Shown here: piece by piece, positions 1 through 64,000 of the stretch
Position numbering within the stretch: the first letter of the stretch is position 1
How the letters are laid out: every line of letters begins with the position of its first letter
NCBI GenBank assembly: GCA_007745835.1
Contig: CP036424.1
Coordinates: forward strand, 4,203,968 to 4,267,967
Reading direction: 5' to 3'
Length of the DNA stretch: 64,000 bases
From: Planctomycetes bacterium MalM25
Lineage (GTDB): Bacteria; Planctomycetota; Planctomycetia; Pirellulales; Lacipirellulaceae
Translations under genes and position numbers: made by a program
Notes under the pieces: generated by a model
The model's database searches: none
What the model saw: the letters and a program-made list of their open reading frames with translations, nothing else
What the model was told of the DNA's origin: nothing

Positions 1-1
1 C

Positions 2-1249
2 GAGCGGGAGTCCGACCTGGGGGGCAACTGGAACGCCGCCTTGCCATGCAGCCGGGTCATCGACTCGACGCACCTCATCTCCTCGAAGCAACTCACCGAG
101 TACCTCGACCACCCGATGCCCAAGGCGTGGCCCGAGTACCCGAGCCACCGCCTGGTCCTTGAGTACCTGCAGAGCTACGCCGATCGGTTCGCGTTGCGGG
201 AGCACCTCGAGTTCAACTCCGGCGTGCGGCGGGTGGAGCCGATCGACGCAAATGGCGACGAGCGCGGCTGGCTCGTCGAGCTCGAGTCGGGCGAGCGGCG
301 GCGCTACGGGCGGCTGCTGATCGCCAACGGACATAACTGGGATCACTCCTTCCCGGCTTGGAGCGGGCGCGTCGGCGAGTCGGCGTTCGGGGGAGTCGAG
401 CTCCACTCGGGCGAGTACAAGTCACCCCAAGAGCTGCTCGGCAAGCGCGTTCTGGTCGTGGGCGGGGGCAACAGCGGGTGCGACATCGCGGTCGAGAGCT
501 CGCAGCACGCCAAAGCCACCCGACTGAGCCTCCGGCGTGGGTACCACTTCCTGCCCAAGTTCTTCCACGGCACGCCGATCGATGTGTGCGGCGAGCGGAT
601 GCTGTGGTGCCGCGTGCCGCTCGCTTTGAGGCGCTTTTTGGCGCACGGCATGATCTTCTTGATGCTCGGGACGCGCGAGGGGACCGGGCTGCCACGCCCC
701 GACCACCGGCTCTTCGAGGCGCACCCCGTGGTCACTTCGACGCTGGTCTACCACCTCCGGCACGGCGACCTTGCGGTACGGCCCGATGTCGAGAGCCTGA
801 CCGAGACGGGCGTCCGCTTCGTCGATGGCCGCGAGGAGGCGTACGACGTCATCGTTTACGCCACCGGCTACCGACTCACCTTCCCGTTCATCGACAACGA
901 GCACCTGAACTGGCGCGACGGACGCCCCCGGCTGCACCTGAACGTCTTCCACCCGCAGCGGGACGACCTGTTCGTGATTGGGATGATGCAGCCCGACAGC
1001 GGGTCGTGGGGCCTCGCCGACCGCCAGGCGCGGCTGGTCGCGCAGTACCTGATCGCGAGCGAGCAAGGGACCGCCGCCGCTCGTAAGTTCGACGCGGCCC
1101 GCGCCGCCGACAGCCGCCCCAAGGGGAGCATCCGCTACCTCAAAACCGACCGGCACCTGATCGAAGTCGAGCACTCGAGCTACCGCAGCCGGGTCGATCG
1201 GGCGTGGAAACGATTGCGGCGAGGCGTGCGTCAGAGCGTGAACGCCTGA
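2..1249 (+). CDS. Flavin-containing monooxygenase / NAD(P)-binding oxidoreductase, 5' truncated
   Basis: The reading frame is open from base 2, so the gene starts upstream of the window; 415 residues are visible. The first visible residues (ERESDLGGNWN) match the stretch just after the FAD-binding Rossmann fold of flavin monooxygenases, so roughly 35-45 N-terminal residues including the first GxGxxG are missing. A second Rossmann motif, GGGNSG, lies near visible residue 154 and binds NADPH. The family ATGY signature (YATGYRLTFPF) is near residue 287. The family oxygenates nucleophilic N or S atoms or carries out Baeyer-Villiger reactions; the substrate cannot be read from the sequence. The 3' end overlaps the convergent MBL gene by 19 nt. 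Confidence 0.85.
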   Translation, partial: ERESDLGGNWNAALPCSRVIDSTHLISSKQLTEYLDHPMPKAWPEYPSHRLVLEYLQSYADRFALREHLEFNSGVRRVEPIDANGDERGWLVELESGERRRYGRLLIANGHNWDHSFPAWSGRVGESAFGGVELHSGEYKSPQELLGKRVLVVGGGNSGCDIAVESSQHAKATRLSLRRGYHFLPKFFHGTPIDVCGERMLWCRVPLALRRFLAHGMIFLMLGTREGTGLPRPDHRLFEAHPVVTSTLVYHLRHGDLAVRPDVESLTETGVRFVDGREEAYDVIVYATGYRLTFPFIDNEHLNWRDGRPRLHLNVFHPQRDDLFVIGMMQPDSGSWGLADRQARLVAQYLIASEQGTAAARKFDAARAADSRPKGSIRYLKTDRHLIEVEHSSYRSRVDRAWKRLRRGVRQSVNA

Positions 1250-1986
1250 CCGTCGCGGCCGTACTCGGCGTCGGGCCGGATCCGCTGGGCGTCGGCGAGG
1301 GCCGCTCGCTCTTCCGCTTCGGTCGCACGCGGGTTGAGGTGCATCATCACCAACTTGCCGGCCCGAGCCTTCACCGCCGTTTCGAGGGCTTGGCTCGTGG
1401 TGCAGTGGCCGGTTTCGGCGGCGAATGCGGCTTGCGCATCGTCGAAATAAGCCTCATGGAGCAAGAGATCGACCCCCTCGAGACGCCGGATCGTCTCCGC
1501 GGTGGGGGCGGTCGTGTCGGTCACATACGCGAACGACTCCTCGCCCGCACCGACTCGCACCCCGAGCGAACCGCCCGGGTGATCCTGCGGGAACGTCTTC
1601 AACGCGGCGCCCCTCGACAGTTCGAGTTCTTCAACCAAAGGCTCGAAGCGGCTGACGGGAAAGATCGGGAAGACCGCCTCGGCCAGCAGGTGCCGCTCGA
1701 TCGCCCCGAGCTTCTCGGGCGCGGCGTGGACGACGGTCTCGACGGGGCCGTTCGCGTCGCGCAGCCCGATCAAGAAGGTCAGCCCGACGATGTGGTCCAG
1801 GTGCGCGTGCGTCAGCACGACGTCGAGCCGCCCCCCGGGCAGGGCAACCCCCGCCAAGCGGTCGTGGACGCGGAACGCCCCCGTGCCGGCGTCGAGCATC
1901 AGGCCGTGCTCCGCCACCAGCACGCACGCCGTGTGCCGGCGTTCGGAGGGGTGGTAGCCGCCCGATCCGAGCAGTTCGATGCGCAT
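1231..1986 (-). CDS. MBL-fold metallohydrolase, RNase Z / phosphodiesterase-like
   Basis: A 251-residue cytosolic protein with the metallo-beta-lactamase fold. The metal site THAHLDH gives H60, H62, D64 and H65; later ligand candidates are H136 (DHPGGS), D157 (VTDT), H194 (GHCTTSQA) and H216 (MHLNPR). The pattern and length fit the RNase Z / ElaC-like branch, which hydrolyses phosphodiesters using two zinc ions. The long flexible arm of true tRNase Z is not evident, so tRNA processing should not be assumed. ATG start at 1986. The 141-nt gap to the divergent lipoprotein gene must hold both promoters. Confidence 0.85.
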   Translation of the reverse strand: MRIELLGSGGYHPSERRHTACVLVAEHGLMLDAGTGAFRVHDRLAGVALPGGRLDVVLTHAHLDHIVGLTFLIGLRDANGPVETVVHAAPEKLGAIERHLLAEAVFPIFPVSRFEPLVEELELSRGAALKTFPQDHPGGSLGVRVGAGEESFAYVTDTTAPTAETIRRLEGVDLLLHEAYFDDAQAAFAAETGHCTTSQALETAVKARAGKLVMMHLNPRATEAEERAALADAQRIRPDAEYGRDGQAFTL

Positions 1987-2127
1987 CGCGGTTCGTGGGG
2001 GTCGGATCGTTGGGATCGTGCGGACGGCGCCCCCTCACGCACAGCGGCGACCAGGGGCTATCCTTCAGGAAGCGGAACGCCTTCGCCCCGCCAACGCGAC
2101 CCTAGCAGAGCCCCCTCCGCCAAATCA

Positions 2128-3195
2128 ATGAAGCCTCGCACGCTCGCGTCCTGCACGCCGCTTCTCCTGCTCGCCTTGCTCGGCCTCTCTCAGCTCTCCG
2201 GCTGCGGCGGGGTGAAGGTCCCCAAGGAGGTGATCGTCTACACGGCGCTCGACGAGGAGTTCTCCAAACCGATCTTCGCCGCCTTCACCCGCCAGACCGG
2301 CATCGTAGTGAAGGCGAAGTTCGACACCGAGTCGACCAAGACCGTCGGCCTCGCGGGCGCGATCCTCGCTGAACGCGAGCGCCCGCGGGCGGACGTCTTC
2401 TGGAACAACGAGCTGCTGCACACGCTCCGCCTGAAGAAGGCCGGCCTCCTCTGGCAGCAGCCCCTCGCCGCCGACAAGGACTACCCGGCCGAGTACCGCG
2501 GCGTCGACAACGACTGGCGGGGCTTCGCCGCCCGCGCCCGCGTGCTGATCGTCAACACGAACCGCATCAAGGAGGCGCGTTGGCCCAAGTCGATCGAGGA
2601 CCTCACCGACCCGCAGTGGTACGACCAGGCGGGCGTTGCGAAACCGCTGTTCGGCACCACGGCCACGCACGCCGCCTGCCTGTTCCAGGTGTGGGGTGAC
2701 GAGCGGGCCAAGAAGTTCTTCACCGGCGTGAAGAAGAACTGCCGCATCGTGTCGGGCAACAAGCAGGTCGCGAAGATGGTCGCCCGCGGCCAGCTCGCCT
2801 TCGGCCTCACCGACACCGACGACGCGATGATCGAGAAGGAAGCGGGCCAGCCGGTCGAGATCCTCTACCCCGACCAGCCCAAGGGCGAAGAGGCTGAGTC
2901 GCTCGGCACGCTGTTCATCCCCAACACGGTCGCGATGATCAAGGACTCCCCCAACCCGAAGGCCGCCCACGCGCTGAGCGAGTTCCTGCTCACGTCGCTG
3001 GTCGAGTGCCGCCTGGTGATCGGCCCCAGCGCGCAGATCCCGCTCAACTACCAGAGCAAGAAGGACAACAGCTGCCGCTGCCGCGTGAAGACCCCCGACG
3101 AGGTCACCCCGATGCAGGTCGACTGGAACTCCGCCGCCGACGGCTGGGACGAGTCGGCGAAGTGGCTGGGGGAGACCTTCGGCGCGGCGTTGTGA
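2128..3195 (+). CDS. Extracellular solute-binding lipoprotein, Fe(III) ABC transporter type (family 1)
   Basis: 355 residues. The frame is open far upstream, but this ATG is chosen because it is followed directly by a lipoprotein signal peptide: a Leu-rich core and a lipobox LSGC with Cys26 as the lipidation site. The mature part begins EVIVYTALDEEFSKPI, the usual start of the FbpA/IdiA-type iron-binding family (VYTA...), and continues with the fold's PRADVFWNNE segment. It would bind ferric iron or a related ligand outside the inner membrane and deliver it to an ABC permease. No permease or ATPase gene follows; a hairpin repeat does. Substrate is inferred from family only. Confidence 0.85.
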   Translation: MKPRTLASCTPLLLLALLGLSQLSGCGGVKVPKEVIVYTALDEEFSKPIFAAFTRQTGIVVKAKFDTESTKTVGLAGAILAERERPRADVFWNNELLHTLRLKKAGLLWQQPLAADKDYPAEYRGVDNDWRGFAARARVLIVNTNRIKEARWPKSIEDLTDPQWYDQAGVAKPLFGTTATHAACLFQVWGDERAKKFFTGVKKNCRIVSGNKQVAKMVARGQLAFGLTDTDDAMIEKEAGQPVEILYPDQPKGEEAESLGTLFIPNTVAMIKDSPNPKAAHALSEFLLTSLVECRLVIGPSAQIPLNYQSKKDNSCRCRVKTPDEVTPMQVDWNSAADGWDESAKWLGETFGAAL

Positions 3196-3197
3196 GC

Positions 3198-3376
3198 CTT
3201 CCCCGAAGGGGATACGCACGATAGCCCAGGGTTGCGGCGCAGCCGCTACCCTGGGTCGAGATTCTCGCCGCCATCAACCCTGAAAGGGTTGAACACGGTC
3301 TGCAACCCCTTCAGGGTTGAGGGGCTTCTGGCCGAACCTACCCAGGGTAGATCGCTGCGCGATCAACCCTGGGCTA
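3198..3376. repeat. Nested palindromic repeat element (TAGCCCAGGG family)
   Basis: Three inverted repeats sit inside one another. The outer arms are TAGCCCAGGGTTG (3222-3234) and CAACCCTGGGCTA (3364-3376), an exact 13-bp match. The middle arms are CTACCCTGGGT (3246-3256) and ACCCAGGGTAG (3340-3350), exact over 11 bp. The inner arms are CAACCCTGAAAGGGTTGA (3274-3291) and CAACCCCTTCAGGGTTGA (3303-3320). A small hairpin TCCCCGAAGGGGA precedes it near 3200. The whole could fold into one long branched hairpin downstream of the lipoprotein gene. The words CCCTGAAGGGG and GCCCAGGG recur in the element at 12957-13115, so both belong to one family. Confidence 0.85.
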
Positions 3377-3545
3377 ACATCTGCAACGCCTTCAGCGTGA
3401 GAGTTCGGATGGCAGAGGGCCGCAGCGAAGCGGAGCCCCCAGCGAATCACCAGCCGGGAGTCTTCTTGCTAGACACTGGGGGCTACGCCTGAGGGCTTCG
3501 ACCCCAGCCAACCGACGCAATGGATTTTCATAGCTCAGCTTTCTA

Positions 3546-4474
3546 TCAACGGTCCTGCCTATCAGGATCGGCCAACTCGGGCTGCGGCTCTTGCTCGGCT
3601 TCGCGGGCCTTGCGCTCACGCTTACGCAGACCCGCCTGCACTGCGATCGGCTTGCCGCCCCACGACTTCCAGCGTTTCAGGTCAGCACGCGCTTCATCAA
3701 AGTCGACCCCACTCTGCCTCAAGAACTCGACGATCTGCTTGTACAATTCACGATGGCTCTCGGAGTATCGAGAGAGTCTATCTTCTATAGGTATCACGAA
3801 ATGGACGATCTGGCGATTGAATTGCTCTTGGTAGGCATTCACATCTGCACCCCGCTTAAGGAGCACAAGGGCTAACTTGAAACGCCCTCCCGCTACCGCC
3901 GCCATGGCCAAAGTCGCACCGGTGCTGCCCCTGACATCGATATCTGCCCCAGCGTCGAGCAAGGCCTCGACCCGCCCGATGTGGTTCTTGGGCGCTGGCA
4001 TAAAAGTGCTGGTGGGTACGAAGAGAAGCGGCTCCCCTTGATTCTTGCAAAACAGGTTGGGGTCCCCCCATGTTTCAGCACTAAAGGGTAATGCGTCTCT
4101 TCCTTGGCGGCGACGGCCGCATAGGTAACCGAACGCCCGGCGATCAAGAGATTGGTGACGGTTCCGGTGAGGCACACGTTAGGATCGGCGCCCTGCTCGA
4201 GAAGCCAGCGGAAGCAGTCGATTCGCTTATTGGGAAAAGACCACATCAACGGCGTCATGCCATGTTTGCCGATTGTGTTGATGTCTACTCCCTGATCAAC
4301 GAGCGACTTCATCCGAACTAGGTTGTCGCTCTCGATCGCCCGACAGAGTTCGATGACCGACGGATCATCGAAGTAATCCTCGATCTTCCAACCGATCTTC
4401 GATTGCGGCGAGCCCCACCCACAGCCCGTTATAAGAACGAGCGTTAACACCAAGCAGAGCTTGCTATTCAGCAC
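3546..4474 (-). pseudogene. Ankyrin-repeat lipoprotein gene broken by a single-base frameshift
   Basis: Two reading frames each encode half of one ankyrin-repeat protein. The first runs from a GTG start at 4474 (signal peptide with lipobox LITGC, then ankyrin-like ALVDQGVDIN / LLEQGADPN type segments) to about 4066. The second continues with DPNLFCKNQ, LLDAGADIDVRG and LLKRGADVNAY to the stop at 3546. The switch lies in a run of six G (minus strand; CCCCCC around 4063-4068). Adding one G would restore HGGDPNLF, a perfect join. The result is either a pseudogene, a phase-variable gene or a sequencing error. Base composition is clearly lower in GC than the neighbours, which suggests transfer. 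Confidence 0.75.
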
Positions 4475-4710
4475 TGGATTCTCAACGCTGACGGGTAAAC
4501 TGGTAGGATGGGTAATCGATTCTGCTAACAGAGTATTGTGTCGACGGATCCCCAATCCTACGAGCCGGTGGTAACACATCCACACGACGCACGCGGTCAA
4601 GCACGTTCCTTGGCCACATGCGCAGACCCGAATTGTTTAGCGAGCCACGCGCTGAATCCCGGGCAGGAAGCCCAAAACGGGTGGTTCGCTTCCAACAATT
4701 CAGCGCCGGC

Positions 4711-6099
4711 TCACAGCCGCCGGCGGTGCTTCGCTCGGCCGCGGCCGCCGAAGGGCTTCGGCTTGGGGGCGGGCTTCTCTTCTTCGGGCTCGGGCGGGGC
4801 GGCGTCGCCCGCTTGGGCGGCCGGGTCGTTGGCGGCCGCTTCGGCGGCGCCGGCGCCGTAGAACTTGACCGGGGCGGCGGCCTTCTTCTGCGCGGGGCGG
4901 GCCGACTCGTAGCCGTCGATCTTGTCCTCGATGAGGACCTTGTTGATGAGCATCTCGATGCGGGTCAGCTCGTCGCCCTCCTCGCGCGTGACGAACGTGT
5001 ACGCGACCCCCTCACGGCCCATGCGGCCCGTGCGGCCGACGCGGTGCACGTAGTCGTCGGACGACTGCGGGATGTCGTAGTTGATGATGTGCGAGATGCT
5101 GCTGACGTCGATGCCGCGGCCGACCACGTCGGTCGCCACCAAGAGGGTGATCTCCTCGGCTCGGAAATCCTTCATCACCTTGTCGCGGGCGCCCTGCGGC
5201 AGGTCGCCGTGGATGCAGCCGATGCCCTTGCGCCGCTTGCTGAGCCGCTGGTGGATCTTGTCACAGCCCCGCTTTGTGCGGCAGAAGACGATCGTCTGCT
5301 CCGGGTTCTCTCGCTCCAGCAGCCGGTTCAGGAGGTCGAACTTGCGGTCGGCATCGACCGTGAAGAAGTGCTGCTCGATCGTGTCGACCGATTTGGACTT
5401 CGGCGAGAAGTCGAGCATCTCCGGGTTGCGCATGTAGCGCTCGGCGAGCCGCTTCACCGGCGGGGCGACGGTCGCGGAGAGCAGCAGCGTCTGGCGGTCC
5501 TTCGGGCACTGCCGGAGGATCTTCTCGATGTCGGGGCGGAAGCCGATGTCGAGCATCCGGTCCGCCTCGTCGAGCACGACGACGCTCAGCGCGCTCAGGT
5601 TGATCGTCCGCCGGCCGATGTGGTCGAGCACCCGGCCGGGCGTGCCGACCACGACCTCGGCGCCACGCTCGAGCTTGCTGATCTGTGACTTGATCGGCTT
5701 GCCGCCGTACACGGCGACGCAGCGGGCGTTGCGTCCTCCGGCGAGCCGCTCGAATTCGCCGGTCACCTGCACCGCCAGCTCGCGGGTGGGGACCAGGATG
5801 ATCGCTTGGGGCGGGGCGCCTTTGCCGCGGTCCTCGAGCGTCTCGAGGATGGGGATCGCGAACGAGGCGGTCTTGCCCGTGCCGGTGCGGGCTTGGCCCA
5901 GCACGTCACGCCCCTTGATGGCGATCGGGATCACGCCCCCCTGGACGGGCGACGGGGTTTCGTAGCCGATGTCGGCCAGCGTGGCCATCATCGCCTCGGA
6001 GAGGCCCATCTCGTCAAACCGAGCCGTGATCGCCGGCGGGGCTTCGTTGTCGGTAGAGGATTCGTTGGGATTGGGTTCTTGCAGTTCGGCAGTCGACAC
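4711..6099 (-). CDS. DEAD-box ATP-dependent RNA helicase, RhlE/CshA type
   Basis: 462 residues with every family motif: Q motif around F28-Q53, motif I ARTGTGKT (70-77), PTREL (104-108), TPGR (153-156), DEAD (177-180), SAT (208-210), ATDVVGRGID (322-331) and HRVGRTGRMG (352-361). The C-terminal tail is basic and Pro/Gly rich, as in RhlE-type helicases that unwind RNA in ribosome assembly or RNA decay. The next gene upstream on the same strand ends 300 nt away, leaving room for an own promoter and a long 5' leader, common for cold-induced helicases; cold induction is inference. Which DEAD-box subfamily it belongs to is not certain. Confidence 0.93.
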   Translation of the reverse strand: MSTAELQEPNPNESSTDNEAPPAITARFDEMGLSEAMMATLADIGYETPSPVQGGVIPIAIKGRDVLGQARTGTGKTASFAIPILETLEDRGKGAPPQAIILVPTRELAVQVTGEFERLAGGRNARCVAVYGGKPIKSQISKLERGAEVVVGTPGRVLDHIGRRTINLSALSVVVLDEADRMLDIGFRPDIEKILRQCPKDRQTLLLSATVAPPVKRLAERYMRNPEMLDFSPKSKSVDTIEQHFFTVDADRKFDLLNRLLERENPEQTIVFCRTKRGCDKIHQRLSKRRKGIGCIHGDLPQGARDKVMKDFRAEEITLLVATDVVGRGIDVSSISHIINYDIPQSSDDYVHRVGRTGRMGREGVAYTFVTREEGDELTRIEMLINKVLIEDKIDGYESARPAQKKAAAPVKFYGAGAAEAAANDPAAQAGDAAPPEPEEEKPAPKPKPFGGRGRAKHRRRL

Positions 6100-6399
6100 G
6101 GGAGATACTTCGGAGGGACGGGATTCACACGGGCGCTCGGCGGCGACCGGCCCAACCAGGGGGCCTCACGCCATCAGCCAGACAACGCCCGCGGCACAAA
6201 CGTGCTGCGGATGGGGGAGGTGTTCTGCTTCCAACCACCGCCCCAAACCAGAGAACCGTGTCCGCCGGATGAGGCCCCTGAGGGGAGCCCTCCGGTCACG
6301 CAACTCACGAGAGCGGCAACCTACAAAACGCTAAGTGCTTGAATAGTAGTCACTTGAGGGGGCCTAGTCGACCCCAGATGGGGCACTGGCTGAGGGGCC
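6100..6399. other. 300-nt spacer: probable promoter and leader of the helicase
   Basis: No coding frame with a plausible start and no RNA family was recognised. The stretch near 6330-6360 is AT-richer than its surroundings and would be the likely promoter region for the minus-strand helicase, giving a leader of roughly 230-250 nt. A short hairpin GGGCTCCCCTCAGGGG-like lies near 6270-6290 on the minus strand. Nothing here can be assigned with confidence. Confidence 0.35.
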
Positions 6400-7815
6400 C
6401 TAGGGGGTCTCGGCGGGCTCGTTCAGGGCCCAATCGGGGGTCGCGGCGGCGATGACCCAGGCGAGGCGGCCTAGCAGCCAGGCGTATTGGAGGGCCGCCA
6501 ACGCCGTCAGCGGCGCGACGGCGATCGCCAAGTAGGGCGAAACCCAGCTCAGCAGGACCGACGAAACGGCCCACAAGCCAGCGCCGAGGGCCGAAACCGA
6601 ATAGAACGCGATCCAGCTAAATGGCGCGTGCCAGAGCGTTCGCAGCAGTCGCGGCGAGAAGACGCCGAACATCGAACCGCTGTCGATCTGCGACAGCAGC
6701 ACCCACGGCAAGACCAACCACAAACTGACCAGCACCGCGAGGCCGGTCTCCGCGGGGCCCAGGTCGATCAAGGCGGCGAGCCCGCCCGCGGAGGCGGCGG
6801 AGACCACCAGGGCCAGCAGCAGTTGCAACGCGGCGCCCCACCACTCGGTCGGGATGGTCAGGGGCCACTCCTCGACGTGCGGCGCCCCTTCGCACGACTG
6901 GGAGAAGACCGCTAGGCCGTAAGCCGCCAGGCCGGCGAACGCGAGCAGGCCAAACATCGCGCCCATCGCGAAGAACGAGATCGCCGCCAGCACGCCGAAG
7001 GGCCCGGCGCCCATCCCCAGCATCGTCGCGGCCAGCAACAACGATCCGCTGGTCGCCGCGACGCCGGCGGAGAGGGCGAGCCAGACCGCGAGGAACGATC
7101 GCGAGCGGAACAAGCCGAGCAGGTCGGTCACAACCGGCAGGCCCTTCGGCTCGGGCCGCCCGCTGCGCTTCCCCCCTTCTTCAGCGCGCTTCCGCATGTC
7201 GCGGTAACCGGCGGGCGTTTGCTTGGTGTACTCCTCGTAGAGTCCGGCGGTCATCGCCGAGGTGTCCACCGCCGCCTCGACGTCGTAGCCCGCGTCGATG
7301 GGGATCGGCTTCGGTTCGTCCTCGGGGCGCGGGCGTGGCGCGGGCGTCTTCGCGCCGCAGTCGGGACAAGTGATTGGCTGGCCGACCTGATCGATCGGCG
7401 CCGTCAGGTGCGTCTGACAGCGCGAGCAAATGAAGTGGACCGACTTCGGCGCCGCCCGGGCCAGGTCGATCCCGCGCGGTTGCTGCTCCCCTTCGTAGAC
7501 GTCGTACGCTTCGAAATCTCGCAGTGCTCGTTTGGGGGCGGGCGCCTCCGGCGCGGGGACGACGGTCGCCTTGTGACAGTCGGGGCACTTCACCTTGCGG
7601 CCGATGTACCGCGAGGGGACGTCCATCCGCGTGCCGCACAGACCACAGGAGAATCCGACGAGGTCCGCCAGCGGATCGACTCGCGTGCTCTCGGCGGGCA
7701 CCGTGAGCGTGGCGCCACAGCCGGGGCAGGCGGTCGAGCGGCCGGCGTGTTGGCTCGGGGTGTTGAACCCCTTGCCGCAGGCGTCGCAAGCGAAGTGAAT
7801 GGTTGTTTCGGTCAC
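6400..7815 (-). CDS. Membrane protein with three N-terminal zinc ribbons
   Basis: GTG at 7815 is chosen as start: it follows a GGGGGA Shine-Dalgarno sequence, and the frame further upstream looks non-coding. The 471-residue protein opens with three zinc ribbons, CxxC pairs at C10/C13-C30/C33, C57/C60-C77/C80 and C130/C133-C150/C153. After a Pro-rich, acidic linker and a helical segment, residues from about 240 onward form several hydrophobic helices (at least six). Zinc-ribbon plus multi-helix proteins of this kind are common and uncharacterised in planctomycetes. It is divergent from the metal-efflux permease with 114 nt between start codons. Function unknown. Confidence 0.8.
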   Translation of the reverse strand: MTETTIHFACDACGKGFNTPSQHAGRSTACPGCGATLTVPAESTRVDPLADLVGFSCGLCGTRMDVPSRYIGRKVKCPDCHKATVVPAPEAPAPKRALRDFEAYDVYEGEQQPRGIDLARAAPKSVHFICSRCQTHLTAPIDQVGQPITCPDCGAKTPAPRPRPEDEPKPIPIDAGYDVEAAVDTSAMTAGLYEEYTKQTPAGYRDMRKRAEEGGKRSGRPEPKGLPVVTDLLGLFRSRSFLAVWLALSAGVAATSGSLLLAATMLGMGAGPFGVLAAISFFAMGAMFGLLAFAGLAAYGLAVFSQSCEGAPHVEEWPLTIPTEWWGAALQLLLALVVSAASAGGLAALIDLGPAETGLAVLVSLWLVLPWVLLSQIDSGSMFGVFSPRLLRTLWHAPFSWIAFYSVSALGAGLWAVSSVLLSWVSPYLAIAVAPLTALAALQYAWLLGRLAWVIAAATPDWALNEPAETP

Positions 7816-7929
7816 GGGAGTCCCCCAGGGCCGCGGCGAACGGTCTCGTCGCCGCGTGTCGGCCACGCGTATTATGGCCGTGCCGACCCGCTCTGTGTCG
7901 GACGTTTTTCGCAATCCGACGGGGGAAGC

Positions 7930-8961
7930 GTGGTCGAAACGATCTGGCGTGTGACGGTCGAGCTGGCGCCCTGGCTGCTCATCGGGGCGGCGGTCGCCGG
8001 CGCCATGCACGCGCTGATGCCCGCCGGCCTGTTGCGCCGACTGCTCGGCGGCCGAGGCGCGGTTTGGAAGTCGGTCCTCGTCGGCGTGCCGCTGCCGCTC
8101 TGCTCGTGCGCGGTGATCCCGGTCGGCCTCGGCCTGAAGCGTCAGGGGGCGAGCGACGGGGCCGCGGTCGCCTTCCTCATCGCCACGCCCCAGACGGGCG
8201 TCGACTCGGTGCTGGTGACCGCGGGGATGCTGGGCTGGCCGCTGGCGTTGTTCAAGGTCGCCACGGCGCTCCTGACCGGCCTCTTGGGAGGCTGGCTCAC
8301 CGACGGGGTGACGCCCCCGAAAGTGTCCCTGCCGATCGTCGATCCCGAGTCGTCAAATGCAAAGCCGATCGGCTGGCTGGCTCGTCTGCGCGCCGGCGCC
8401 GCGCACGCGGACGAGCTGATCCGCGCCATCTGGCTGTGGCTGGTGGCGGGGGTGCTGATCTCCGCCGCGATCGGCGCGTGGGTCCCCGAAAGCTGGGCCG
8501 ACGGCCTCGCCGCGTACGGCGTGCTGGGGGCGATGGGCGTGGCGCTCGCGCTGTCGCTGCCGCTCTACGTCTGCGCCACGGCGAGCGTGCCGATCGCCGC
8601 GTCGCTGGTGGCGGCGGGCCTGCCCCTGGGGGCGGTGATCGTCTTCCTGATGGCGGGCCCGGCGACCAACGTGGCGACGATCGGCGCGGTCTACCGCGGC
8701 CTGGGAAAGCGGGCGCTGGCGGCTTACCTGGCGACGATCGTCCTCGGCAGCCTGGCCGGCGGGATGCTGTTCGAGGCGTTCTTCAGCACGCCGGCACTCA
8801 ACGGGATCACGGCCCACCCGCACGACCACAGCTCGCCTGCCGGCGGCTGGCCCGCCGTGGCGGGGGGGCTGCTTCTGGTGTGGATCGCGTGGTGCGCCGC
8901 GCGAGACGCCCGGGCTTTTTTCTCCGGCGACTCTGCGCACGCAGGGCATTCGCACGGCTAG
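7930..8961 (+). CDS. Heavy-metal efflux permease, SO_0444 / DUF318 type
   Basis: 343 residues. The GTG at 7930 follows a GGGGGA ribosome-binding site. The protein is almost entirely transmembrane helices, with the signature PLPLCSCAVIPV holding Cys58 and Cys60 in a membrane segment, a central repeat of the same permease half (LPLYVCATASVPIAASL), and a His-rich tail HAGHSHG. This matches the SO_0444-type permeases implicated in Cu/Zn/arsenic export. Two half-repeats suggest internal duplication, as usual in the family. Metal specificity cannot be told. The gene ends 62 nt before the cobalamin riboswitch; no functional link is visible. Confidence 0.85.
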   Translation: MVETIWRVTVELAPWLLIGAAVAGAMHALMPAGLLRRLLGGRGAVWKSVLVGVPLPLCSCAVIPVGLGLKRQGASDGAAVAFLIATPQTGVDSVLVTAGMLGWPLALFKVATALLTGLLGGWLTDGVTPPKVSLPIVDPESSNAKPIGWLARLRAGAAHADELIRAIWLWLVAGVLISAAIGAWVPESWADGLAAYGVLGAMGVALALSLPLYVCATASVPIAASLVAAGLPLGAVIVFLMAGPATNVATIGAVYRGLGKRALAAYLATIVLGSLAGGMLFEAFFSTPALNGITAHPHDHSSPAGGWPAVAGGLLLVWIAWCAARDARAFFSGDSAHAGHSHG

Positions 8962-9023
8962 CAACCGGCACTCGATTTTCTTCCGTTGCAATCCGTGAAG
9001 CGGTTGCTAAGCTTCGGGGGATT

Positions 9024-9262
9024 CGTGTGTTGGTGGTCGGCCCACATTCGTTGTGACGCCGACGTAACAGGGAACTCCGGTGCGATTCCGGGACGGCCCC
9101 GCCGCTGTAACCGAGCACGCTTCGACGGCCCGCCGAGCAATCCGCGGACCCGAGAAGCCTCCTGACGGACCCATTCTTCACGCCATTGTCCTTGCGAAGT
9201 TTTCGCAACGGATGAGAAGGCTGGTCCCGCCGGGCTCGGGAGTCAGAAGACCTACCGACACG
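9024..9262 (+). ncRNA. Cobalamin (B12) riboswitch
   Basis: The conserved core is present in order: CAGGGAACTCCGGTG (9068-9082), GATTCCGGGACGGCCCCGCC and GCTGTAACCG (to about 9113), then a variable arm, and the distal box AGTCAGAAGACCTACC (9241-9256). The terminal stem P1 can form between CGTGTGTTGGTGG (from 9024) and CCTACCGACACG (to 9262). The element ends 160 nt before the first downstream start codon. It would bind adenosyl- or methylcobalamin and repress the downstream operon when B12 is plentiful. A short GC hairpin (CCCCGG...GGGG, 9363-9382) lies between it and the gene; no U-rich terminator is seen, so control at translation initiation is possible. Confidence 0.93.
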
Positions 9263-9422
9263 TGGCATGCAGTGGCTTCGAGGGAAGGCCGCCGCGTCGT
9301 GTTGTTCGCTTGCGCCCACTCCGCTCCCGTTTCGCGATCCGGGTTTCCGCCTTAGCGGTATAGGCCCCGGTTCTGCGCACGGGGTGTCGCTGTCGGCGCG
9401 GCGAGTTGAGTAGGCACGCCCC

Positions 9423-10256
9423 ATGGCGTCAACCATCCACACCGGCCGTATCGGCACGCGCAGCGGCTTCACCCTGGTGGAGCTGCTGGTGGTGATCGCG
9501 ATCGTCGGCGTGCTCGTGGCGCTCTTGTTGCCCGCGGTGCAGGCGGCGCGTGAGTCGGCCCGCCGCTCCGCGTGCGAGAACCACCTGCGGCAGATCGGCT
9601 TGGCGTTGACGCTCTTCGCCGAGCACGACGCCGTGCTGCCCATCGGGTGCGTCGGTTGCGGCCAGTTCCCCGCCGGCAAGTTGACCGCCTGGAACACCCG
9701 GCTGCTGGCCCAGCTGGAGCATCCGGCGCTCGCCGACGCCTACGATTTTGATCTCGCCGCGTGGCACGACACCAACCGGGTGCTGGCCACGCGGGTGCCC
9801 GAGTTCCTCTGCCCGAGCGAACCGCTCGAACGCCTCGAGGAGCCCTCGGGCTACTGGCGTGGCTGCGCCTACACCGACTACGGCGGCCTGTTCGGCGTGG
9901 AGGGCGTCGCCGCGGGCGACGAGGGATCGATCCGCGAGAACCGGCTCGGCGTGCTCGTCTACGACACCCCGGTCCGCCTGGCGGAGATCACCGACGGACT
10001 CACACACACGCTCGCCGTCGCGGAGACGCTCGAGCGCCGCGTGTCGGAGGTCGTGTGGACCAACGGCCACAACGTCTTCGCCCAAGAGGCGTCCGCCCCG
10101 GTGAACGGCGCTTCCATCACCGGCGGCGACCTCGGCGGGCCGCACCCGGGCGGCGCGCTCGCCGTGCGTTGCGACGCGGGCGTGGAGTTCCTCGCCAATG
10201 AAACGGACCAGGCGGTCCTCGTCGCGTGGCTCACCCGGGCGGGAGGCGAGCCATGA
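9423..10256 (+). CDS. DUF1559 pseudopilin-like protein, first gene of the B12-riboswitch operon
   Basis: 277 residues. The N-terminus has a class III prepilin signal: a basic leader ending in Gly, then FTLVELLVVIAIVGVLVALL and the typical AVQAARESARRSACENHLRQIGLAL of planctomycete DUF1559 proteins. These are thought to be processed by prepilin peptidase and to sit at the cell envelope. The C-terminal signature of the family, H-X9-DG, is altered: H then nine residues then DAG (HPGGALAVRCDAG), after which the protein ends with a short tail. It is preceded by the cobalamin riboswitch, and its stop overlaps the next start as ATGA. A role in B12 acquisition follows only from this context. Confidence 0.9.
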   Translation: MASTIHTGRIGTRSGFTLVELLVVIAIVGVLVALLLPAVQAARESARRSACENHLRQIGLALTLFAEHDAVLPIGCVGCGQFPAGKLTAWNTRLLAQLEHPALADAYDFDLAAWHDTNRVLATRVPEFLCPSEPLERLEEPSGYWRGCAYTDYGGLFGVEGVAAGDEGSIRENRLGVLVYDTPVRLAEITDGLTHTLAVAETLERRVSEVVWTNGHNVFAQEASAPVNGASITGGDLGGPHPGGALAVRCDAGVEFLANETDQAVLVAWLTRAGGEP

Positions 10257-11152
10257 GAGCCCTCACGCTGCTGCTGATCGCCGCGGCGCCCCTCGCTGCG
10301 CGGGCCCAAGCGCCGGCCGCGATCGACTTCTGGGTCGGCGAGGGCGCCCAATCGGCGACGCTCACCATCGATTGGGACGAAGCCGTCGATGCGGGCCCCG
10401 CCCTCGCCTGGGGCTACCGCTGGGACGGCCAAGCCACCGCCGAGCAGATGCTCCGCGACGTGCTCGCCAACGACCTGCGCCTCTTCGCCAAGCTCAGCAC
10501 GATTGGACCAACCGGGGTGGCGGTCTACGGCTTCGGCTACGACCGCAACGGGGACGCCGCGTTCGCGCTCGATGACGCCACCTCGTTCGACGCGTCGGGC
10601 GTCGCCCTCTCGGGACCGGCGGACGGCGCCTCGGCGATCGATCCCGAAGACACCTACGCCGAAGGCTGGGCCTTCGACGGCTTCTGGCACAACACGATCT
10701 TCGGCGCCGGCGACGGTTGGGTCTCGGCTCCAACGGGCATCGCGGACCGGGTGTTGGCCGACGGCGACCACGAGGGGTGGGTCTACGCCCCGTACCGCAC
10801 TCCCGATGGCTCACCGCGCACGCTCGAGGAGCTGCTCCTCACGGAGCCGGAAGAGCCGATCTCCGCCCCCGCGCCGCACCTGCCGGGCGACCACAACGGC
10901 GACGGCCGGATCGACGCCGCGGACTACACCCTCTGGCGTGACACGCACGCGCAGACGGTCGATGTCGCCGGCGCGGGCGCCGACGCGGACCTCTCTTTCG
11001 TGATCGACGCGGCCGACAACACCCTCTGGCGCAACGCCTACGGCCAAACCACGGCTCCTTCGCTCGGCATCCCGGAGCCCGCCTCGATTCACTCGCTGAT
11101 CGCTATCACCTTCCTTTGGATTTTTGGATTCACCACCAGAAGAGCCTCATGA
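10253..11152 (+). CDS. Exported surface protein with dockerin-like repeats and PEP-CTERM anchor (B12 operon)
   Basis: 299 residues, started by the ATG overlapping the previous stop. A signal peptide (to about A18, AARAQA) precedes a domain of about 180 residues with IDFWVGEGAQSATLTIDW and WGYRWDGQATAEQMLRDVL. I recall sequences of this kind in cobalamin loci of Bacteroidetes, but have not checked this. Then come two dockerin-like calcium-binding repeats, GDHNGDGRIDAADYTLWRD and a degenerate second copy ending DAADNTLWRNAYGQ, followed by IPEP, a hydrophobic helix and a basic tail (PEP-CTERM sorting signal). The protein should be anchored at the outer cell surface by the exosortase system. Possible corrinoid-binding role; inference. 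Confidence 0.85.
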   Translation: MRALTLLLIAAAPLAARAQAPAAIDFWVGEGAQSATLTIDWDEAVDAGPALAWGYRWDGQATAEQMLRDVLANDLRLFAKLSTIGPTGVAVYGFGYDRNGDAAFALDDATSFDASGVALSGPADGASAIDPEDTYAEGWAFDGFWHNTIFGAGDGWVSAPTGIADRVLADGDHEGWVYAPYRTPDGSPRTLEELLLTEPEEPISAPAPHLPGDHNGDGRIDAADYTLWRDTHAQTVDVAGAGADADLSFVIDAADNTLWRNAYGQTTAPSLGIPEPASIHSLIAITFLWIFGFTTRRAS

Positions 11153-11979
11153 CCGTGATCCTTCCCTTCTTCGCCTTGCTGAGCCTTGTGCTGCTCGCTC
11201 CCACGACGATGGCCGCCGACCCGTGGGCGGACCGAGTCGTCGAGTACACCCCCGGAACCGGGATTCCCCAGGTGTTTGGCAGCGACCCCCCGCTGTTCTA
11301 CGACCTCGACACCGCCTCGCTCGGCGAGCCGGCCCGCACGAGCGGCGGCGCCGTTGTCTCTCCCTACAGCAGCCCGTTCGCGCGGGAGGACATCGTGTCG
11401 ATCGGCGAGGGGGGGAGCCTCACCGTGGCGTTCGACGAGCCGGTCGAAGACGCCCCGGGCAACCCGTTCGGCATCGACCTGCTGGTCTTCGGCAACGCGT
11501 TCTACACCTTGAGCGGCGGCTGGCCCTTCGCCGACGACGCGACCGTCACCGGCGCGAGCATCGAGGGGGGCGTCGTCGAGCTGAGCGATGACGGGGTGAG
11601 CTGGGTCGAGGTGACCGGCCTCGACGCCGACGGCCTCTACCCAACGAACGGCTACGCCGACGCGAGCGGATTCTTCCCGGCCGCGCCGGGCGGCGTGCTG
11701 AGCGACTTCACGCTGCCGGTCGATCCCTCGTACAACCCGATCGGCGACACCTCGGCCGAGGTCTACGCCGCCTACGCCGGCTCGGGCGGCGGCGCCGGGA
11801 TCGACGTCGGCGCCTACGGCCTCGATTCGGTCAGCTACGTCCGGGTCACGAATCCGATCGGTTCGGGGGCAGTCCCCGAGATCGACGCCTTCGCCGATGT
11901 CCGCTCGGTCCCCGAGCCGACAGCGCTCGCCTTGCTAGCGATTGGCTCCCTCGCCGCTATCCGTCGGGGCCAGCGTTGA
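11149..11979 (+). CDS. PEP-CTERM surface protein resembling cell-surface proteins of B12 loci
   Basis: 276 residues. The ATG at 11149 overlaps the previous stop (ATGA) and begins a clear signal peptide ending near TMAADP. The mature domain contains DIVSIGEGGSLTVAFDEPV and IDLLVFGNAFYTL followed by VELSDDGVSWVEVTG. This layout (glycine-rich SIG.GGS.T..F..P, then FGNAF, then VS.DG..W) is what I remember of a 'cell surface protein' family in Bacteroidetes cobalamin loci, so ligand capture at the surface is plausible. The C-terminus is VPEPTALALLAIGSLAA plus a basic tail, a PEP-CTERM anchor. No dockerin repeat is present. The family assignment needs a profile search. Confidence 0.85.
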   Translation: MTVILPFFALLSLVLLAPTTMAADPWADRVVEYTPGTGIPQVFGSDPPLFYDLDTASLGEPARTSGGAVVSPYSSPFAREDIVSIGEGGSLTVAFDEPVEDAPGNPFGIDLLVFGNAFYTLSGGWPFADDATVTGASIEGGVVELSDDGVSWVEVTGLDADGLYPTNGYADASGFFPAAPGGVLSDFTLPVDPSYNPIGDTSAEVYAAYAGSGGGAGIDVGAYGLDSVSYVRVTNPIGSGAVPEIDAFADVRSVPEPTALALLAIGSLAAIRRGQR

Positions 11980-12179
11980 GCGATACGCACGACCCCAACG
12001 CCCCCCAACCGGGGCGCGACTACTACTCGGAGCAGGGACGTGTCGTCTTCACGGCGGCGTTCCTGCTCCGGCGTGGGTGGTGCTGTGGGAACGGCTGCCG
12101 GCACTGCCCGTATAACGAGTTGGGAGAGCCGGAAGCGTCAGCGCCCGGAGTGCTGAGCGAGGGCTCTCAACGAGACTAA
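11976..12179 (+). CDS. DUF5522 small cysteine-rich protein
   Basis: 67 residues, starting with TTG at 11976 whose last bases form the previous stop (TTGA overlap). The core is GRDYYSEQGRVVFTAAFLLRRG followed by WCCGNGCRHCPYN. This is the DUF5522 signature, with four cysteines clustered within nine residues, suited to binding a metal or iron-sulfur cluster. The protein is cytosolic (no signal). Its function is not known to me. It is translationally coupled to the B12-regulated surface proteins and sits 5 nt before a methyltransferase gene. Confidence 0.85.
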   Translation: MSDTHDPNAPQPGRDYYSEQGRVVFTAAFLLRRGWCCGNGCRHCPYNELGEPEASAPGVLSEGSQRD

Positions 12180-12184
12180 GGCAG

Positions 12185-12979
12185 ATGGAGATCGACCCCC
12201 GACGACTCGCCGTCGAACGCAACCGGCAGGCCTGGAACGAGCTGGCCGAGCGGGGCGCCGCGCTCGCCCAGCCGGCGGGCGAGGCCGAGTTCGCTGACCC
12301 GCTCGCCGCGATCGACCCGGCCGGCTGGCTCCGCCGCGGGCTGGGCGGATCGGTTGCCGGCAAGCGTGTCCTCTGCCTCGCCGCAGGAGGGGGTCGCCAG
12401 GGCCCGCTGCACGCGGCGGCCGGCATGGAGGTGACGGTCGTCGATCTGAGCGACGCCATGCTCCAGCGAGACCGCCAGGTCGCGGCCGCTCGCGGCTTGA
12501 GCTTGCGCGTCGTGCAAACGTCGATGGACGACCTCTCGGCGCTGCGTGACGGCGAGTTCGACGCGGTCGTGCAGCCGGTGAGCACGTGCTACGTGCCCGA
12601 ACTGGTGCCGGTTTACGCCGCGGTCGCGCGGGTGCTACGTCCCGGGGGCGTGTACGTCAGCCAGCACAAGACGCCGACCAGCCTGCAGGCTTCGGCCCGG
12701 GTCGGGACGACCGGGCTCGCCCTGGAGACGCCGTACTACCTCGACAAGCCGCTCCCCCCCGCCGAGCCGTGCCGCACGCGCGAGCCGGGGACGCTCGAGT
12801 TCTTGCACCGCTGGGAAGAGCTGATCGGTGGGCTGTGCCGCGCGGGCTTCGTCGTCGAGGACCTCAGCGAACCCTCCCACGCAAACGAACCGGGCGACCA
12901 CGGCCGGCGGAGCCAGTACGTGGCGCCGTACGTGCGAATCCTAGCGCGCCGAGTAAGCCCCGAAGGGGCGGCTCGATGA
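12185..12979 (+). CDS. Class I SAM-dependent methyltransferase, last gene of the B12-riboswitch operon
   Basis: 264 residues. Motif I is VLCLAAGGGRQGPL (about 62-75), followed by the acidic strand VTVVDLS and the post-motif VLRPGGVYVSQHK. It is a small-molecule type methyltransferase; the substrate cannot be read. The start lies 5 nt after the DUF5522 stop, so it belongs to the same transcript. The last residues (about VSPEGAAR) and the stop TGA (12977-12979) are encoded inside the left arm of a palindromic repeat element, so the original C-terminus was probably altered by insertion of that element. Confidence 0.85.
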   Translation: MEIDPRRLAVERNRQAWNELAERGAALAQPAGEAEFADPLAAIDPAGWLRRGLGGSVAGKRVLCLAAGGGRQGPLHAAAGMEVTVVDLSDAMLQRDRQVAAARGLSLRVVQTSMDDLSALRDGEFDAVVQPVSTCYVPELVPVYAAVARVLRPGGVYVSQHKTPTSLQASARVGTTGLALETPYYLDKPLPPAEPCRTREPGTLEFLHRWEELIGGLCRAGFVVEDLSEPSHANEPGDHGRRSQYVAPYVRILARRVSPEGAAR

Positions 12980-13115
12980 AAGCCCAGGGCATCGCCCTGG
13001 GTGAGCTTGGCGCAACCAGACAACGAGCCCTGAAGGGGCGCAGTATCCTGGACGCCCTTTCAGGGCTCTCTCGAATAACCTGCCCTAGGCTTTCATCGAG
13101 CCGCCCCTTCGGGGC
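12957..13115. repeat. Palindromic element with perfect 28-bp terminal inverted repeats
   Basis: Positions 12957-12984 and 13088-13115 are exact reverse complements over 28 bp (core GGGGCGGCTCGATGAAAGCC). The 103-nt interior holds two further hairpins: CCCAGGGCATCGCCCTGGG (about 12983-13001) and GAGCCCTGAAGGGGCG... pairing with CGCCCTTTCAGGGCTC (about 13025-13069). It shares words with the element at 3198-3376. The left arm supplies the stop codon of the upstream gene, and the stop of the convergent membrane-protein gene begins at the base after the right arm. It may act as a bidirectional transcription end, though no U-run is present. No transposase is nearby. Confidence 0.9.
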
Positions 13116-13952
13116 TCAGGCGCGCAGGTCGATCGACGCGGGTAGCTCCTCGATCGGTTCGCGAGTCGGGCCCGGCTCCGGAGCGGGGCCGCGATCGCCG
13201 GCGAGGTAGAGCCACACTCCCAAGAACGTGGCGTAGGTCGTGCAATACAAGGCAAGACTATCCCCTGTAAGAGACCTTGCCAGGAGCAGGCAGGTACAAG
13301 GCACAACGAGTAACCAATGCACACGCCAAGAGGGTGAACTGACGCTTAACCAGAGGGTCAGCATCACGGTAAGCGGCAGGCAGTTCAGCAGGATCGGCAA
13401 GAGGCTTATAGCCAGGGGACCAGATAACTGCTCCCACGCGCCGTACCCACCAAAGCTTAGCAGCGTCGCCAAGATGAGCGTTATCCACAGCAAGGTGCTT
13501 ATCTGGGTGCGCACCCTGGCTTGTATCCCATCGGACCGACGCCAACGAGCGACTGCCCCTCGGACGAATCCGGCGGTGATCAGATCGACCGCAAGCATCA
13601 GCAGAATGACCGAGTAGTAAAATGGACGAGGGTCAAAGTTGTAGAAAAACTCCGGCGTCCCCTGCGGATACGCTGGATGAACTGGGTATCCCATCGTGAA
13701 TTGCAACGATAAGAGGACGAGAGCCAACGCCGTGAAGAGACGCGCCGGCAATCCGCGTGCTTGATGCGTAACCCATATGGCCAGCAGTCCGATCTGGCCT
13801 CCGAGCAAACCGCCAAAGAAGTGGCTGTCCTCGACTCCTGAACGGAACAGCATCGCCAAGTCCACCGCCAGCGTCGCCGCCAGCAAGAACGGCAGCAGCG
13901 GCCGCCGGCGTAGCCGGCGACGCCACAGGCGGCGGTAGCGAGTGGGGAGCAT
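13116..13952 (-). CDS. Multi-pass membrane protein, tandem paralogue 1
   Basis: 278 residues from the ATG at 13952, which begins MLPTRYRRLWRRRLRRRPLL. The same start block opens the next gene (MLPEAHRRLWRRRLRRRPLL), which supports both starts and shows a tandem duplication. After the Arg-rich N-terminus come about seven to eight hydrophobic segments with few charged residues. No enzyme motif was recognised. The stop codon touches the right arm of the 28-bp inverted-repeat element. The 84-nt gap to the paralogue suggests co-transcription. Function unknown; an integral inner-membrane protein. Confidence 0.75.
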   Translation of the reverse strand: MLPTRYRRLWRRRLRRRPLLPFLLAATLAVDLAMLFRSGVEDSHFFGGLLGGQIGLLAIWVTHQARGLPARLFTALALVLLSLQFTMGYPVHPAYPQGTPEFFYNFDPRPFYYSVILLMLAVDLITAGFVRGAVARWRRSDGIQARVRTQISTLLWITLILATLLSFGGYGAWEQLSGPLAISLLPILLNCLPLTVMLTLWLSVSSPSWRVHWLLVVPCTCLLLARSLTGDSLALYCTTYATFLGVWLYLAGDRGPAPEPGPTREPIEELPASIDLRA

Positions 13953-14036
13953 GCGGAGTGGGGACCGGCGAGCCAAGCGGACTTCGGACAAGTCTACCCC
14001 GCTTCTCTCGTCCGGGTGGCGGGACGGTCTCGCGGG

Positions 14037-14858
14037 TTATGCCGGCGGCACGGCCCGACGCCGCACGCGCAGGCCGACCAGCCACGCCAGTGAGGCGGCG
14101 CCCACGCCGGCGAAGAAGGTCGCTGCGAAGAGCAAGTCAGCTGATCCTTCCAGGAAGATCAGCAGGAACGTCGCGACAACCACAGCGCCGATCGCAACGC
14201 CGCAAACCGTGGCGTGCTTGGCGGCTTGCCGAGCCGCTCTCGCAGTCACGGTCACGACCGTCGCGGTCAGCAACACGATCACTCGGACCTCCTCATCGAA
14301 GAGCATCTCCGCCACTTCAAAGAAGTCGGCTGTGCTCACCGCCGCCGTCAGCACCGCGACAAGCGAGGTCACCCCGAGCAGGGTCGAGATGTTCCAGCGA
14401 CCCCCGCGCCACAGGCTCGGCGTAATCGTTGGCCGGCGTGGGTGGATGACGAGCGACATCCCTTCGGGCAGTTCACGGAAATCGAGTTGCATCCGCTCGG
14501 CCACGATCCCCAACAGGGCCACAACAGCCCCTGCCGCGGTCACCCCCACGCACCAAGCGATCGAAGAGCTGACGCCTAGCTGGCTGAGGACAGGAACAAA
14601 GAGGATTCCAAGCAAGCAATCCGCCACCAAGATCGCAAGCAGACGCCCCAAGAGGCCTGATCGGCTCGACACCCCCCATACCGACAGGAGGCACATCTGG
14701 GCGAGGATGGCGCCGATCGCGAACGAATACTCCCAGTCGTTGTAGAACGCCACAAAACAAAGCGCGTCGAAGACTGCCGTGCCGATCAGCAGCCAAGGCA
14801 GCAGCGGCCGGCGTCGGAGCCGGCGGCGCCACAGGCGGCGGTGAGCCTCGGGAAGCAT
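14037..14858 (-). CDS. Multi-pass membrane protein, tandem paralogue 2
   Basis: 273 residues from the ATG at 14858. It shares the Arg-rich start LWRRRLRRRPLLP with the downstream gene and a similar series of hydrophobic segments; similarity beyond the first 30 residues is weak by eye, so the copies have diverged. Several helices carry pairs of small residues, and a soluble stretch (MQLDFRELPEGMSLVIHPRR) lies mid-protein. No catalytic motif was seen. It is divergent from the shikimate dehydrogenase-like gene with about 100 nt between starts. Confidence 0.75.
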   Translation of the reverse strand: MLPEAHRRLWRRRLRRRPLLPWLLIGTAVFDALCFVAFYNDWEYSFAIGAILAQMCLLSVWGVSSRSGLLGRLLAILVADCLLGILFVPVLSQLGVSSSIAWCVGVTAAGAVVALLGIVAERMQLDFRELPEGMSLVIHPRRPTITPSLWRGGRWNISTLLGVTSLVAVLTAAVSTADFFEVAEMLFDEEVRVIVLLTATVVTVTARAARQAAKHATVCGVAIGAVVVATFLLIFLEGSADLLFAATFFAGVGAASLAWLVGLRVRRRAVPPA

Positions 14859-14960
14859 CGGAGGAAGATACCGTTCTCGGGGGCGTGTTGCGACCCGGAA
14901 CCCGGCAGGCGACAATGCGGGTTCGCCCGTCCGCCGCCCGCCGCCCTACGCCGACCTCCC

Positions 14961-15830
14961 TTGTCGAACCTCCTCGAAAAGTGCTGCCTCGTCGGCGACG
15001 CGGTCGGGGGTGACCCGACCCACTTCATGATCGAGGCCGCGCTGGCCGATCTGGGGCTCGATTGGCGGTTCCTCTCGTTCCAGACCGCCGAGGACCGGCT
15101 CGCCGAGGCGCTCGCGGGGCTCGACGCCCTCGGCTTGGTCGGCGTGCGGCTCCGCGGACCCTTCGCGGACAAGCCAGCGGGGATCGAGACGCTCACCAGC
15201 CGGGCGAAGCGGACAGGACGCCTCACGCACCTGACGCGTCACGAGGAGCGACTCCAAGGGGACGACGCCACCGGGCCGGCGCTCATCGAGGCGCTCGCCG
15301 AGGTCGGTGAGCCCGAGGGCAAGCGGGTCGTCGTCCTGGGGGCCGGTGGCGCAGCGCCCTCGCTTGTCGATGTGCTGGTCGAGTGCGGCGCCGCGTCGGT
15401 CGCGGTCGCGGACGCCTCGGCCGACCGGGCGGCGGCCGTCGTCCTCACCGCGCAAACCAACCCGAGCGACGCCGCGCCGAGCGACGCGCTCGCCACGGAG
15501 ACACGCACCCTCACGTGGGAGGGCGACTGGATCGAGCTTCCCGAGGGGACCGACTGGATCATCTCGACCGCTTCGTGGCCCAAAGAAGAGAACGAACGCG
15601 TCGCCGCCACCCTTGCGCCCGAGCTGCACGCGGGCCAGGCGGTGATCGACCTTGCAATCGGCTCGAACCGCTCGCCGCTGCAACTCGCCGCGCTCAGCCG
15701 CGACGCTACGCTGATTGACGGCCTGCCGATCCTCCTCGCCGAGACCGCGCTGGCCGTCGAGGCGTGGACCAACCTCGAAGTCGATCGGGCCGTGCTCCGC
15801 GACGCGGCCGAAGAGTTTCTGGGGGTCTAA
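14961..15830 (+). CDS. Divergent shikimate dehydrogenase (AroE-like)
   Basis: 289 residues from a TTG start, the length expected of AroE. The N-terminus VGDAVGGDPTHFMIEAAL aligns with the VG.PV.HS.SP.MHN.A region but lacks the shikimate-binding Ser-x-Ser. GVRLRGPFADK stands where GLNVTxPxK is expected and keeps the catalytic Lys; LQGDDATGPALIEAL keeps the Asp of NTDxxG; VVVLGAGGAAPSLVDVL is the NADP(H) loop. The fold is therefore AroE, with NADP-linked reduction of 3-dehydroshikimate as the family reaction, but the altered pocket could mean another substrate. No convincing ribosome-binding site precedes the TTG, so the start is uncertain by a few codons. Confidence 0.75.
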   Translation: MSNLLEKCCLVGDAVGGDPTHFMIEAALADLGLDWRFLSFQTAEDRLAEALAGLDALGLVGVRLRGPFADKPAGIETLTSRAKRTGRLTHLTRHEERLQGDDATGPALIEALAEVGEPEGKRVVVLGAGGAAPSLVDVLVECGAASVAVADASADRAAAVVLTAQTNPSDAAPSDALATETRTLTWEGDWIELPEGTDWIISTASWPKEENERVAATLAPELHAGQAVIDLAIGSNRSPLQLAALSRDATLIDGLPILLAETALAVEAWTNLEVDRAVLRDAAEEFLGV

Positions 15831-15858
15831 GCGAGTTCACTCAAAGAGACAGCTGAGA

Positions 15859-15972
15859 TCCCCCTCCCTTCTAGGCAGGGGTTAGGGGAGGGTGAGACCG
15901 TCGCGCTACGACGACTTCTCTTCTCCTGAACACAACAACCCTCCCCTAGCCCCTCCCTGAAAGGGAGGGGGA
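15859..15972. repeat. Imperfect inverted repeat, CCCCTCCCTGAAAGGGAGGGG family
   Basis: The arms are 15859-15892 (TCCCCCTCCCTTCTAGGCAG, then GGGTTAGGGGAGGG) and 15939-15972 (CCCTCCCCTAGCCCCTCCCT, then GAAAGGGAGGGGGA). They pair imperfectly over 34 nt around a 46-nt loop, and each arm can also fold on itself. The element lies between the AroE-like gene and bioD, both on the plus strand, about 20 nt before the bioD start. Copies or parts of the same word occur at 40531-40624 and 63004-63025. Confidence 0.85.
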
Positions 15973-15992
15973 CACAAGGCTCTCTACTCGAT

Positions 15993-16652
15993 TTGTCTGG
16001 ACTCTTCATCACCGGGACCGGCACCGAGGTCGGCAAGACGCACGTCGCGGCCCTGATCGCCAGGCAGTTGGTCGCCGAGGGTGTGCGGGTCGGCGTCTAC
16101 AAGCCGGCGGCGAGCGGCTGCCGGCGGATCGATGACGAGCTGGTCGCGGACGACGCAGTCGCTCTCTGGGAGGCGGCGGGCCGACCGCTCACGCTCGAGG
16201 CGGTCTGTCCACAGCGCTTCGAGGCGCCCCTAGCACCGAACGTCGCCGCCCGTGAAGCGGGCATGCGTGTCGACGCCGAGCTGCTCCGCGGGGGACTCGA
16301 ACCGTGGCGTGATTTCGAGTTCGTGCTGGTCGAGGGCGCCGGCGGCCTGATGTCGCCCCTGTCGGACGCCGACTACAACGCCGACCTGGCGCGCGACCTC
16401 GACCTGCCGCTGGTCATCGTGGCCGCGAACCGCCTGGGCGTGATCAACGACACGCTGCAGACCGTCATCACCGCGGGGGCGCGAAGCCTGCCGGTCGCCG
16501 GCGTCGTCTTAAACGACGTAACGCCAACCGCTGATGAAAGCCGCGATACCAACGCCGGCGAGCTGAAGCAACGCCTGAGCGCACCTCTGGTTGGCCGTCT
16601 CTCCTTCGGAGGCGACTTCGACGGCGGCGTCGCTTGGCGCGATCTCGCGTGA
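15993..16652 (+). CDS. bioD: Dethiobiotin synthetase
   Basis: 219 residues, start TTG at 15993 read as SGLFITGTGTEVGKTHV. The Walker A-like loop GTGTEVGKT (8-16) is diagnostic of BioD, as are YKPAASG (catalytic Lys) and VEGAGGLMSPL. The enzyme closes the ureido ring of dethiobiotin from diaminopelargonic acid, CO2 and ATP in biotin synthesis, in the cytosol. No other bio gene is in the window, so the pathway is split or the remaining genes are elsewhere. The hairpin element 20 nt upstream may interfere with, or provide, expression signals. Confidence 0.92.
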   Translation: MSGLFITGTGTEVGKTHVAALIARQLVAEGVRVGVYKPAASGCRRIDDELVADDAVALWEAAGRPLTLEAVCPQRFEAPLAPNVAAREAGMRVDAELLRGGLEPWRDFEFVLVEGAGGLMSPLSDADYNADLARDLDLPLVIVAANRLGVINDTLQTVITAGARSLPVAGVVLNDVTPTADESRDTNAGELKQRLSAPLVGRLSFGGDFDGGVAWRDLA

Positions 16653-16658
16653 GCCGCC

Positions 16659-17369
16659 TCACTCCTTCGCCTCGGGGGATTCGACGTACCAGGTCGTCGA
16701 TCCGGGCAGCGGGGTCCACATCGGCACGCAGACGCCCGCGTGCTTGAGCTTGTCGCCCGCCCAGCTGTTGCAGGTGTACAGCGCGCTGTAGGAACCCTTG
16801 GCCGGGTAGAAGTTGTCGTAGTCGCCGTACGACTCCCCGGCGATCGGCTCGGCGTCGGCGGAGAGGCCGTCCGCGATCGCGTCGCAAAGGTGGCGGTACG
16901 CCTCCTCAGGAAGGTCGATGCGTGTGTAGCCCTCAGAACCTTCTGGATCGATGGTCGCCTGCACGTGGATCACCGTGCCGCTCGGCATGCAGAGCGCCTT
17001 CACCGCGGTGCTCGCTTTCAGGTCGTTCCAAGTGGGCGTGTCGAGGTAGAAGCCGCGGTCTCCCCAGCCGATCGCGTAGTGCGTCGCCCAATCGATCGAC
17101 TCGGGGAACGTGTCGGCGGGGAAACGCTCGGACCAATCCCAGTCGCCGCGACGAATGGGCAGCACCAAGTCGGTATGCACCGGGCTCGAGGCGACATAGA
17201 TCGCCACGCCCTTCGGATCGGATCGGAATCCCCGGTTCACCGGCCACATCCCGACCAGCACGAACAGCCCGTAGAGCAAGAACGGCCCCAGCACGATGCC
17301 GGAGGTCGCCAACAGGGGTCGGCGGAACCGGCGGAGTGTCGGGCGGGGCGGTTCGGGCTCGTCGGTCAC
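16659..17369 (-). CDS. DUF2459 (TIGR02117 family) membrane-anchored protein
   Basis: 236 residues with one N-terminal transmembrane helix (about 18-42) and an exported domain. Family landmarks are SSPVHTDLVLPI, IGWGDRGFYLDTPTW, and near the C-terminus FYPAKGSYSALYTCNSWAGDKL followed by MWTPLPG. This matches the DUF2459/TIGR02117 family, which has a putative cysteine-based active site (Cys in TCN). Function is not established. The start overlaps the stop of the upstream GH57 gene by 4 nt, so the two are translationally coupled. Confidence 0.85.
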   Translation of the reverse strand: MTDEPEPPRPTLRRFRRPLLATSGIVLGPFLLYGLFVLVGMWPVNRGFRSDPKGVAIYVASSPVHTDLVLPIRRGDWDWSERFPADTFPESIDWATHYAIGWGDRGFYLDTPTWNDLKASTAVKALCMPSGTVIHVQATIDPEGSEGYTRIDLPEEAYRHLCDAIADGLSADAEPIAGESYGDYDNFYPAKGSYSALYTCNSWAGDKLKHAGVCVPMWTPLPGSTTWYVESPEAKE

Positions 17370-19564
17370 ACCGAAGCCAGCTCACCGGCGTGCTCGGCGG
17401 AGCGGCCCTCGGCGGCGGCCGTGTCCGCGTTGAGGCGGAGCGTCACGCTCCAGCGTCCCTGATGGTCGCCCTGCAGGATCCAGTGCGGTTGCACGACGAT
17501 CGACTGGTTGACCAGCTCGAACCCGCCCTCCGATTGGCTGACGGTCGATAGCGGGTAGGTCCAGAACGAGGTCGGCCGATCGGCGGTGACGCCCAGGTCG
17601 AGGCCGAGCCAGCCATCGACGAGGTGCAGCTCTTCGAGGTCCGCCAACTCTTGCGGCTCGCCGAGCTGGCCGATCGATTGGCCGTCGCCGAAGTGGAAGA
17701 AGCGGTCGTCGGCGCCCGCGGGCAGGCCGGCGAGGTTCAGCTCGGTGCTGAAGTGGATCGGACGGTCGCTGGGCACGCCCTCCAGCAGGTAAGCGATCTC
17801 CAGGGTCGAGCCACCCGCGTCGAGCGTCACGCCCTTGGTGAGGCGCACCGGGTGGCCGTCGACGTGGCCCTCGCGGGTGAACACGGCCTGCATCCGCTCC
17901 GGCTTGCGGCGGAGCTTGGTCTCGTAAGCGGCGCCGACGAAGTCGCCCGCCTCGCGGGCCTCGCCGCGGGCGATCGCGTCGCGCGAAACGTCGAGGTCGT
18001 AGAAGTGATCGACCAGGCTGCGGCGGCAGCGGGCGTCGTACTGGAGCATCTGGTCGAGGCCTTCCTGCTTGAAGACCACGCGGTCGTGGATGCTGGCGAC
18101 GTCGCCCTCGCCCTGGTTCGGTCCGGCGAGCACCTTGCGGTGGTAGGCCTCCTCGCGGCGGGCGAGCGTGGCGCCGACGTTCAGGCAGATCGACCGCACG
18201 TCGAGTTCGTACAGCTCGGCGCCGTCCGACGGGGCGATCAGAGCGACCAGACGGTTCGACGCGAGCCGCACCTCGTTGCGGGCGTCGAGGTTGTAGTCGG
18301 CCGTGTCGAGTTCGACCCAGTCGGCGTCGGCTACGGCGCGGCCGGCCCGTTGGTCGAGCAGGTTGTCCGCCGCGATCAGGTGGTTGTAGACCGCGTGCCG
18401 CAGGTGGGGCAGGTAGACCCCGCCGAAGGCGCCGTGCCAGTAGCTGCAGTTGCACTGGCCGCGGTACAGCTCGGTGCGGGCCGCTTCGAGCAGCCGGTCG
18501 GGCTCCGCCGAATCGCTGCGGGCGGCCTCGGCGTCGGCTTCGGCGAGCCGGCGGCTGACCATCTGCATGCGGGCGTACATGTCGCCCGTCTCCGGGTAGC
18601 GGACCTTGAAGTTCCGCCAGAACCCGCCGCGTGCGAAGGGGGAGATCCCCTCCCAACGGCCGGCGTACTCAAGGTCGTGCTTGGCGTCGTGGAAGCGGTT
18701 CTGCTGCGCGGCGGGCAGGGCCCACTCGGTCATCTCGCGGTAGCTCCCCTCGGGGATGTACAGCTGGCCGAGCGGGGCGATCGAGTCGAGCGCCTCGGCG
18801 GGTGTGGTGACCTTCAGCCAGTCGCCGTTCTGCTGGAGCGCTTCGAAGAAGCGACGGAGCCAACCGTGCTTGTAGACGTGGTCCTTCGTGTCGGGCCAGG
18901 TGCCGAACTTCTCGCCGTCGTCGCCGAACAGGACGATCGCGCCGGGCTGGCGCTCGTGCACCTGACGGAGGTACTCGATCGTTTCGTGCGGCTCGCAGAA
19001 GGGGATCGTGTAGCGGAGCTTCTCGCTGCCCGGGAAGACCGACAGCAGCTGCGTGTCGTCCTCGGTCAGGTAGTAGCCGTGCAGCTCGGGCTCGGTCCAG
19101 CCGGCGTTCTTGAAGTGGAAGTCGTCGAGGATGGTGTACTCCATCCCCGCTTCGACCAGGTCACGCGTGAGCGACTGCTCCCAGACGCGCTCGGGCATCC
19201 ACATGCCGCGGACGTTCGCGCCGAGCCGGTCGGTCAGCCACTTCGAGTAGGCACGGATCTGACCCACGCGGTCCCGGCCGGGGATCATCGTGAGGATCGG
19301 CTCGTAGAACGGCCCGCCGAGGATCTCGATGCGGCCCTCGTTCACCAGCCGGGCGAGGCGGTGCAGGTACTCGGGGTGGTGCTGCTCGAGCCACTCGATG
19401 AGCGAGCCGCTGGTGTGCAGGCCGATCGGCAAGCCGTGGTAGTCCTCGAACACGTCCAAGAACGGCAGGTAGCTGTCCTGGTACGCCTGCTCGAAGACGC
19501 CGTCGAAGTTGCCGATGGGTTGGTGGTTGTGCAGGACCAGCACTAGCCGGAGCGGTTGGCTCAT
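17366..19564 (-). CDS. Glycoside hydrolase family 57 (alpha-amylase / 4-alpha-glucanotransferase type)
   Basis: 732 residues, cytosolic (no signal peptide). GH57 motifs are in order: HNHQP (12-16), GGPFYEPIL (84-92), MWMPERVWE (122-130, where E126 matches the catalytic nucleophile) and LFGDDGEKFGTWP (213-225, with the acid/base Asp at 216-217). The C-terminal half fits the DUF1925/DUF1926 beta domains of 4-alpha-glucanotransferases. It would rearrange or hydrolyse alpha-1,4-glucan. It lies beside GalT-like and GlgA genes, all on the minus strand, which points to glycogen turnover. Hydrolase and transferase activity cannot be told apart by eye. Confidence 0.92.
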   Translation of the reverse strand: MSQPLRLVLVLHNHQPIGNFDGVFEQAYQDSYLPFLDVFEDYHGLPIGLHTSGSLIEWLEQHHPEYLHRLARLVNEGRIEILGGPFYEPILTMIPGRDRVGQIRAYSKWLTDRLGANVRGMWMPERVWEQSLTRDLVEAGMEYTILDDFHFKNAGWTEPELHGYYLTEDDTQLLSVFPGSEKLRYTIPFCEPHETIEYLRQVHERQPGAIVLFGDDGEKFGTWPDTKDHVYKHGWLRRFFEALQQNGDWLKVTTPAEALDSIAPLGQLYIPEGSYREMTEWALPAAQQNRFHDAKHDLEYAGRWEGISPFARGGFWRNFKVRYPETGDMYARMQMVSRRLAEADAEAARSDSAEPDRLLEAARTELYRGQCNCSYWHGAFGGVYLPHLRHAVYNHLIAADNLLDQRAGRAVADADWVELDTADYNLDARNEVRLASNRLVALIAPSDGAELYELDVRSICLNVGATLARREEAYHRKVLAGPNQGEGDVASIHDRVVFKQEGLDQMLQYDARCRRSLVDHFYDLDVSRDAIARGEAREAGDFVGAAYETKLRRKPERMQAVFTREGHVDGHPVRLTKGVTLDAGGSTLEIAYLLEGVPSDRPIHFSTELNLAGLPAGADDRFFHFGDGQSIGQLGEPQELADLEELHLVDGWLGLDLGVTADRPTSFWTYPLSTVSQSEGGFELVNQSIVVQPHWILQGDHQGRWSVTLRLNADTAAAEGRSAEHAGELASV

Positions 19565-19798
19565 CGTGGAGACGCGGTTCGAGGTCGGTAAATCGGAGAA
19601 ACTGTAGGGGCAGCGGTAGCCGCTCTTCCGTCATCGACGGACGTTCGGCGCCAGCATGACCGCGATCGTACCGAAACTCACCGAGACCCGTCCACGCGTT
19701 GCGGTCGGTAAGGTCGCAGGAATCGAACAACTTGTGCCTTCCAAGCCGGACGAACGCTAGCGTCACCCGCTCCGGGAACCCTTGCCCAAACGCCAGAG

Positions 19799-20683
19799 TC
19801 ACCCCAGCGTGGCGAGCCGCTCGGCCAGCCGCTGGGCGGCCTTCTCGGGGGGCGTCGAGCTGATCCACAGGCCGGTCGCGAGTTCGAAACCGGCGATCGA
19901 GGAGTCCCGGGGCACGATCTCCAGCCACCAGCGGCCCGCCAACGCCTCGCCGAACGAGGCGGGGGGCGTCTGCAGGACCAGGTTGAACGCCGACAGGTCG
20001 AGCGCCACGAGCACGCGTCGCAGCAAGCCGGCGAAACGGGAAGCCGCCGACCGGTCCTCCGCCAACCGCGCAAACGGGACCCCCTCGTCCGACCGGAGCC
20101 AAGCCTCGGGGCCGCGCGGCGCGGCGGGGCTTTCGACGAGGTAGCCCCCTTCTGACCAGACGGTGCGCGGGCTCGCGTTCGCCCCGTCGGCGAGGCGACG
20201 CCACATGGCGGCGACCGGTTGGGGCGCCGCCGGCAGGGCGAGCACCTGGCTGTGCACGTGCCGGAGCGAAGCCCCCGCCGCCGGGCCTTCATTCTTGAAG
20301 AGGAGCGTGTAGTCGAACGCGGCGTTTGCCGACCAATGGCCCACCCGTCGCGACCACTCCGTGACGGCCCCGATCGCCTCGTCTTCGGTCAGATCGACGT
20401 AGCGCTGCGCATGGCGTGGCGACTCGATCACCACCTCGTGCGCGCCCTCGTCGTCGGCGACCGCCGGATAGCGATTCGGAACGACCCGGGTCAACCAAGC
20501 GGCGTCGTCGCCTTCGACCCGGTCGACCTCCGTCGGCGTGCGGTCTTCCGCGCCGGCGCAGAACGGGCAGCCGTCCGTCTCCCCCGACTTCGCGAAATCG
20601 TTGGGCCGCTCCGCCCGCTGTGTTGCGAGCCGCACCCGGCGATCGGTCAGCGGGTCGTGGAGCCAGGACAGGAGAGTGGGCAA
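19799..20683 (-). CDS. GalT-like sugar-1-phosphate nucleotidylyltransferase (HIT superfamily)
   Basis: 294 residues. The zinc-type motif CPFC is at 39-42 and the catalytic HIT triad HVHSQ is at 142-146, in place of the HPHGQ of classic GalT. VPNRYPA and HEVVIESP are also family landmarks. The protein is shorter than E. coli GalT (about 348), as in many bacterial homologues found next to glycogen synthase. The reaction may be uridylyl or adenylyl transfer to galactose- or glucose-1-phosphate. The start is TTG at 20683; no better in-frame start is visible. It lies 97 nt after glgA on the same strand. Confidence 0.85.
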   Translation of the reverse strand: MPTLLSWLHDPLTDRRVRLATQRAERPNDFAKSGETDGCPFCAGAEDRTPTEVDRVEGDDAAWLTRVVPNRYPAVADDEGAHEVVIESPRHAQRYVDLTEDEAIGAVTEWSRRVGHWSANAAFDYTLLFKNEGPAAGASLRHVHSQVLALPAAPQPVAAMWRRLADGANASPRTVWSEGGYLVESPAAPRGPEAWLRSDEGVPFARLAEDRSAASRFAGLLRRVLVALDLSAFNLVLQTPPASFGEALAGRWWLEIVPRDSSIAGFELATGLWISSTPPEKAAQRLAERLATLG

Positions 20684-20780
20684 GGGGCACGAGGTGATGG
20701 GGCGGTCCGACTTGGCGGTAGCTTACGCTCCCGGAGCGAGGCTGCCGACCGCCCCTGTGCGTAGGGTCGATCTAACGCCC

Positions 20781-22268
20781 TCACGCCATTGCCGGGGACG
20801 AGGCTTTCGCGAGAGTCCGCTCGTAGAGTTCGACGTATTGCCGGGCGCTGCGGTCCCACGACCAGTCCTGACGCATGCCGGTCTCGACCAGCTGGCGCCA
20901 GACGTCGGGCTGATGGTAGGCCCGTGTCGCGCGGTCGATCGCCATCGATAACGCGTACGACGAGGCGTCGGCGAACGAGAAGCCGTTGGCCGAGCCGTCG
21001 GCGAGGGTCGACTCGGTCGTGTTGGTGATCGTGTCGGCCAGGCCACCCGTCTCGCGGACGAGGGGGACCGTGCCGTACTTGAGGCTGTACATCTGGTTGA
21101 GCCCGCAGGGCTCGTAGCGGCTGGGCATGAGGAAGATGTCGGCGCCCGCCTCGATCTGGTGGGCCAGCTCGTTGCTGAACCCGACGCGGACCGCCACCCG
21201 GTCCGAGTGCTCCGCGGCAAGGCGTTGCATCATGTCCTCGTAGTGCGGCTCGCCCGTGCCGAGCAGCACCCACTGGGCGTCGAGCGACTGGGCGAGGCGC
21301 GGAAGCACCTCGGCGATCAGGTCGAAGCCCTTCTGGTCCGCGAGGCGTCCGACGCTCGCGAGGATCGGCGCGTCGGGACGGATGGGCAGGCCCATCGTCT
21401 CCTGCAGGGCCCGCTTGCAGGCCGCCTTGCCGTCGGAGTAGTTGTCCGCCGTGTAGTTCGCCGCGAGGTGCGGGTCGTGCTCGGGGTTCCACGCGCCGTA
21501 GTCGACGCCGTTCAGCACGCCCGCCAGGTCGTCCCGCCGATGATGGAGGACGCCTTCGAGCCCGCAGCTAAGCGGCGGAGACTGGATCTCCTCGGCGTAG
21601 CGCGGGCTGACGGTGCTGAGCGTGTCGGCGATCGACAGCCCCGCCTTCATGAAGTTGAGCTGGCCGTAGAACTCAAGCTCCTGCCAGTTGAAGTGCTCCC
21701 AGCCGAGCCCCGTGAGCTCCATGTCCCAGTGCCAGAAGGCGCCCTGGTAGGCGAGGTTGTGGATCGTGAAGAGCGTCGCGATCCGGGCGAGCGACGGCCG
21801 GTCGGCGTACAGCGAATTCAGGTAGGTGGGGATCAGGCCCGCCTGCCAGTCGTGGCAGTGGATCAAGTCGGTCTCGAGGCCGAGCAGATCAACCGCCTCG
21901 ATCACCGCGCGGTTGAAGAAGACGAACCGCTCGCAGTTATCGACGTAGTCGCCCGACGGCTCGCGGTAGAGCTCGGGGCGGTTGTAGTAGCCGTGCTGCT
22001 CGACGAGGTAAACCGGCACGTCGGTCCCGGGGAGCGTGCTCCGCAGGTACTCGCCGACAACCCGCTTGCTGCCAATCGGGATCTCGAAGCGGACCCCCGT
22101 CGGCTCGATCGGCTGGCCCGACTCGAGCGCCTGGCGGAAGGCGGGCAGGATGACCGTGGGCCGCACGCCGAGCTGGGTGAGCGCCCCGGGCAGGGCGCCG
22201 CACACGTCGCCCAGGCCGCCGGTCTTGCAGAAGGGCGTCGCCTCGGTGGTCGCGAAGAGGATGTTCAC
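20781..22268 (-). CDS. glgA: Glycogen synthase (GT5)
   Basis: The GTG at 22268 begins VNILFATTEATPFCKTGGLGDVCGALP, the conserved GlgA start with KTGGL binding the ADP-glucose phosphate. This start is preferred on homology over the ATG at 22319, which would add 17 residues. 495 residues. Later landmarks are HCHDWQAGLIP, YKQG-type segment SRYAEEI, VGRLADQKG and PSRYEPCGLNQMYSLKYGTVPLVRETGGL near the C-terminus, with the catalytic Glu in the last. The enzyme transfers glucose from a sugar nucleotide to the end of alpha-1,4-glucan. It heads the GlgA, GalT-like, GH57 set. Confidence 0.95.
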   Translation of the reverse strand: MNILFATTEATPFCKTGGLGDVCGALPGALTQLGVRPTVILPAFRQALESGQPIEPTGVRFEIPIGSKRVVGEYLRSTLPGTDVPVYLVEQHGYYNRPELYREPSGDYVDNCERFVFFNRAVIEAVDLLGLETDLIHCHDWQAGLIPTYLNSLYADRPSLARIATLFTIHNLAYQGAFWHWDMELTGLGWEHFNWQELEFYGQLNFMKAGLSIADTLSTVSPRYAEEIQSPPLSCGLEGVLHHRRDDLAGVLNGVDYGAWNPEHDPHLAANYTADNYSDGKAACKRALQETMGLPIRPDAPILASVGRLADQKGFDLIAEVLPRLAQSLDAQWVLLGTGEPHYEDMMQRLAAEHSDRVAVRVGFSNELAHQIEAGADIFLMPSRYEPCGLNQMYSLKYGTVPLVRETGGLADTITNTTESTLADGSANGFSFADASSYALSMAIDRATRAYHQPDVWRQLVETGMRQDWSWDRSARQYVELYERTLAKASSPAMA

Positions 22269-22432
22269 GTGGCTGCCGCGTCGTGGGGGGAGCGGGGCCG
22301 ACCGCCGTGGATCGGGCATGAGATGAGAATCGACCCAGCCGCTGAATCTTATGCAGCCGATCCGCCTTGCCAAACCCCTCAACTCGCCCGCCGCGGCCCC
22401 AAGACCGACTCAACCCGCACAGGCCGAACGGA

Positions 22433-23644
22433 CTAGCCCCGCTGCACCGCGGCGATCGCCGTGCCCAGGCGGTCGACGTTCTTCTCGCTGACGCCCGCCA
22501 CGTTGATGCGGCCCGAGCCGACGAGGTAGATCGCGTGCTCGTCGCGGAGCTTCGCGACCTGATCCTTCGTCAGGCCGCTGAACGAGAACATGCCCTTCTG
22601 CCGCTGGATGAACGAGTAGTCGACCGCGGCGCCCCCCCGCTCTGCAAACGCGGCGGCGAGCTTCTCGACCAGCAGGGTCCGCATGCCGTTGATCCGGTTG
22701 CGCATCTCGGCGAGCTCGGTCTCCCACTGCGCGGCGAGGGGGGCGTCGTCGAGGATGGTGCTCACCAGCGCCGCGCCGTGCGCCGGCGGGTTCGAGTAGT
22801 TCGTGCGGATGACCCGCTTCATCTGGCTCTCGACCGTGGCGCGCGTGTCGGCGTCGGCGGAGACGAACGTCACCGCGCCGACCCGTTCGCGATACAACCC
22901 GAAGTTCTTCGAGAACGAGCTGCACACGATCAGCTCCGCCCCGGCGCGGCAGAACTCGCGTAGCCCGGCGGCGTCCTCTTGCACGCCGTCGCCGAAGCCT
23001 TGGTAGGCGAAGTCGAGAACCGGCAGCACGCCCCGCTCGGCGAGCGTGTCGGCGATCGCCTTCCACTGCTCCGCCGTCGGGTCGATGCCGCTCGGGTTGT
23101 GGCAGCAGCCGTGCAGCAGGACGACGTCGCCCGCGGGTAGCTCTTTGAGCGCCGCGTGGAAGGAATCAAAGTCGAGCCCGTTGGTCACCGGGTCGAAGTA
23201 CGGCAGCGAACCGGTCTCGACGCCCGCGGCGGCGAAGATCGCCGGGTGGTTCGCCCAGGTCGGGTTCGTGAGCCAGAGCTTCGCGCCCGGCAGGTTCTGC
23301 TTCAAGAAATCGCCGGTCACCCGCAACGCGCCCGTACCGCCCGGTGTGTGGGCCGTGCCGGCGCGGCGGCCGGTGACGATCTCGTGCTCGGCGCCGAACA
23401 GCAGCCGCTGCACGGCGGCCGCGTACTCCGGCGCGCCGGGGATCGGCAGGTAGGACTTCGTCTTCTCGGTCGCCGCAACGCGTTTGGTCGCCTCGATGAC
23501 GGAGGGCAGCACCGGCGTGACGCCCGACTCGTCCTGGTACACGCCCACGCCCAGGTTGATCTTCTCCGGGTTCGGGTCCGCCTTGAAAGCGTCGGTGAGG
23601 CCGAGGATCGGATCGACCGGGGCGGGCTGAATCGACTGGAACAT
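22433..23644 (-). CDS. Aromatic/aspartate aminotransferase (class I, TyrB/AspC type)
   Basis: 403 residues from ATG at 23644 (MFQSIQPAPVDPILGLTDAF). The PLP lysine is K246 in SSFSKNFGLYRERVG. NPTWANHP, HGCCHNPSG and DFAYQGFG are the class I gamma-subfamily landmarks that separate AspC/TyrB from other branches. It would exchange the amino group between aspartate or aromatic amino acids and 2-oxoglutarate. It sits alone, divergent from the inositol-phosphate synthase gene with 151 nt between starts. Substrate preference among Asp, Tyr and Phe is not resolvable here. Confidence 0.92.
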   Translation of the reverse strand: MFQSIQPAPVDPILGLTDAFKADPNPEKINLGVGVYQDESGVTPVLPSVIEATKRVAATEKTKSYLPIPGAPEYAAAVQRLLFGAEHEIVTGRRAGTAHTPGGTGALRVTGDFLKQNLPGAKLWLTNPTWANHPAIFAAAGVETGSLPYFDPVTNGLDFDSFHAALKELPAGDVVLLHGCCHNPSGIDPTAEQWKAIADTLAERGVLPVLDFAYQGFGDGVQEDAAGLREFCRAGAELIVCSSFSKNFGLYRERVGAVTFVSADADTRATVESQMKRVIRTNYSNPPAHGAALVSTILDDAPLAAQWETELAEMRNRINGMRTLLVEKLAAAFAERGGAAVDYSFIQRQKGMFSFSGLTKDQVAKLRDEHAIYLVGSGRINVAGVSEKNVDRLGTAIAAVQRG

Positions 23645-23795
23645 GCGGGCAGCGGGGCGGTGGCGAGGGGTCGCGTGGCGGGAAAGCAGCGACCGGGCGG
23701 CTCGGCGCGGCGGTCGGCAGACTGGACAATCTAATTCCGCCGTGGGGTTCACGGTAGCGGCGGACGGAACCGACACCCACGTTTCTGAGGCGAAG

Positions 23796-24989
23796 ATGGC
23801 GGACGGGAAGACAGGCTTGTGGCTCGTGGGAGCCCGCGGAGCCGTGGCGACCACCACGGCGGCGGGCCTCTGCGCCCTGCAAGCGGGCCACGCGGGCGAC
23901 GAGGGGCTCGTCACGCAGACGCCCCCCTTCGAGGGCCTGCCGCTTCCCGAATGGAACCAACTGGTCGTCGGCGGGCACGAGGTCCGCAACGGGTCGCTCG
24001 TCGAGTCGGCGCGCGAACTGGAAGCGGGCCGCGTCCTCCCGCCCGGCGCCGCCGATCGCTACGCCGAACCGCTCGCGGCGATCGACGCGCGGGTCCGCCC
24101 CGGCGTGGTTTTCCGCAGCGGCGGGGCCATCGAGGCCCTGGCCGACGACGGAAACGTCCTCCTCGCCGGCACGCCACGCGAGGCGGTCGATCGGATCGCC
24201 GCGGATCTCAACGAGTTCCGCGAAACCAACGGCCTGGAACGCGTGGTTGTCGTGCTGCTCGGCTCGACCGAACCCCCCGTCGATGAGGCGTTGTTGCCGA
24301 AGTCGTGGTCAGCGGCGGAGGCGTCGCTCACCGACGCCGCGGGGTGCCCCTTCCGTTCGAGCTCGCTCTACGCGATCGGCGCGATCGAGGCGGGCGCGGC
24401 GCTCGTGAACTTCACGCCATCGCTCGGCGCGGGGTGCGTGGCGATCGAGGAGTTGGCGGCGGCACGCGGCGTGCCTCACGCCGGCTCGGACGGAAAAACC
24501 GGAGAAACTTTGTTGAAATCGGTCCTCGCGCCGATGTTCGCGATGAGGAACTTGCGGGTCGATAGTTGGGTCGGCCACAACCTGCTGGGCAACCGCGACG
24601 GCGCCGTTTTGGCAGACCCGGATCACAAGCGCGCGAAGCTCGACAGCAAACAACGCCTGCTCGCCGAGCTGCTCGGTTACGCGCCGCAGAGCCATGTCTC
24701 GATCGAGGCGATCGACAGCCTGGGCGATTGGAAGACGGCGTGGGATCACGTCCATTTCCGCGGTTTTATGGGGGTTCCGATGACTCTGCAGTTCACCTGG
24801 CAGGGGAGCGACTCGGCCCTCGCGGCGCCGTTGGTGCTCGACCTGACGCGGCTGATGGACCTCGCGCAACGGCGTGGCGAGGCGGGCGCGGTCGAGCCGC
24901 TCGCGGCGTTCTTCAAGAGCCCGCTGGGCGCCGCGCCGCACGCGCTCTCCGATCAGATGGCGCGGCTGATCGCCTGGGCGCGCGCTTAG
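23796..24989 (+). CDS. Inositol-3-phosphate synthase family protein
   Basis: 397 residues from ATG at 23796. The N-terminal NAD-binding strand-loop is GLWLVGARGAVATTTAAGL. Landmarks include VNFTPSLG, GSDGKTGETLLKSVLAPM (Lys-rich active-site region), VGHNLLGNRDG and HFRGFMGVPMTLQF. It would convert glucose-6-phosphate to inositol-3-phosphate using NAD. This suggests inositol-containing lipids or solutes, unusual for bacteria in general but recorded in planctomycetes. No phospholipid transferase gene is nearby in the window. Confidence 0.87.
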   Translation: MADGKTGLWLVGARGAVATTTAAGLCALQAGHAGDEGLVTQTPPFEGLPLPEWNQLVVGGHEVRNGSLVESARELEAGRVLPPGAADRYAEPLAAIDARVRPGVVFRSGGAIEALADDGNVLLAGTPREAVDRIAADLNEFRETNGLERVVVVLLGSTEPPVDEALLPKSWSAAEASLTDAAGCPFRSSSLYAIGAIEAGAALVNFTPSLGAGCVAIEELAAARGVPHAGSDGKTGETLLKSVLAPMFAMRNLRVDSWVGHNLLGNRDGAVLADPDHKRAKLDSKQRLLAELLGYAPQSHVSIEAIDSLGDWKTAWDHVHFRGFMGVPMTLQFTWQGSDSALAAPLVLDLTRLMDLAQRRGEAGAVEPLAAFFKSPLGAAPHALSDQMARLIAWARA

Positions 24990-25212
24990 ACCGCACTGAT
25001 CGCTTTGCAAGAATTGCTGTGATTCGTCTTGACGAGTGGTTGGGGCAATTGATTGAATGCGCGCAAACCTGGCGGTCTGCGTCTGCGACACGGTTCGCGG
25101 CGTCCGCCGATCAGAAACGGATACGCCACACCCTCAACCAAACTAGAAGCGCCCAAGGGGCGTGGCGTTAGGACCAACCGGGCGCAGCCAGGGATGGAGT
25201 CAATCAAACAAG

Positions 25213-25509
25213 ATGGCCGCTCCTAAGAAGAGAACCACGAAGAAGACCGCGAAGAAGAAGGTCGCCAAGAAGTCGACTAAGAAGAAGGCCGCCACGAAGA
25301 AGAAGGCCGCCAAGAAGTCGACTAAGAAGAAGGCCACCAAGAAGAAGGCCGCTAAGAAGTCGACCAAAAAGAAGGCCACGAAGAAGAAGGCCGCCAAGAA
25401 GTCGACTAAGAAGAAGGCCACGAAGAAGCGGGCCGCCAAGAAGTCGACCAAGAAGAAGACCGCCACCAAGCGGAAGACGACCAAGCGGAAGACCTCGAAG
25501 AAGAAGTGA
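25213..25509 (+). CDS. Histone H1-like lysine/alanine-rich nucleoid protein
   Basis: 98 residues, almost only Lys, Ala, Thr, Ser and Arg. A 13-residue unit close to KKAAKKSTKKKAT is repeated about four times (39-nt DNA repeat), resembling the C-terminal tail of eukaryotic H1 and chlamydial Hc1/Hc2. It should bind DNA through charge and help compact the nucleoid, which is notably condensed in planctomycetes. No folded domain is present. A good Rho-independent terminator follows at 25603-25644. The tandem repeats make copy-number change by slippage likely. Confidence 0.9.
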   Translation: MAAPKKRTTKKTAKKKVAKKSTKKKAATKKKAAKKSTKKKATKKKAAKKSTKKKATKKKAAKKSTKKKATKKRAAKKSTKKKTATKRKTTKRKTSKKK

Positions 25510-25602
25510 TCGCTAGCGGCCCCTAGCCGCCGGCGACGCTTTCGACTCGAATCGCTGCTCACGCGACGTGGAGCGTCGCCGTGGGTCAGGGACGATCCGA
25601 CC

Positions 25603-25644
25603 AGCCTGCCGAGGCCCTCACACGGGGCTTCGGCAGGCTTTTTT
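25603..25644 (+). terminator. Rho-independent terminator after the H1-like gene
   Basis: A strong stem AGCCTGCCGAGGCCC / GGGGCTTCGGCAGGCT closes a short loop and is followed by TTTTTT. It lies 94 nt after the H1-like stop codon and directly before the end of the convergent DUF3592 gene. Confidence 0.9.
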
Positions 25645-25649
25645 GTGCT

Positions 25650-27377
25650 CTATTCGTGACCGGCCCGGAGGCGGAGGTCGTCCAGCAGCTTGCGGATCGC
25701 GACCGGTCCATGCAGCGACCGAACGAGCGTGACCGTCTCGCCGCCCGCCAGCTTAGCGATCACGTGCTTGGTCTTCGGCTTGCCCTCCTGGTTCGACTGG
25801 TGGCTCGAGACCTTCGTGTCGAGGCTCATGATGTCGCGCCGCGTGAAACTCCTCCGCCGGCGGAAGCCGTACCAACCGCTGCGTGACTCCCAGTAATCGC
25901 CCACGATCCGCAGATCGCTGCTCCCCAGCCACAGCTCCAGGCTCGCGAGCGTGAGGACGCAGGCGAATAAGCCCAACACCGCGGCGACGAAGCGTTCGCC
26001 GTGGATCAACGCCCCGACACAACCCGCCAGGAAACCTGCCGCCACCAAGGTCATGATCATCGACACCAACGGCTTACTAGCAGGCGGATTGAGGTAGCGA
26101 ACTGAGTCGAGCGCCCCCAGCGGCTCGATCCGCACGCCCTCGGCGAAGAGCAGGTCCTCGAGGCTCTCTTCTCGCTCGAACTCCCCCGCCTCGGGGACTT
26201 CGATTCCCACTTGGGTGTCTTCAGTGCGAAAGACCGGAACCTCAAACTCCGCCTCGTAATCGATGCCCGTCGACTTCGCCTGGGCCTTCAGCTTCCAGAC
26301 AACGTCGTCCTCCGCGTCGGTCGAAATGACGCCGTCCGAGGGGATCGTCAGATCGACCGGCACGCCGACACGGCTCGGATCGCCCGCGTCGAGCAAGCGG
26401 TCGATCACGCGTTCGTCCTGCCAAACGATAATCGTCTTCCGGTCGTCGCCCGAGCCGACCTTCTTGGTGCAGCTCAGCGTGAGGCGCACCCCGTCGGCTT
26501 GCTCGAGGAGCGACGACGCCTCGATCACGCCGCGCAGCTTGCCCCCGATCACTCCCGGCTTGGTGGCGAGGCGGAAGACCGATTCGCCGTACCGCCGACG
26601 GATCAGGAAGATCTTCAGACAACGCCAGGCCAGCCAGGCGCCGACCGCGGGGAACAGCAGCATGATGATTCCGACCCACCACGGCGCGTCGGAGTCGCCG
26701 GATAGGAAGAGCAGGCACCCGGGCAGCGAGATCCCGTTCCAGAGGACCGCGAACACGAGTGCGGCGGTGAGGTCTTTCTTGCCGGTCGAGCGGACCTCGC
26801 CCGTGATCCAGTCGTCGCGCCACCGCCAGGGGCGGTCGGGGTTGGCCGCCTTGAGGGCCTCGTCGCGGAGCATCGACTTCGACGCGAAGACCCCCGCGCT
26901 GGTCAGGCCAACGCCGACCAGCGTGAAGACCACAACGAACGGCAGGTGAAAAATCACCATGGCAGGCCGCAGGGTGCGGTCGAGCAGCGCGTGCTCGGGG
27001 TGCTTCGGATCGACGTAGCAGACGACCGGGCGCCCCTTTTTCTTCGCCTCGTTAAGCCGCTTGAAGAGCTGCTTGTGGTGCTTGCCGACGTTGTCCTGCG
27101 ACTCCAAGAGACCGACCCGATCGCCGGGGTACTCCTGCCCCTCGTAGACGTACTCGTAAGTCGCGACGACGTGCTGCGTGTCGCTGCCTTCGAGCTCGAC
27201 CGTCTTGAGGTCGGCGGGCGCTTCGACCCACGACTTGGCGGCCTGAGCCAACCAAAGCATGGAGACCAGGCTCCACGTCATGTAGAGCCCGCCGCACAGG
27301 AAGGGCAACCCGAACAACGCCGCGCAGCCGAACCCGACGTACATCCCGGCTGTAGGCTTCGCGATCGGCTTGTCCAT
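25650..27377 (-). CDS. DUF3592-containing large membrane protein
   Basis: 575 residues from the ATG at 27377; a TTG nine bases upstream (27386) overlaps the mddA stop and is an alternative start. Several hydrophobic segments lie at about 12-40, 140-165, 205-255 and 430-470. The N-terminal extracytoplasmic part (TYEYVYEGQEYPGDRVG, then GRPVVCYVDPKHPEHALLDR) is the DUF3592 signature. No catalytic motif was found. It is coupled to the MddA-type gene upstream and converges on the H1-like gene across the terminator. Function unknown. Confidence 0.8.
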   Translation of the reverse strand: MDKPIAKPTAGMYVGFGCAALFGLPFLCGGLYMTWSLVSMLWLAQAAKSWVEAPADLKTVELEGSDTQHVVATYEYVYEGQEYPGDRVGLLESQDNVGKHHKQLFKRLNEAKKKGRPVVCYVDPKHPEHALLDRTLRPAMVIFHLPFVVVFTLVGVGLTSAGVFASKSMLRDEALKAANPDRPWRWRDDWITGEVRSTGKKDLTAALVFAVLWNGISLPGCLLFLSGDSDAPWWVGIIMLLFPAVGAWLAWRCLKIFLIRRRYGESVFRLATKPGVIGGKLRGVIEASSLLEQADGVRLTLSCTKKVGSGDDRKTIIVWQDERVIDRLLDAGDPSRVGVPVDLTIPSDGVISTDAEDDVVWKLKAQAKSTGIDYEAEFEVPVFRTEDTQVGIEVPEAGEFEREESLEDLLFAEGVRIEPLGALDSVRYLNPPASKPLVSMIMTLVAAGFLAGCVGALIHGERFVAAVLGLFACVLTLASLELWLGSSDLRIVGDYWESRSGWYGFRRRRSFTRRDIMSLDTKVSSHQSNQEGKPKTKHVIAKLAGGETVTLVRSLHGPVAIRKLLDDLRLRAGHE

Positions 27378-27382
27378 CGGCG

Positions 27383-28114
27383 TCAACTGCGGTGGAAGCG
27401 GGGCAGGAGCATCGGCACCCGGTTACGGTACTCCTCGTAGCTCTCGCCCAGCTCCTGGCGGAGGCTCCGCTCTTCGACCCGGATGCCGATCAGCACGTAC
27501 CCGGTCAGCGCGCCGGCGAACAGCAGGTGACTCCACGTCATGTGAGGCGTCGCCCAGAGCCAGACCAGCATGCCGAGCATCATCGGGTGCCGCACCCAGC
27601 GGTACAGCGACTTCTCCTTGAAGACCGGCGGGGCGGGCGCTTCCCCCTTGAAGTAGGCCCACGCCTGCCGCAAGCCGACCAGGTCCCAATGGTCGATCAG
27701 AAAGGTCGTGTGGAGCACGGTCAGCGCGCCCAGCAGCATGAGGCCCCGCAGCAACCCGGCGATAACCGGCTGCTGGATGTTCCAAAGGTCGCCCGGGATC
27801 GGCCGCCACTGCCACAGCAGCAGCGAGAGGATCGCGGCGGTGATCAGCACAAAGGTGCTGCGTTCGAGCCCCGCCGGGATGATCCGCGTCCACCACTGCT
27901 TGAAGCGGCTGCGGGCCATGATGGTGTGCTGCACCGCAAAGAGGAGCACGATGCCGAGGTTCACCGCCAGCGCCTCGCCGAGCGAGCAGGCGGGGCCATC
28001 GTTGATCGCCTTCGGCACGATCCACTCGCCGAGAAAACCGATCGCGTACAGGAACCAGCCGTTGAAGGCGGCGTAGGCGACGAGGGCGTAAAGAATCGCT
28101 GCGAATCGGGCCAT
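27383..28114 (-). CDS. mddA: Methanethiol S-methyltransferase (MddA-type, NnrU/ICMT fold)
   Basis: 243 residues, an integral membrane protein with about six helices. Landmarks of MddA are seen in order: AIGFLGEWIVPKAI, FAVQHTIMARSRFKQWWTR, ERSTFVLI, LLWQWRPIP, STFLI-like TTFLIDHWDLVGLRQAW, YRWVRHPMMLGMLVWLWATPHMT, LLFAGALTGYVLIGIRVEERSL and YRNRVPMLLP. MddA methylates methanethiol with SAM to make dimethyl sulfide. The call rests on this layout from memory; a related NnrU or isoprenylcysteine methyltransferase is the alternative. It overlaps the downstream DUF3592 gene, so they are likely one transcript. Confidence 0.8.
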   Translation of the reverse strand: MARFAAILYALVAYAAFNGWFLYAIGFLGEWIVPKAINDGPACSLGEALAVNLGIVLLFAVQHTIMARSRFKQWWTRIIPAGLERSTFVLITAAILSLLLWQWRPIPGDLWNIQQPVIAGLLRGLMLLGALTVLHTTFLIDHWDLVGLRQAWAYFKGEAPAPPVFKEKSLYRWVRHPMMLGMLVWLWATPHMTWSHLLFAGALTGYVLIGIRVEERSLRQELGESYEEYRNRVPMLLPRFHRS

Positions 28115-28211
28115 CGGAGGGCTCCTGCTATTGGTGGTCGGGAACTAGCCACAGCGCACCGCAGGCAGGAGTGTTACCGAGAATCGGCGGAACTCCAAGA
28201 GATTGTTTCAA

Positions 28212-29039
28212 TCACTGGGAAACCGGCGCCGAATTGGGCGGGACGAGCAACGCCGGCAGGTCGCCTCCGGAGTAAACGGGCAGCTTGCCGTCCCACCGCT
28301 CGATGAACCGGAGCTGCAGGACCTCGGGGCTGATCGTATCGCGGAGCATCTTCTGGGCCTCCGACTCGGCCCGGGCCCGCTCGAGCTCGGCCTGGGCTAA
28401 GCCGGACGCCTCCGCCTGGGCCTGCTCGGCCTCGATCTTGATTCGATCCAGTTCGTTGCTCGCCCGCAGGGCCGCCTGTTGTGCGACCTGCTTGTCCTCG
28501 ATCGCGCGATTGAAATCATCGGAGAACTGAAAATCAATGATCGACAGGTCGGTCGGCATCAAGAACTTCGATTCGAGACGCTGCTCGATGTCGGCGAGCA
28601 TCTGCTTGGCGACCTCCTTGCGGTCGGTGATTAACTGCTCCGCCGTGTACTGCGCGGTGGTCGCTTTGATCGACTCTTGCAAAGCGGGCTCGACGATGCG
28701 TATCGGGTACTCAACGCCGAGCTGCTCATAGAGCTTGTCGGCCTGATCGCGATCAACCATGTAGTTCAGCACGATCTTCGAGGTCACGATCTGCAGGTCT
28801 TTGCTGCTCGCGGTGGCATCGGCTTCGACGCGCTTGATGCGGGTCTCCACGGGCACCACCTGGGTGATGATCGGCAGTTTCGGGTGCAGCCCGGGCTGCA
28901 ATACGCCCTCCTGCACCGCGCTAAAGCGTTTCACGACCCCGACGTGGCCCGCGTCGACCGTGACGAACGACTGGCTGGCCAGCAGGCCGAGCACCACCAG
29001 GGCGATCAGGGCGATAACGGCGTTCGGGTTGTTCTGCAT
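28212..29039 (-). CDS. SPFH / prohibitin-family membrane protein
   Basis: 275 residues from ATG at 29039 (a GTG three codons upstream is possible). One N-terminal transmembrane helix (about 7-25) is followed by the band-7 domain (FVTVDAGHVGVVKRFSAVQEGVLQPGLH) and a long charged coiled coil (about 150-240, RIKIEAEQAQAEASGLAQAE). Prohibitin-like SPFH proteins build ring or cage assemblies on membranes and often hold FtsH-type proteases. No NfeD or protease gene is adjacent. It probably forms its own transcription unit. Confidence 0.88.
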   Translation of the reverse strand: MQNNPNAVIALIALVVLGLLASQSFVTVDAGHVGVVKRFSAVQEGVLQPGLHPKLPIITQVVPVETRIKRVEADATASSKDLQIVTSKIVLNYMVDRDQADKLYEQLGVEYPIRIVEPALQESIKATTAQYTAEQLITDRKEVAKQMLADIEQRLESKFLMPTDLSIIDFQFSDDFNRAIEDKQVAQQAALRASNELDRIKIEAEQAQAEASGLAQAELERARAESEAQKMLRDTISPEVLQLRFIERWDGKLPVYSGGDLPALLVPPNSAPVSQ

Positions 29040-29224
29040 GGGAGCCACCGAAGGAGCGTGAGGGAGTTATCCGAGTAAGCCTATCCGCGCCGCGGGCGCC
29101 GAGCCGGTCGGTCGCCATCGCGGAGACGGCCCGTGTGGCCGGACCATCCGCGCTAACCGGCCTCCTAGCGGCGGTCTTTAAGGTTTCGCCCCGCGGACGC
29201 CGATCTTGCCGACCGCCGAAAGAA

Positions 29225-30103
29225 TCACGGCTCGCGGTACCGCAAGACCGCGGTCACCGGGTAGTGGTCCGAAGGGAAGACCCCCCCGGGAGCATCGCGA
29301 ACGATCGCCGCCTCCGAGGCCTCGAGCCGGTTGTTGTGCAGCACGTAGTCGATCCGCCACCCCTCTTCGAGGCCTCGAAACCCGTGGCCGGTCCGCTCAC
29401 GCCCCGAGGGCTCGGGGAAGAGGGCCCGGTAGCTGTCGAGGAGCCGTCGCGGCCCATCGCCGATCAACACCCGGAACGGCTCGCTCCGTTCGACGGCGTT
29501 CAGGTCGCCCAGAACAATCAACGCCGCCTCACTCGCCAACTCGGGCAGTCGCTCGTTGATCATCCGTCCGGAGTGGAGACAAGCCTCCTGGCTCACGTGG
29601 TCCCAATGCGTGTTGAGCACCAGAAGGGACGCGTCGTCGTGCCGACGGTCCCGCAACCGGACCCACGACGCGATCCGCGGACAAGCGGCCCCGGGGTAGG
29701 TGCTGGGCGTCGCCGGTTCGTTGCTTAGCCAGAAGGTGCCCGCGTCGAGTCGCTCGAAACGGTCCCGGCGGTAGTAGATCGCGCAGTGCTCGCCCGCCCG
29801 CTTGCCGTCGTCGCGGCCGACGGCGTAGACGGCGTGCTCGGGCAGAGCCTCATCGACCTCGCGGACCTGATTCGCGTAAGCCTCCTGCACGCCGAGCAAG
29901 TCGGGCGCAGCCCCACGGAGCAGGCCGAGCGCCACCTCCCGCCGCGAGTCGCCCGAGAGCGAGAGCCAGGCGTTCGGCCGATCGGTGGCGACCCCCTCGT
30001 CGAAGTCGCCGCGGAGGTTGAACGACATGACGTTCAGGGGCTCGGCGGCCTCAAGCGTCCCACTCATCGAGAGGATAAGCAGCAGGATAGGCGTACGCTT
30101 CAT
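29225..30103 (-). CDS. Exported endonuclease/exonuclease/phosphatase family protein
   Basis: 292 residues from ATG at 30103, preceded by GGGAGTGGGG and opening a signal peptide (to about EAA-EP). The metal-dependent phosphoesterase fold shows NVMSFNLRGD (metal Asn), LGVQEAY (metal Glu), LNTHWDHVS, VLGDLNAVE and FPSDHYPVTAVL (catalytic Asp-His). The family includes DNase I-like nucleases, sphingomyelinases and sugar-phosphate phosphatases; the substrate is not given by the sequence. Being exported, it probably acts in the periplasm on organic phosphate. Confidence 0.88.
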   Translation of the reverse strand: MKRTPILLLILSMSGTLEAAEPLNVMSFNLRGDFDEGVATDRPNAWLSLSGDSRREVALGLLRGAAPDLLGVQEAYANQVREVDEALPEHAVYAVGRDDGKRAGEHCAIYYRRDRFERLDAGTFWLSNEPATPSTYPGAACPRIASWVRLRDRRHDDASLLVLNTHWDHVSQEACLHSGRMINERLPELASEAALIVLGDLNAVERSEPFRVLIGDGPRRLLDSYRALFPEPSGRERTGHGFRGLEEGWRIDYVLHNNRLEASEAAIVRDAPGGVFPSDHYPVTAVLRYREP

Positions 30104-30462
30104 CCCCACTCCCACGGTTCTGCCTCGTCGAATCACAGCGTTTCGCGGCAACGGCCGCTGCGCGAGGATACGGCAACGGGGGGCGATCGTGCAACGATCG
30201 GTGGCTCGGACTCGTGGGTAGCAAACGAGCTGAGACCCCCCGTCGCCTGTCTGCGAGGCAGTCCGTCGAGCCGATGCGATTAACCGCCTCGGGCATCGGT
30301 CAGGCGTCGCCTTGAGATAACGCAATGGCATGATTATCAGGCGTTGAAAGCGCTTGCATTCTCGTGCGTTGGCTCTCTAGACTCCGTCAGCTTCTCTTTC
30401 TGACCGTCGGTCCGACGGCTGGCGGTCGTCGTCTTCTTTTCTGCACAACCGGAGAGAGTCTC
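30104..30462. other. 359-nt divergent region between the exported phosphoesterase-fold gene and a PEP-CTERM gene
   Basis: No gene is visible. It must contain the promoter of each divergent gene. The only recognisable signals are the promoter-like and palindromic sequences at 30312-30358, listed separately. Antisense coding-like frames in the first 130 nt are extensions of the minus-strand gene's frame and lack codon character. Confidence 0.4.
30312..30358 (+). promoter_or_regulatory. Possible promoter with a LacI/cre-like palindrome
   Basis: TTGAGA (30312-30317), a 16-nt spacer and TTATCA (30334-30339) could form a weak sigma-70 promoter for the PEP-CTERM gene starting at 30463. Directly downstream lies TGAAAGCGCTTGCA (30345-30358), near-palindromic around GCGC and like the operators of LacI/CcpA-type repressors. 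If real, its position just after the -10 box would fit repression. Evidence is by pattern only. Confidence 0.3.
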
Positions 30463-31185
30463 ATGAAGTCGCTATGTGCTGTCTGCTGCGCTGTTATCGT
30501 GTACGCCTCGCCCGTCGCCGCGGAGACAATGCTCTTTGACTTCGGGCGCACGACCCTGCAGTCGCCCTTCACGCCCGGCGTCGTCGGCTGGAACAACGTC
30601 GTCCCCGCCACGACCGACCTGTTCGCGATCTTTGACGAAGGGGGATCGGTCGTGCCGGGGGTCTCGCTGTCGATCACCGACACCTTCTTCCAAACGGGTG
30701 AGCCCTCCACCCTCGGTTCCGAGAACCCGGCCGGCGACGCCGCGGGCTACCCGGTCTCCGCGACGGACGATTACTTCTTCGGCCACGTCACCGCGTTCGC
30801 CGGCGCCGATCCCAATCCGTACGGCGAGGTCACGCTGCGGGGACTCGACCCGTCGAAGGCTTACGACTTTACGTTCTTCTCGGCGCGCAACGGGGTCAAC
30901 GACAACCGCGAAACCCAGTTCGATGTGACCGGTTCCAACGCCGGCACGGGGCTGGCCGGGACGTCGAACAACGATACCGAAGTCGTGCGGATCAACGGGA
31001 TCTCTCCCGACGGCAACAACGAGATCGTCGTTGGCGTGCAGGGGGGGCCCAGCAACAACAACGGCATCGGGTTCTTCTACATCAACCTGATGCAGGTGAG
31101 CGCGGCGATCCCCGAGCCGACTTCGGCTGCCTTGATCGCCATGGGTGGGGTGCTCGTCGGGGTGCGTCGCAGGCGTCACGGTTGA
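30463..31185 (+). CDS. Exported PEP-CTERM protein
   Basis: 240 residues with a signal peptide (to about VAAE). The mature domain, beginning MLFDFGRTTLQSPF, resembles the planctomycete 'DFG...' beta-sandwich proteins that occur with PEP-CTERM anchors; GLDPSKAYDFTFFSAR is a typical segment of them. The C-terminus IPEPTSAALIAMGGVLVGV plus RRRRHG is a PEP-CTERM sorting signal, so it should be processed by exosortase and stay at the cell surface. A GGAGAGAG stretch precedes the ATG. The next gene starts 71 nt downstream. Confidence 0.88.
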   Translation: MKSLCAVCCAVIVYASPVAAETMLFDFGRTTLQSPFTPGVVGWNNVVPATTDLFAIFDEGGSVVPGVSLSITDTFFQTGEPSTLGSENPAGDAAGYPVSATDDYFFGHVTAFAGADPNPYGEVTLRGLDPSKAYDFTFFSARNGVNDNRETQFDVTGSNAGTGLAGTSNNDTEVVRINGISPDGNNEIVVGVQGGPSNNNGIGFFYINLMQVSAAIPEPTSAALIAMGGVLVGVRRRRHG

Positions 31186-31256
31186 ACGGGAGATCCCCTG
31201 TTTCGATCGACGCGCAGTCGGCCTTTACATGCCCCCTTCTCACCACGAGAGATCTC

Positions 31257-32159
31257 ATGATCAAACGACTCCTGATCGCGGCCTTGGCGGCGGTGCTTGT
31301 CGCACCGACTGCCGCGATGGCGGCGCCTAAAAACGTTCTTTTCTACGGCAACAGCTTCACCCTTGGGTTCGGCAGCACCCGGAGCGTCAACGCCCTGTTC
31401 AAAGACATCGCGATCGCGGCGGGCCACGAAGAGCCGCTCGTGCAGAGCGCCGCGGCGAGCGGCCAAGATGTCGAGTGGCACGTGGCGAACAACACCGCCG
31501 CGATCTTCACCCTGCTGCCGCCCGACCGCGACTGGGATGCGCTGGTCATCCAGGAGCACTCGACGAAGCTGACCCGGGCCTACACGGGAGCCCCCTCGTT
31601 CCCGGCCAGCATCGAAGAATCGAAGGACACGGTCGTCGCCCTGCACAACGCGGCCAAGCTGCGGAGCGCGAACGTGGTGCCCGTGCTCTACGAGACCTGG
31701 GCCCGAGGGCCGGGGCACTCGTTCTACACCGGAGCGAACCCGACCTTCACCGACCCCGCGGAGATGCAGGCCGAGGTCCGTGACGGGTACGACCAGCTAA
31801 AGGCCGCACTCGACGCCGAGGCGGGCTCCGATTTGGCGTTGATCGCCCCGGTGGGGGACGCCTGGGAAGAGGCGAACTACGACAACCTGCACGCCAACGA
31901 CAACTGGCACGCGGGCAACCGGGGCACGCTGCTCGCCGCGTTGACGATTTACGGCACGGTCTACGGCGACACCTCCACGTCCGACATCGACCTGTCGGGC
32001 GTGCTGGCGTCTCTCAACCTCGGCCTGGACGACGGGGCGTTCCTAACCGCCGCCGCCGACTCCGTCCTCAACCCGGTGCCAGAGCCGACGGGCGCCCTGA
32101 TAGCCGTGTTGGCGGTGGCGGGCTACGCCGGCGGCCGCACGAGGCGTCGTCATCGGTAG
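31257..32159 (+). CDS. SGNH-like (DUF4886) hydrolase with PEP-CTERM anchor
   Basis: 300 residues with a signal peptide (to about AMAAP). NVLFYGNSFTLGFG is the nucleophile block in its DUF4886 form (GNS instead of GDS). VIQEHS is a middle block, and DNWH in NLHANDNWHAGNRG supplies the D-x-x-H block, so all catalytic positions seem present. It would be a surface esterase, possibly acting on polysaccharide acetyl groups. The tail VPEPTGALIAVLAVAGYAGG plus RTRRRHR is a PEP-CTERM signal. It probably shares a transcript with the PEP-CTERM gene upstream, and a hairpin terminator follows. Confidence 0.85.
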   Translation: MIKRLLIAALAAVLVAPTAAMAAPKNVLFYGNSFTLGFGSTRSVNALFKDIAIAAGHEEPLVQSAAASGQDVEWHVANNTAAIFTLLPPDRDWDALVIQEHSTKLTRAYTGAPSFPASIEESKDTVVALHNAAKLRSANVVPVLYETWARGPGHSFYTGANPTFTDPAEMQAEVRDGYDQLKAALDAEAGSDLALIAPVGDAWEEANYDNLHANDNWHAGNRGTLLAALTIYGTVYGDTSTSDIDLSGVLASLNLGLDDGAFLTAAADSVLNPVPEPTGALIAVLAVAGYAGGRTRRRHR

Positions 32160-32185
32160 ACATCTCTCGATCCTTTGAACCCAAC

Positions 32186-32221
32186 GAAAAAGGGCCCCGT
32201 GGAGACTTCCACGGGGCCCTT
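32186..32221 (-). terminator. Hairpin terminator of rpoD, possibly bidirectional
   Basis: A perfect 13-bp stem AGGGCCCCGTGGA / TCCACGGGGCCCT with a 4-nt loop (32191-32220). On the minus strand it is followed by CTTTTTC, so it fits termination of rpoD, whose stop is 28 nt away. On the plus strand the following sequence is only weakly T-rich. Confidence 0.85.
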
Positions 32222-32248
32222 AGGGTTTGCGTTAAGAGCTACTACGGC

Positions 32249-33820
32249 TCAGTCCAAGAACCCGACCAGCTCCGCTGAGCGGCTCGGCTGTTGGAGCTTG
32301 CGGACGGCCTTCGCTTCGATCTGGCGGATCCGCTCGCGGGTCACTTTGAAGATGTGGCCCACCTCTTCGAGCGTGTAGCTGTAGCCGTCGCCGAGGCCGT
32401 AGCGGAGCTTGATGATCTCGCGCTCGCGGTAGCTGAGGGTCTTGAGGACGTCGGTGATGCGGCCGCGGAGCATCTCCTGCGCGGCGCCGACCGACGGGTT
32501 CTCCGCGCCGTTGTCCGGCAGCAGGTCGCCGAACTGGCTGTCCTCGCTGTTGCCCACGGGGCGGTCGAGGCTGATCGGGTAGCGGCTCATCGCGAGCACG
32601 CGGCGGGCCTCGTCGATGGTGCACTCGGCCGCCTTGGCGGTCTCTTCGAGCGTCGGCTCGCGGCCGAGCTTCTGCAGCAGCATCCGGCTGACGTTCCGCA
32701 CGCGGCTCATGGTCTCGACCATGTGGACCGGGATGCGGATCGTGCGGCTCTGGTCCGCGACCGCGCGGGTGATCGCCTGGCGGATCCACCACGTGGCGTA
32801 CGTGCAGAACTTGAAGCCGCGGCGGTACTCGAACTTGTCGACCGCCCGCATGAGGCCGGCGTTGCCCTCCTGGATCAGGTCGAGGAAGGAGAGGCCGCGG
32901 TTGCGGTACTTCTTGGCGATCGACACGACCAGCCGCAGGTTGCCCTCCGAGAGACCCCGCTTGGCGCGTTGGTATTCGGTGTGGACGCGGCGGAGCTGCC
33001 GCACGCGGTTGCGGAGGCTGGTGGGGGTCTCTTGCAGCGAGCGAAGAATGGCCCGGTACTCTTGGATGACCGGCTTCCGCTCCGACATGGGGCGACGGTT
33101 CTTCTTCATCAGAGCGATCTGGCTCTGCAGCTGCTCAACGCGGCGTTGGAACTTGCGGAGTTCAAGGATCATCGGCTCGATCCGCTGGGTGCGGAGGCCG
33201 AGCTCTTCGATCAGCTTCACGGCGCGGCAACGCCGGCGGTCGAGACGCTGCCAGGCGTCCTTGCGGGCCTGGGCCTTGGCCGACTTGCTGGTCGCCAGGC
33301 GGTAGTCGTCGGCGTTCTGGTCGAGCAGCACCGCCAGCGTCCGCAGGTTGTGCGGAAGGCGGCCGAGGATCTGCTCCTTCTCCAGGCGGTCGGTCACGCT
33401 GACCTGCACCGTGCGGTCGAAGGGGAGCTCGCCCTTGTGGACGCGGTCGAGCGTCTTGAAGGCGGCCCGCATCACGTAGTCGCACGCCAGCAGCTTGCGG
33501 CGGAAGGCGGTGCGGGTGACCTCGATGCGGCGGGCAAGGCAGATCTCTTCCTTGCGCGTCAGCAGCGGGATCTCGCCCATCTGGGTGAGGTACATGCGGA
33601 CGGGGTCGTCCGACCAGGAGTCGTTCGCCTCGCCCTCGAAGAGGCTGGTGCCTTCATCGTCGTCATCCGCTTCGTTCTCGCGGCCCGCGCCGGCGGTCAC
33701 CGCGGAGCGGAGGGTGGCGTCGTCGTCGCCGGAATCCTCATCGCGGGCCGAGCGGCCCGCGCTGAGTCCCGCGCCAACGGCTGATTCGTCGTGGTCGGTA
33801 TCAATCAGGGCTTCGTACAA
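32249..33820 (-). CDS. rpoD: RNA polymerase primary sigma factor
   Basis: 523 residues starting at a TTG (33820) preceded by AGGAG nine bases away. Region 1.2 is [22 protein letters not shown] (about 70-91), followed by a long non-conserved insert rich in charges, region 2 [19 protein letters not shown] to [20 protein letters not shown], region 3, and region 4 [15 protein letters not shown] ... [20 protein letters not shown]. Completeness of regions 2-4 supports the housekeeping role. The acidic N-terminal stretch (about 1-65) resembles region 1.1 only in charge. A 1.29-kb region without genes lies upstream. Confidence 0.95.
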
Positions 33821-35109
33821 AGCTCTTGGCTCCTAAACGCTGTGCATGTGGCCGGCCGGTCGCTGAAGCGACCCTCGTGGGCGGCCGGGTGCTGTCATGA
33901 GGAGAGAAACGGGCCGGGCGTCCTGGCCGGCGAGGCAGAAGAGGTTCCCTCCTCGTGCGGTCGCCGGCGGGCGGTTGTTCGATCGTTTCTCACGAATGCC
34001 CGTTAAACACCTTGTAAAAGGCGTTGCCCGAGGGGACCGGCGGCGCCAGCTGGATCACGCCGGCCGCTCGCACAGGTCACTGTTGGGGTGCGGACTGGGT
34101 TTTAGTGGTCGCTTCCGCACCGGGTCGGGCTGGTTCGTTCCCCAACGCGGCGCGTGATTCGTCTTGGGCTGTCTGGATTGGGTCGGTGAGCGAGGGCGTG
34201 GCGCCTCGCCCCCGCCGGATTGGGGTAACGAAGTCTAACACCCTTGAATACCAAGGCTTGCGCCGACCGGCATTTGGCAAGGGATTGCCTTTGCGGCGTC
34301 CTTGCGTGCTGCGTCGTGTCGATCAACTTGGGCAAACTGCGCCAGCGCCGGGTGGCATCCCCAATCCCCATCTCGCGGGAAACGTAGGAAACTGGAGGGA
34401 CCCTCCCGATGCGAACGCTGAACTGGTTAGCCCCTGCCTTGGCGATCAAGCTCAGCTTCTGAATTGTGCGGCGATGGTTCTCTCTGGTTGACACCCGTGG
34501 AAGCCCCCTTCGGACCCGCACCGGTTTCGGACACAAACTTTGAACACACGAACTTTGAACACTGCCCTCGGGGCCGGTTCACGAGGCGATGGCGGCGGCT
34601 GGTCGGCCTTCTCAGCGACCTAGCACGCGGCAACCAAACTCCTCGCGATTCGTCGTACGCGACCCGATCGTCGGGTAAGGTGCGGCGGAACGGCAACGGC
34701 GGACCGTGTTATGAACTGAACTACGAAAGGTGGAGCGCGGCGGGAGACTTGCCCCTCTGTGGGCAAGAGACCGGCCTCACTCGCCCCTTCGGGGCAGCAA
34801 GCGGGAGCATTGGCGTGGCGGGGGGGACTCGCTCGTGGTGGGATCGACAGAGCGTTATCGCCTTGGTGCAAGGACCGCCTCAAACCAAGAAACGCTCCAT
34901 CGGGCCCGAACCGCGGCCGCTCCAATCTGGAGTTCTCGCTGCAATCGGCTCCGTCGATCGCATAATTCTATTCACCCGCGTGTGCCGGTCCACCCTTTTG
35001 TGGGGAAAAGGAGGGTGATTCCGGCCCCGCGGGCGCCGCTTGCTGCGGGACGGCTGGCCGCCGACAATAGGGCTAAATCCCTCCGTTCCACGCCCCCGAG
35101 ACCCTCGCC
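33821..35109. other. 1.29-kb region without a recognisable gene, upstream of rpoD
   Basis: Both strands were read for proteins and for RNase P, SRP, tmRNA and 6S RNA landmarks; none was found. Base composition is lower in GC than the flanking genes from about 34200 to 34650. Visible structure: a 15-nt tandem repeat at 34531-34560, a GCCCCTTCGGGGC hairpin at 34783-34795 matching the arm of the 12957-13115 element, and other short stems such as GGAGGGACCCTCCC near 34395. Open frames such as 34464-35018 have no family features or supported start. It may hold rpoD promoters and a decayed gene. Confidence 0.5.
34531..34560 (+). repeat. Two-copy 15-nt tandem repeat
   Basis: ACACAAACTTTGAAC is followed directly by ACACGAACTTTGAAC; 14 of 15 positions match. 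The next two bases (AC) begin a third partial copy. It lies in gene-free DNA upstream of rpoD. It could be a paired binding site or chance slippage. Confidence 0.7.
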
Positions 35110-35640
35110 GTGAGCGTTCGCTACCTCCTCCCCTGCCCCTGCGGAAAACCGGCGCCCGTCAGCGCCAGCCAGGCGGGGGGGGTGGTCACTTGCCCGGCGT
35201 GCGGCGAAACGCTCGAGACACCCCGCCTGCGCGACCTTGTGCAGCTGCCTACCGAGGAGGCCCAGACGCCTCCCAAAAGCGGCTGGAGCCCCCGCCAGGG
35301 GGTGCTCACCGCGGGCCTCCTGCTGGCGGCGGCCTTGGCGGGTGGCGGCGGATGGTTCGCCGCGAACGAACCGCAACCACCGGCCCCGTTTGACCCGTCG
35401 GCCCGCTCCGCCTTGGTTGAGAAGGGCCTGGAACAGATGTCGGCGACCGACCTGTGGAAGACGTACCACGCCTTCTACCAACCGATGATGCAGCACGGCC
35501 TGCAAAGCTCGGAGACGCACCTCGATCGCAACACGAAAGAGGCGATTCGCATGTCCCACCTCTACCAGCGGACGCTCTTCTTTGCGGCGGCTGCGGTGGC
35601 CGTCGCGGCGGGCGCAATCTATTGCGTGCTGCCTAAGTAA
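35110..35640 (+). CDS. Small membrane protein with N-terminal zinc ribbon
   Basis: 176 residues from GTG at 35110. The N-terminus holds a zinc ribbon (PCPCGKP ... TCPACGE), followed by a Pro-rich linker, a transmembrane helix at about 68-85, a soluble helical middle part (EKGLEQMSATDLWKTYHAFY), and a second helix at the C-terminus (FFAAAAVAVAAGAIYCVL). Zinc-ribbon plus two-helix proteins are typical planctomycete hypotheticals. It converges on the glycosyltransferase gene with a 14-nt gap. Function unknown. Confidence 0.75.
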   Translation: MSVRYLLPCPCGKPAPVSASQAGGVVTCPACGETLETPRLRDLVQLPTEEAQTPPKSGWSPRQGVLTAGLLLAAALAGGGGWFAANEPQPPAPFDPSARSALVEKGLEQMSATDLWKTYHAFYQPMMQHGLQSSETHLDRNTKEAIRMSHLYQRTLFFAAAAVAVAAGAIYCVLPK

Positions 35641-35654
35641 CCCGATCGCAGCCG

Positions 35655-36791
35655 TCAGGCGGGGCTTTCCGCTTCCGCGAGCGCTGCCCGCGAGATCGCC
35701 AACGCCCGCTCGGCGATCTTCGGCCAGGTGAAGCGTTCAAAGACCATCTCACGCCCGGCCCGGCCCATTTGGGCCGCCCGTTCCCGATCGGAGAGGACGG
35801 CCAGCAGCGCCTTGGCGACCTCCTGCGGATCGAGCGACGTCTCCACGCCCGCCCCCGCTTCGGTGATCTCGGGGTAGTTGCAATCGTGGCTCACCACGCA
35901 CGGCGTGCCGCAGGCGAGCGCCTCGCTGATGGCGATCGAGAACCCCTCCTGCCGGCTCGGCAGGCAGAAGCAGTCGGCGTCGCGCAGCGCGGCGAGCTTG
36001 TCGTCCCCGTACAGCGGCCCGGGCATCACCACCGCCGAGGCGGCGCCCCGCCTGTCGAGGTGGCTGCGGAACTCGGCCTCGTACCCGTCGTCGGGCCCGA
36101 CCACCGCCAGCCGCAGCTCCGGGGCCGACTCCAAGGCGATGGCGAACGCCTCGGCCAGGATGTCGAGCCCCTTCTTGAAGTGCAGACGCGAGATAAACAG
36201 CGCCAACGGCGCGTCGCCGATCGATGGGTGACGCCGCCGAAACGCGCCCGGGTCTTCGGGCCCTTGGAAGGACTCGGGGTAGACTCCGTTGGGGATCACC
36301 TCAATCTCCGCCGAGCGATCGAGATCGCGGATGAACTGTTCTTCTTGCCGGTTGAGCGCGTGAACGAACAGCGAACCACGGAGCATCGCCCCGTACCGGA
36401 GCCACATGCCAACCTTCTTCTTCAACCACTTCTGGCTGAGCGACCAGGGATGCAGCATGCCGTGCGGCGTGAGGGCGTAAGGGAGGCCTTGCTGCTTCGC
36501 CGTTTGCGAGGCGGCGTAGAGCCAGGGCTCCCAGAAGCCGTGCAGGCAGAGCAGGTCGGGCTTCGCCTCGGACGCGCCGACCTCGAACGGGCCGTGAACG
36601 ACCCGCACCGCCTCGGATCCCGGCGTCGATTTGAGCAGCTGCGCGACGCGATCCTCGGATCCGGGCGCACTGCCGTGGGCGATCGTGACCTCCGCGCCCG
36701 CCGCCGCTTGGGCCGCGGCCAACGAAGCGACCACGACCGGCGGGCCCCCGCCGGCGGGATCGAGCGAGGGGATTCCGTGGACCAGTCGCAT
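35655..36791 (-). CDS. Glycosyltransferase family 4 (GT-B)
   Basis: 378 residues from ATG at 36791 (MRLVHGIPSLDPAGGGPPVV). The N-terminal acceptor domain has the GG-P-VV loop; the C-terminal domain has ALFISRLHFKKGLDIL, VVGPDDGYEAEFRSHL and PSRQEGFSIAISEALACGTPCVVS, where the E-x7-E signature binds the sugar nucleotide. It would transfer a sugar to a lipid carrier or cell-surface polysaccharide. It is the last of three closely spaced minus-strand genes (8 nt after the previous one). Donor and acceptor are unknown. Confidence 0.9.
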   Translation of the reverse strand: MRLVHGIPSLDPAGGGPPVVVASLAAAQAAAGAEVTIAHGSAPGSEDRVAQLLKSTPGSEAVRVVHGPFEVGASEAKPDLLCLHGFWEPWLYAASQTAKQQGLPYALTPHGMLHPWSLSQKWLKKKVGMWLRYGAMLRGSLFVHALNRQEEQFIRDLDRSAEIEVIPNGVYPESFQGPEDPGAFRRRHPSIGDAPLALFISRLHFKKGLDILAEAFAIALESAPELRLAVVGPDDGYEAEFRSHLDRRGAASAVVMPGPLYGDDKLAALRDADCFCLPSRQEGFSIAISEALACGTPCVVSHDCNYPEITEAGAGVETSLDPQEVAKALLAVLSDRERAAQMGRAGREMVFERFTWPKIAERALAISRAALAEAESPA

Positions 36792-36799
36792 GCTGCGGC

Positions 36800-38179
36800 C
36801 TAGGTGTCGAATCGCGACTTGGGAATGGGGCGCCAAACGCTCGAGAACCGCGACGCCTCCGCCGCGTGGAGCACGTCGAGCGTCTCGCGGTCGAGCGTCA
36901 CGACGCGTCGGCGGAGCCAACCACTCGATTCTAGCACGTAGGCGGAGCCCGTCTGACCGATCCGCCAGCTGTGCGAGGCGAGGCCGGGGTGGGCCGTGAG
37001 GACCGCGTCCCACGGGATCGCGTCGTGCGTCACCCGCTCGGCGGAGCGGCACGCCTCGCAGTCGCCGCTGTGGCGGGCCGCGGGGCTCACGCTCAGGCCG
37101 CAACGGGGGCAGACCACGAGGCTCATCTTCAGCACCGGCTCACCGCTCGCGGCGCAAGGGCCCAAGTGCTCAGGCGACGCCAGCTTGCCCGATGCGGAAC
37201 AAGCCCGCAGTTCGCTGCTCAGCCGACGCTCCCCCGACACCTCGCACGCGGCGATCCCTTCGGCGGCGGCGATCACGCCCTCGGCGGTCGTCGCCAGGTG
37301 GAACGTCTCCACGCCCGTGTGCGGGCAGATGATCGGCGGCGCCTCGAGCGTCGCGGCCCAGCCCTCGAACGGCGCGTCGAGCGACTCGTCGCCGAACTCG
37401 AAACGCAACCGCCCCGTCGCCCGCTTCGCCCACACGATGGTCACCAGCGACTCGTCGCGATCGCCCTCGCGTCGGCGAGCCGAGGCGAGCATCCGGTCGC
37501 GCCGCCCCGCGTCGAGCCGCGGCGCCGGATCGTCGATCGGGGCGACGCGGTCGAGCCCGAGCCGCATGGCGAGCTCCGCCTCGATCGGTTCGCCCAACTC
37601 GTCGTAGTAGCGGTGCGTGACCGTCGGCGTCTCGCCCGAGGCGTCGAGCCTCGTCAGCCGCACGAGCGGCGTGTCTTCCAGGTGGCAGCCCGCCAGGTGG
37701 GCACGGCCGCCGTCAAGCGTGTACGCCTTGAACAGCCGGTGCGCGAAATCGTGCACCGCGGTCGGTTGCTCGATCGGTCGCGCCCTCGGCGGCGTGTCGC
37801 GCGCCGCGAGACGCTCAACCAGTTCGAGCACCACGTCGCTCGGCGATTCGCAAGTGAAGTCGTCCACCACCGTTTCGGGCGACGCCGCTTCCTTCGGCGC
37901 GCGGCGGCGGAACCAGCTGCGACGGATCGTCGAGTCGCTGCTGCGCCGGTTCTCTTCGGGAGGAGTCGGGTCGGCCGGCTCGAAGCGGTACGCCTTGCCG
38001 TCGAACGCCAGCCGCACGCCCAGCTCGTCCGCCGCCCACGCGGCTAGCGCGGTCCACGACTCGCCGACCGTCGCCCCGGGGCGCGGCGTCGTGAGGTCGT
38101 CGGTGGTGGCGGCGTTGGGCAAAACGAAAGGCTCGGCGGCGGGCGGCGTGCGGACGCCCGGCTCGGCCGCCCGCTTCAC
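36800..38179 (-). CDS. Unrecognised 459-residue protein with C-terminal zinc-ribbon cysteines
   Basis: Start GTG at 38179 overlaps the stop of the upstream methyltransferase (GTGA). No family was recognised. The N-terminal half is acidic and Arg-rich with no membrane segment (TALAAWAADELGVRLAFDGKAYRFEP). Around residues 300-400 come several Cys motifs: ICPHTG, ACEVSG, ACSASG, PCAASG, each a CxxSG-like unit, then VCPRCGLSV and GDCEACR. The repeated CxxSG units are unusual. The gene lies between a methyltransferase and a glycosyltransferase with overlapping or very short gaps, so it probably acts with them. Function unknown. Confidence 0.75.
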   Translation of the reverse strand: MKRAAEPGVRTPPAAEPFVLPNAATTDDLTTPRPGATVGESWTALAAWAADELGVRLAFDGKAYRFEPADPTPPEENRRSSDSTIRRSWFRRRAPKEAASPETVVDDFTCESPSDVVLELVERLAARDTPPRARPIEQPTAVHDFAHRLFKAYTLDGGRAHLAGCHLEDTPLVRLTRLDASGETPTVTHRYYDELGEPIEAELAMRLGLDRVAPIDDPAPRLDAGRRDRMLASARRREGDRDESLVTIVWAKRATGRLRFEFGDESLDAPFEGWAATLEAPPIICPHTGVETFHLATTAEGVIAAAEGIAACEVSGERRLSSELRACSASGKLASPEHLGPCAASGEPVLKMSLVVCPRCGLSVSPAARHSGDCEACRSAERVTHDAIPWDAVLTAHPGLASHSWRIGQTGSAYVLESSGWLRRRVVTLDRETLDVLHAAEASRFSSVWRPIPKSRFDT

Positions 38180-39003
38180 TTCTTACGGAGCACGTACACC
38201 ACGTCCTCGGTCTCGCCGTCGATCTCGATCGGCTCCTCCAAGTCGTAAGCGAAATCGTACACGGCGGCCACCTCGTAGGCACCGACTCTCTGAATCAGAT
38301 CGGCCATCTGGCGGGCCGTGTAGGTCCGAAAACCGGTCTGATCGACCAACCGGAACGACTTTGTGGGCGTGTAAACGTCGAAACTCATCCCAACCGTTTC
38401 AACCCGACGCCGACGGTCGATCCCCTCGCTCCACATGTGCGACACCACCGACAGCGCCCCCCGCCTAGCCGACCAGCTCTCCTCGTCCGCCTCGGGCTCC
38501 CCCTTGGTCGGCGTGAGGTGCAGGCCGAGCACGTAGACGCCCCCCGGCCGCAGCGCCTCGGCGACACACCGCAGGTGCCCCTCGGCCGCCTTCTCCGTGG
38601 GCAGGTGGCGGAAGCTGTTGATCGTGTTGAACGCCGCGTCGAAGGGCCGCTTGCCCACACCCTTCACCTTGGCGAAGTCGTCGAGCGCGAAGTCGCTCAT
38701 GTCGCCCACGACGGCCGACTTGGGCAAGCCCTGCCGCCCCAGCCGCTCGTTGCAGAACGCGACCGCCTTCGCGTTGAGATCGTTCCCGGCGACGACCCGC
38801 CCCGCCTTGCCGAAGCGGTACATCAACCGCCCCGTCCCGCAAGCGGGCTCCAAGAGCCGCTTCGCCTCCGCCCCCCGCGGCAGCTTGCCGTGCTTCGCGA
38901 ACACGGCCGTGAGAAAGTCGAACTCCGCCTTCCAATCCGACCCGAAGACGAGGTCGTAGTACTTCGGGTAGTCGTACAGGTTGCCGGGGATGACGTCGGG
39001 CAT
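38176..39003 (-). CDS. Class I SAM-dependent methyltransferase
   Basis: 275 residues from ATG at 39003. YDYPKYYDLVFGSDWKAE precedes motif I LLEPACGTGRLMYRF (about 50-64), then VAGNDLN, and LRPGGVYVLGLHL. This is the small-molecule methyltransferase type (Methyltransf_25-like); the substrate is unknown. It is the first gene of an operon with the 459-residue protein (4-nt overlap) and the glycosyltransferase, which suggests modification of a glycan or secondary metabolite; inference. Confidence 0.88.
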   Translation of the reverse strand: MPDVIPGNLYDYPKYYDLVFGSDWKAEFDFLTAVFAKHGKLPRGAEAKRLLEPACGTGRLMYRFGKAGRVVAGNDLNAKAVAFCNERLGRQGLPKSAVVGDMSDFALDDFAKVKGVGKRPFDAAFNTINSFRHLPTEKAAEGHLRCVAEALRPGGVYVLGLHLTPTKGEPEADEESWSARRGALSVVSHMWSEGIDRRRRVETVGMSFDVYTPTKSFRLVDQTGFRTYTARQMADLIQRVGAYEVAAVYDFAYDLEEPIEIDGETEDVVYVLRKK

Positions 39004-39284
39004 GGGGGCGGATCGTGGGTGAGCAGCGGCGAAAGGAGTGCGATCACTCTACGCCGAGCCACGCCCGCCAGGAAGCCGTCCGATGCGACGATCGTGGCGA
39101 CAGCCACATTCATGCGGTTGGGTGCGCTACCCGGCCCTGTACTAAACGCATGATGCTCGGGCACAGCCACCACACGGATGGCCACCTTGCTGTGTGCTTG
39201 CAATCGACCTGTCCATCGGCTAGCGTTCCGCAGGTAGACGTGTAGCAGTGCCGCGACAACGTACGTCAACTCAGTCGATCTAGG

Positions 39285-39785
39285 ATGCAGTACTACTTCC
39301 GCACAGTCGATGGTGAACAGCACGGCCCAGTGAATGCCAAGCAACTTAAGGAAGTGGCGGATAAGGGAATACTAATTCCTTCATGTCTGGTATGGAGGGA
39401 AGGCATGGAGAATTGGGTGCAGGCATCAAGTGTCAGTGGTCTTTTTACTACCGCCACGACACCACCGCCTCTGCCGCCGCAACCTCCATCCCAGAACGCA
39501 TCGAGTCGCCCCGATATTGGTGGCTCCGCTGAGCAGATCGAGAAGCCCTCAAGGATCACCGCCGTGATGCTCGCCCTTTTTCTTGGGCTCTTAGGGGCAC
39601 AGTGGTTCTACCTAAAAAACACCAATAGGGCCTTGCTATATCTGATTGGCGGCACTCTTGGATGGGTCTTGGTTGTTCCTGCACTCTTGGTAGCTGTCTT
39701 CTCGATAATTGAGGCGATTACTTGGCTAGGCTACAGCGACAGGAGGTTTGAAGCCATATTCCAAGACAGCTACGGCAAGTACTGA
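39285..39785 (+). CDS. GYF_2 plus TM2 domain membrane protein
   Basis: 166 residues. The N-terminal GYF_2 domain reads YYFRTVDGEQHGPVNAKQL and LVWREGMENWVQASSV; a Pro-rich linker (TTPPPLPPQPP) follows, then two membrane helices of a TM2 domain (LGLLGAQWFYLKNTNRALLY, a variant of GxFGxHRFYLG) and a C-terminal charged end. GYF_2 domains are thought to bind proline-rich peptides. Base composition is clearly lower in GC and codon use differs from the neighbours, suggesting transfer. No good ribosome-binding site is visible. Function unknown. Confidence 0.82.
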   Translation: MQYYFRTVDGEQHGPVNAKQLKEVADKGILIPSCLVWREGMENWVQASSVSGLFTTATTPPPLPPQPPSQNASSRPDIGGSAEQIEKPSRITAVMLALFLGLLGAQWFYLKNTNRALLYLIGGTLGWVLVVPALLVAVFSIIEAITWLGYSDRRFEAIFQDSYGKY

Positions 39786-39947
39786 CGAAGCAGCCTTAGG
39801 TGCCACCTACAGGGATCGCGATAACTTAGGTGACCGCGCGCTCGCCAACAGTTCAGCCTGGGGCAACGCCCACCCCGGCAGCTCGAACTGCTCACCCCCG
39901 AGCTCGCGTACGGTCCCCATCCGCTCTCTTCCCCCTCCCCCTTCGCG

Positions 39948-40475
39948 ATGTCCGAAGAAACCCCAGAATCCCTCGAAGCCAAGCTCGCCAAGCCGACGCG
40001 CACGATGCAGATCGTCGTGGCGGCCATGATCGTCGTGCCGCTCATCTTTGCGGGGGTGGTGCTCGTGATCGGGGCGCAGGGGCCGCAGGACCCGGCGCCG
40101 ATCCAGGGGGAGATGCCCGCGCGGCGGGGGGGCGAGGTCGTCGGCCACCTGGCGCTCGTCGTCGGGCTCTTCTGCCTCTTCATCCAGAGCGTCATGCAGA
40201 AGTTCGTCACCAAGCAGGCGGTCCAGAACCTCGCCGTGCAGGCGATGGGCGAGCCGGATCGGCTCGGCGAGGCGTACCTGACCGGCCTCGTCGTCAGCGG
40301 CGCGATCAACGAGATGGCCGCGTTCCTGAATCTGATCGCCTACATGAGCAGCCAGTCGGTCTACAACCTCGGCATGGCGTTGCTGCTGGTCGCCTCGACC
40401 GCCATCAAGATGCCGACCGTGAAGAAGGTCGCCGCCTGGGCGCGGGCGACGGCGGAGTCGTTGCGGGGGGAGTGA
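39948..40475 (+). CDS. Small membrane protein, unknown function
   Basis: 175 residues from ATG at 39948. After a charged start (MSEETPESLEAKLAKP) come hydrophobic segments at about 20-42, 65-82, 112-130 and 135-153. The spacer between the first two has ARRGGEVVGHLAL. No family motif was recognised. It is alone, between the GYF/TM2 gene and a run of palindromic repeats. High-GC codon use like the bulk of the window supports a real gene. Confidence 0.7.
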   Translation: MSEETPESLEAKLAKPTRTMQIVVAAMIVVPLIFAGVVLVIGAQGPQDPAPIQGEMPARRGGEVVGHLALVVGLFCLFIQSVMQKFVTKQAVQNLAVQAMGEPDRLGEAYLTGLVVSGAINEMAAFLNLIAYMSSQSVYNLGMALLLVASTAIKMPTVKKVAAWARATAESLRGE

Positions 40476-40530
40476 ACCACGACAGGCAGCTAGGCGGGGC
40501 ATGCCATCACTAGTGCGACTCGATAAAGAC

Positions 40531-40624
40531 TCCCTCCCCTTGCTGGGGAGGGCCGGGGAGGGGTGAAGAACCCGGGTACCCGGGGCGCCCCCCTCCCCTA
40601 GCCCCTCCCCACAAGGGGGAGGGG
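40531..40624. repeat. Imperfect inverted repeat, same family as 15859-15972
   Basis: Arms 40531-40563 (TCCCTCCCCTTGCTGGGGAG, then GGCCGGGGAGGGG) and 40590-40624 (CCCCTCCCCTAGCCCCTCCC, then CACAAGGGGGAGGGG). The centre has its own palindrome, CCCGGGTACCCGGG. It shares CCCTCCCCTAGCCCCTCCC with the 15859 element. It lies downstream of the last GTPase gene of the minus-strand array. Confidence 0.85.
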
Positions 40625-40664
40625 AAGACGCGTTCGGCCGTCCCGCGTGGCGCCTCGCCAAGGC

Positions 40665-40694
40665 GGCCGTCGTTTCTTCGTTTCTTTGTGGTTC
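40665..40694 (+). repeat. Solo arm copy of the 42057-42176 inverted repeat
   Basis: GGCCGTCGTTTCTTCGTTTC followed by TTTGTGGTTC matches the right arm of the element at 42151-42180 (GGCCGTCGTTCCTTGGTTCC, then TTCGTGGTTC) in the same orientation, with four mismatches in 30 nt. The matching left arm is not evident here. The two copies flank the GTPase gene 40710-42047 as direct repeats. Confidence 0.75.
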
Positions 40695-40709
40695 GCCAAC
40701 TCCCCCCAA

Positions 40710-42047
40710 TCACTTCTCGGCGCCGTGCTTGTTGCGCGACAGCTTCTGACGGATCTCGTCTTTGAGGCGGTCGACGATCGACGCCTTGTCGAGGTTCTCG
40801 AGGATCTTCGTGACGACGCGCTTCGGCCCCCCCTCGCCCCACGAGCCCCCCTGCTCGAAGTAGTAGCGGGCCGCCTGGCCGACGAGGTAGCTGCCGTAGC
40901 CCGCGGCGGCGCCCTGGGGGATCGCGGTGAGGACCGTGCTGCCGCCGAAGGTGACGCCCTTAAAGAACGACGAGCCGGCGCTGACCAGCAGCTCGCCCAG
41001 CACGAGCCAGCCCGCCGCCTTCGTGATGGCGAGCACCAGATCGCGAGCGTTCTCGGTGGTGATCGGGATGCCGTACACGCCGGCGAGGGTGGCGACCATC
41101 GCGACGTCGACCGCCACGCCCCCCGCCACGTCGGCCACGGCCCACGGGTTCATGGCGACCGCCAGCGCCTTCGCGCCGGCGTAGCTCCAAACGACTTGGT
41201 CGGCCCGGTTGGAACGCATCCGCACCCGCAGCGCGGCGACGCGGTCGCTGCGATCGGCGGCGTACATCGCCGCGTTGAGGGCGACGAGCGTTTTCCCCTC
41301 GTCGACAAGCAGCTCGAGCACCCGGGCGCGGACGCCCTCGATGTTGGGCTCGGGCTGGCGCCACTCGCTGCGTGTCGAGCCGTCGGGCTGTTCGATCAGG
41401 TACTCGGTCTCGCGCGGGTCGGCCGACGCGAAGACGACGTTCTCCTCCCCGCCAACGAGCTTCGTCACGCGTTCGGACGTGAGCGACCGCTTCAGGTCGG
41501 CCAGCTCGTCCTCGGTGTAGAGGTCGATCTTATTGACGACCAGCAGGATCGGCTTGTGCAGCGAGGCGATCTGCTCCAGCGCGGAGAACTCGGTCTCGTT
41601 CAGGTCGCTGTCGGTCACCAAGAGGACCAGGTCGGCCCGCTCGGCCGCGTCGCGGGCCATGTCGGCGCGCTGCTCGCCGTCGACCTCGTTGAGCCCCGGC
41701 GTGTCGACCAGCACGAGGCCCGATTCCTCGAGCCCCGGCGTCACGGTGGCGGGCGCCTCCCAATCGAGCCGCCAGACCTCCTTGGTCCACCCGCCGCGGA
41801 CGCTCACGCCGGCCACGTCGCGCCCCGCGAGGGCGTTGATCAGGGCGCTCTTGCCGGTGCTGATCTCGCCGAACACGGCGATCTCGACCCGCTCGTGCTT
41901 GAGCTTGTCGGCCAGGTCGCGCAGCTCCCGCAGCTCGGCGATCAGCGCGTCGCGCTCGGCCGGGTCGCACCCCTCGATCTGCGCAATCGCCTGCTCCACC
42001 CCGGCGAGGGCGGCTTCGACGTCGGCGTTGGGGGGCGTGTTGGTCAT
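40710..42047 (-). CDS. Dynamin-type GTPase with C-terminal membrane domain
   Basis: 445 residues. G1 is GEISTGKS (60-67), G3 DTPG (115-118) and G4 NKID (172-175); the DTPGLNEVDG segment is typical of dynamin-like/DUF697-linked GTPases. An N-terminal helical stretch (10-55) precedes the GTPase domain. After about residue 290 come helical hydrophobic stretches (NPWAVADVAGGVAVDVAMVA and others) that would enter the membrane. It follows the second GTPase gene after 131 nt. Both together suggest GTP-driven membrane remodelling or a stress response linked to the MoxR set; inference from family and context. Confidence 0.85.
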   Translation of the reverse strand: MTNTPPNADVEAALAGVEQAIAQIEGCDPAERDALIAELRELRDLADKLKHERVEIAVFGEISTGKSALINALAGRDVAGVSVRGGWTKEVWRLDWEAPATVTPGLEESGLVLVDTPGLNEVDGEQRADMARDAAERADLVLLVTDSDLNETEFSALEQIASLHKPILLVVNKIDLYTEDELADLKRSLTSERVTKLVGGEENVVFASADPRETEYLIEQPDGSTRSEWRQPEPNIEGVRARVLELLVDEGKTLVALNAAMYAADRSDRVAALRVRMRSNRADQVVWSYAGAKALAVAMNPWAVADVAGGVAVDVAMVATLAGVYGIPITTENARDLVLAITKAAGWLVLGELLVSAGSSFFKGVTFGGSTVLTAIPQGAAAGYGSYLVGQAARYYFEQGGSWGEGGPKRVVTKILENLDKASIVDRLKDEIRQKLSRNKHGAEK

Positions 42048-42056
42048 TCAGTTAAA

Positions 42057-42176
42057 CACGAAGGAACGAAGAAACGACGGCCACCTCGTCGGCATGCAAT
42101 GGGACGGCTGAAGTTCTTAGTTTGGCTTCAAGACTCTACCCCACCAAGTTGGCCGTCGTTCCTTGGTTCCTTCGTG
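42057..42176. repeat. Inverted repeat with 26-nt arms between the two GTPase genes
   Basis: Left arm CACGAAGGAACGAAGAAACG + ACGGCC (42057-42082); right arm GGCCGTCGTTCCTTGGTTCC + TTCGTG (42151-42176). They pair with two mismatches over 26 nt, around a 68-nt loop. Each arm is itself a degenerate GAAGAAACG-type tandem word. A related solo arm is at 40665-40694. Confidence 0.85.
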
Positions 42177-42178
42177 GT

Positions 42179-43741
42179 TCATTCTTTCTCAGCCCCACTC
42201 AGCTTCTCGCGCCCGCGGGCGACCAGTTTACGCAGTTCTTCCGCGGAGGTGACCACGGCCCACTCTTGGCGGGCCAGTTCCGCGAGGCCGCCGGGCGGGG
42301 GCTGCATCTCGGCGCGGTAGTACGCCTTGAAGACGCGGCCGATCCAGCGGGCGACGATCGCCTGCACCAGGCCCTGCAGCAAGCCGCCCGCGATCCAGCC
42401 GACGCCCGGGATCGTCTTCAGCAGCGAGCCGACCGCCGACCCCAGGGCGGGCGCCGCGGCGGAGGCGCCGAGCATCGCCACGAGGTTCTTGCCGAGCTGC
42501 GCGAGCATCTCGACGACCGAGTCGGCGTCGACCTTCTGCTTGTACACGCCCGCCAGGTCGAGGGCCATCTTCACCAGCACGCCGCTGCCGATCGCCAGGT
42601 CCAACAGCGGCACCGGGTTCGCCGCCGCGGCGCCGCCGGCGGCCCACATGTAGCGATCGATGAGGCGGTCCGCCTCGGCGTCGAGCGTCGCGAGAACGCG
42701 CTCTTTCGCGCCGTCGACGAGTCCGCGCGACTGCATCAGCAGGTTCGCCAGCAAGAGGTCACCCCCCTCGCGATCAACGATCCCCATCAGCCGCTCGGCC
42801 AGGGGCGAGATGTCGGGTGGCACGGTCGCTTCGCCCTTGGTCTCGGTCCCGTCAGCGGCGACGCGGATCACGGGGCGCACCGTCTCGCGCGATCGGACCG
42901 CCACCACGTCGGCCCCCGCCACGTGGCCGGAGACCTGCTCTTGGAGTTGGGCGATCAGCTCTTCTTTCTGGCGGGCATCGTACCAGTCCTCTTTGTTGAG
43001 GCAGACGACGATCCGCTTCTCCATCTGCGCGAGGCGTTCGAGCAGCTCGTGCTCGTATGCCTTGAGCGGGCCGTCGACGACGAACAGCACGAGGTCGGCG
43101 TCCTGCGCGGCCTCGGCGGCGATCGCCGCGCGGCCTTCGCCGCGCACCTCGGCGAGGCCGGGCGTGTCGATCAGCGAGACGCTGTCCGAGTCGGGCCACG
43201 GCACGCTCTGCTCGGTCGAGGTCGTCCCGCCGACGACGTTCGACTGGAACGCCTCGCGACCAGCGAGCGCGTTGAGCAGCGAGCTCTTGCCGCTGGAGAT
43301 CGTGCCGAAGGCGACGATCTCCAGGCGCCGCGTCTCGTGCTTCGCTTCGAGTTCCGCGAGCGCACGCTCGACCTCATCGCGCAGCGCCGAGGTCGCCTCG
43401 AGCCCGGTTGCGTAGTCACGGCTCGCTTGGAGGTTCTCGCCGAGTTCCGCGTTGCGGTCGCGCTTCGAGAGTTCGCTCGGGTTCTTGACCCGGCGGGCCT
43501 CGGTCCTCTGCTTCAGGAGCGTATTGCCCCACATCCGCCAAGCGCCCCACGCCGCGAGCCCGCCCAGCACCACCACGCCGAGGCCGACCACGGCGAGGTA
43601 CAGCTTGCCGGTCCAGGACTCGGCGCCGCCCGCCGCCTGGTAGCCGGCGGCGATCTGCGGCGGCACGGTCAGCAGCAGGTACCCGATCGCCGCGAGGGCG
43701 ACGAGCGCGAGCAGTCCGCGACTGGGTTTGCGAGGGAACAC
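42179..43741 (-). CDS. Dynamin-type GTPase with N- and C-terminal membrane segments
   Basis: 520 residues from GTG at 43741. Two transmembrane helices (about 9-28 and 48-68) lead to a helical linker and the GTPase: GTISSGKS (146-153), DTPG (192-195), NKED (249-252). The C-terminal third has glycine-rich hydrophobic helices (LLDLAIGSGVLVKMALDLAG, ending with IPGVGWIAGGLLQGLVQAIVARW), the arrangement of DUF697-like domains. It differs from the neighbouring GTPase by the N-terminal anchors. The start codon lies directly beside the left arm of an inverted repeat, so the original start is not certain. Confidence 0.85.
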   Translation of the reverse strand: MFPRKPSRGLLALVALAAIGYLLLTVPPQIAAGYQAAGGAESWTGKLYLAVVGLGVVVLGGLAAWGAWRMWGNTLLKQRTEARRVKNPSELSKRDRNAELGENLQASRDYATGLEATSALRDEVERALAELEAKHETRRLEIVAFGTISSGKSSLLNALAGREAFQSNVVGGTTSTEQSVPWPDSDSVSLIDTPGLAEVRGEGRAAIAAEAAQDADLVLFVVDGPLKAYEHELLERLAQMEKRIVVCLNKEDWYDARQKEELIAQLQEQVSGHVAGADVVAVRSRETVRPVIRVAADGTETKGEATVPPDISPLAERLMGIVDREGGDLLLANLLMQSRGLVDGAKERVLATLDAEADRLIDRYMWAAGGAAAANPVPLLDLAIGSGVLVKMALDLAGVYKQKVDADSVVEMLAQLGKNLVAMLGASAAAPALGSAVGSLLKTIPGVGWIAGGLLQGLVQAIVARWIGRVFKAYYRAEMQPPPGGLAELARQEWAVVTSAEELRKLVARGREKLSGAEKE

Positions 43742-43745
43742 GAAC

Positions 43746-43903
43746 GAAGTGGGAATGGGGAATGGGGAAGTGGGAGTATCGTAGCAGAGCCGTGTTAGCG
43801 GGGAGCGAGGGGCCCGAAAGCTTAGCCCACCGCGGGCGACTCTCTGACATTCGTGGCTCGGGGTCCGATCTTTCCCACTTCCTCATTCCCACTTCCAACT
43901 TCG
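43746..43903. repeat. Inverted repeat built of GGGAATGGGGAA words
   Basis: Left arm GAAGTGGGAATGGGGAATGG + GGAAGTGGGA (43746-43775) and right arm TCCCACTTCCTCATTCCCAC + TTCCAACTTCG (43873-43903), imperfectly complementary over about 30 nt with a 97-nt loop. It fills the spacer between the VWA gene and the larger GTPase gene. Confidence 0.8.
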
Positions 43904-46198
43904 TCACGGCATCCCGGCCCCGCGCCGCAGGAGCCACTCGGCCGTCATCAATGCCGCGAAGACCAGCAGCACGGGCCACGTGTCGTAGAGCGTCGTCCGC
44001 GAAACGACCTCGCGGCGCTCGTCGGGCTCTTGCGAAGCGAGCTCCGCCAGCAGCGTGGGCAGCTCTTCGAGCGCCAGCGTGCGGCCCCCGTCTGCTTCGG
44101 TCGCGCGGGCGAGCCGCGAGAGCGTGTCGGGCTCGGCGCCGGGGCGTTCGAGCTCGAGATCGCGGCGGGGAACAAGGAAGCGCGACGCGGCCTCGCCGAT
44201 CGGCTCCTCGCCACGGTAGGCGGCGACCTCGATCGTGTAATCGCCCGGCCGTGCTGTGTCGAGGAAGACGCCCGGCGCGCGGACCGCGCCGGCGGGGAGG
44301 GGCAGTTCGACGGCGACGCCATCGGGCCGGATGACGCGGGCCTCGTAGCGGAGCGAGTCGACCGCGTTAGGGGCGTCCGCCTCCGCCAGCCGCACGCCCG
44401 CCGTCAGGTCGAGGCGCGACCCGGCCGGCAGCCGCCGCGACGCGAGGTCGAGCGTGACCGTGCTGTTCGGGTCGTCGTCCTTCTTGGCAAGCCAGAGCAT
44501 CACCTGCCGCCAGAACTGCTGGTGCGCCAGCCGATGCCCTTCCATCACCCACCGCCAGGTCGAGTCGCCCGCGAACGCAACCACTCGGCCAAGCCCGGGT
44601 TGGCCGACCACGAGCAGCGGCTCGGGCCGCGGCCCTTCGGCGACGGCGATCACCTGGGCGTTCGGCTTGAGCGTCGCGCCGAGGCGGTTCGCGCCGTCGA
44701 GCGGAGGGAGCTCAGACCAGGGGTTTCCGCCCTCCTCGCTCGCGAGTTGCACGATCGGGTGCCGCCCCGCCAGGCCGGCCGCGGGTCGCATCCGCAGCGG
44801 GCCGGGCAAGTGGACGTCCTCGCGCACGGGGCCGTCCAGCGGCTGGCGTTCGGCGCGGCCCGGGGTGATCGGCAGCACGCCGCCGAGGGTGTCGCGGTGG
44901 CCGCCGGGGCCGAAGCTCTGGCGTCCGCCAAGCATCGCCAAGCCGACGCCCGACTCGACCAGCGCCGACAGCGCCCGCCACGACGCACGATTGAGGCCTT
45001 CCGCGTCCACGTTGTCGAGCACCACGACTTCCACCTGCCCCGGCACAAACCGCTTGGTCAGGTCGCGACGTGCCGGCTTGTAGTTGATGGGGATGCGTTC
45101 GATCACCAAGTCGGGCGACGCCGCGAGCGACGAACGAACAAACCGCTGCTCAAGCCCCGAGGCGCCGCCGACGCGCGTGGCGCCGGCGAGGTAGAGCACC
45201 CGCACGCCCCCCTCGCGGACCGTGACGAAGCTGCTGACCGCGTTGTTGTCGATGAGGGTCTCCCCCTCCAGCGGATCGATCGCCAGCGAGACCTTCCACT
45301 CGCCCGCGGCGGGGGGGGCGTAGCGGAGCGTGACCGGGTAGGCGCCGACGCCCGGGCGGACGACGACCTGCGCGGCGTCGACCGGCTCCAGGCGGCCCTC
45401 GGCGTCTTCCCAAAGGAGCTGCACGCGGACCGAGCGGTTCGGGAAACCGCCCACCCGCACGACGGCGCTCACGTCGAGCGGCGCGCCGGCGAACGCCGTG
45501 TCGCTGACCACCAGGTCGTCGAGCGCCACGTCGGGCCGGTCGGCCGCCGCCCGGTCGCCCACCGGCACGGCGTAGAACGGCGCGCCGTCGGCCGCCAGCG
45601 TCGCCGCGAGCGACAGGGGCGCCGCGTCGCGCGGGGGCGTGGCGCGCTGCGCGCCATCGCTCATCACCACGACGCCCGACAGGACGCCGTCGCTCCCCTC
45701 GCCGCGTGAGGCGTTGAGGGCGTCGGACAGGGCGGCGCCGATCGCTGTCTCCTCGCCGACCGGTCCCGCTTCCGGCCAAGCGAGCCGGCCCCCTTCCAGG
45801 GCGATCGGGCGGAGCGTTCGGTCGAACAGGAAAGGGCGGATGTCTTGCTTATCGGCCAGTCGGTTGAGCGCCGCGCTGCTCGAATCGAGCAACCGCCGCG
45901 TCGCGTCCCAGCGCGAATCGCCGTCGAGCGCGTCCTCGACCGTCATGCTCTGCGACGCGTCGAACAGCATCACCAGCGTCGGCCGCAGCAGCTCGGTGCG
46001 GACCCGGATCAGCGTGGGGCGGAGCCAGGCGAACAGCAGGGCGAGGACCGCCACGGTTCGCAGGATCTGCAAGATCCGCTGCTTGCCGGGCGACAGGCCG
46101 ATTGCGCGGGGGGGCAAGACCCACGGCGCGAGCAGCATCAGCGCAGCGACGATCGTCGTGAACCACGCGCCGCCGACCGGATCGAGGGTCCATTCCAT
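43904..46198 (-). CDS. VWA / glutamine amidotransferase-like membrane protein
   Basis: 764 residues. Two N-terminal transmembrane helices (about 12-30 and 45-60) are followed by a von Willebrand factor A domain with MIDAS sequence DASQS (80-84). The middle region has Ig-like beta segments (VRVQLLWEDAEGRLEPVDA). It then contains VVVLDNVDAEGL ... LVESGVGLAMLGGRQSFGPGG, the amidotransferase-like fold found in this planctomycete family. A final transmembrane helix (about 738-756, WPVLLVFAALMTAEWLL) ends the protein. It is coupled to the BatA-like gene (TGATG overlap). Role within MoxR systems is not known in detail. Confidence 0.88.
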   Translation of the reverse strand: MEWTLDPVGGAWFTTIVAALMLLAPWVLPPRAIGLSPGKQRILQILRTVAVLALLFAWLRPTLIRVRTELLRPTLVMLFDASQSMTVEDALDGDSRWDATRRLLDSSSAALNRLADKQDIRPFLFDRTLRPIALEGGRLAWPEAGPVGEETAIGAALSDALNASRGEGSDGVLSGVVVMSDGAQRATPPRDAAPLSLAATLAADGAPFYAVPVGDRAAADRPDVALDDLVVSDTAFAGAPLDVSAVVRVGGFPNRSVRVQLLWEDAEGRLEPVDAAQVVVRPGVGAYPVTLRYAPPAAGEWKVSLAIDPLEGETLIDNNAVSSFVTVREGGVRVLYLAGATRVGGASGLEQRFVRSSLAASPDLVIERIPINYKPARRDLTKRFVPGQVEVVVLDNVDAEGLNRASWRALSALVESGVGLAMLGGRQSFGPGGHRDTLGGVLPITPGRAERQPLDGPVREDVHLPGPLRMRPAAGLAGRHPIVQLASEEGGNPWSELPPLDGANRLGATLKPNAQVIAVAEGPRPEPLLVVGQPGLGRVVAFAGDSTWRWVMEGHRLAHQQFWRQVMLWLAKKDDDPNSTVTLDLASRRLPAGSRLDLTAGVRLAEADAPNAVDSLRYEARVIRPDGVAVELPLPAGAVRAPGVFLDTARPGDYTIEVAAYRGEEPIGEAASRFLVPRRDLELERPGAEPDTLSRLARATEADGGRTLALEELPTLLAELASQEPDERREVVSRTTLYDTWPVLLVFAALMTAEWLLRRGAGMP

Positions 46199-48360
46199 CA
46201 GGCGGCCGCCCCCTCGTTCGCTTCACCCTCGGCGTTGCGGTAGTAGCGGTTGCTGACCCACTGCTCGCCGATCAGGGCCGCCGCTGCCGCCAGCAGCACC
46301 CAGCCGTACAGCTCGCGGCCGACACGCCCCAGGTCGATCGCGGACGCGAGGGCCTCGCCCCCGCGGATCAGTTCGATCTCCCCGCCGCCGAGCGACTCGC
46401 GCAGCTCATCCACATCGACCCGTTGCAAACGCCCCGCGTCGGCGGCGAGGTTCACCACGAATCGGCGATCGACCTCGGCGCCCGCCTCGAGCCGGTACGC
46501 GCCCGGCCCGGTCGCCGAGGGGATCGACAGCTCGCCGCGTCCGGGCGGGACGGTCTGGCGGAGGGCGTCGCCGCCGGGGGTGCGGAGCACGTAGGCGGGC
46601 GTCTCGACGCCGGCGGGCAGCGGCACGACGACCGGCTCGCCGGCGGTGTAATCGAGGCGCGTCTCCGCGGCGCCGGTGAGGTAGTCGGACAACGACCTTG
46701 CGAGGAGGACAAAAGGCCACGGGTCGTCGCCGGTCGGCAGCAGGTTCCACGGGTCGGGCCCGTCGAGCCGATCGCTCACGCTCGTTGTCATCACGACGAC
46801 ACGCCCCCGGCCCAACTGTCGCTCGACGATCGCCGGCCCGCCGTCGGCGTAGCGGGCGACCACGGCGGCGCCCTCGACCGGCTCATCAAGCTCCCAACGC
46901 TGCAACACCGGGAACGCCTGCCAGAAGATCCTCTCCGCGTACGGCGCGAGGGGGCGAATCGCCGGGTGGCTGAACGAGGTCGGTTTCAGGTAGGTCTCGT
47001 CGCGCGAGCGCCAGACAAGCTTGGCGGGCAGCACGGTCTGGGCGTTCGGCGCGTTGAACGCGTCGAGCGTCGCCTCGCGACCCAGGAAGACCCCCACCCC
47101 TCCGCCCCCCGCGGCGACGTCGTACAGCTTGCTCCAGCCGCGGCCCCGCTCGACGGTCGATGGCGGGTCGAGCAGCACGACGGCGTCGTAATCAACGAAC
47201 GTCCGCCGCGCCCAGCCGTCGTAGGTGACCACCTCGGTCTCGAACCGCCGCACGGCGCCGGCGCGGGTGACCGCGGGGTCGATCGCGTAGCGATAGAAGA
47301 CGGCGTCCTCCTCGCGCGGCGCGGCGATCAGGATCGTGCGGGGGCGTCGCACCTCGACGGCGAAATGTCGCACGTCGTCCCCCGGCGAGGCGTCGCCGGC
47401 GACGACGCGGACGAAGCCGGTCGTGAAGCCCTCCTCGAGTCCGCTGACCTGGAAGTCGATCGGGCTGGTCGACTCGGGTTCGATCAGCCGCTCGTCGCGC
47501 TTGATCGGCCCGTTGTCGCCGTCGATCCAGAGCTGCACCGCGAGCGGCTTGGTCCACGCGCCGGTCCGGTGGAGCGTCGCGCTCAGGTCGAGCGGCTCAC
47601 CGACCGCGAGCGACTCGCTGCCCAAACGGAGGCTCTCGATCGCCGCGTTCCGAGGATCGGCGGCGCCGACGTCGACCAGCCGCAACGCCACGCCGGGGTG
47701 CGTTTCGAGGGCGGTCGCGACCTGCCGGCGTGTCGCTTCGTTCCAGGCGCCGACCGACAAGTCGGTGAAGACGTACGCCTCGCGGCGTGAGGCGGGCGTC
47801 TCAGCGAGACGGTCGATTGCGTCGCTCACCACGGCGCCGAGCGGGCGGGCCGCGGGCGACACGCGCATCCGTTCGACCCGCAGCGCGGCCGACGCCGGAT
47901 CGAGCCGCCCCGCCCCGCCGCCGGGCGAACGGTCGGCGAGCACCACGGGCGTGTCTTCGGGCAGGCGATCGAGCAGCGGCTCAATCATCTCTTGGGCCTC
48001 GTCGAGGCGCGACCGGTTGCGGCTCTCGTACGCGGCGTTCGGGCCGTTGTCGATCGCCAGCGCGATCGCGATCCCGACACCCGCGGGGCCCTCACCGGCG
48101 GGTCCGTCGCCTGCCGACGGCGGCTTGAGGAGGGGGCGCGCCAGGGCGGTGGCCAGCAGCGCGAGCAGCAGGCAGCGCAGCGCGAGCAGCACCCAGCGGC
48201 GCAGCTTCAGCTGGCTCTCGGTCTTGTGGCGGTTCCGCTTCAGCAACCTGAGCGCCGGGAACTCGACCCGCACCGGCTCACGCCGACGGCGCAAGTGCAG
48301 CGCGATCGGGATGCCGATCAGCAAGACGCCGGCGAGCAGGAATGGTGAGAGGAACGCCAT
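46198..48360 (-). CDS. BatA-like N-terminal double-transmembrane protein
   Basis: 720 residues. MAFLSPFLLAGVLLIGIPIALHL is the start of the BatA/TIGR02226 domain, followed by RREPVRVEFPALRLLKRNRHKTESQLKLRRW and a second helix (LLALRCLLLALLATALA). A large exported region follows with a degenerate VWA-like domain and a segment around residues 360-480 with AVVLLDPPSTVERG, also amidotransferase-like. The C-terminal helix LYGWVLLAAAAALIGEQW anchors the end. It belongs to the MoxR-DUF58 system. The spacer to DUF58 (128 nt) carries an inverted repeat. Confidence 0.88.
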   Translation of the reverse strand: MAFLSPFLLAGVLLIGIPIALHLRRRREPVRVEFPALRLLKRNRHKTESQLKLRRWVLLALRCLLLALLATALARPLLKPPSAGDGPAGEGPAGVGIAIALAIDNGPNAAYESRNRSRLDEAQEMIEPLLDRLPEDTPVVLADRSPGGGAGRLDPASAALRVERMRVSPAARPLGAVVSDAIDRLAETPASRREAYVFTDLSVGAWNEATRRQVATALETHPGVALRLVDVGAADPRNAAIESLRLGSESLAVGEPLDLSATLHRTGAWTKPLAVQLWIDGDNGPIKRDERLIEPESTSPIDFQVSGLEEGFTTGFVRVVAGDASPGDDVRHFAVEVRRPRTILIAAPREEDAVFYRYAIDPAVTRAGAVRRFETEVVTYDGWARRTFVDYDAVVLLDPPSTVERGRGWSKLYDVAAGGGGVGVFLGREATLDAFNAPNAQTVLPAKLVWRSRDETYLKPTSFSHPAIRPLAPYAERIFWQAFPVLQRWELDEPVEGAAVVARYADGGPAIVERQLGRGRVVVMTTSVSDRLDGPDPWNLLPTGDDPWPFVLLARSLSDYLTGAAETRLDYTAGEPVVVPLPAGVETPAYVLRTPGGDALRQTVPPGRGELSIPSATGPGAYRLEAGAEVDRRFVVNLAADAGRLQRVDVDELRESLGGGEIELIRGGEALASAIDLGRVGRELYGWVLLAAAAALIGEQWVSNRYYRNAEGEANEGAAA

Positions 48361-48382
48361 GTGGCGGTTAACAAGCGGTTGT

Positions 48383-48478
48383 GTTTGTAGGAGGCGTCTC
48401 CTGACGCCGATAGCGGTGGGTCAGCCGTTGTCGTTCCGATGCCGTTATCGGGGTCGGGAGACCCCTCCTACAGCAAAC
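48383..48478. repeat. Inverted repeat between BatA-like and DUF58 genes
   Basis: Left arm GTTTGTAGGAGGCGTCTCCT + GACGCCGATAGCGG (48383-48416) and right arm CCGTTATCGGGGTCGGGAGA + CCCCTCCTACAGCAAAC (48442-48478), complementary with several bulges around a 25-nt loop. The left arm contains its own small hairpin (AGGCGTCTCCTGACGCC). Confidence 0.85.
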
Positions 48479-48488
48479 GCTTTCTGCT

Positions 48489-49412
48489 TCAACCGCGGCG
48501 GCGGCGTTGCACCAAATACTCCGTCAGTGCCCGGTCGAACGGCATCCCCGTGTCGAGCGGCACGTAGTCGACGCCCGACTCGGCGCACTCGCGGCGGTAG
48601 GTCTCTCGGAACGCCTCGACCGATTCGCGGTAGTCGGCGCGGAAGCCGTCGGCGTCGAGTTCCAGGCGCTCGCCCGTCTCGGGCTCCTCGAAGTCGGTCA
48701 GCCCGCGGAACGGGAACGTGACCTCCGCCTCGTCGAGCACATGAAACAGAATGACGTCGTGCCCGCCGTGCCGGAGGCGGCGGAGCGACTTGAGGACGGG
48801 CTCCTCGTCGGTGAGCAGGTCGCTGAAGACCATCACGAGGCTGCTGTGCCGCAGCATCGCGGCGAGCTGCGTGAGCCCCGCGGCGATGTCGGTCTCCCCC
48901 GCCGGCTTGAGGCCCGCGAGCAGGGAGAGGAGCGTCGCCAACTGGGTCCGCTTGCTCTTGGGCTGTAGCGAGTGCTTGATCTTCTCGTCGAACGCCACGA
49001 GGCCGACCGGGTCCTGCTGCCCGATCATCAGGTACGCCAGCGCCGCGGCGAGGCAGATCGAGTAGTCGAACTTGGTGAGGCCTTCCGTCCCCTTCCTCTT
49101 CGAGGACACGGGGTCGCCGCCGTACCCCATCGACCGGCTGAGGTCCATCGCCAGGTAGCCGGTGATGTTGGTCTCGGCCTCGAACTTCTTGACGTAGTAG
49201 CGGTCGGTCTTCGCGTAGGCGAGCCAGTCGATGTCCTTCGGGTCGTCCCCCTGCGCGTACTTGCGGTGCTCGGAGAACTCGACCGAGTAGCCGTGGAACG
49301 GGCTCGCGTGCAGCCCCTGCAGGTACCCCTTCACGATGAACTGCGCGCGCAGATCGAGCCGCTTGATCTGGCGGATGACGTCGGGCTTGAGGTAGCTCTC
49401 GGCAGCTGGCAT
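48489..49412 (-). CDS. DUF58 domain protein (MoxR partner)
   Basis: 307 residues. LQGLHASPFHGYSVEFSEHRKYAQGDDPKDIDWLAYAKTD holds the DUF58 signature GxSxEFxExRxYxxGDDxRxIDWxxxART. It is followed by a VWA-type MIDAS, DLSRS (90-94), and ATLLSLLAGLKPAGETD. DUF58 proteins work with MoxR ATPases, probably as the client-side partner. No membrane segment is seen. It lies 102 nt after moxR with an inverted repeat between. Confidence 0.93.
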   Translation of the reverse strand: MPAAESYLKPDVIRQIKRLDLRAQFIVKGYLQGLHASPFHGYSVEFSEHRKYAQGDDPKDIDWLAYAKTDRYYVKKFEAETNITGYLAMDLSRSMGYGGDPVSSKRKGTEGLTKFDYSICLAAALAYLMIGQQDPVGLVAFDEKIKHSLQPKSKRTQLATLLSLLAGLKPAGETDIAAGLTQLAAMLRHSSLVMVFSDLLTDEEPVLKSLRRLRHGGHDVILFHVLDEAEVTFPFRGLTDFEEPETGERLELDADGFRADYRESVEAFRETYRRECAESGVDYVPLDTGMPFDRALTEYLVQRRRRG

Positions 49413-49429
49413 GGACAGATAAGGAGATG

Positions 49430-49515
49430 GACAGGATCACAGGATTGAGCAGGATCGACCAGATCGTGTTGCACAGGCTTCATCCTGTCGATCTTGCCGA
49501 TCCTGTTATCCTGTC
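49430..49515. repeat. CAGGAT-rich inverted repeat between moxR and DUF58
   Basis: Left arm GACAGGATCACAGGATTGAG + CAGGATCGACCAGATCG (49430-49466) and right arm CATCCTGTCGATCTTGCCGA + TCCTGTTATCCTGTC (49481-49515). Each arm is made of CAGGAT words. The outer 8 nt pair exactly (GACAGGAT / ATCCTGTC). The moxR stop codon shares the last base of the right arm. Confidence 0.85.
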
Positions 49516-50549
49516 TAGTTACTGAACTTCGGGATCTCGGGCGTCGGCACGGTCTCCAATAACCGCCCGACGATGTCCTCGGTCGTCATCCCCTCGGCCT
49601 GCGCCTGGAAGTTGGCGCCGACGCGGTGACGTAAGACGGGCAGCGCGATCTTCTGCACGTCCTCGATCGCGACGCTGAAACGCCCGTCCATCGCGGCGAT
49701 CGCCTTGCCGCCTTGGATCAGGAACTGCCCGGCGCGGGGGCCGGCGCCCCAGTCGACCAGGTCGCGGACGAAGTCGGGCGCGTCGTCGGACTTGGGCCGC
49801 GTCGCGCGGACCAGTGCGGCGGCGTACTTGATCACGTACTCGCTCACGGCGACGCTCGTCACGAGCTTCTGCACGTTGAGGATCGCTTTGGTGCTGAGCA
49901 CCTTGCTGACCTCGGGACGCTCGCCCCGCGTGGTGGCCGCGAGGATCTGCTCCTCTTCGGCTTGGGTCGGGTAGTCGATCTTGATGTTGAACATGAACCG
50001 GTCGAGCTGCGCCTCGGGGAGCGGATAGGTCCCCTCCTGCTCGATCGGGTTCTGCGTTGCGATGGTGAAGAAGGGCTGCGGCAGGTCGTAGGTCGTCTGG
50101 CCGACGGTCACCTCGCGCTCCTGCATTGCTTGGAGGAGCGCGGCCTGGGTCTTCGGCGGGGTCCGGTTGATCTCGTCGGCGAGCAGCACGTTCGTGAAGA
50201 TCGGCCCCTCGACGAACTTGAAGTTCCGGCGGCCGGCGTCGTCCTCTTCCAGGACGTTGGTCCCCGTGATGTCCGACGGCATCAGGTCGGGCGTGAACTG
50301 CACGCGCTGGAACCGCAGGTCGAGGATCTGCGCGAGCGTGCTCACGAGGAGCGTCTTCGCCAGCCCCGGCACGCCTTCTAGCAGGCAGTGGCCGCGCGTG
50401 AAGATGGCGGCGAAGACCTGCTCGATCACCGCGTCCTGGCCGACGATGACCTTCTGCAACTCCTGCTGCATCACCCAGCGGTGCTGCGAAAACTCTTGCA
50501 GCACATCGCCCAGGTTGCGCGACTTGCCGGCGGTTGCCTCGGTGCTCAC
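49515..50549 (-). CDS. MoxR-type AAA+ ATPase
   Basis: 344 residues from GTG at 50549, which follows AGAAGAG. An ATG at 50636 in the same frame would add 29 residues that are encoded mostly by the inverted repeat upstream, so it is rejected. Walker A is GVPGLAKT (59-66); LADEINRTPPKTQAALLQAMQE is Walker B with sensor residues, and FFTIATQNPIEQEGTYPLPEAQLDRF is the MoxR signature. MoxR ATPases act as chaperones that activate partner VWA proteins. It heads the minus-strand array and is divergent from the DUF4159 gene. Confidence 0.95.
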   Translation of the reverse strand: MSTEATAGKSRNLGDVLQEFSQHRWVMQQELQKVIVGQDAVIEQVFAAIFTRGHCLLEGVPGLAKTLLVSTLAQILDLRFQRVQFTPDLMPSDITGTNVLEEDDAGRRNFKFVEGPIFTNVLLADEINRTPPKTQAALLQAMQEREVTVGQTTYDLPQPFFTIATQNPIEQEGTYPLPEAQLDRFMFNIKIDYPTQAEEEQILAATTRGERPEVSKVLSTKAILNVQKLVTSVAVSEYVIKYAAALVRATRPKSDDAPDFVRDLVDWGAGPRAGQFLIQGGKAIAAMDGRFSVAIEDVQKIALPVLRHRVGANFQAQAEGMTTEDIVGRLLETVPTPEIPKFSN

Positions 50550-50576
50550 GGCAGCTCTTCTCTCAGGGAAACGTTC

Positions 50577-50750
50577 GGAAGGGAGATAAGGGGACGATTG
50601 GGGATAAGGGGATGGCGTTATCTCAGGACGCGCCATGACGGCTGAAAAAGTTCAGTTCTTCAATAGAAGAGTAGAGCCCGTTCAGCGGTCTTGGTCCGGC
50701 CTGAGGAGGCGACATCCCCTTATCCCCAGGCATCCCCCGATCTCCCTTCC
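50577..50750. repeat. GGGGATAAGGGG-type inverted repeat upstream of moxR
   Basis: Left arm GGAAGGGAGATAAGGGGACG + ATTGGGGATAAGGGGATGGCG (50577-50617) and right arm GACATCCCCTTATCCCCAGG + CATCCCCCGATCTCCCTTCC (50711-50750), about 40 nt each, around a 93-nt loop. It covers most of the 266-nt region between the divergent moxR and DUF4159 starts, so the promoters must lie inside or beside it. Words related to it recur at 53192-53210 and 53492-53510. Confidence 0.85.
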
Positions 50751-50815
50751 TAAACATACGTAGCAATGGCGTAGACTAGTACTCTACCCCCCTTCGACCC
50801 GGCGGAGCGGCCCGG

Positions 50816-53191
50816 ATGCCACGCCTTTTGCGGACCACGGTTGTAGCGGTTGTGCTGCTAGCGCAGCTTGCCCAACTCACCCATGCGCAACGCCTGCGTG
50901 CCGACCGTTCGCCGGTCGACCCGGCGCGGGTGCTCGCGTCGATCGACCGGGCGATCGGTTTCCTCAAGCGCAAGCAGAACCGGCGGGGCGGATGGAACGA
51001 CGGGGCGGCGAACCCGGGGGGCGTGTCGTCGTTGGCGACGCTCGCCCTGCTCGAGGCGGGGCTCGGGCCGGCCGACCCGACCATCGAGAAGGCGCTGAAG
51101 TACCTTCGCAAGATCGAGCCGAACTCGACCTACGTCGTTTCGCTGCAAACGATGGTGCTCGCCGCCGCCACGCCCCGCCGCGACCGGGTGCTGATCGAGC
51201 GCAACGCCCGCTGGCTGGAGAAGGCGCAGCGCAAGGCGGGCGAAGGCTCGGGCGGCTGGCACTACGGGCTCGACGGCGCGCCGGCGACCGACCCGAGCAA
51301 CTCGCAGTTCGCCGTCCTCGGCCTCTACAGCGCTCAGCAGGCGGGCGTGCGGCTCGACCCGGAGGTCTGGCGCCGCGCGGGCGCGTACTGGCGCAAACGC
51401 CAGAACGACAACGGCTCGTGGCACTACAACACGCCGGCGCTCGCCAGCGGCAGCATGACCTGCGCGGGCGTGGGGGCGCTGGTGATCGTCGATCTCGCCA
51501 GCGGCGAGGGCGACGCCCGCGTCCAGGACAACGGGACCGTCGCCTGCTGTCAGCCGCGCGACAACGACCAGGCGATCGAGAAGGGGCTGGCGTGGCTCGG
51601 CCGCAACTTCTCGGTCCGCGGCAACCCGGTGGGACGCAAGATCGTCGAGGACTGGCACTTCTACTACCTCTACGCATTAGAGCGCGCCGGGCGGCTCAGC
51701 GCGCGGCGGCTGATCGACCAGCACGACTGGTACCGCGAGGGGACCGAGTACCTGGTCCGCAACCAAGAAGAACTGACCGACACCTGGGTCGGCGGGCGTT
51801 TCGAGAACAACCAGACGATCACCACCGCGTTCGGGCTGCTCTTCCTCTCGAAGGGCCGCCGGCCGGTCGTGCTCGCCAAGGCGCAGCCGTCCGGCGAGGG
51901 CGCCGACCCGCGGGCGTGGGCGCCCCACCGCCACGACGCGGCGCACCTGGCGCACACGGCGAGCGAGGCGTGGGACCTGCCGATGAGCTGGCAGACGATC
52001 GACCCGACGCGCGCCACGGTCGACGACCTGAAGCTCGCGCCGGTGCTCTACACCAGCGGCGACGCGCCGCTCACCGCGCTCGCGCCGCACGGGACCAAGC
52101 TGCGCGAGTACCTCGACGGGGGCGGGTTCCTGCTCGCCGAGGCGCCCTGCGGCGGCGACGCGCCGGCGGCGCGGGCCCAGATCGAACGCCTCGTCGCGGC
52201 GATCTTCCCGGAGCCCGAGTACCGGCTGCGGCAGATCGAGCCCTCGCACCCGCTCTGGCGGATGGAGCGGCTCGTGCGGCCCGACTCGGCGTACGTCGGC
52301 TCGCTGTGGGGCGTCGAGTACGGCTGCCGGACGTGCGTTGTCTTCTGCGACCACGACCTGTCGTGCTACTGGGAACTGGACGCGCCGTCGCTGACCGAGA
52401 ACTACCCCGAGCCGGTCCGCCGGCGGATCGACGACGCCCGGGCGATCGGCCTCAACGTGCTGGCGTACGCCACCAACCGCGAACCGCGCGGCAAGGAGCA
52501 GCAGTTCGTCGAGGAGGCGACCCGCCTCGAGTTCACGGCGGCCGGCAAGCGCGGGCTGATCGAGGTCGCCAAGCTCCGACACGGCGGCGGCTGCAACGAC
52601 GCGCCCGGCGCGCTGGCGAACCTGCTGCGGGCCGCCGCGCAGAGCGACGCGCAGCTCGCGGTCGCCCCCACGCCGGTCGAGGTCGCCGCGGACGACCCGG
52701 CGTTGCCGCGCCAGCACTTCGCCTTCACACACGGCCGCCGCGACTTCCGCCTGTCGGCCGCCGAACGCCGCGCGCTCGGCGAGTACCTCCGCAACGGGGG
52801 CACGCTGCTAGCGGACGCTATCTGCGCCAGCACCGAATTCGCCCGCGCCTTCCGCCGCGAGGTCGCCGCCGCGCTGCCTGAAGCCCGCTTCGAGCGGGTT
52901 CCGCCCGACGACCCGCTGCTGACCGACGCCTTCGGCGGGTTCGACATCCGCACCGTCGAGGTCCGCAACCCGCAGCCGGTCGGCGACAACCAACCGCTAG
53001 CCGCCCGCGTCCGCCGCGAGGCGCCGTTGCTCGAGGGCGTCCAGATCGACGGCCGCTGGGCCGTGGTCTTCTCGCCGTACGACCTCAGCTGCGCCCTCGA
53101 GCAGCACGAGGCGGTCCAATGCCGCGGCTACCGCCGCGAGGACGCGGCCCGGATCGGGCTGAACGTCTTGCTGTACTCGATCACGCAGTGA
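50816..53191 (+). CDS. DUF4159 protein with N-terminal terpenoid-cyclase-like repeats
   Basis: 791 residues with a signal peptide (to about THAQ). Residues 40-330 hold prenyltransferase/squalene-oxidase-type repeats: QNRRGGWNDG, GSGGWHYGLDGAPATDPSNSQFAVLGL, NDNGSWHYN and WHFYYLYALERAGRL. From about 395 two DUF4159-like units follow (LKLAPVLYTSGDAPLTALAPHGTKL, ending in FCDHDLSCYWE; and LIEVAKLRHGGGCNDAP ending in FSPYDLSCALEQ). The protein is exported and lacks a C-terminal anchor. It sits divergent from moxR, the place DUF4159 proteins often take. Function unknown. Confidence 0.88.
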   Translation: MPRLLRTTVVAVVLLAQLAQLTHAQRLRADRSPVDPARVLASIDRAIGFLKRKQNRRGGWNDGAANPGGVSSLATLALLEAGLGPADPTIEKALKYLRKIEPNSTYVVSLQTMVLAAATPRRDRVLIERNARWLEKAQRKAGEGSGGWHYGLDGAPATDPSNSQFAVLGLYSAQQAGVRLDPEVWRRAGAYWRKRQNDNGSWHYNTPALASGSMTCAGVGALVIVDLASGEGDARVQDNGTVACCQPRDNDQAIEKGLAWLGRNFSVRGNPVGRKIVEDWHFYYLYALERAGRLSARRLIDQHDWYREGTEYLVRNQEELTDTWVGGRFENNQTITTAFGLLFLSKGRRPVVLAKAQPSGEGADPRAWAPHRHDAAHLAHTASEAWDLPMSWQTIDPTRATVDDLKLAPVLYTSGDAPLTALAPHGTKLREYLDGGGFLLAEAPCGGDAPAARAQIERLVAAIFPEPEYRLRQIEPSHPLWRMERLVRPDSAYVGSLWGVEYGCRTCVVFCDHDLSCYWELDAPSLTENYPEPVRRRIDDARAIGLNVLAYATNREPRGKEQQFVEEATRLEFTAAGKRGLIEVAKLRHGGGCNDAPGALANLLRAAAQSDAQLAVAPTPVEVAADDPALPRQHFAFTHGRRDFRLSAAERRALGEYLRNGGTLLADAICASTEFARAFRREVAAALPEARFERVPPDDPLLTDAFGGFDIRTVEVRNPQPVGDNQPLAARVRREAPLLEGVQIDGRWAVVFSPYDLSCALEQHEAVQCRGYRREDAARIGLNVLLYSITQ

Positions 53192-53607
53192 GGAGATGGG
53201 GGGATGGCGTAGCGAGGGGGCATGCGGCGTCCGGAAAATCGGTTTGGGAGGGCGACGCTCCCGCGGAGCCTGCTCCGGGTACCCGCTTCTCGGCTCGGCG
53301 GGAGCCTCGCCCTCCCGATGCAATCGACATCCTTACCGAAGAGGAATGTCCACGCTCCTTTGAAGACTCGCGCTCAATTCGTTGAATCAGCTAGCACGTT
53401 AGTCAGCACCTAGCGGACATCCCCCATCTTCTCAGAATCAACGGCTTCCAACTCGCCGTCATAAAGCGCTCGGCGAGGTTGGACCCAACGAACGCCATCC
53501 CCTTATCTCCGCTCGGTTTAGCGGCGCCAGCACGCCCCGGTTCTGTTGACCCCCCGCGGGGCGCTCCCTACCATCCGCCCCGATTCTGACCGCCCCCGCT
53601 GCGCGCG
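53192..53607. other. 416-nt region with nested inverted repeats
   Basis: No gene is visible. Outer arms GGAGATGGGGGGATGGCGT (53192-53210) and ACGCCATCCCCTTATCTCC (53492-53510) match at 17 of 19 positions. Inside lies GGGAGGGCGACGCTCCCGCG + GAGCC (53246-53270) against GGCTCGGCGGGAGCCTCGCC + CTCCC (53292-53316), a near-perfect 25-nt pair with a 21-nt loop. The remaining part from 53511 must include the promoter of the LptD-like gene; no clear box was found. Confidence 0.75.
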
Positions 53608-56600
53608 TTGCGTGTGGCGGACGGTCACCGGCTGCGACGGCAAGGACGCCCCGACATCCGCTCCGCGAGTTGCTCACGATCGAACCGACGCCTCGGCTTG
53701 CGCTCGCTTTGCGCGCTGGCGGTGGCGCTTGTCGTGCGCGGGGCGGCGGCCGAGGTGGAGATGCCGCGGCCCGAGACAAGCGAGCCGATCCGGGTCGCCG
53801 CGTCGCAAACCGAGCGCTGGACGCAGGGCGACTACACCGTGTGGCGGCTGCGGGGCAGGGTCGAGCTGACCCAGGGCCCGAGCGCCTGGCGCGGCGAGGA
53901 GGCGATCGTCTGGGTCGATCAGCCCGCCTCGTTCGACAAGCCGACCAAGCTGATCGTTTATCTCGAAGCGGGCGCGGACGCGCCGGTCCGCGTCGATCTG
54001 TACAGCGACAAGCCCGACCCGGCCGCCACGCCGATCGCCCGCCAGCAGGCGAGCGAGTGGTTCGGCCGGCTGTGGTCGGTCGGCGGGGTGACGTGGGAGA
54101 CGCCCCCGCCCGGCGGCGAGCCGGCGGAGAAGCCGGCCGTCTTCACGCGCGGGCTGGCCCGATTCAACTCCGAGTGGGACTCGCTCGAAGGCGACCTGCC
54201 GACCGACGGCCGGAAACGCGACGACAGCCTGCAACCCGTGCAGTTCCTCGGCGACCCGTTCGCCACGGTCGCGCCGGCGCCGGTGGTCGTTGACGCCAGC
54301 CAGCCGAGCTTCCGCAGCGTACAGCTCTTCCCCCGCTACGGCGCCGGCATGAAGGTCGAGATCTTCACGCCCCCCGGAGGCGAGGCGGTCGGCCAGCTGT
54401 CAGGCGGCGTGCAGCTGGTCATCAGCGGCGTCGACGTGCCCGGCATGCCCGCCGCCGCGGGGCCGGTCGATCGGGTCGATCTCGAAGCGGACCGCGCCGT
54501 GGTGTGGACCTCGGGCGTCGCCGGGCTCACAGGCGGCCGGATCGACCAGTCGGGCGAGACGCCGCTGGAGATCTACCTGGAAGGGAACATCGAGTTCCGC
54601 CAGGGCGAGCGGACGATCTACGCCACGCGCATGTTCTACGACGCCCGCCGCCGCACGGGCGTGATCCTCGACGCGGAGCTGCTCACGCCCGTGCCGGAGA
54701 TCGACGGCGTAGAGTACCCCGGTCTGGTCCGCTTGAAGGCGGACGCGCTGCGGCAGCTGGAGGACTCGCGGTTCATCGCGGACAACGCCACTTTCACCAC
54801 AAGCCGCCTCGAGGAGCCGACCTACGCCCTCAAGTCGAAGCGGATCACGTTCGAGGACTTCCAGCGTCCGGTCATCGACCCGGTGACCGGCACGCAAGCG
54901 GCCAACCCGTTCACGGGCGAGCCCCTTTACAACCGCGAACAGAGCGCCACCGCCGAGGGGAACCGCGTCGAGTTCGGCGGGGTGCCGTTGCTCTTCTGGC
55001 CGACGATCGAGACCGATCTGAAAGAGCCGTCGTACTACATCGACGACTTCCAGGTCCGCAACGACTCGATCTTCGGCTTCCAGATCCTCACCGACTGGAA
55101 CGTCTACCAGTTGCTCGGCGCCAAAGCCCCGCCCGGCATCGACTGGACCGTGACGGCCGACTACCTGAGCGAGCGCGGCCTCGGCTACGGCACGACTTAC
55201 GAGTACGGCATCGACCGCTTCGCGGGCGTGGACGGCCCCGCCAACGGTCGGTTCGATCTCTGGCTGATCGACGACAACGGCATCGACACGCTCGGCCTCG
55301 GCCGCCGCGACATCATCCCGGAGGAGTCGTTCCGCGGCCGCGCGTTCTGGGACCACCAGCAGAAGATCCGCGGCGGGGTGCTGAACGACTGGAAGGCGCA
55401 GGCGCAGATCGGCTGGATCAGCGACCGCACCTTCCTCGAGCAGTACTACGAGCGCGAGTGGGACGAGCGGGCCGATCAGCCGACGGGCGGCCGCCTCCGC
55501 CGGACGGTCGACAACCAGTCGCTCTCGATCGAGGCGAACGGCCAGCTCAACGAGTTCTTCACCGAGACCGAGTGGCTGCCGCGGCTCGACCACTGGCTGA
55601 TGGGCCAGGACCTGGGCGGGCAGACGCTCACTTGGTTCGCGCACTCGCACGTCGGCTACGCCGACCTCAACCCGGCGTCGACTCCCACGTCGGCGCAGCT
55701 CGCCGGGCAGTTCTTCCTGTTCCCGTGGGAGGCCGCCCTCGAGGGCGAGCGGGCCGCGACCCGCCAGGAGATCGACCTGCCGATCAACCTCGCGCCGTGG
55801 GGCGTGCCGATGAAGGTCGTGCCCTTCTTCCTGGGCGAGGCGGCCCACTGGGGCGCGAGCCTCGCCGGCGACGACCTCCAGCGCACCTACTTGCACACGG
55901 GCGTGCGGGCCAGCGCCCCGTTCTGGGCCGTCAACCCGAACGTCCGCGACCCGCTGTTCAACCTCGACGGCCTGGCGCACAAGGTCGTGTTCGACGCGGA
56001 GGCTTCCTACACCGACGCGTCGCGCAACGTGGAGGAGTTCGCCCTCTTCGACGAGATCGAGGACAACGCGTTGGAAGACATCCGCCGGCGGATCTTCTTC
56101 CCGACCGTGCCGGCGTTCCAGGACCCGCGGTTCCACCTGGTCCGTTCGGGGATTCAGGGCTGGGTCGCGTCGCCGACGACCGAGGTGGTCGATGACCTGT
56201 CGGTCGTGCGGATGGGGATGCGTCATCGCCTGCAAACGAAACGGGGCGCGCCGGGCAACCAGCGGGTTGTCGACTGGCTCACATTCGACTCGAACGCGAG
56301 CTACTTCCCCGAGGACGACCGCGACAACTTCGGCGAGCCGATCGGCCTGGTCGACTACGACCTCGCCTGGCACCTGGGCGACCGCTTCACCTTCCTGTCG
56401 GACGGCTTCTACGACTTCTTCACCGACGGCCTGCAGACCTACTCCGCGGGGGTCGCGCTCAACCGCCCCTCGCGAGGCAACGCCTATGTCGGCTGGCGGA
56501 GCGTCCGCGGGCCGTTCAACTCGGACCTGCTCTCGCTCCGCTTCAACTACCGCTTCGGGCCGAAGTGGATCGGCTCGGCGTCGACCGTCATCGACTTCGG

Positions 56601-56802
56601 CGAGGCGGGCAACATCGGGCAGACCTTCTCGATCTCGCGCATCGGGGAGTCGCTGCTCTTCACGCTCGGCCTGAACGTCGACGAGTCGAAGGACAACGTC
56701 GGCGTGAGCTTCCTGCTCGAACCGAGGTTCCTGCCGAAGACCAACCTGACCCGCAGAACCGGCATCGACATCCCCCCCGCCGGGGCCGACGGCCTCGAAT
56801 GA
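53608..56802 (+). CDS. LptD/OstA-like outer-membrane protein
   Basis: 1064 residues from TTG at 53608; the start is uncertain, but a signal peptide-like stretch ending RGAAAEVE (about residue 48) supports export. An N-terminal OstA-like beta-jellyroll part (GNIEFRQGERTIYATRMFYD, then DNATFTTSRLEEPTYALKSKRITF) is followed by VEFGGVPLLFWPTIETDL, a recognisable LptD segment, and a long region of alternating beta strands that would form the barrel (LSERGLGYGTTYEYG; WRSVRGPFNSDLLSLRFNYRFGP). It would be the translocon that puts lipopolysaccharide-like lipid in the outer leaflet. Planctomycete LptD proteins differ much from E. coli. Confidence 0.8.
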   Translation: MRVADGHRLRRQGRPDIRSASCSRSNRRLGLRSLCALAVALVVRGAAAEVEMPRPETSEPIRVAASQTERWTQGDYTVWRLRGRVELTQGPSAWRGEEAIVWVDQPASFDKPTKLIVYLEAGADAPVRVDLYSDKPDPAATPIARQQASEWFGRLWSVGGVTWETPPPGGEPAEKPAVFTRGLARFNSEWDSLEGDLPTDGRKRDDSLQPVQFLGDPFATVAPAPVVVDASQPSFRSVQLFPRYGAGMKVEIFTPPGGEAVGQLSGGVQLVISGVDVPGMPAAAGPVDRVDLEADRAVVWTSGVAGLTGGRIDQSGETPLEIYLEGNIEFRQGERTIYATRMFYDARRRTGVILDAELLTPVPEIDGVEYPGLVRLKADALRQLEDSRFIADNATFTTSRLEEPTYALKSKRITFEDFQRPVIDPVTGTQAANPFTGEPLYNREQSATAEGNRVEFGGVPLLFWPTIETDLKEPSYYIDDFQVRNDSIFGFQILTDWNVYQLLGAKAPPGIDWTVTADYLSERGLGYGTTYEYGIDRFAGVDGPANGRFDLWLIDDNGIDTLGLGRRDIIPEESFRGRAFWDHQQKIRGGVLNDWKAQAQIGWISDRTFLEQYYEREWDERADQPTGGRLRRTVDNQSLSIEANGQLNEFFTETEWLPRLDHWLMGQDLGGQTLTWFAHSHVGYADLNPASTPTSAQLAGQFFLFPWEAALEGERAATRQEIDLPINLAPWGVPMKVVPFFLGEAAHWGASLAGDDLQRTYLHTGVRASAPFWAVNPNVRDPLFNLDGLAHKVVFDAEASYTDASRNVEEFALFDEIEDNALEDIRRRIFFPTVPAFQDPRFHLVRSGIQGWVASPTTEVVDDLSVVRMGMRHRLQTKRGAPGNQRVVDWLTFDSNASYFPEDDRDNFGEPIGLVDYDLAWHLGDRFTFLSDGFYDFFTDGLQTYSAGVALNRPSRGNAYVGWRSVRGPFNSDLLSLRFNYRFGPKWIGSASTVIDFGEAGNIGQTFSISRIGESLLFTLGLNVDESKDNVGVSFLLEPRFLPKTNLTRRTGIDIPPAGADGLE

Positions 56803-56841
56803 CGCGTCCCCCGGCGCCCGGCGGCGAACTACCCTCTTAGC

Positions 56842-57204
56842 ATGGCCGATCGCCCCGATTTCAAACCGTCGACCTGGCTCGGCAAGTTCGCCTGCGCGTT
56901 CCGTGGCCTGTGGGTCGGCGTGCGGGGGCAGAGCAGCTTCGCGATCCACATCCCGGTCATGATCGGCGTGCTCGTGATGGGGTGCGTCGTCAGCGTGCCG
57001 TGGGTCGAGTGGTGCCTGCTGCTGCTGGCGATCTCGCTGGTGCTGGCGGCCGAGCTCGTCAACTCGGCGCTCGAGGTGCTCGCCAAAGCGGTGACCGACG
57101 AGTACAGCGAGCCCGTCCGCGACGCCCTGGACATCGCCAGCGCGGTGGTCTTCGTCGCCTCGTTCGGGGCGGCGTGCGTCGGGCTGATCATCCTGTTCGG
57201 CTGA
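56842..57204 (+). CDS. DgkA-type diacylglycerol/undecaprenol kinase
   Basis: 120 residues, three hydrophobic helices. AAELVNSALEVLAKAVTDEY is the DgkA signature (E-x-x-N-S-A-x-E), and SFAIHIPVMIGVLVMG is the first helix region. It would phosphorylate a membrane lipid alcohol with ATP, either diacylglycerol or undecaprenol. It starts 39 nt after the LptD-like gene, same strand, so the two may be co-transcribed. Confidence 0.9.
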   Translation: MADRPDFKPSTWLGKFACAFRGLWVGVRGQSSFAIHIPVMIGVLVMGCVVSVPWVEWCLLLLAISLVLAAELVNSALEVLAKAVTDEYSEPVRDALDIASAVVFVASFGAACVGLIILFG

Positions 57205-57268
57205 CGCGGCCCTGGTGGGCTACACTGAGATTGATCGCCTCGTCGCCCCAAGCCCCTCGGAAGAAACG

Positions 57269-57862
57269 ATGCGCCTCGCCACGCTCCTAGGCTGCCTTGT
57301 CAGCCTCACGCCGTTCACCGCGCTCGCCCAGCCCGGCTTCCTCAAAGACGCGATCGACAGCGCCACCGGCGGGGCCGAGCGCCGCAACGATCTGGAAGGC
57401 GGCATCTGGGAGTACAAGGTCGTCCAGCGGACCGGCCAGAAGAAGACCGTGCTGCAGGGCAAGGTCCGCATCCGCGACGAGGCCGCCTTCGATGTCGCCG
57501 GCTCCGCCAAGGGGGACCTGCTCAACGAGGCCGGCATCGAGGCTCCCGACGAGGGGGGCTCGTTCCCCTTCGGCATCAAGCCGCCCACCAACCTCGGCGT
57601 CCTCGACCGCGTGGCCGAGGGCAACCGGGGCGGCGACCGCATCGCCGACATCACCTACAAGCGCGCCCGCAACAGCACCACCGCCACGCCGAAGGTCACC
57701 TTCCGGTTCGACACCGACGACGAGCACCCCCTCTCGGGCGAGGCCTTGGTGAAGTACGACACCCGCAACGGCGGCGGCGTGTGGCGTGGCTCGTACTACG
57801 CGGTGCAGCCCGATGGCAAGAAGAAACGCTGGAACTTCGAGCTGCGGTTCATCGAGGACTGA
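57269..57862 (+). CDS. Small exported protein, unknown
   Basis: 197 residues from ATG at 57269, preceded by GGAAG. A signal peptide (to about ALAQ) is clear. The mature part is polar and probably beta-rich (IWEYKVVQRTGQKKTVLQGKVRIRDEAAF; PKVTFRFDTDDEHPLSG; WNFELRFIED). No family recognised. It ends 12 nt from the stop of the convergent sulfatase gene. Confidence 0.78.
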   Translation: MRLATLLGCLVSLTPFTALAQPGFLKDAIDSATGGAERRNDLEGGIWEYKVVQRTGQKKTVLQGKVRIRDEAAFDVAGSAKGDLLNEAGIEAPDEGGSFPFGIKPPTNLGVLDRVAEGNRGGDRIADITYKRARNSTTATPKVTFRFDTDDEHPLSGEALVKYDTRNGGGVWRGSYYAVQPDGKKKRWNFELRFIED

Positions 57863-57874
57863 TCGCGGTTCGCG

Positions 57875-59530
57875 TTACTTGTCGTGCTTGTTCTCGCCAG
57901 GGATGTAACGCCGTCTGCCCTGCCGTGATTGCAGGTAAGCGTCCGAGATGGCCCGCGCCGCTTCGCGATCGCGCGGGTCGTCGTCCCAGAAGCCCTGGAT
58001 CACCGCCTCGACTTCCGGGTAGTCATCGCCCGTGTCTCCGACGCGCACCCGGGTCTCGCGGAGAAGCGCCTTCATCTGCTTCGTCGCGGACCGGTACTTC
58101 GGATCGTTGTACACGTTGTTGTGCTCGAGCGGATCGACCCTCAGGTCGTACAACTCCCAGCCGGGCGGGGTCCGCGGCTTGCCGCGGTCGCGGAAGTCCA
58201 CGCCGTAGTAGTAGATGAGCTTGAAGTCCTTGGTGCGGACTCCCAGGTGGGCGGGCACGTCGTGGTGCGCGATGTGCATCCAGTAGCGGTAGTACGCGGC
58301 CTCTTTCCAATCGGGCGCCTCGTGCCCGGTTTCGCAGAGCGAGCGGAACGATCGGCCCTGAACGCCCTCGGGGACCTCGGCGCCGGCGAAGTCGAGGAGC
58401 GTCGGCGCGAGGTCGACGTTCTCCACGATGGCGTCCGTCCGGCGCCCGCTCGGGATCACGCCCGGGTAGTGCAGGATCAGGGGCGTCCGCATCGACTCGT
58501 CCAGCCCCCAACGCTTATCGATGTAGTCGTGCTCACCGAGCATCATCCCTTGGTCCGACGTGTAGACGATCAACGTGTTCTCGAGCAGGCCCTCCCGTTC
58601 GAGGTAGGCCAGCAGCCTCGCCAAGTTGTCGTCCACCCCTTTGACGCAGCGGAGGTAGTTCTTGAGGTAGGTCGCGTACGCCCGCTCGCCCGCTTCACGA
58701 TCGGACAGCGATGGATCGTCCGCGTACATGTGCGTGTAGTTGCGGAAAGGGTTGCGGCGTGTGACCGAGGTCCCGATGTGCGGGAGCAACGCGTCGTCGC
58801 GGCCGCGGGTCGCGAGCGACCCGTACCCCTCGGGCGGCGCCCACATCGAGTCGGGCAGGGGGATCTCCGCCTCGGCCAAGTAGTCCTCGTACCGCGGAGC
58901 GTACTCGAAGAAATCGTGCGGGGCCTTGTATTGGTGCATCAAGAAGAAGGGCTTCGACTGATCGCGTTGCGTCCGCAACCAATCGAGCGTCAGGTCGGTG
59001 ATGGCGTCGGTCGAGTGCTTGCCGCGGACCTGGATGAGGTTCTCCGGCCACGGCTCCTCGCCGCGCACCACGAACGACGGGTCGAAGTACTTGCCCTGCC
59101 CCGGCAGGACGCAGTAGTAATCAAAGTCCTTCGGCTCGTTCGTCAGGTGCCACTTGCCGACGATCGCCGTTTGGTAACCCGCTCGGCGGAGCTGCTTGGG
59201 CAGCGTGTGGAACGCCGGGTCGAGGCTGTCGTCCAGGTCGCGCGTGTTGGTGGTGTGCGAGTACCGCCCGCTGATCACGCTGGCGCGTGCGGGCGTGCAG
59301 ATCGAGTTGCTGCAGAACGCGTTCTCGAAGAGCATCCCGCCTTGCGCCAGCGAGTCGATCGTCGGCGTCGGGTCCAAAGCGGCCAGCCGGCGCCCGTAGG
59401 CGCCCACCGCCTGCGACGTGTGGTCGTCCGAGGCGATGAACAGGAGGTTCGGCCTGCCCGCCGACGCCACCACGGGGGCCCATCCCGTGAGGACGAGCGC
59501 CATCAGCAAGCAGCGTTGAGTACGATCCAC
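57875..59530 (-). CDS. Exported sulfatase (formylglycine type)
   Basis: 551 residues from GTG at 59530, with a signal peptide (to about VASAG). The metal-binding Asp pair is in FIASDDHTS (D35-D36); the catalytic site is SICTPARAS (C78-T-P-A-R82), where Cys is converted to formylglycine. Later landmarks are VGKWHL and DHTD-like segments such as TSDQGMMLGEH. It would cleave sulfate esters from a polysaccharide, a common trait of planctomycetes that degrade algal glycans. No anchor signal is seen. Its substrate is unknown. Confidence 0.93.
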   Translation of the reverse strand: MDRTQRCLLMALVLTGWAPVVASAGRPNLLFIASDDHTSQAVGAYGRRLAALDPTPTIDSLAQGGMLFENAFCSNSICTPARASVISGRYSHTTNTRDLDDSLDPAFHTLPKQLRRAGYQTAIVGKWHLTNEPKDFDYYCVLPGQGKYFDPSFVVRGEEPWPENLIQVRGKHSTDAITDLTLDWLRTQRDQSKPFFLMHQYKAPHDFFEYAPRYEDYLAEAEIPLPDSMWAPPEGYGSLATRGRDDALLPHIGTSVTRRNPFRNYTHMYADDPSLSDREAGERAYATYLKNYLRCVKGVDDNLARLLAYLEREGLLENTLIVYTSDQGMMLGEHDYIDKRWGLDESMRTPLILHYPGVIPSGRRTDAIVENVDLAPTLLDFAGAEVPEGVQGRSFRSLCETGHEAPDWKEAAYYRYWMHIAHHDVPAHLGVRTKDFKLIYYYGVDFRDRGKPRTPPGWELYDLRVDPLEHNNVYNDPKYRSATKQMKALLRETRVRVGDTGDDYPEVEAVIQGFWDDDPRDREAARAISDAYLQSRQGRRRYIPGENKHDK

Positions 59531-59834
59531 AGCAACCTCGCGACTGAGTAGGAGAACACACCGTGTGAGACGGCGACGCCGATCGTGCGCCTTCGTCACA
59601 CAGTGAGTAGCTTCAACCGGCCCGTTCCTTGGGTCAACCTTCTGATGGCGGAACTCCCACTGAAGGGGCCAAGAGCGTGCCACGGACTTGGGCTCCCCCC
59701 CTGCGCGGCCACCCGAAGAACCCCAAGGCCTTCGCTCGCCCCCCCAAGCGTTCCCGACTATGCTCGGCGACACCTTTTCCATTTTCCGTGCCGCGTTTTC
59801 GCGCCGACGCCACCCCCTCTACCGGAGCCGTCTA
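59531..59834. other. 304-nt divergent region, no gene seen
   Basis: It separates the sulfatase start (59530, minus) and the PEP-CTERM start (59835, plus), so it holds both promoters. The frame open to the left of 59835 lacks supported starts. No palindrome or RNA motif stands out. Confidence 0.4.
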
Positions 59835-60389
59835 ATGATCCGCACTCTGTCCGTCGCCCTCATCTCGCTCGCCGCCGCCTCGCACGCTAGCGCGGCCTTG
59901 CTCAGCGTGCCCGGCATCCCCTCGTTCAACACGAGCCTCGGCACGCTCACTAAGGCGACGGTCACCATCGACCCGTTGCCGACCGTCACGTCGATCCACT
60001 CGGCCAACTTCGACAACATCGGCAACCACACGCACACCGCCTTCCCGTCCGCCGTTGCGGTGCCCGGCCTCGGCGCCTTCCCCTTCGTCCCGGTGCAAAC
60101 GAGCTTCGGCGACAGCAACCCGTTCAGCGACCACGACCACACGGTCGACCTGCTCCCCTCGGTCAAGATGTTCACCGGCCCCGACCTCGCCTGGTTCCTC
60201 GATCCGGCCAACGGCGTGAACTTCGTCACGTTCGTCACGTCCAGCACGAGCGAGAACGAGAACCACACGCACACGTTCCGCCCAACGCCGACTCAACCGA
60301 TGACCACGTTCGAATTCACTCCCGTGCCCGAACCGGGCGCCGCCCTCTTGGCGCTGCTCGGTTTCGCCGCCGGAGTCTGCCGTCGCTGA
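59835..60389 (+). CDS. Exported PEP-CTERM protein
   Basis: 184 residues from ATG at 59835. A signal peptide (to about ASA) precedes VPGIPSFNTSLGTLTKATVTI, which resembles the 'choice-of-anchor E' type of surface domain. His-rich bits (NHTHTAF, SDHDHTVD, ENHTHTF) stand out and could bind metal. The end is VPEPGAALLALLGFAAGV with a short basic tail, a PEP-CTERM anchor. A perfect 10-bp hairpin (60404-60436) follows the stop. Confidence 0.85.
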   Translation: MIRTLSVALISLAAASHASAALLSVPGIPSFNTSLGTLTKATVTIDPLPTVTSIHSANFDNIGNHTHTAFPSAVAVPGLGAFPFVPVQTSFGDSNPFSDHDHTVDLLPSVKMFTGPDLAWFLDPANGVNFVTFVTSSTSENENHTHTFRPTPTQPMTTFEFTPVPEPGAALLALLGFAAGVCRR

Positions 60390-60403
60390 GCCACGGGCGC
60401 CGA

Positions 60404-60436
60404 CCGCTCGCGCTGCGCACCGGCCGGCGCGAGCGG
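60404..60436 (+). repeat. Perfect 10-bp hairpin after the PEP-CTERM gene
   Basis: CCGCTCGCGC (60404-60413) pairs with GCGCGAGCGG (60427-60436) around a 13-nt loop. It is 15 nt after the stop codon. No T-run follows, so it may stabilise the mRNA end or be a weak terminator. Confidence 0.6.
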
Positions 60437-60638
60437 CCGGGCCCATTCGAATCCGTGGTGTGGCGTTGAATAACCGCCTCGACAGCCAGCGAATTGAGAG
60501 CGGACGCCCAAGAGCTTGAGGAGGACCATCGCCTCCAGCTACGCTCTAGGTCCACGAATGGAAAGAGGCCGCCTGACCGGGAGCTTCGGCCCCCTCTTCT
60601 CGCTGCGCTGTTGCCCCCTGCTTCCCACCTCGCATCGC

Positions 60639-61730
60639 ATGCCTGTCCCCAAGTACATCCTGGCGCTCCTGCTGGCCAGCTCACTCTCGCTGACGGACAG
60701 CGCTCAAGCGATCAGCATCCGCCCGGACCAGCCGGTCGCGGACTACAACGGGCTGGCGCTGGAGCACCGTTACTCGGCGGCCGGCTACGTGCAGGACGTC
60801 TTCGGCTCGTTCTGCACCGCGACGCTGGTCAGCCCGACGCACGCGCTGACCGCCTCGCACTGTTTCGACGACGACGCCGACGGCCAGATCGACGACGGCC
60901 TCGATCCCGCCGCCTCGGCGTTTGGGTTCGAGGCGAACGTGCCCAACTTCTCTTCGGCCAACATTTCGCAGATCGCGTTCCACCCGCAGTGGTCCAGCAG
61001 CAACGGCGACGCCGCGTTCGACCTCGCGATCCTCACGCTCACCGCCCCGATCAACGACATCCTCCCGGCGAAGATCACCGACGCCACGCCCGCGGGCCTC
61101 ACCGGCGCAGCGATCGGCTACGGCGAGCAGGGCCTGGGGAACAACTTCCCCAGCAGCATCCCCGGCGCGAACGACCGTCTGGCCGCCTACAACGTGATCG
61201 ATTCGGTCGGGATGACGATCGAGACCGACTTCGACAGCCCGCAAGGGAACACGAGCACACTCGGCTCCTCCACGCCGCTCCGGCTGGAAGGGACCACCGG
61301 CCCGGGCGATTCGGGCGGACCGCTGTTCGCCACCTTCGACGGCGTCACGCGGCTGGTCGGCGTGCTCAACGGCGGCGCGAACGAGGCGGGCGGAAACGAC
61401 TCGGAGTACGGCGACGTCTCTGAGTGGGCCGCCCTCCGGACCGCGTCGAACCTGAGCTTCCTCGCCGGCTTCGGCATCCTGCCGGTCACGCCCGGGTTGC
61501 AGGGCGACTACAACCGCGACGGCCGCATCGACGCCGCGGACTACACTGTCTGGCGCGACAACCAGATCGCCGCCGACGGCAACGAGGACGGCGTGATCAA
61601 CCAGCTCGATTACACGATCTGGAAGAACGCCTACGGGCAACCGGCGTCCGGCTCCGTCGCGGTCCCCGAACCGGCCGCGGTCCTGCTGACCCTGATCGGG
61701 CTGCTGGGCCCGATCAGGCGCCGCCGCTAA
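60639..61730 (+). CDS. Trypsin-like serine protease with dockerin-like repeats and PEP-CTERM anchor
   Basis: 363 residues from ATG at 60639, signal peptide to about AQA. Catalytic triad: H74 in TASHC, D128 in AAFDLAIL, S225 in GPGDSGGPLF. C-terminal to the protease domain are two dockerin-like calcium loops, GDYNRDGRIDAADYTVWRD and DGNEDGVINQLDYTIWKNAYG. Then VPEPAAVLLTLIGLL and RRRR form a PEP-CTERM anchor. It should be a surface-anchored secreted protease. It converges on the topoisomerase gene with a 7-nt gap. Confidence 0.93.
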   Translation: MPVPKYILALLLASSLSLTDSAQAISIRPDQPVADYNGLALEHRYSAAGYVQDVFGSFCTATLVSPTHALTASHCFDDDADGQIDDGLDPAASAFGFEANVPNFSSANISQIAFHPQWSSSNGDAAFDLAILTLTAPINDILPAKITDATPAGLTGAAIGYGEQGLGNNFPSSIPGANDRLAAYNVIDSVGMTIETDFDSPQGNTSTLGSSTPLRLEGTTGPGDSGGPLFATFDGVTRLVGVLNGGANEAGGNDSEYGDVSEWAALRTASNLSFLAGFGILPVTPGLQGDYNRDGRIDAADYTVWRDNQIAADGNEDGVINQLDYTIWKNAYGQPASGSVAVPEPAAVLLTLIGLLGPIRRRR

Positions 61731-61737
61731 CGACCGG

Positions 61738-62895
61738 CTAGTCGAGCCAGTCCCGTTCCGCCAACCGCTCGGGGACGTAGGTCTCGGTTACGTAGCTGAT
61801 GTCCTTGGACATCAGGGATTCGACTTCCAGCTTGAAGTCATTCTTCAGCATCCGGTTGATCTCGGCCTGCCAGGGGCGCTTCTTCTCGAACCAGGGATAC
61901 TTGGCGATCTGCTTCGCGCGCTTCTTGTCGCTGTCGGACAGGCCAATGATGACGTCGTCCGACAAGCCGCAGCGGTCGTAATCGAGGCTGCGGATGCCCA
62001 GGTACTTCGCCGCGGGGATCGCCATCCGCTGCGACTCGTACGCCAAGTTGATCGAGCCCTGCTTGATCACGCTGTAGATGTAGTATCCCCACGGGTCGTT
62101 ATCCAGGACGCAGTAGATCGGCAGCTTCAGCTCATTGTGCATCCGGTACAGCAGCCGCCGCACGCCGCGTGGGGGCTGGCCGCTGCCGTGGGTGAGGATG
62201 CAGTTGTGTTCTTCCCAGAAGCGGTCCTCGTTGAATCGTTGCCAGACGGTTCCCTTTTCGACGTGCAGGATGAACTTCGCTTCGCACTTCTTCGGGTCGA
62301 GCTCGATGATGTCCGGCTCGACGATCGACGGGATCGCGTAACCGCCCGAGCCCATCCGCCGGCAGTCGATCGTGTCGCCCCGGTCGGTGAGCGTGATGTT
62401 GCCGACCATCGCGCCCCGGTTCTCCGCGTAGAGGTGCAACTCCTCGCGGATGCTGGCGAGCAGGACCTCGGTGTCCTCGATGATCGTGTCGCACTCGTTC
62501 TGATCGTCGAAGGTGTTCTCCTTCGTGTCGGCGATCTTGTGCTTCAGCATGTAGTACAGACCACGAAGGCTGGACGACTTGCCGACGTCGATCAGCTCCT
62601 TGCACCCCTTCGCGACCAGCATGGTCCGCATGTACGCCTTCGCCTGGGAGAGGTCGAACAGCTGGCGGCGGTTCTTGCCCGTGCCCATCTCAAGAATCCC
62701 CTTCCGCGGGGAAAACTTCACGTTCGAGAGGGTCCGGCTCGGGATGTCGAGGAACGGGTCGCGCTTCTTTGACGCCGCCTTCACCACGTCGTCCGCCAAG
62801 CCGACGAGCGAGCCGAGCGTCTTCTTATCGCGCGGCGTGAGGACGACGCGTTTCTTCTTGGCGGTGTTGGTCGCGGGGGTCTTCTTCTTGGCCAT
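61738..62895 (-). CDS. top6A: DNA topoisomerase VI subunit A (Spo11-like)
   Basis: 385 residues. The catalytic tyrosine is in SSSLRGLYYMLKH (Y114 or Y115). The TOPRIM site is present: E213 in HVEKGTVW and D265/D267 in CVLDNDPWG, with YYIYSVIKQGS following as in the archaeal enzyme. The N-terminus is Lys-rich. Topo VI is an A2B2 type IIB topoisomerase; the GHKL ATPase B subunit usually lies next to it, but neither adjacent gene encodes it here. Bacterial Topo VI is known from scattered lineages including planctomycetes. It may have a partner elsewhere in the genome. Confidence 0.9.
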   Translation of the reverse strand: MAKKKTPATNTAKKKRVVLTPRDKKTLGSLVGLADDVVKAASKKRDPFLDIPSRTLSNVKFSPRKGILEMGTGKNRRQLFDLSQAKAYMRTMLVAKGCKELIDVGKSSSLRGLYYMLKHKIADTKENTFDDQNECDTIIEDTEVLLASIREELHLYAENRGAMVGNITLTDRGDTIDCRRMGSGGYAIPSIVEPDIIELDPKKCEAKFILHVEKGTVWQRFNEDRFWEEHNCILTHGSGQPPRGVRRLLYRMHNELKLPIYCVLDNDPWGYYIYSVIKQGSINLAYESQRMAIPAAKYLGIRSLDYDRCGLSDDVIIGLSDSDKKRAKQIAKYPWFEKKRPWQAEINRMLKNDFKLEVESLMSKDISYVTETYVPERLAERDWLD

Positions 62896-63003
62896 GGCCG
62901 ACGCTCAGAACGGGGAATCACGGGGTGGGCCCGCGATTTTGACAGCCCTCGCCGGCTGCGACGAGGGGGCCTCAGGCAGCTCGATCGCGGCCAAGACGAG
63001 AAT

Positions 63004-63025
63004 CCCCCTCCCTGAAAGGGAGGGG
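63004..63025. repeat. Short CCCCTCCCTGAAAGGGAGGGG hairpin
   Basis: Inverted repeat CCCCTCCCT / AGGGAGGGG with GAA as loop. It is the same word as the right arm of the element at 15859-15972. It sits 15 nt after the PII gene's stop (minus strand) and could act in its 3' end. Confidence 0.8.
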
Positions 63026-63039
63026 AAACGCAGTCCCGA

Positions 63040-63357
63040 TCAGATCGACACGACCCGCTCGTACGGCTGCGCCGGCATCACGAAGATCTTCCCGTCCCCC
63101 ATCCGGCCGGTGCGGGCGATCTCCACGAGCCGCTCCAGCACCTCCTCCGCCCGCGACTCAGCGACCATCATCGTGAGCTCGACCTTCGGCAGGAAGGCGA
63201 ACGCCTCGTCGGCGCCCTGGTACTGGTCGAGGTAGCTCTTCTGCTTCCCCACGCCCTTCACCTCCTGGACCCACAGCGCCTCGAGCGGCGCGCGGCGGAG
63301 CCCCTCGAGCACCCGCTCGGCGAGGTACGGCTTCACGATGGCGACGATCTGCTTCAT
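63040..63357 (-). CDS. PII-family regulatory protein with altered T-loop
   Basis: 105 residues from ATG at 63357 (MKQIVAIVKPYLAERVLEGL), the length of PII. Landmarks are VQEVKGVGKQK, FLPKVELTMMV and EIARTGRMGDGKIFVMP (nucleotide-binding B-loop). In the T-loop, classical PII has RGAEYxVDFLPK with a modifiable Tyr51; here it reads QGADEAFAFLPK, so the Tyr is absent. The C-terminal RxRTGxxG end is replaced by PYERVVSI. It probably senses ATP/ADP without uridylylation. No amtB or glnA gene is adjacent. Confidence 0.85.
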   Translation of the reverse strand: MKQIVAIVKPYLAERVLEGLRRAPLEALWVQEVKGVGKQKSYLDQYQGADEAFAFLPKVELTMMVAESRAEEVLERLVEIARTGRMGDGKIFVMPAQPYERVVSI

Positions 63358-63585
63358 GCGGACGCGGGGGGAGATGGTTAGATACCTAGATCGTAGCCAC
63401 CCGCGGGGGCCCGCTCCACTAGGGTCCCCGCGGTCGCCCGGTCCCGCAACCGTCAACACCCGCACAGCCTCCCGAGGCGGGGCCCGAATCGGGGGGGCCG
63501 GCGCCACGCTCTGGCGGCGGGCCCGGCTTGCGATTAGCTTCGGGTCTTACCCGCTCTTTTCCCTCCCCCCGCTGCGACACGCCCG

Positions 63586-64000
63586 ATGGCCTCCTCGACC
63601 CACCGTTTCATCGACTGGCTGTTCGATGTGCCGCTCCGTTCCAAGGTCCTCCACCGGCTATCGCGGGCCTACAACCGGGTCTACGTCAACGGCCGGGTCG
63701 ATCGCTGCGACATCCGCACCAACGGCGAGCTGGCGTTCGTCCGCCGTGTCGCCCCGTCGGTCCAGACGGTCTTCGATGTCGGCGCCAACGTCGGCGACTG
63801 GACCGCCGAGCTGATCGCCCTGAACGCGACCGCCGACGTCCACGCCTTCGAGCCGATCCCCGGCACGCGGGCGAAGTTCGAGTCGCGCGGCCTCCCGGAG
63901 AACGTGCGCATCAACCCCTACGGGCTCAGCAACGAGGCCGGGTCGCTCACGATCTTCAACTACGGCGACGGCTCCGGCATGAACAGCCTCTACCGCCGCA
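63586..64000 (+). CDS. FkbM-family methyltransferase, 3' truncated
   Basis: The frame is open from ATG at 63586 to the end of the window (138 residues visible). TVFDVGANVGDWTAELI is motif I of FkbM methyltransferases, VHAFEPIPGTRAKF is motif II, and the INPYGLSNEAGSLTIFNYG segment also fits. These enzymes O-methylate sugars or polyketides with SAM. The C-terminal half is beyond the window. Confidence 0.9.
   Translation, partial: MASSTHRFIDWLFDVPLRSKVLHRLSRAYNRVYVNGRVDRCDIRTNGELAFVRRVAPSVQTVFDVGANVGDWTAELIALNATADVHAFEPIPGTRAKFESRGLPENVRINPYGLSNEAGSLTIFNYGDGSGMNSLYRR

Follow-up and report, generated by a model that had tools for sequence, protein, structure and literature searches.

Gene content of the locus

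The 64-kb window of Planctomycetes bacterium MalM25 DNA analysed here contains a run of six genes, all on the minus strand. In gene order, these encode a MoxR ATPase (49515-50636; Pfam AAA_3, E 8e-65), a DUF58 protein (48489-49412; Pfam, E 5e-47), a BatA-type protein with a two_anch/BatA N-terminus (46198-48360; profile match, E 7e-20), a VWA-like protein of 764 residues (43904-46198) and 2 GTPases that we call GTPase A (42179-43741; 520 residues, GTG start) and GTPase B (40710-42047; 445 residues, ATG start). Both GTPase genes are complete open reading frames, and the intergenic gaps from MoxR to GTPase B are 102, 128, -1, 162, and 131 nt. The preliminary description of this DNA had placed the GTPase genes downstream of a MoxR/DUF58/BatA/VWA set on the same strand, which is correct in order and coordinates. 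Its label for the set holds for MoxR, DUF58, and BatA, all identified by profile match, and less well for VWA: the 764-residue protein has 2 N-terminal hydrophobic helices and no Pfam match to a VWA domain, its likeness being confined to the DASQS metal-site motif. This protein is the last member of the MoxR set and stands outside the GTPase pair. Compared with MoxR-DUF58-BatA-VWA systems elsewhere, the neighbouring genes form an ordinary member, with the GTPases lying outside the conserved core.

On the minus strand, the 131-nt spacer between A and B (42048-42178) carries a long inverted repeat with a strong predicted RNA fold (z -6.8), and the 162 nt that separate the VWA-like gene from A (43742-43903) carry another (z -4.8). 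Inverted repeats flank the GTPase genes at 42055-42178, 43747-43894, and 40667-40692; an example is AACACGAAGGAACGAAGAAACGACGG with its complement approximately 70 nt away (RNA fold z -6.8). The genome contains approximately 25 related copies, many of them arranged in inverted pairs, while a reversed control pattern gave none. On the opposite strand, beyond GTPase B, 39948-40475 encodes a 175-residue membrane protein with 2 or 3 hydrophobic helices and no assigned family, which is conserved next to GTPase B in 6 loci only.

Domains and family of the GTPases

GTPase A consists of an N-terminal two-helix anchor, further helices, an Era-like G domain (approximately residues 139-285) and a DUF697 region (337-479); GTPase B has the G domain (approximately 53-235) and DUF697 (263-420). 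Scores for DUF697 (PF05128) are 78.9 bits for A and 110.6 bits for B against a curated cut-off of 27.7, and the combination of DUF697 with an Era-like G domain recurs in every orthologue (26/26 for A, 24/24 for B). We found no DUF697 protein in the MalM25 genome beyond these two. Motifs G1, G2 (Thr), G3, and G4 are invariant across the 26 A and 24 B orthologues, which bears out the earlier observation that both proteins keep G1, G3, and G4. AlphaFold2 models were of moderate quality (pLDDT 76 and 78, pTM 0.57 and 0.62), and the modelled G domains superpose on Era with Z-scores of 18.0-18.9 over 162-169 residues at 2.7-3.1 Å. Invariant motifs and predicted fold together place both proteins among the Era-like (TRAFAC) GTPases. 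The two had been described as different GTPases; at 33% identity over 304 residues, however, sequence comparison makes them paralogues.

The 2 additional N-terminal helices noted earlier for one of the proteins are a family-wide property of GTPase A: strong hydrophobic helices at residues 9-27 and 47-65 are conserved in the 26 orthologues, while the same hydrophobic-helix analysis gave no N-terminal anchor in GTPase B. The hairpin is followed by a basic stretch (on average 9.1 Lys and Arg versus 3.6 Asp and Glu in the orthologues), which predicts that both termini of the hairpin lie inside (N-in/C-in) and the G domain on the cytoplasmic side. The hydrophobic C-terminal helices reported for both proteins are present as well, with moderate hydrophobicity. 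A and B are probably membrane-associated GTPases.

The preliminary description called the proteins dynamin-type and left the choice between dynamin, EHD-like, and DUF697 families to a profile search. That search returned DUF697 with an Era-like G domain, and neither dynamin nor EHD. Both proteins do match Dynamin_N above its cut-off, but only profile stretches 1-30 and 97-166 are covered, and the model gives 69.3 bits for a Der-like double GTPase encoded at 964970 in the MalM25 genome, more than for either member of the pair (60 and 52 bits); the match is therefore non-discriminating, and we rejected membership of the dynamin superfamily. An EHD assignment was likewise rejected, as the pair had no EHD match in Pfam at E 0.01. 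Scores fall far from the cut-offs of LeoA/HP0731 (NF041922; 28.6 bits for A and 16.5 for B, cut-off 325) and DynA (NF052648; 27.2 and 19 bits, cut-off 1600), and no convincing canonical dynamin was found in the MalM25 genome outside the pair. As a statement of membership, the dynamin label is wrong. In the predicted model, residues 89-353 of GTPase A align over approximately 240 residues to Fzo1, mitofusin (Mfn1), and BDLP, loosely, at 6.0-7.7 Å, which makes a dynamin-like neck possible; the Z-scores of this alignment are tied with those for Era and plain translation GTPases, and this counts against a membrane-remodelling reading.

The closest named family is that of cyanobacterial slr1306 (NF049994), to which A and B are, by profile score, relatives rather than members (162.4 and 128.7 bits, cut-off 490). 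The slr1306 profile matches all 26 A orthologues, at best with 1.6e-58 and nearly full length, and domain order is the same, with residues 73-476 of A matching profile positions 42-423 of 470. The families differ in that the scores are far under the cut-off and in that MalM25 has 2 diverged, co-inherited paralogues. A and B are thus best classified, on profile evidence, as Era-like GTPase-DUF697 proteins related to slr1306. YcjF/HI0043 (TIGR01620) shares the DUF697 membrane region, and the YcjF/YcjX system also has a two-gene arrangement. However, the match to TIGR01620 is weak, with 6/26 A orthologues reaching 1e-5, and YcjX, encoded with YcjF, is a DUF463 and not a DUF697 protein. The ycjXF genes are reported next to psp operons (PMC9239133).

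A and B as a conserved unit

We next turn to a survey of 197 genomes of Pirellulales. GTPase A is present in 61 of these, every one of which also has GTPase B; a 62nd, incomplete genome has just a B-like match. Of the 58 genomes in which the arrangement could be decided, 53 have A and B side by side and 5 have them apart; in 3 more, contig ends prevent a decision. Since B accompanies A in all 61 genomes and adjoins it in 53/58, the pair forms a conserved unit. GTPase A lies directly upstream of B in 70/80 loci from named genomes, with an estimated median gap in these 70 of approximately 28 nt (50/70 at 60 nt or less). In one genome, the C-terminus of GTPase B is present once more, in truncated form, downstream of the pair (L056:16640-16996). 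Lacipirellulaceae genomes carry a single copy of the pair, conserved by vertical inheritance. A phylum-wide sample contained it in 4/294 genomes, one of which belongs to a different class, and 7 sampled DUF697 loci from other planctomycete groups had neither a GTPase B profile match nor a nearby MoxR set. Outside Lacipirellulaceae, we found no constant neighbour of the pair, the adjoining genes being lineage-specific.

These data bear on the main rival to a membrane-acting pair, namely that the GTPases regulate, as GTP-dependent switches, a transporter or complex in the membrane, acting on partner proteins and not on lipid. The G domain is of the Era type and not the extended dynamin type, and the closest named family is represented by slr1306, which is reported as a putative CO2-concentrating component (cited in PMC5472144). 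However, no transporter constantly adjoins the pair; the partner GTPase alone does. Nor, to our knowledge, are Pirellulales planctomycetes autotrophs with a CO2-concentrating mechanism. We regard the switch as an unlikely explanation, if one to be kept in mind.

Linkage to the MoxR gene set

The preliminary description raised the possibility that a combined GTPase and MoxR module shapes or repairs the invaginated membrane; taken as a single unit of the envelope, this would have the MoxR/VWA proteins activating or assembling the GTPases. The neighbourhood is not peculiar to MalM25: the VWA-like gene lies upstream of A, on the same strand and within approximately 8 kb, in 22 of the 29 genomes from Lacipirellulaceae that were informative, and both sets have predicted membrane anchors. 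In one more genome of the family, the VWA-like gene is inverted, 5.5 kb from B; in the remaining ones, it lies at 17, approximately 30 (2 genomes), 56, and 318 kb or on another contig, i.e., distances are graded after rearrangement, which argues against a module. The neighbourhood survey therefore gave linkage within the family and none beyond it, as no orthologous MoxR set was near the pair among informative loci outside Lacipirellulaceae. Conversely, the VWA-like gene was matched in 60/60 relatives (weakly in one fragmented assembly), and 19 of these, all within the order and outside the family, have it without the pair. The MoxR set and the pair thus occur independently across the order.

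As a control, we used an unrelated methyltransferase gene downstream of B (38176-39003), which lies within 15 kb of B in 11/16 decidable genomes. Linkage of the VWA-like gene (23/29) does not differ from this (Fisher p = 0.48), so that co-occurrence and linkage of the MoxR set with the GTPases stay at the level of background synteny. Moreover, in 16 family loci the gene next upstream of A is divergently oriented and encodes a quinone oxidoreductase-like protein (e.g., L034:8118-9110); where both sets are present, it separates A from the MoxR set. This implies a separate promoter for the GTPases, an outcome that the preliminary description had itself named as speaking against its proposal. A sigma-70 promoter scan gave no sites, but such a scan is uninformative at this G+C content. 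The MalM25 genome, positions 43742-43903 included, has no close homologue of the oxidoreductase and distant ones only (best 35%), suggesting that the close spacing of the MoxR set and A in the window probably results from loss of that gene.

Independent occurrence, control-level retention, and the divergent gene led us to reject a single operon with MoxR. On this comparative evidence, the linkage looks like inherited gene order with a separate promoter, a neighbourhood and not a module. A common envelope module is very unlikely, although the data leave room for a weak functional link of the pair to MoxR.

Two loci show other arrangements. At L151, a MoxR/DUF58/BatA-like set lies approximately 4 kb downstream of the pair, with identities of only 50/38/31%; given 6 DUF58 loci per genome, we estimate approximately 1 chance case per 50 loci and rejected this as an independent MoxR association. 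In Botrimarina hoheduenensis (L073), the pair is followed downstream by inverted BatA/VWA genes (16878-21325), and an rpoD-like sigma factor gene is directly upstream of GTPase A.

A candidate heterotypic membrane GTPase unit

Taking these data together, we tentatively favour a reading to which we give somewhat less than an even chance: A and B would be a heterotypic, slr1306-like DUF697 membrane GTPase unit, found in part of the Pirellulales and functionally apart from the MoxR set, whose A/B complex acts on the membrane. GTPase A would be held in the inner membrane by its N-terminal helical hairpin, with the G domain in the cytoplasm, and GTPase B would join it via contacts of the G domains, of the helical DUF697 regions, or of both. 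Driven by GTP binding and hydrolysis, the complex would assemble and disassemble, and it may tether, bend, or repair the membrane in the manner of heterotypic bacterial dynamin pairs. The evidence in hand consists of domain make-up, intact motifs, a conserved predicted anchor, strict co-occurrence, tight adjacency, and separability from MoxR. Against a unit stand the 5 genomes with A and B apart and the 131-nt gap with its hairpin in the window. We know of no molecular function for DUF697, which, together with the role put forward for slr1306, counts against remodelling.

Hetero-oligomerisation and remodelling are suggested here by analogy. Bacterial dynamins are usually found in operon pairs (PMC6104087), and the heterotypic pair Campylobacter jejuni DLP1/DLP2 (PMC6104087) may serve as a model for A/B assembly; a similar action has been put forward for the Tandem A/B pairs of cyanobacteria (PMC5827413). 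C. jejuni DLP1/DLP2, Nostoc Tandem A/B, and LeoB/C likewise have 2 adjacent, diverged GTPase genes, helices flanking the G domain, and predicted membrane association. In contrast to these systems, A and B have an Era-like G domain without a dynamin middle region, DUF697 in place of a trunk, and an anchor in one partner only. A LeoBC/DynA-type role in defence, against phage or membrane damage, is highly improbable for the pair: the PADLOC LeoA/LeoBC models match both proteins (51.6-75.4 bits), but mainly through the G domain, and the pair is, unlike typical defence genes, single-copy and vertically inherited in the family.

In the literature searched, which covered a minority of subscription papers, we found no description of a DUF697 GTPase pair and no paper with DUF697 in its title or abstract; one mention concerns DUF697 only as a PCR target. 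It is conceivable, though doubtful, that the pair represents an undescribed class, an Era-like plus DUF697 heterotypic remodelling pair by which Pirellulales would maintain or repair their invaginated inner membrane. The results also carry a caution, in that a MoxR neighbourhood common to one family may be plain inherited gene order. DUF697 proteins are widespread, occurring in E. coli, cyanobacteria, and others, and the present pair, strictly co-inherited and anchored through one partner only, comes from bacteria whose inner membranes are complex; it would make it possible to test cleanly whether DUF697 GTPases act as heteromeric membrane machines.
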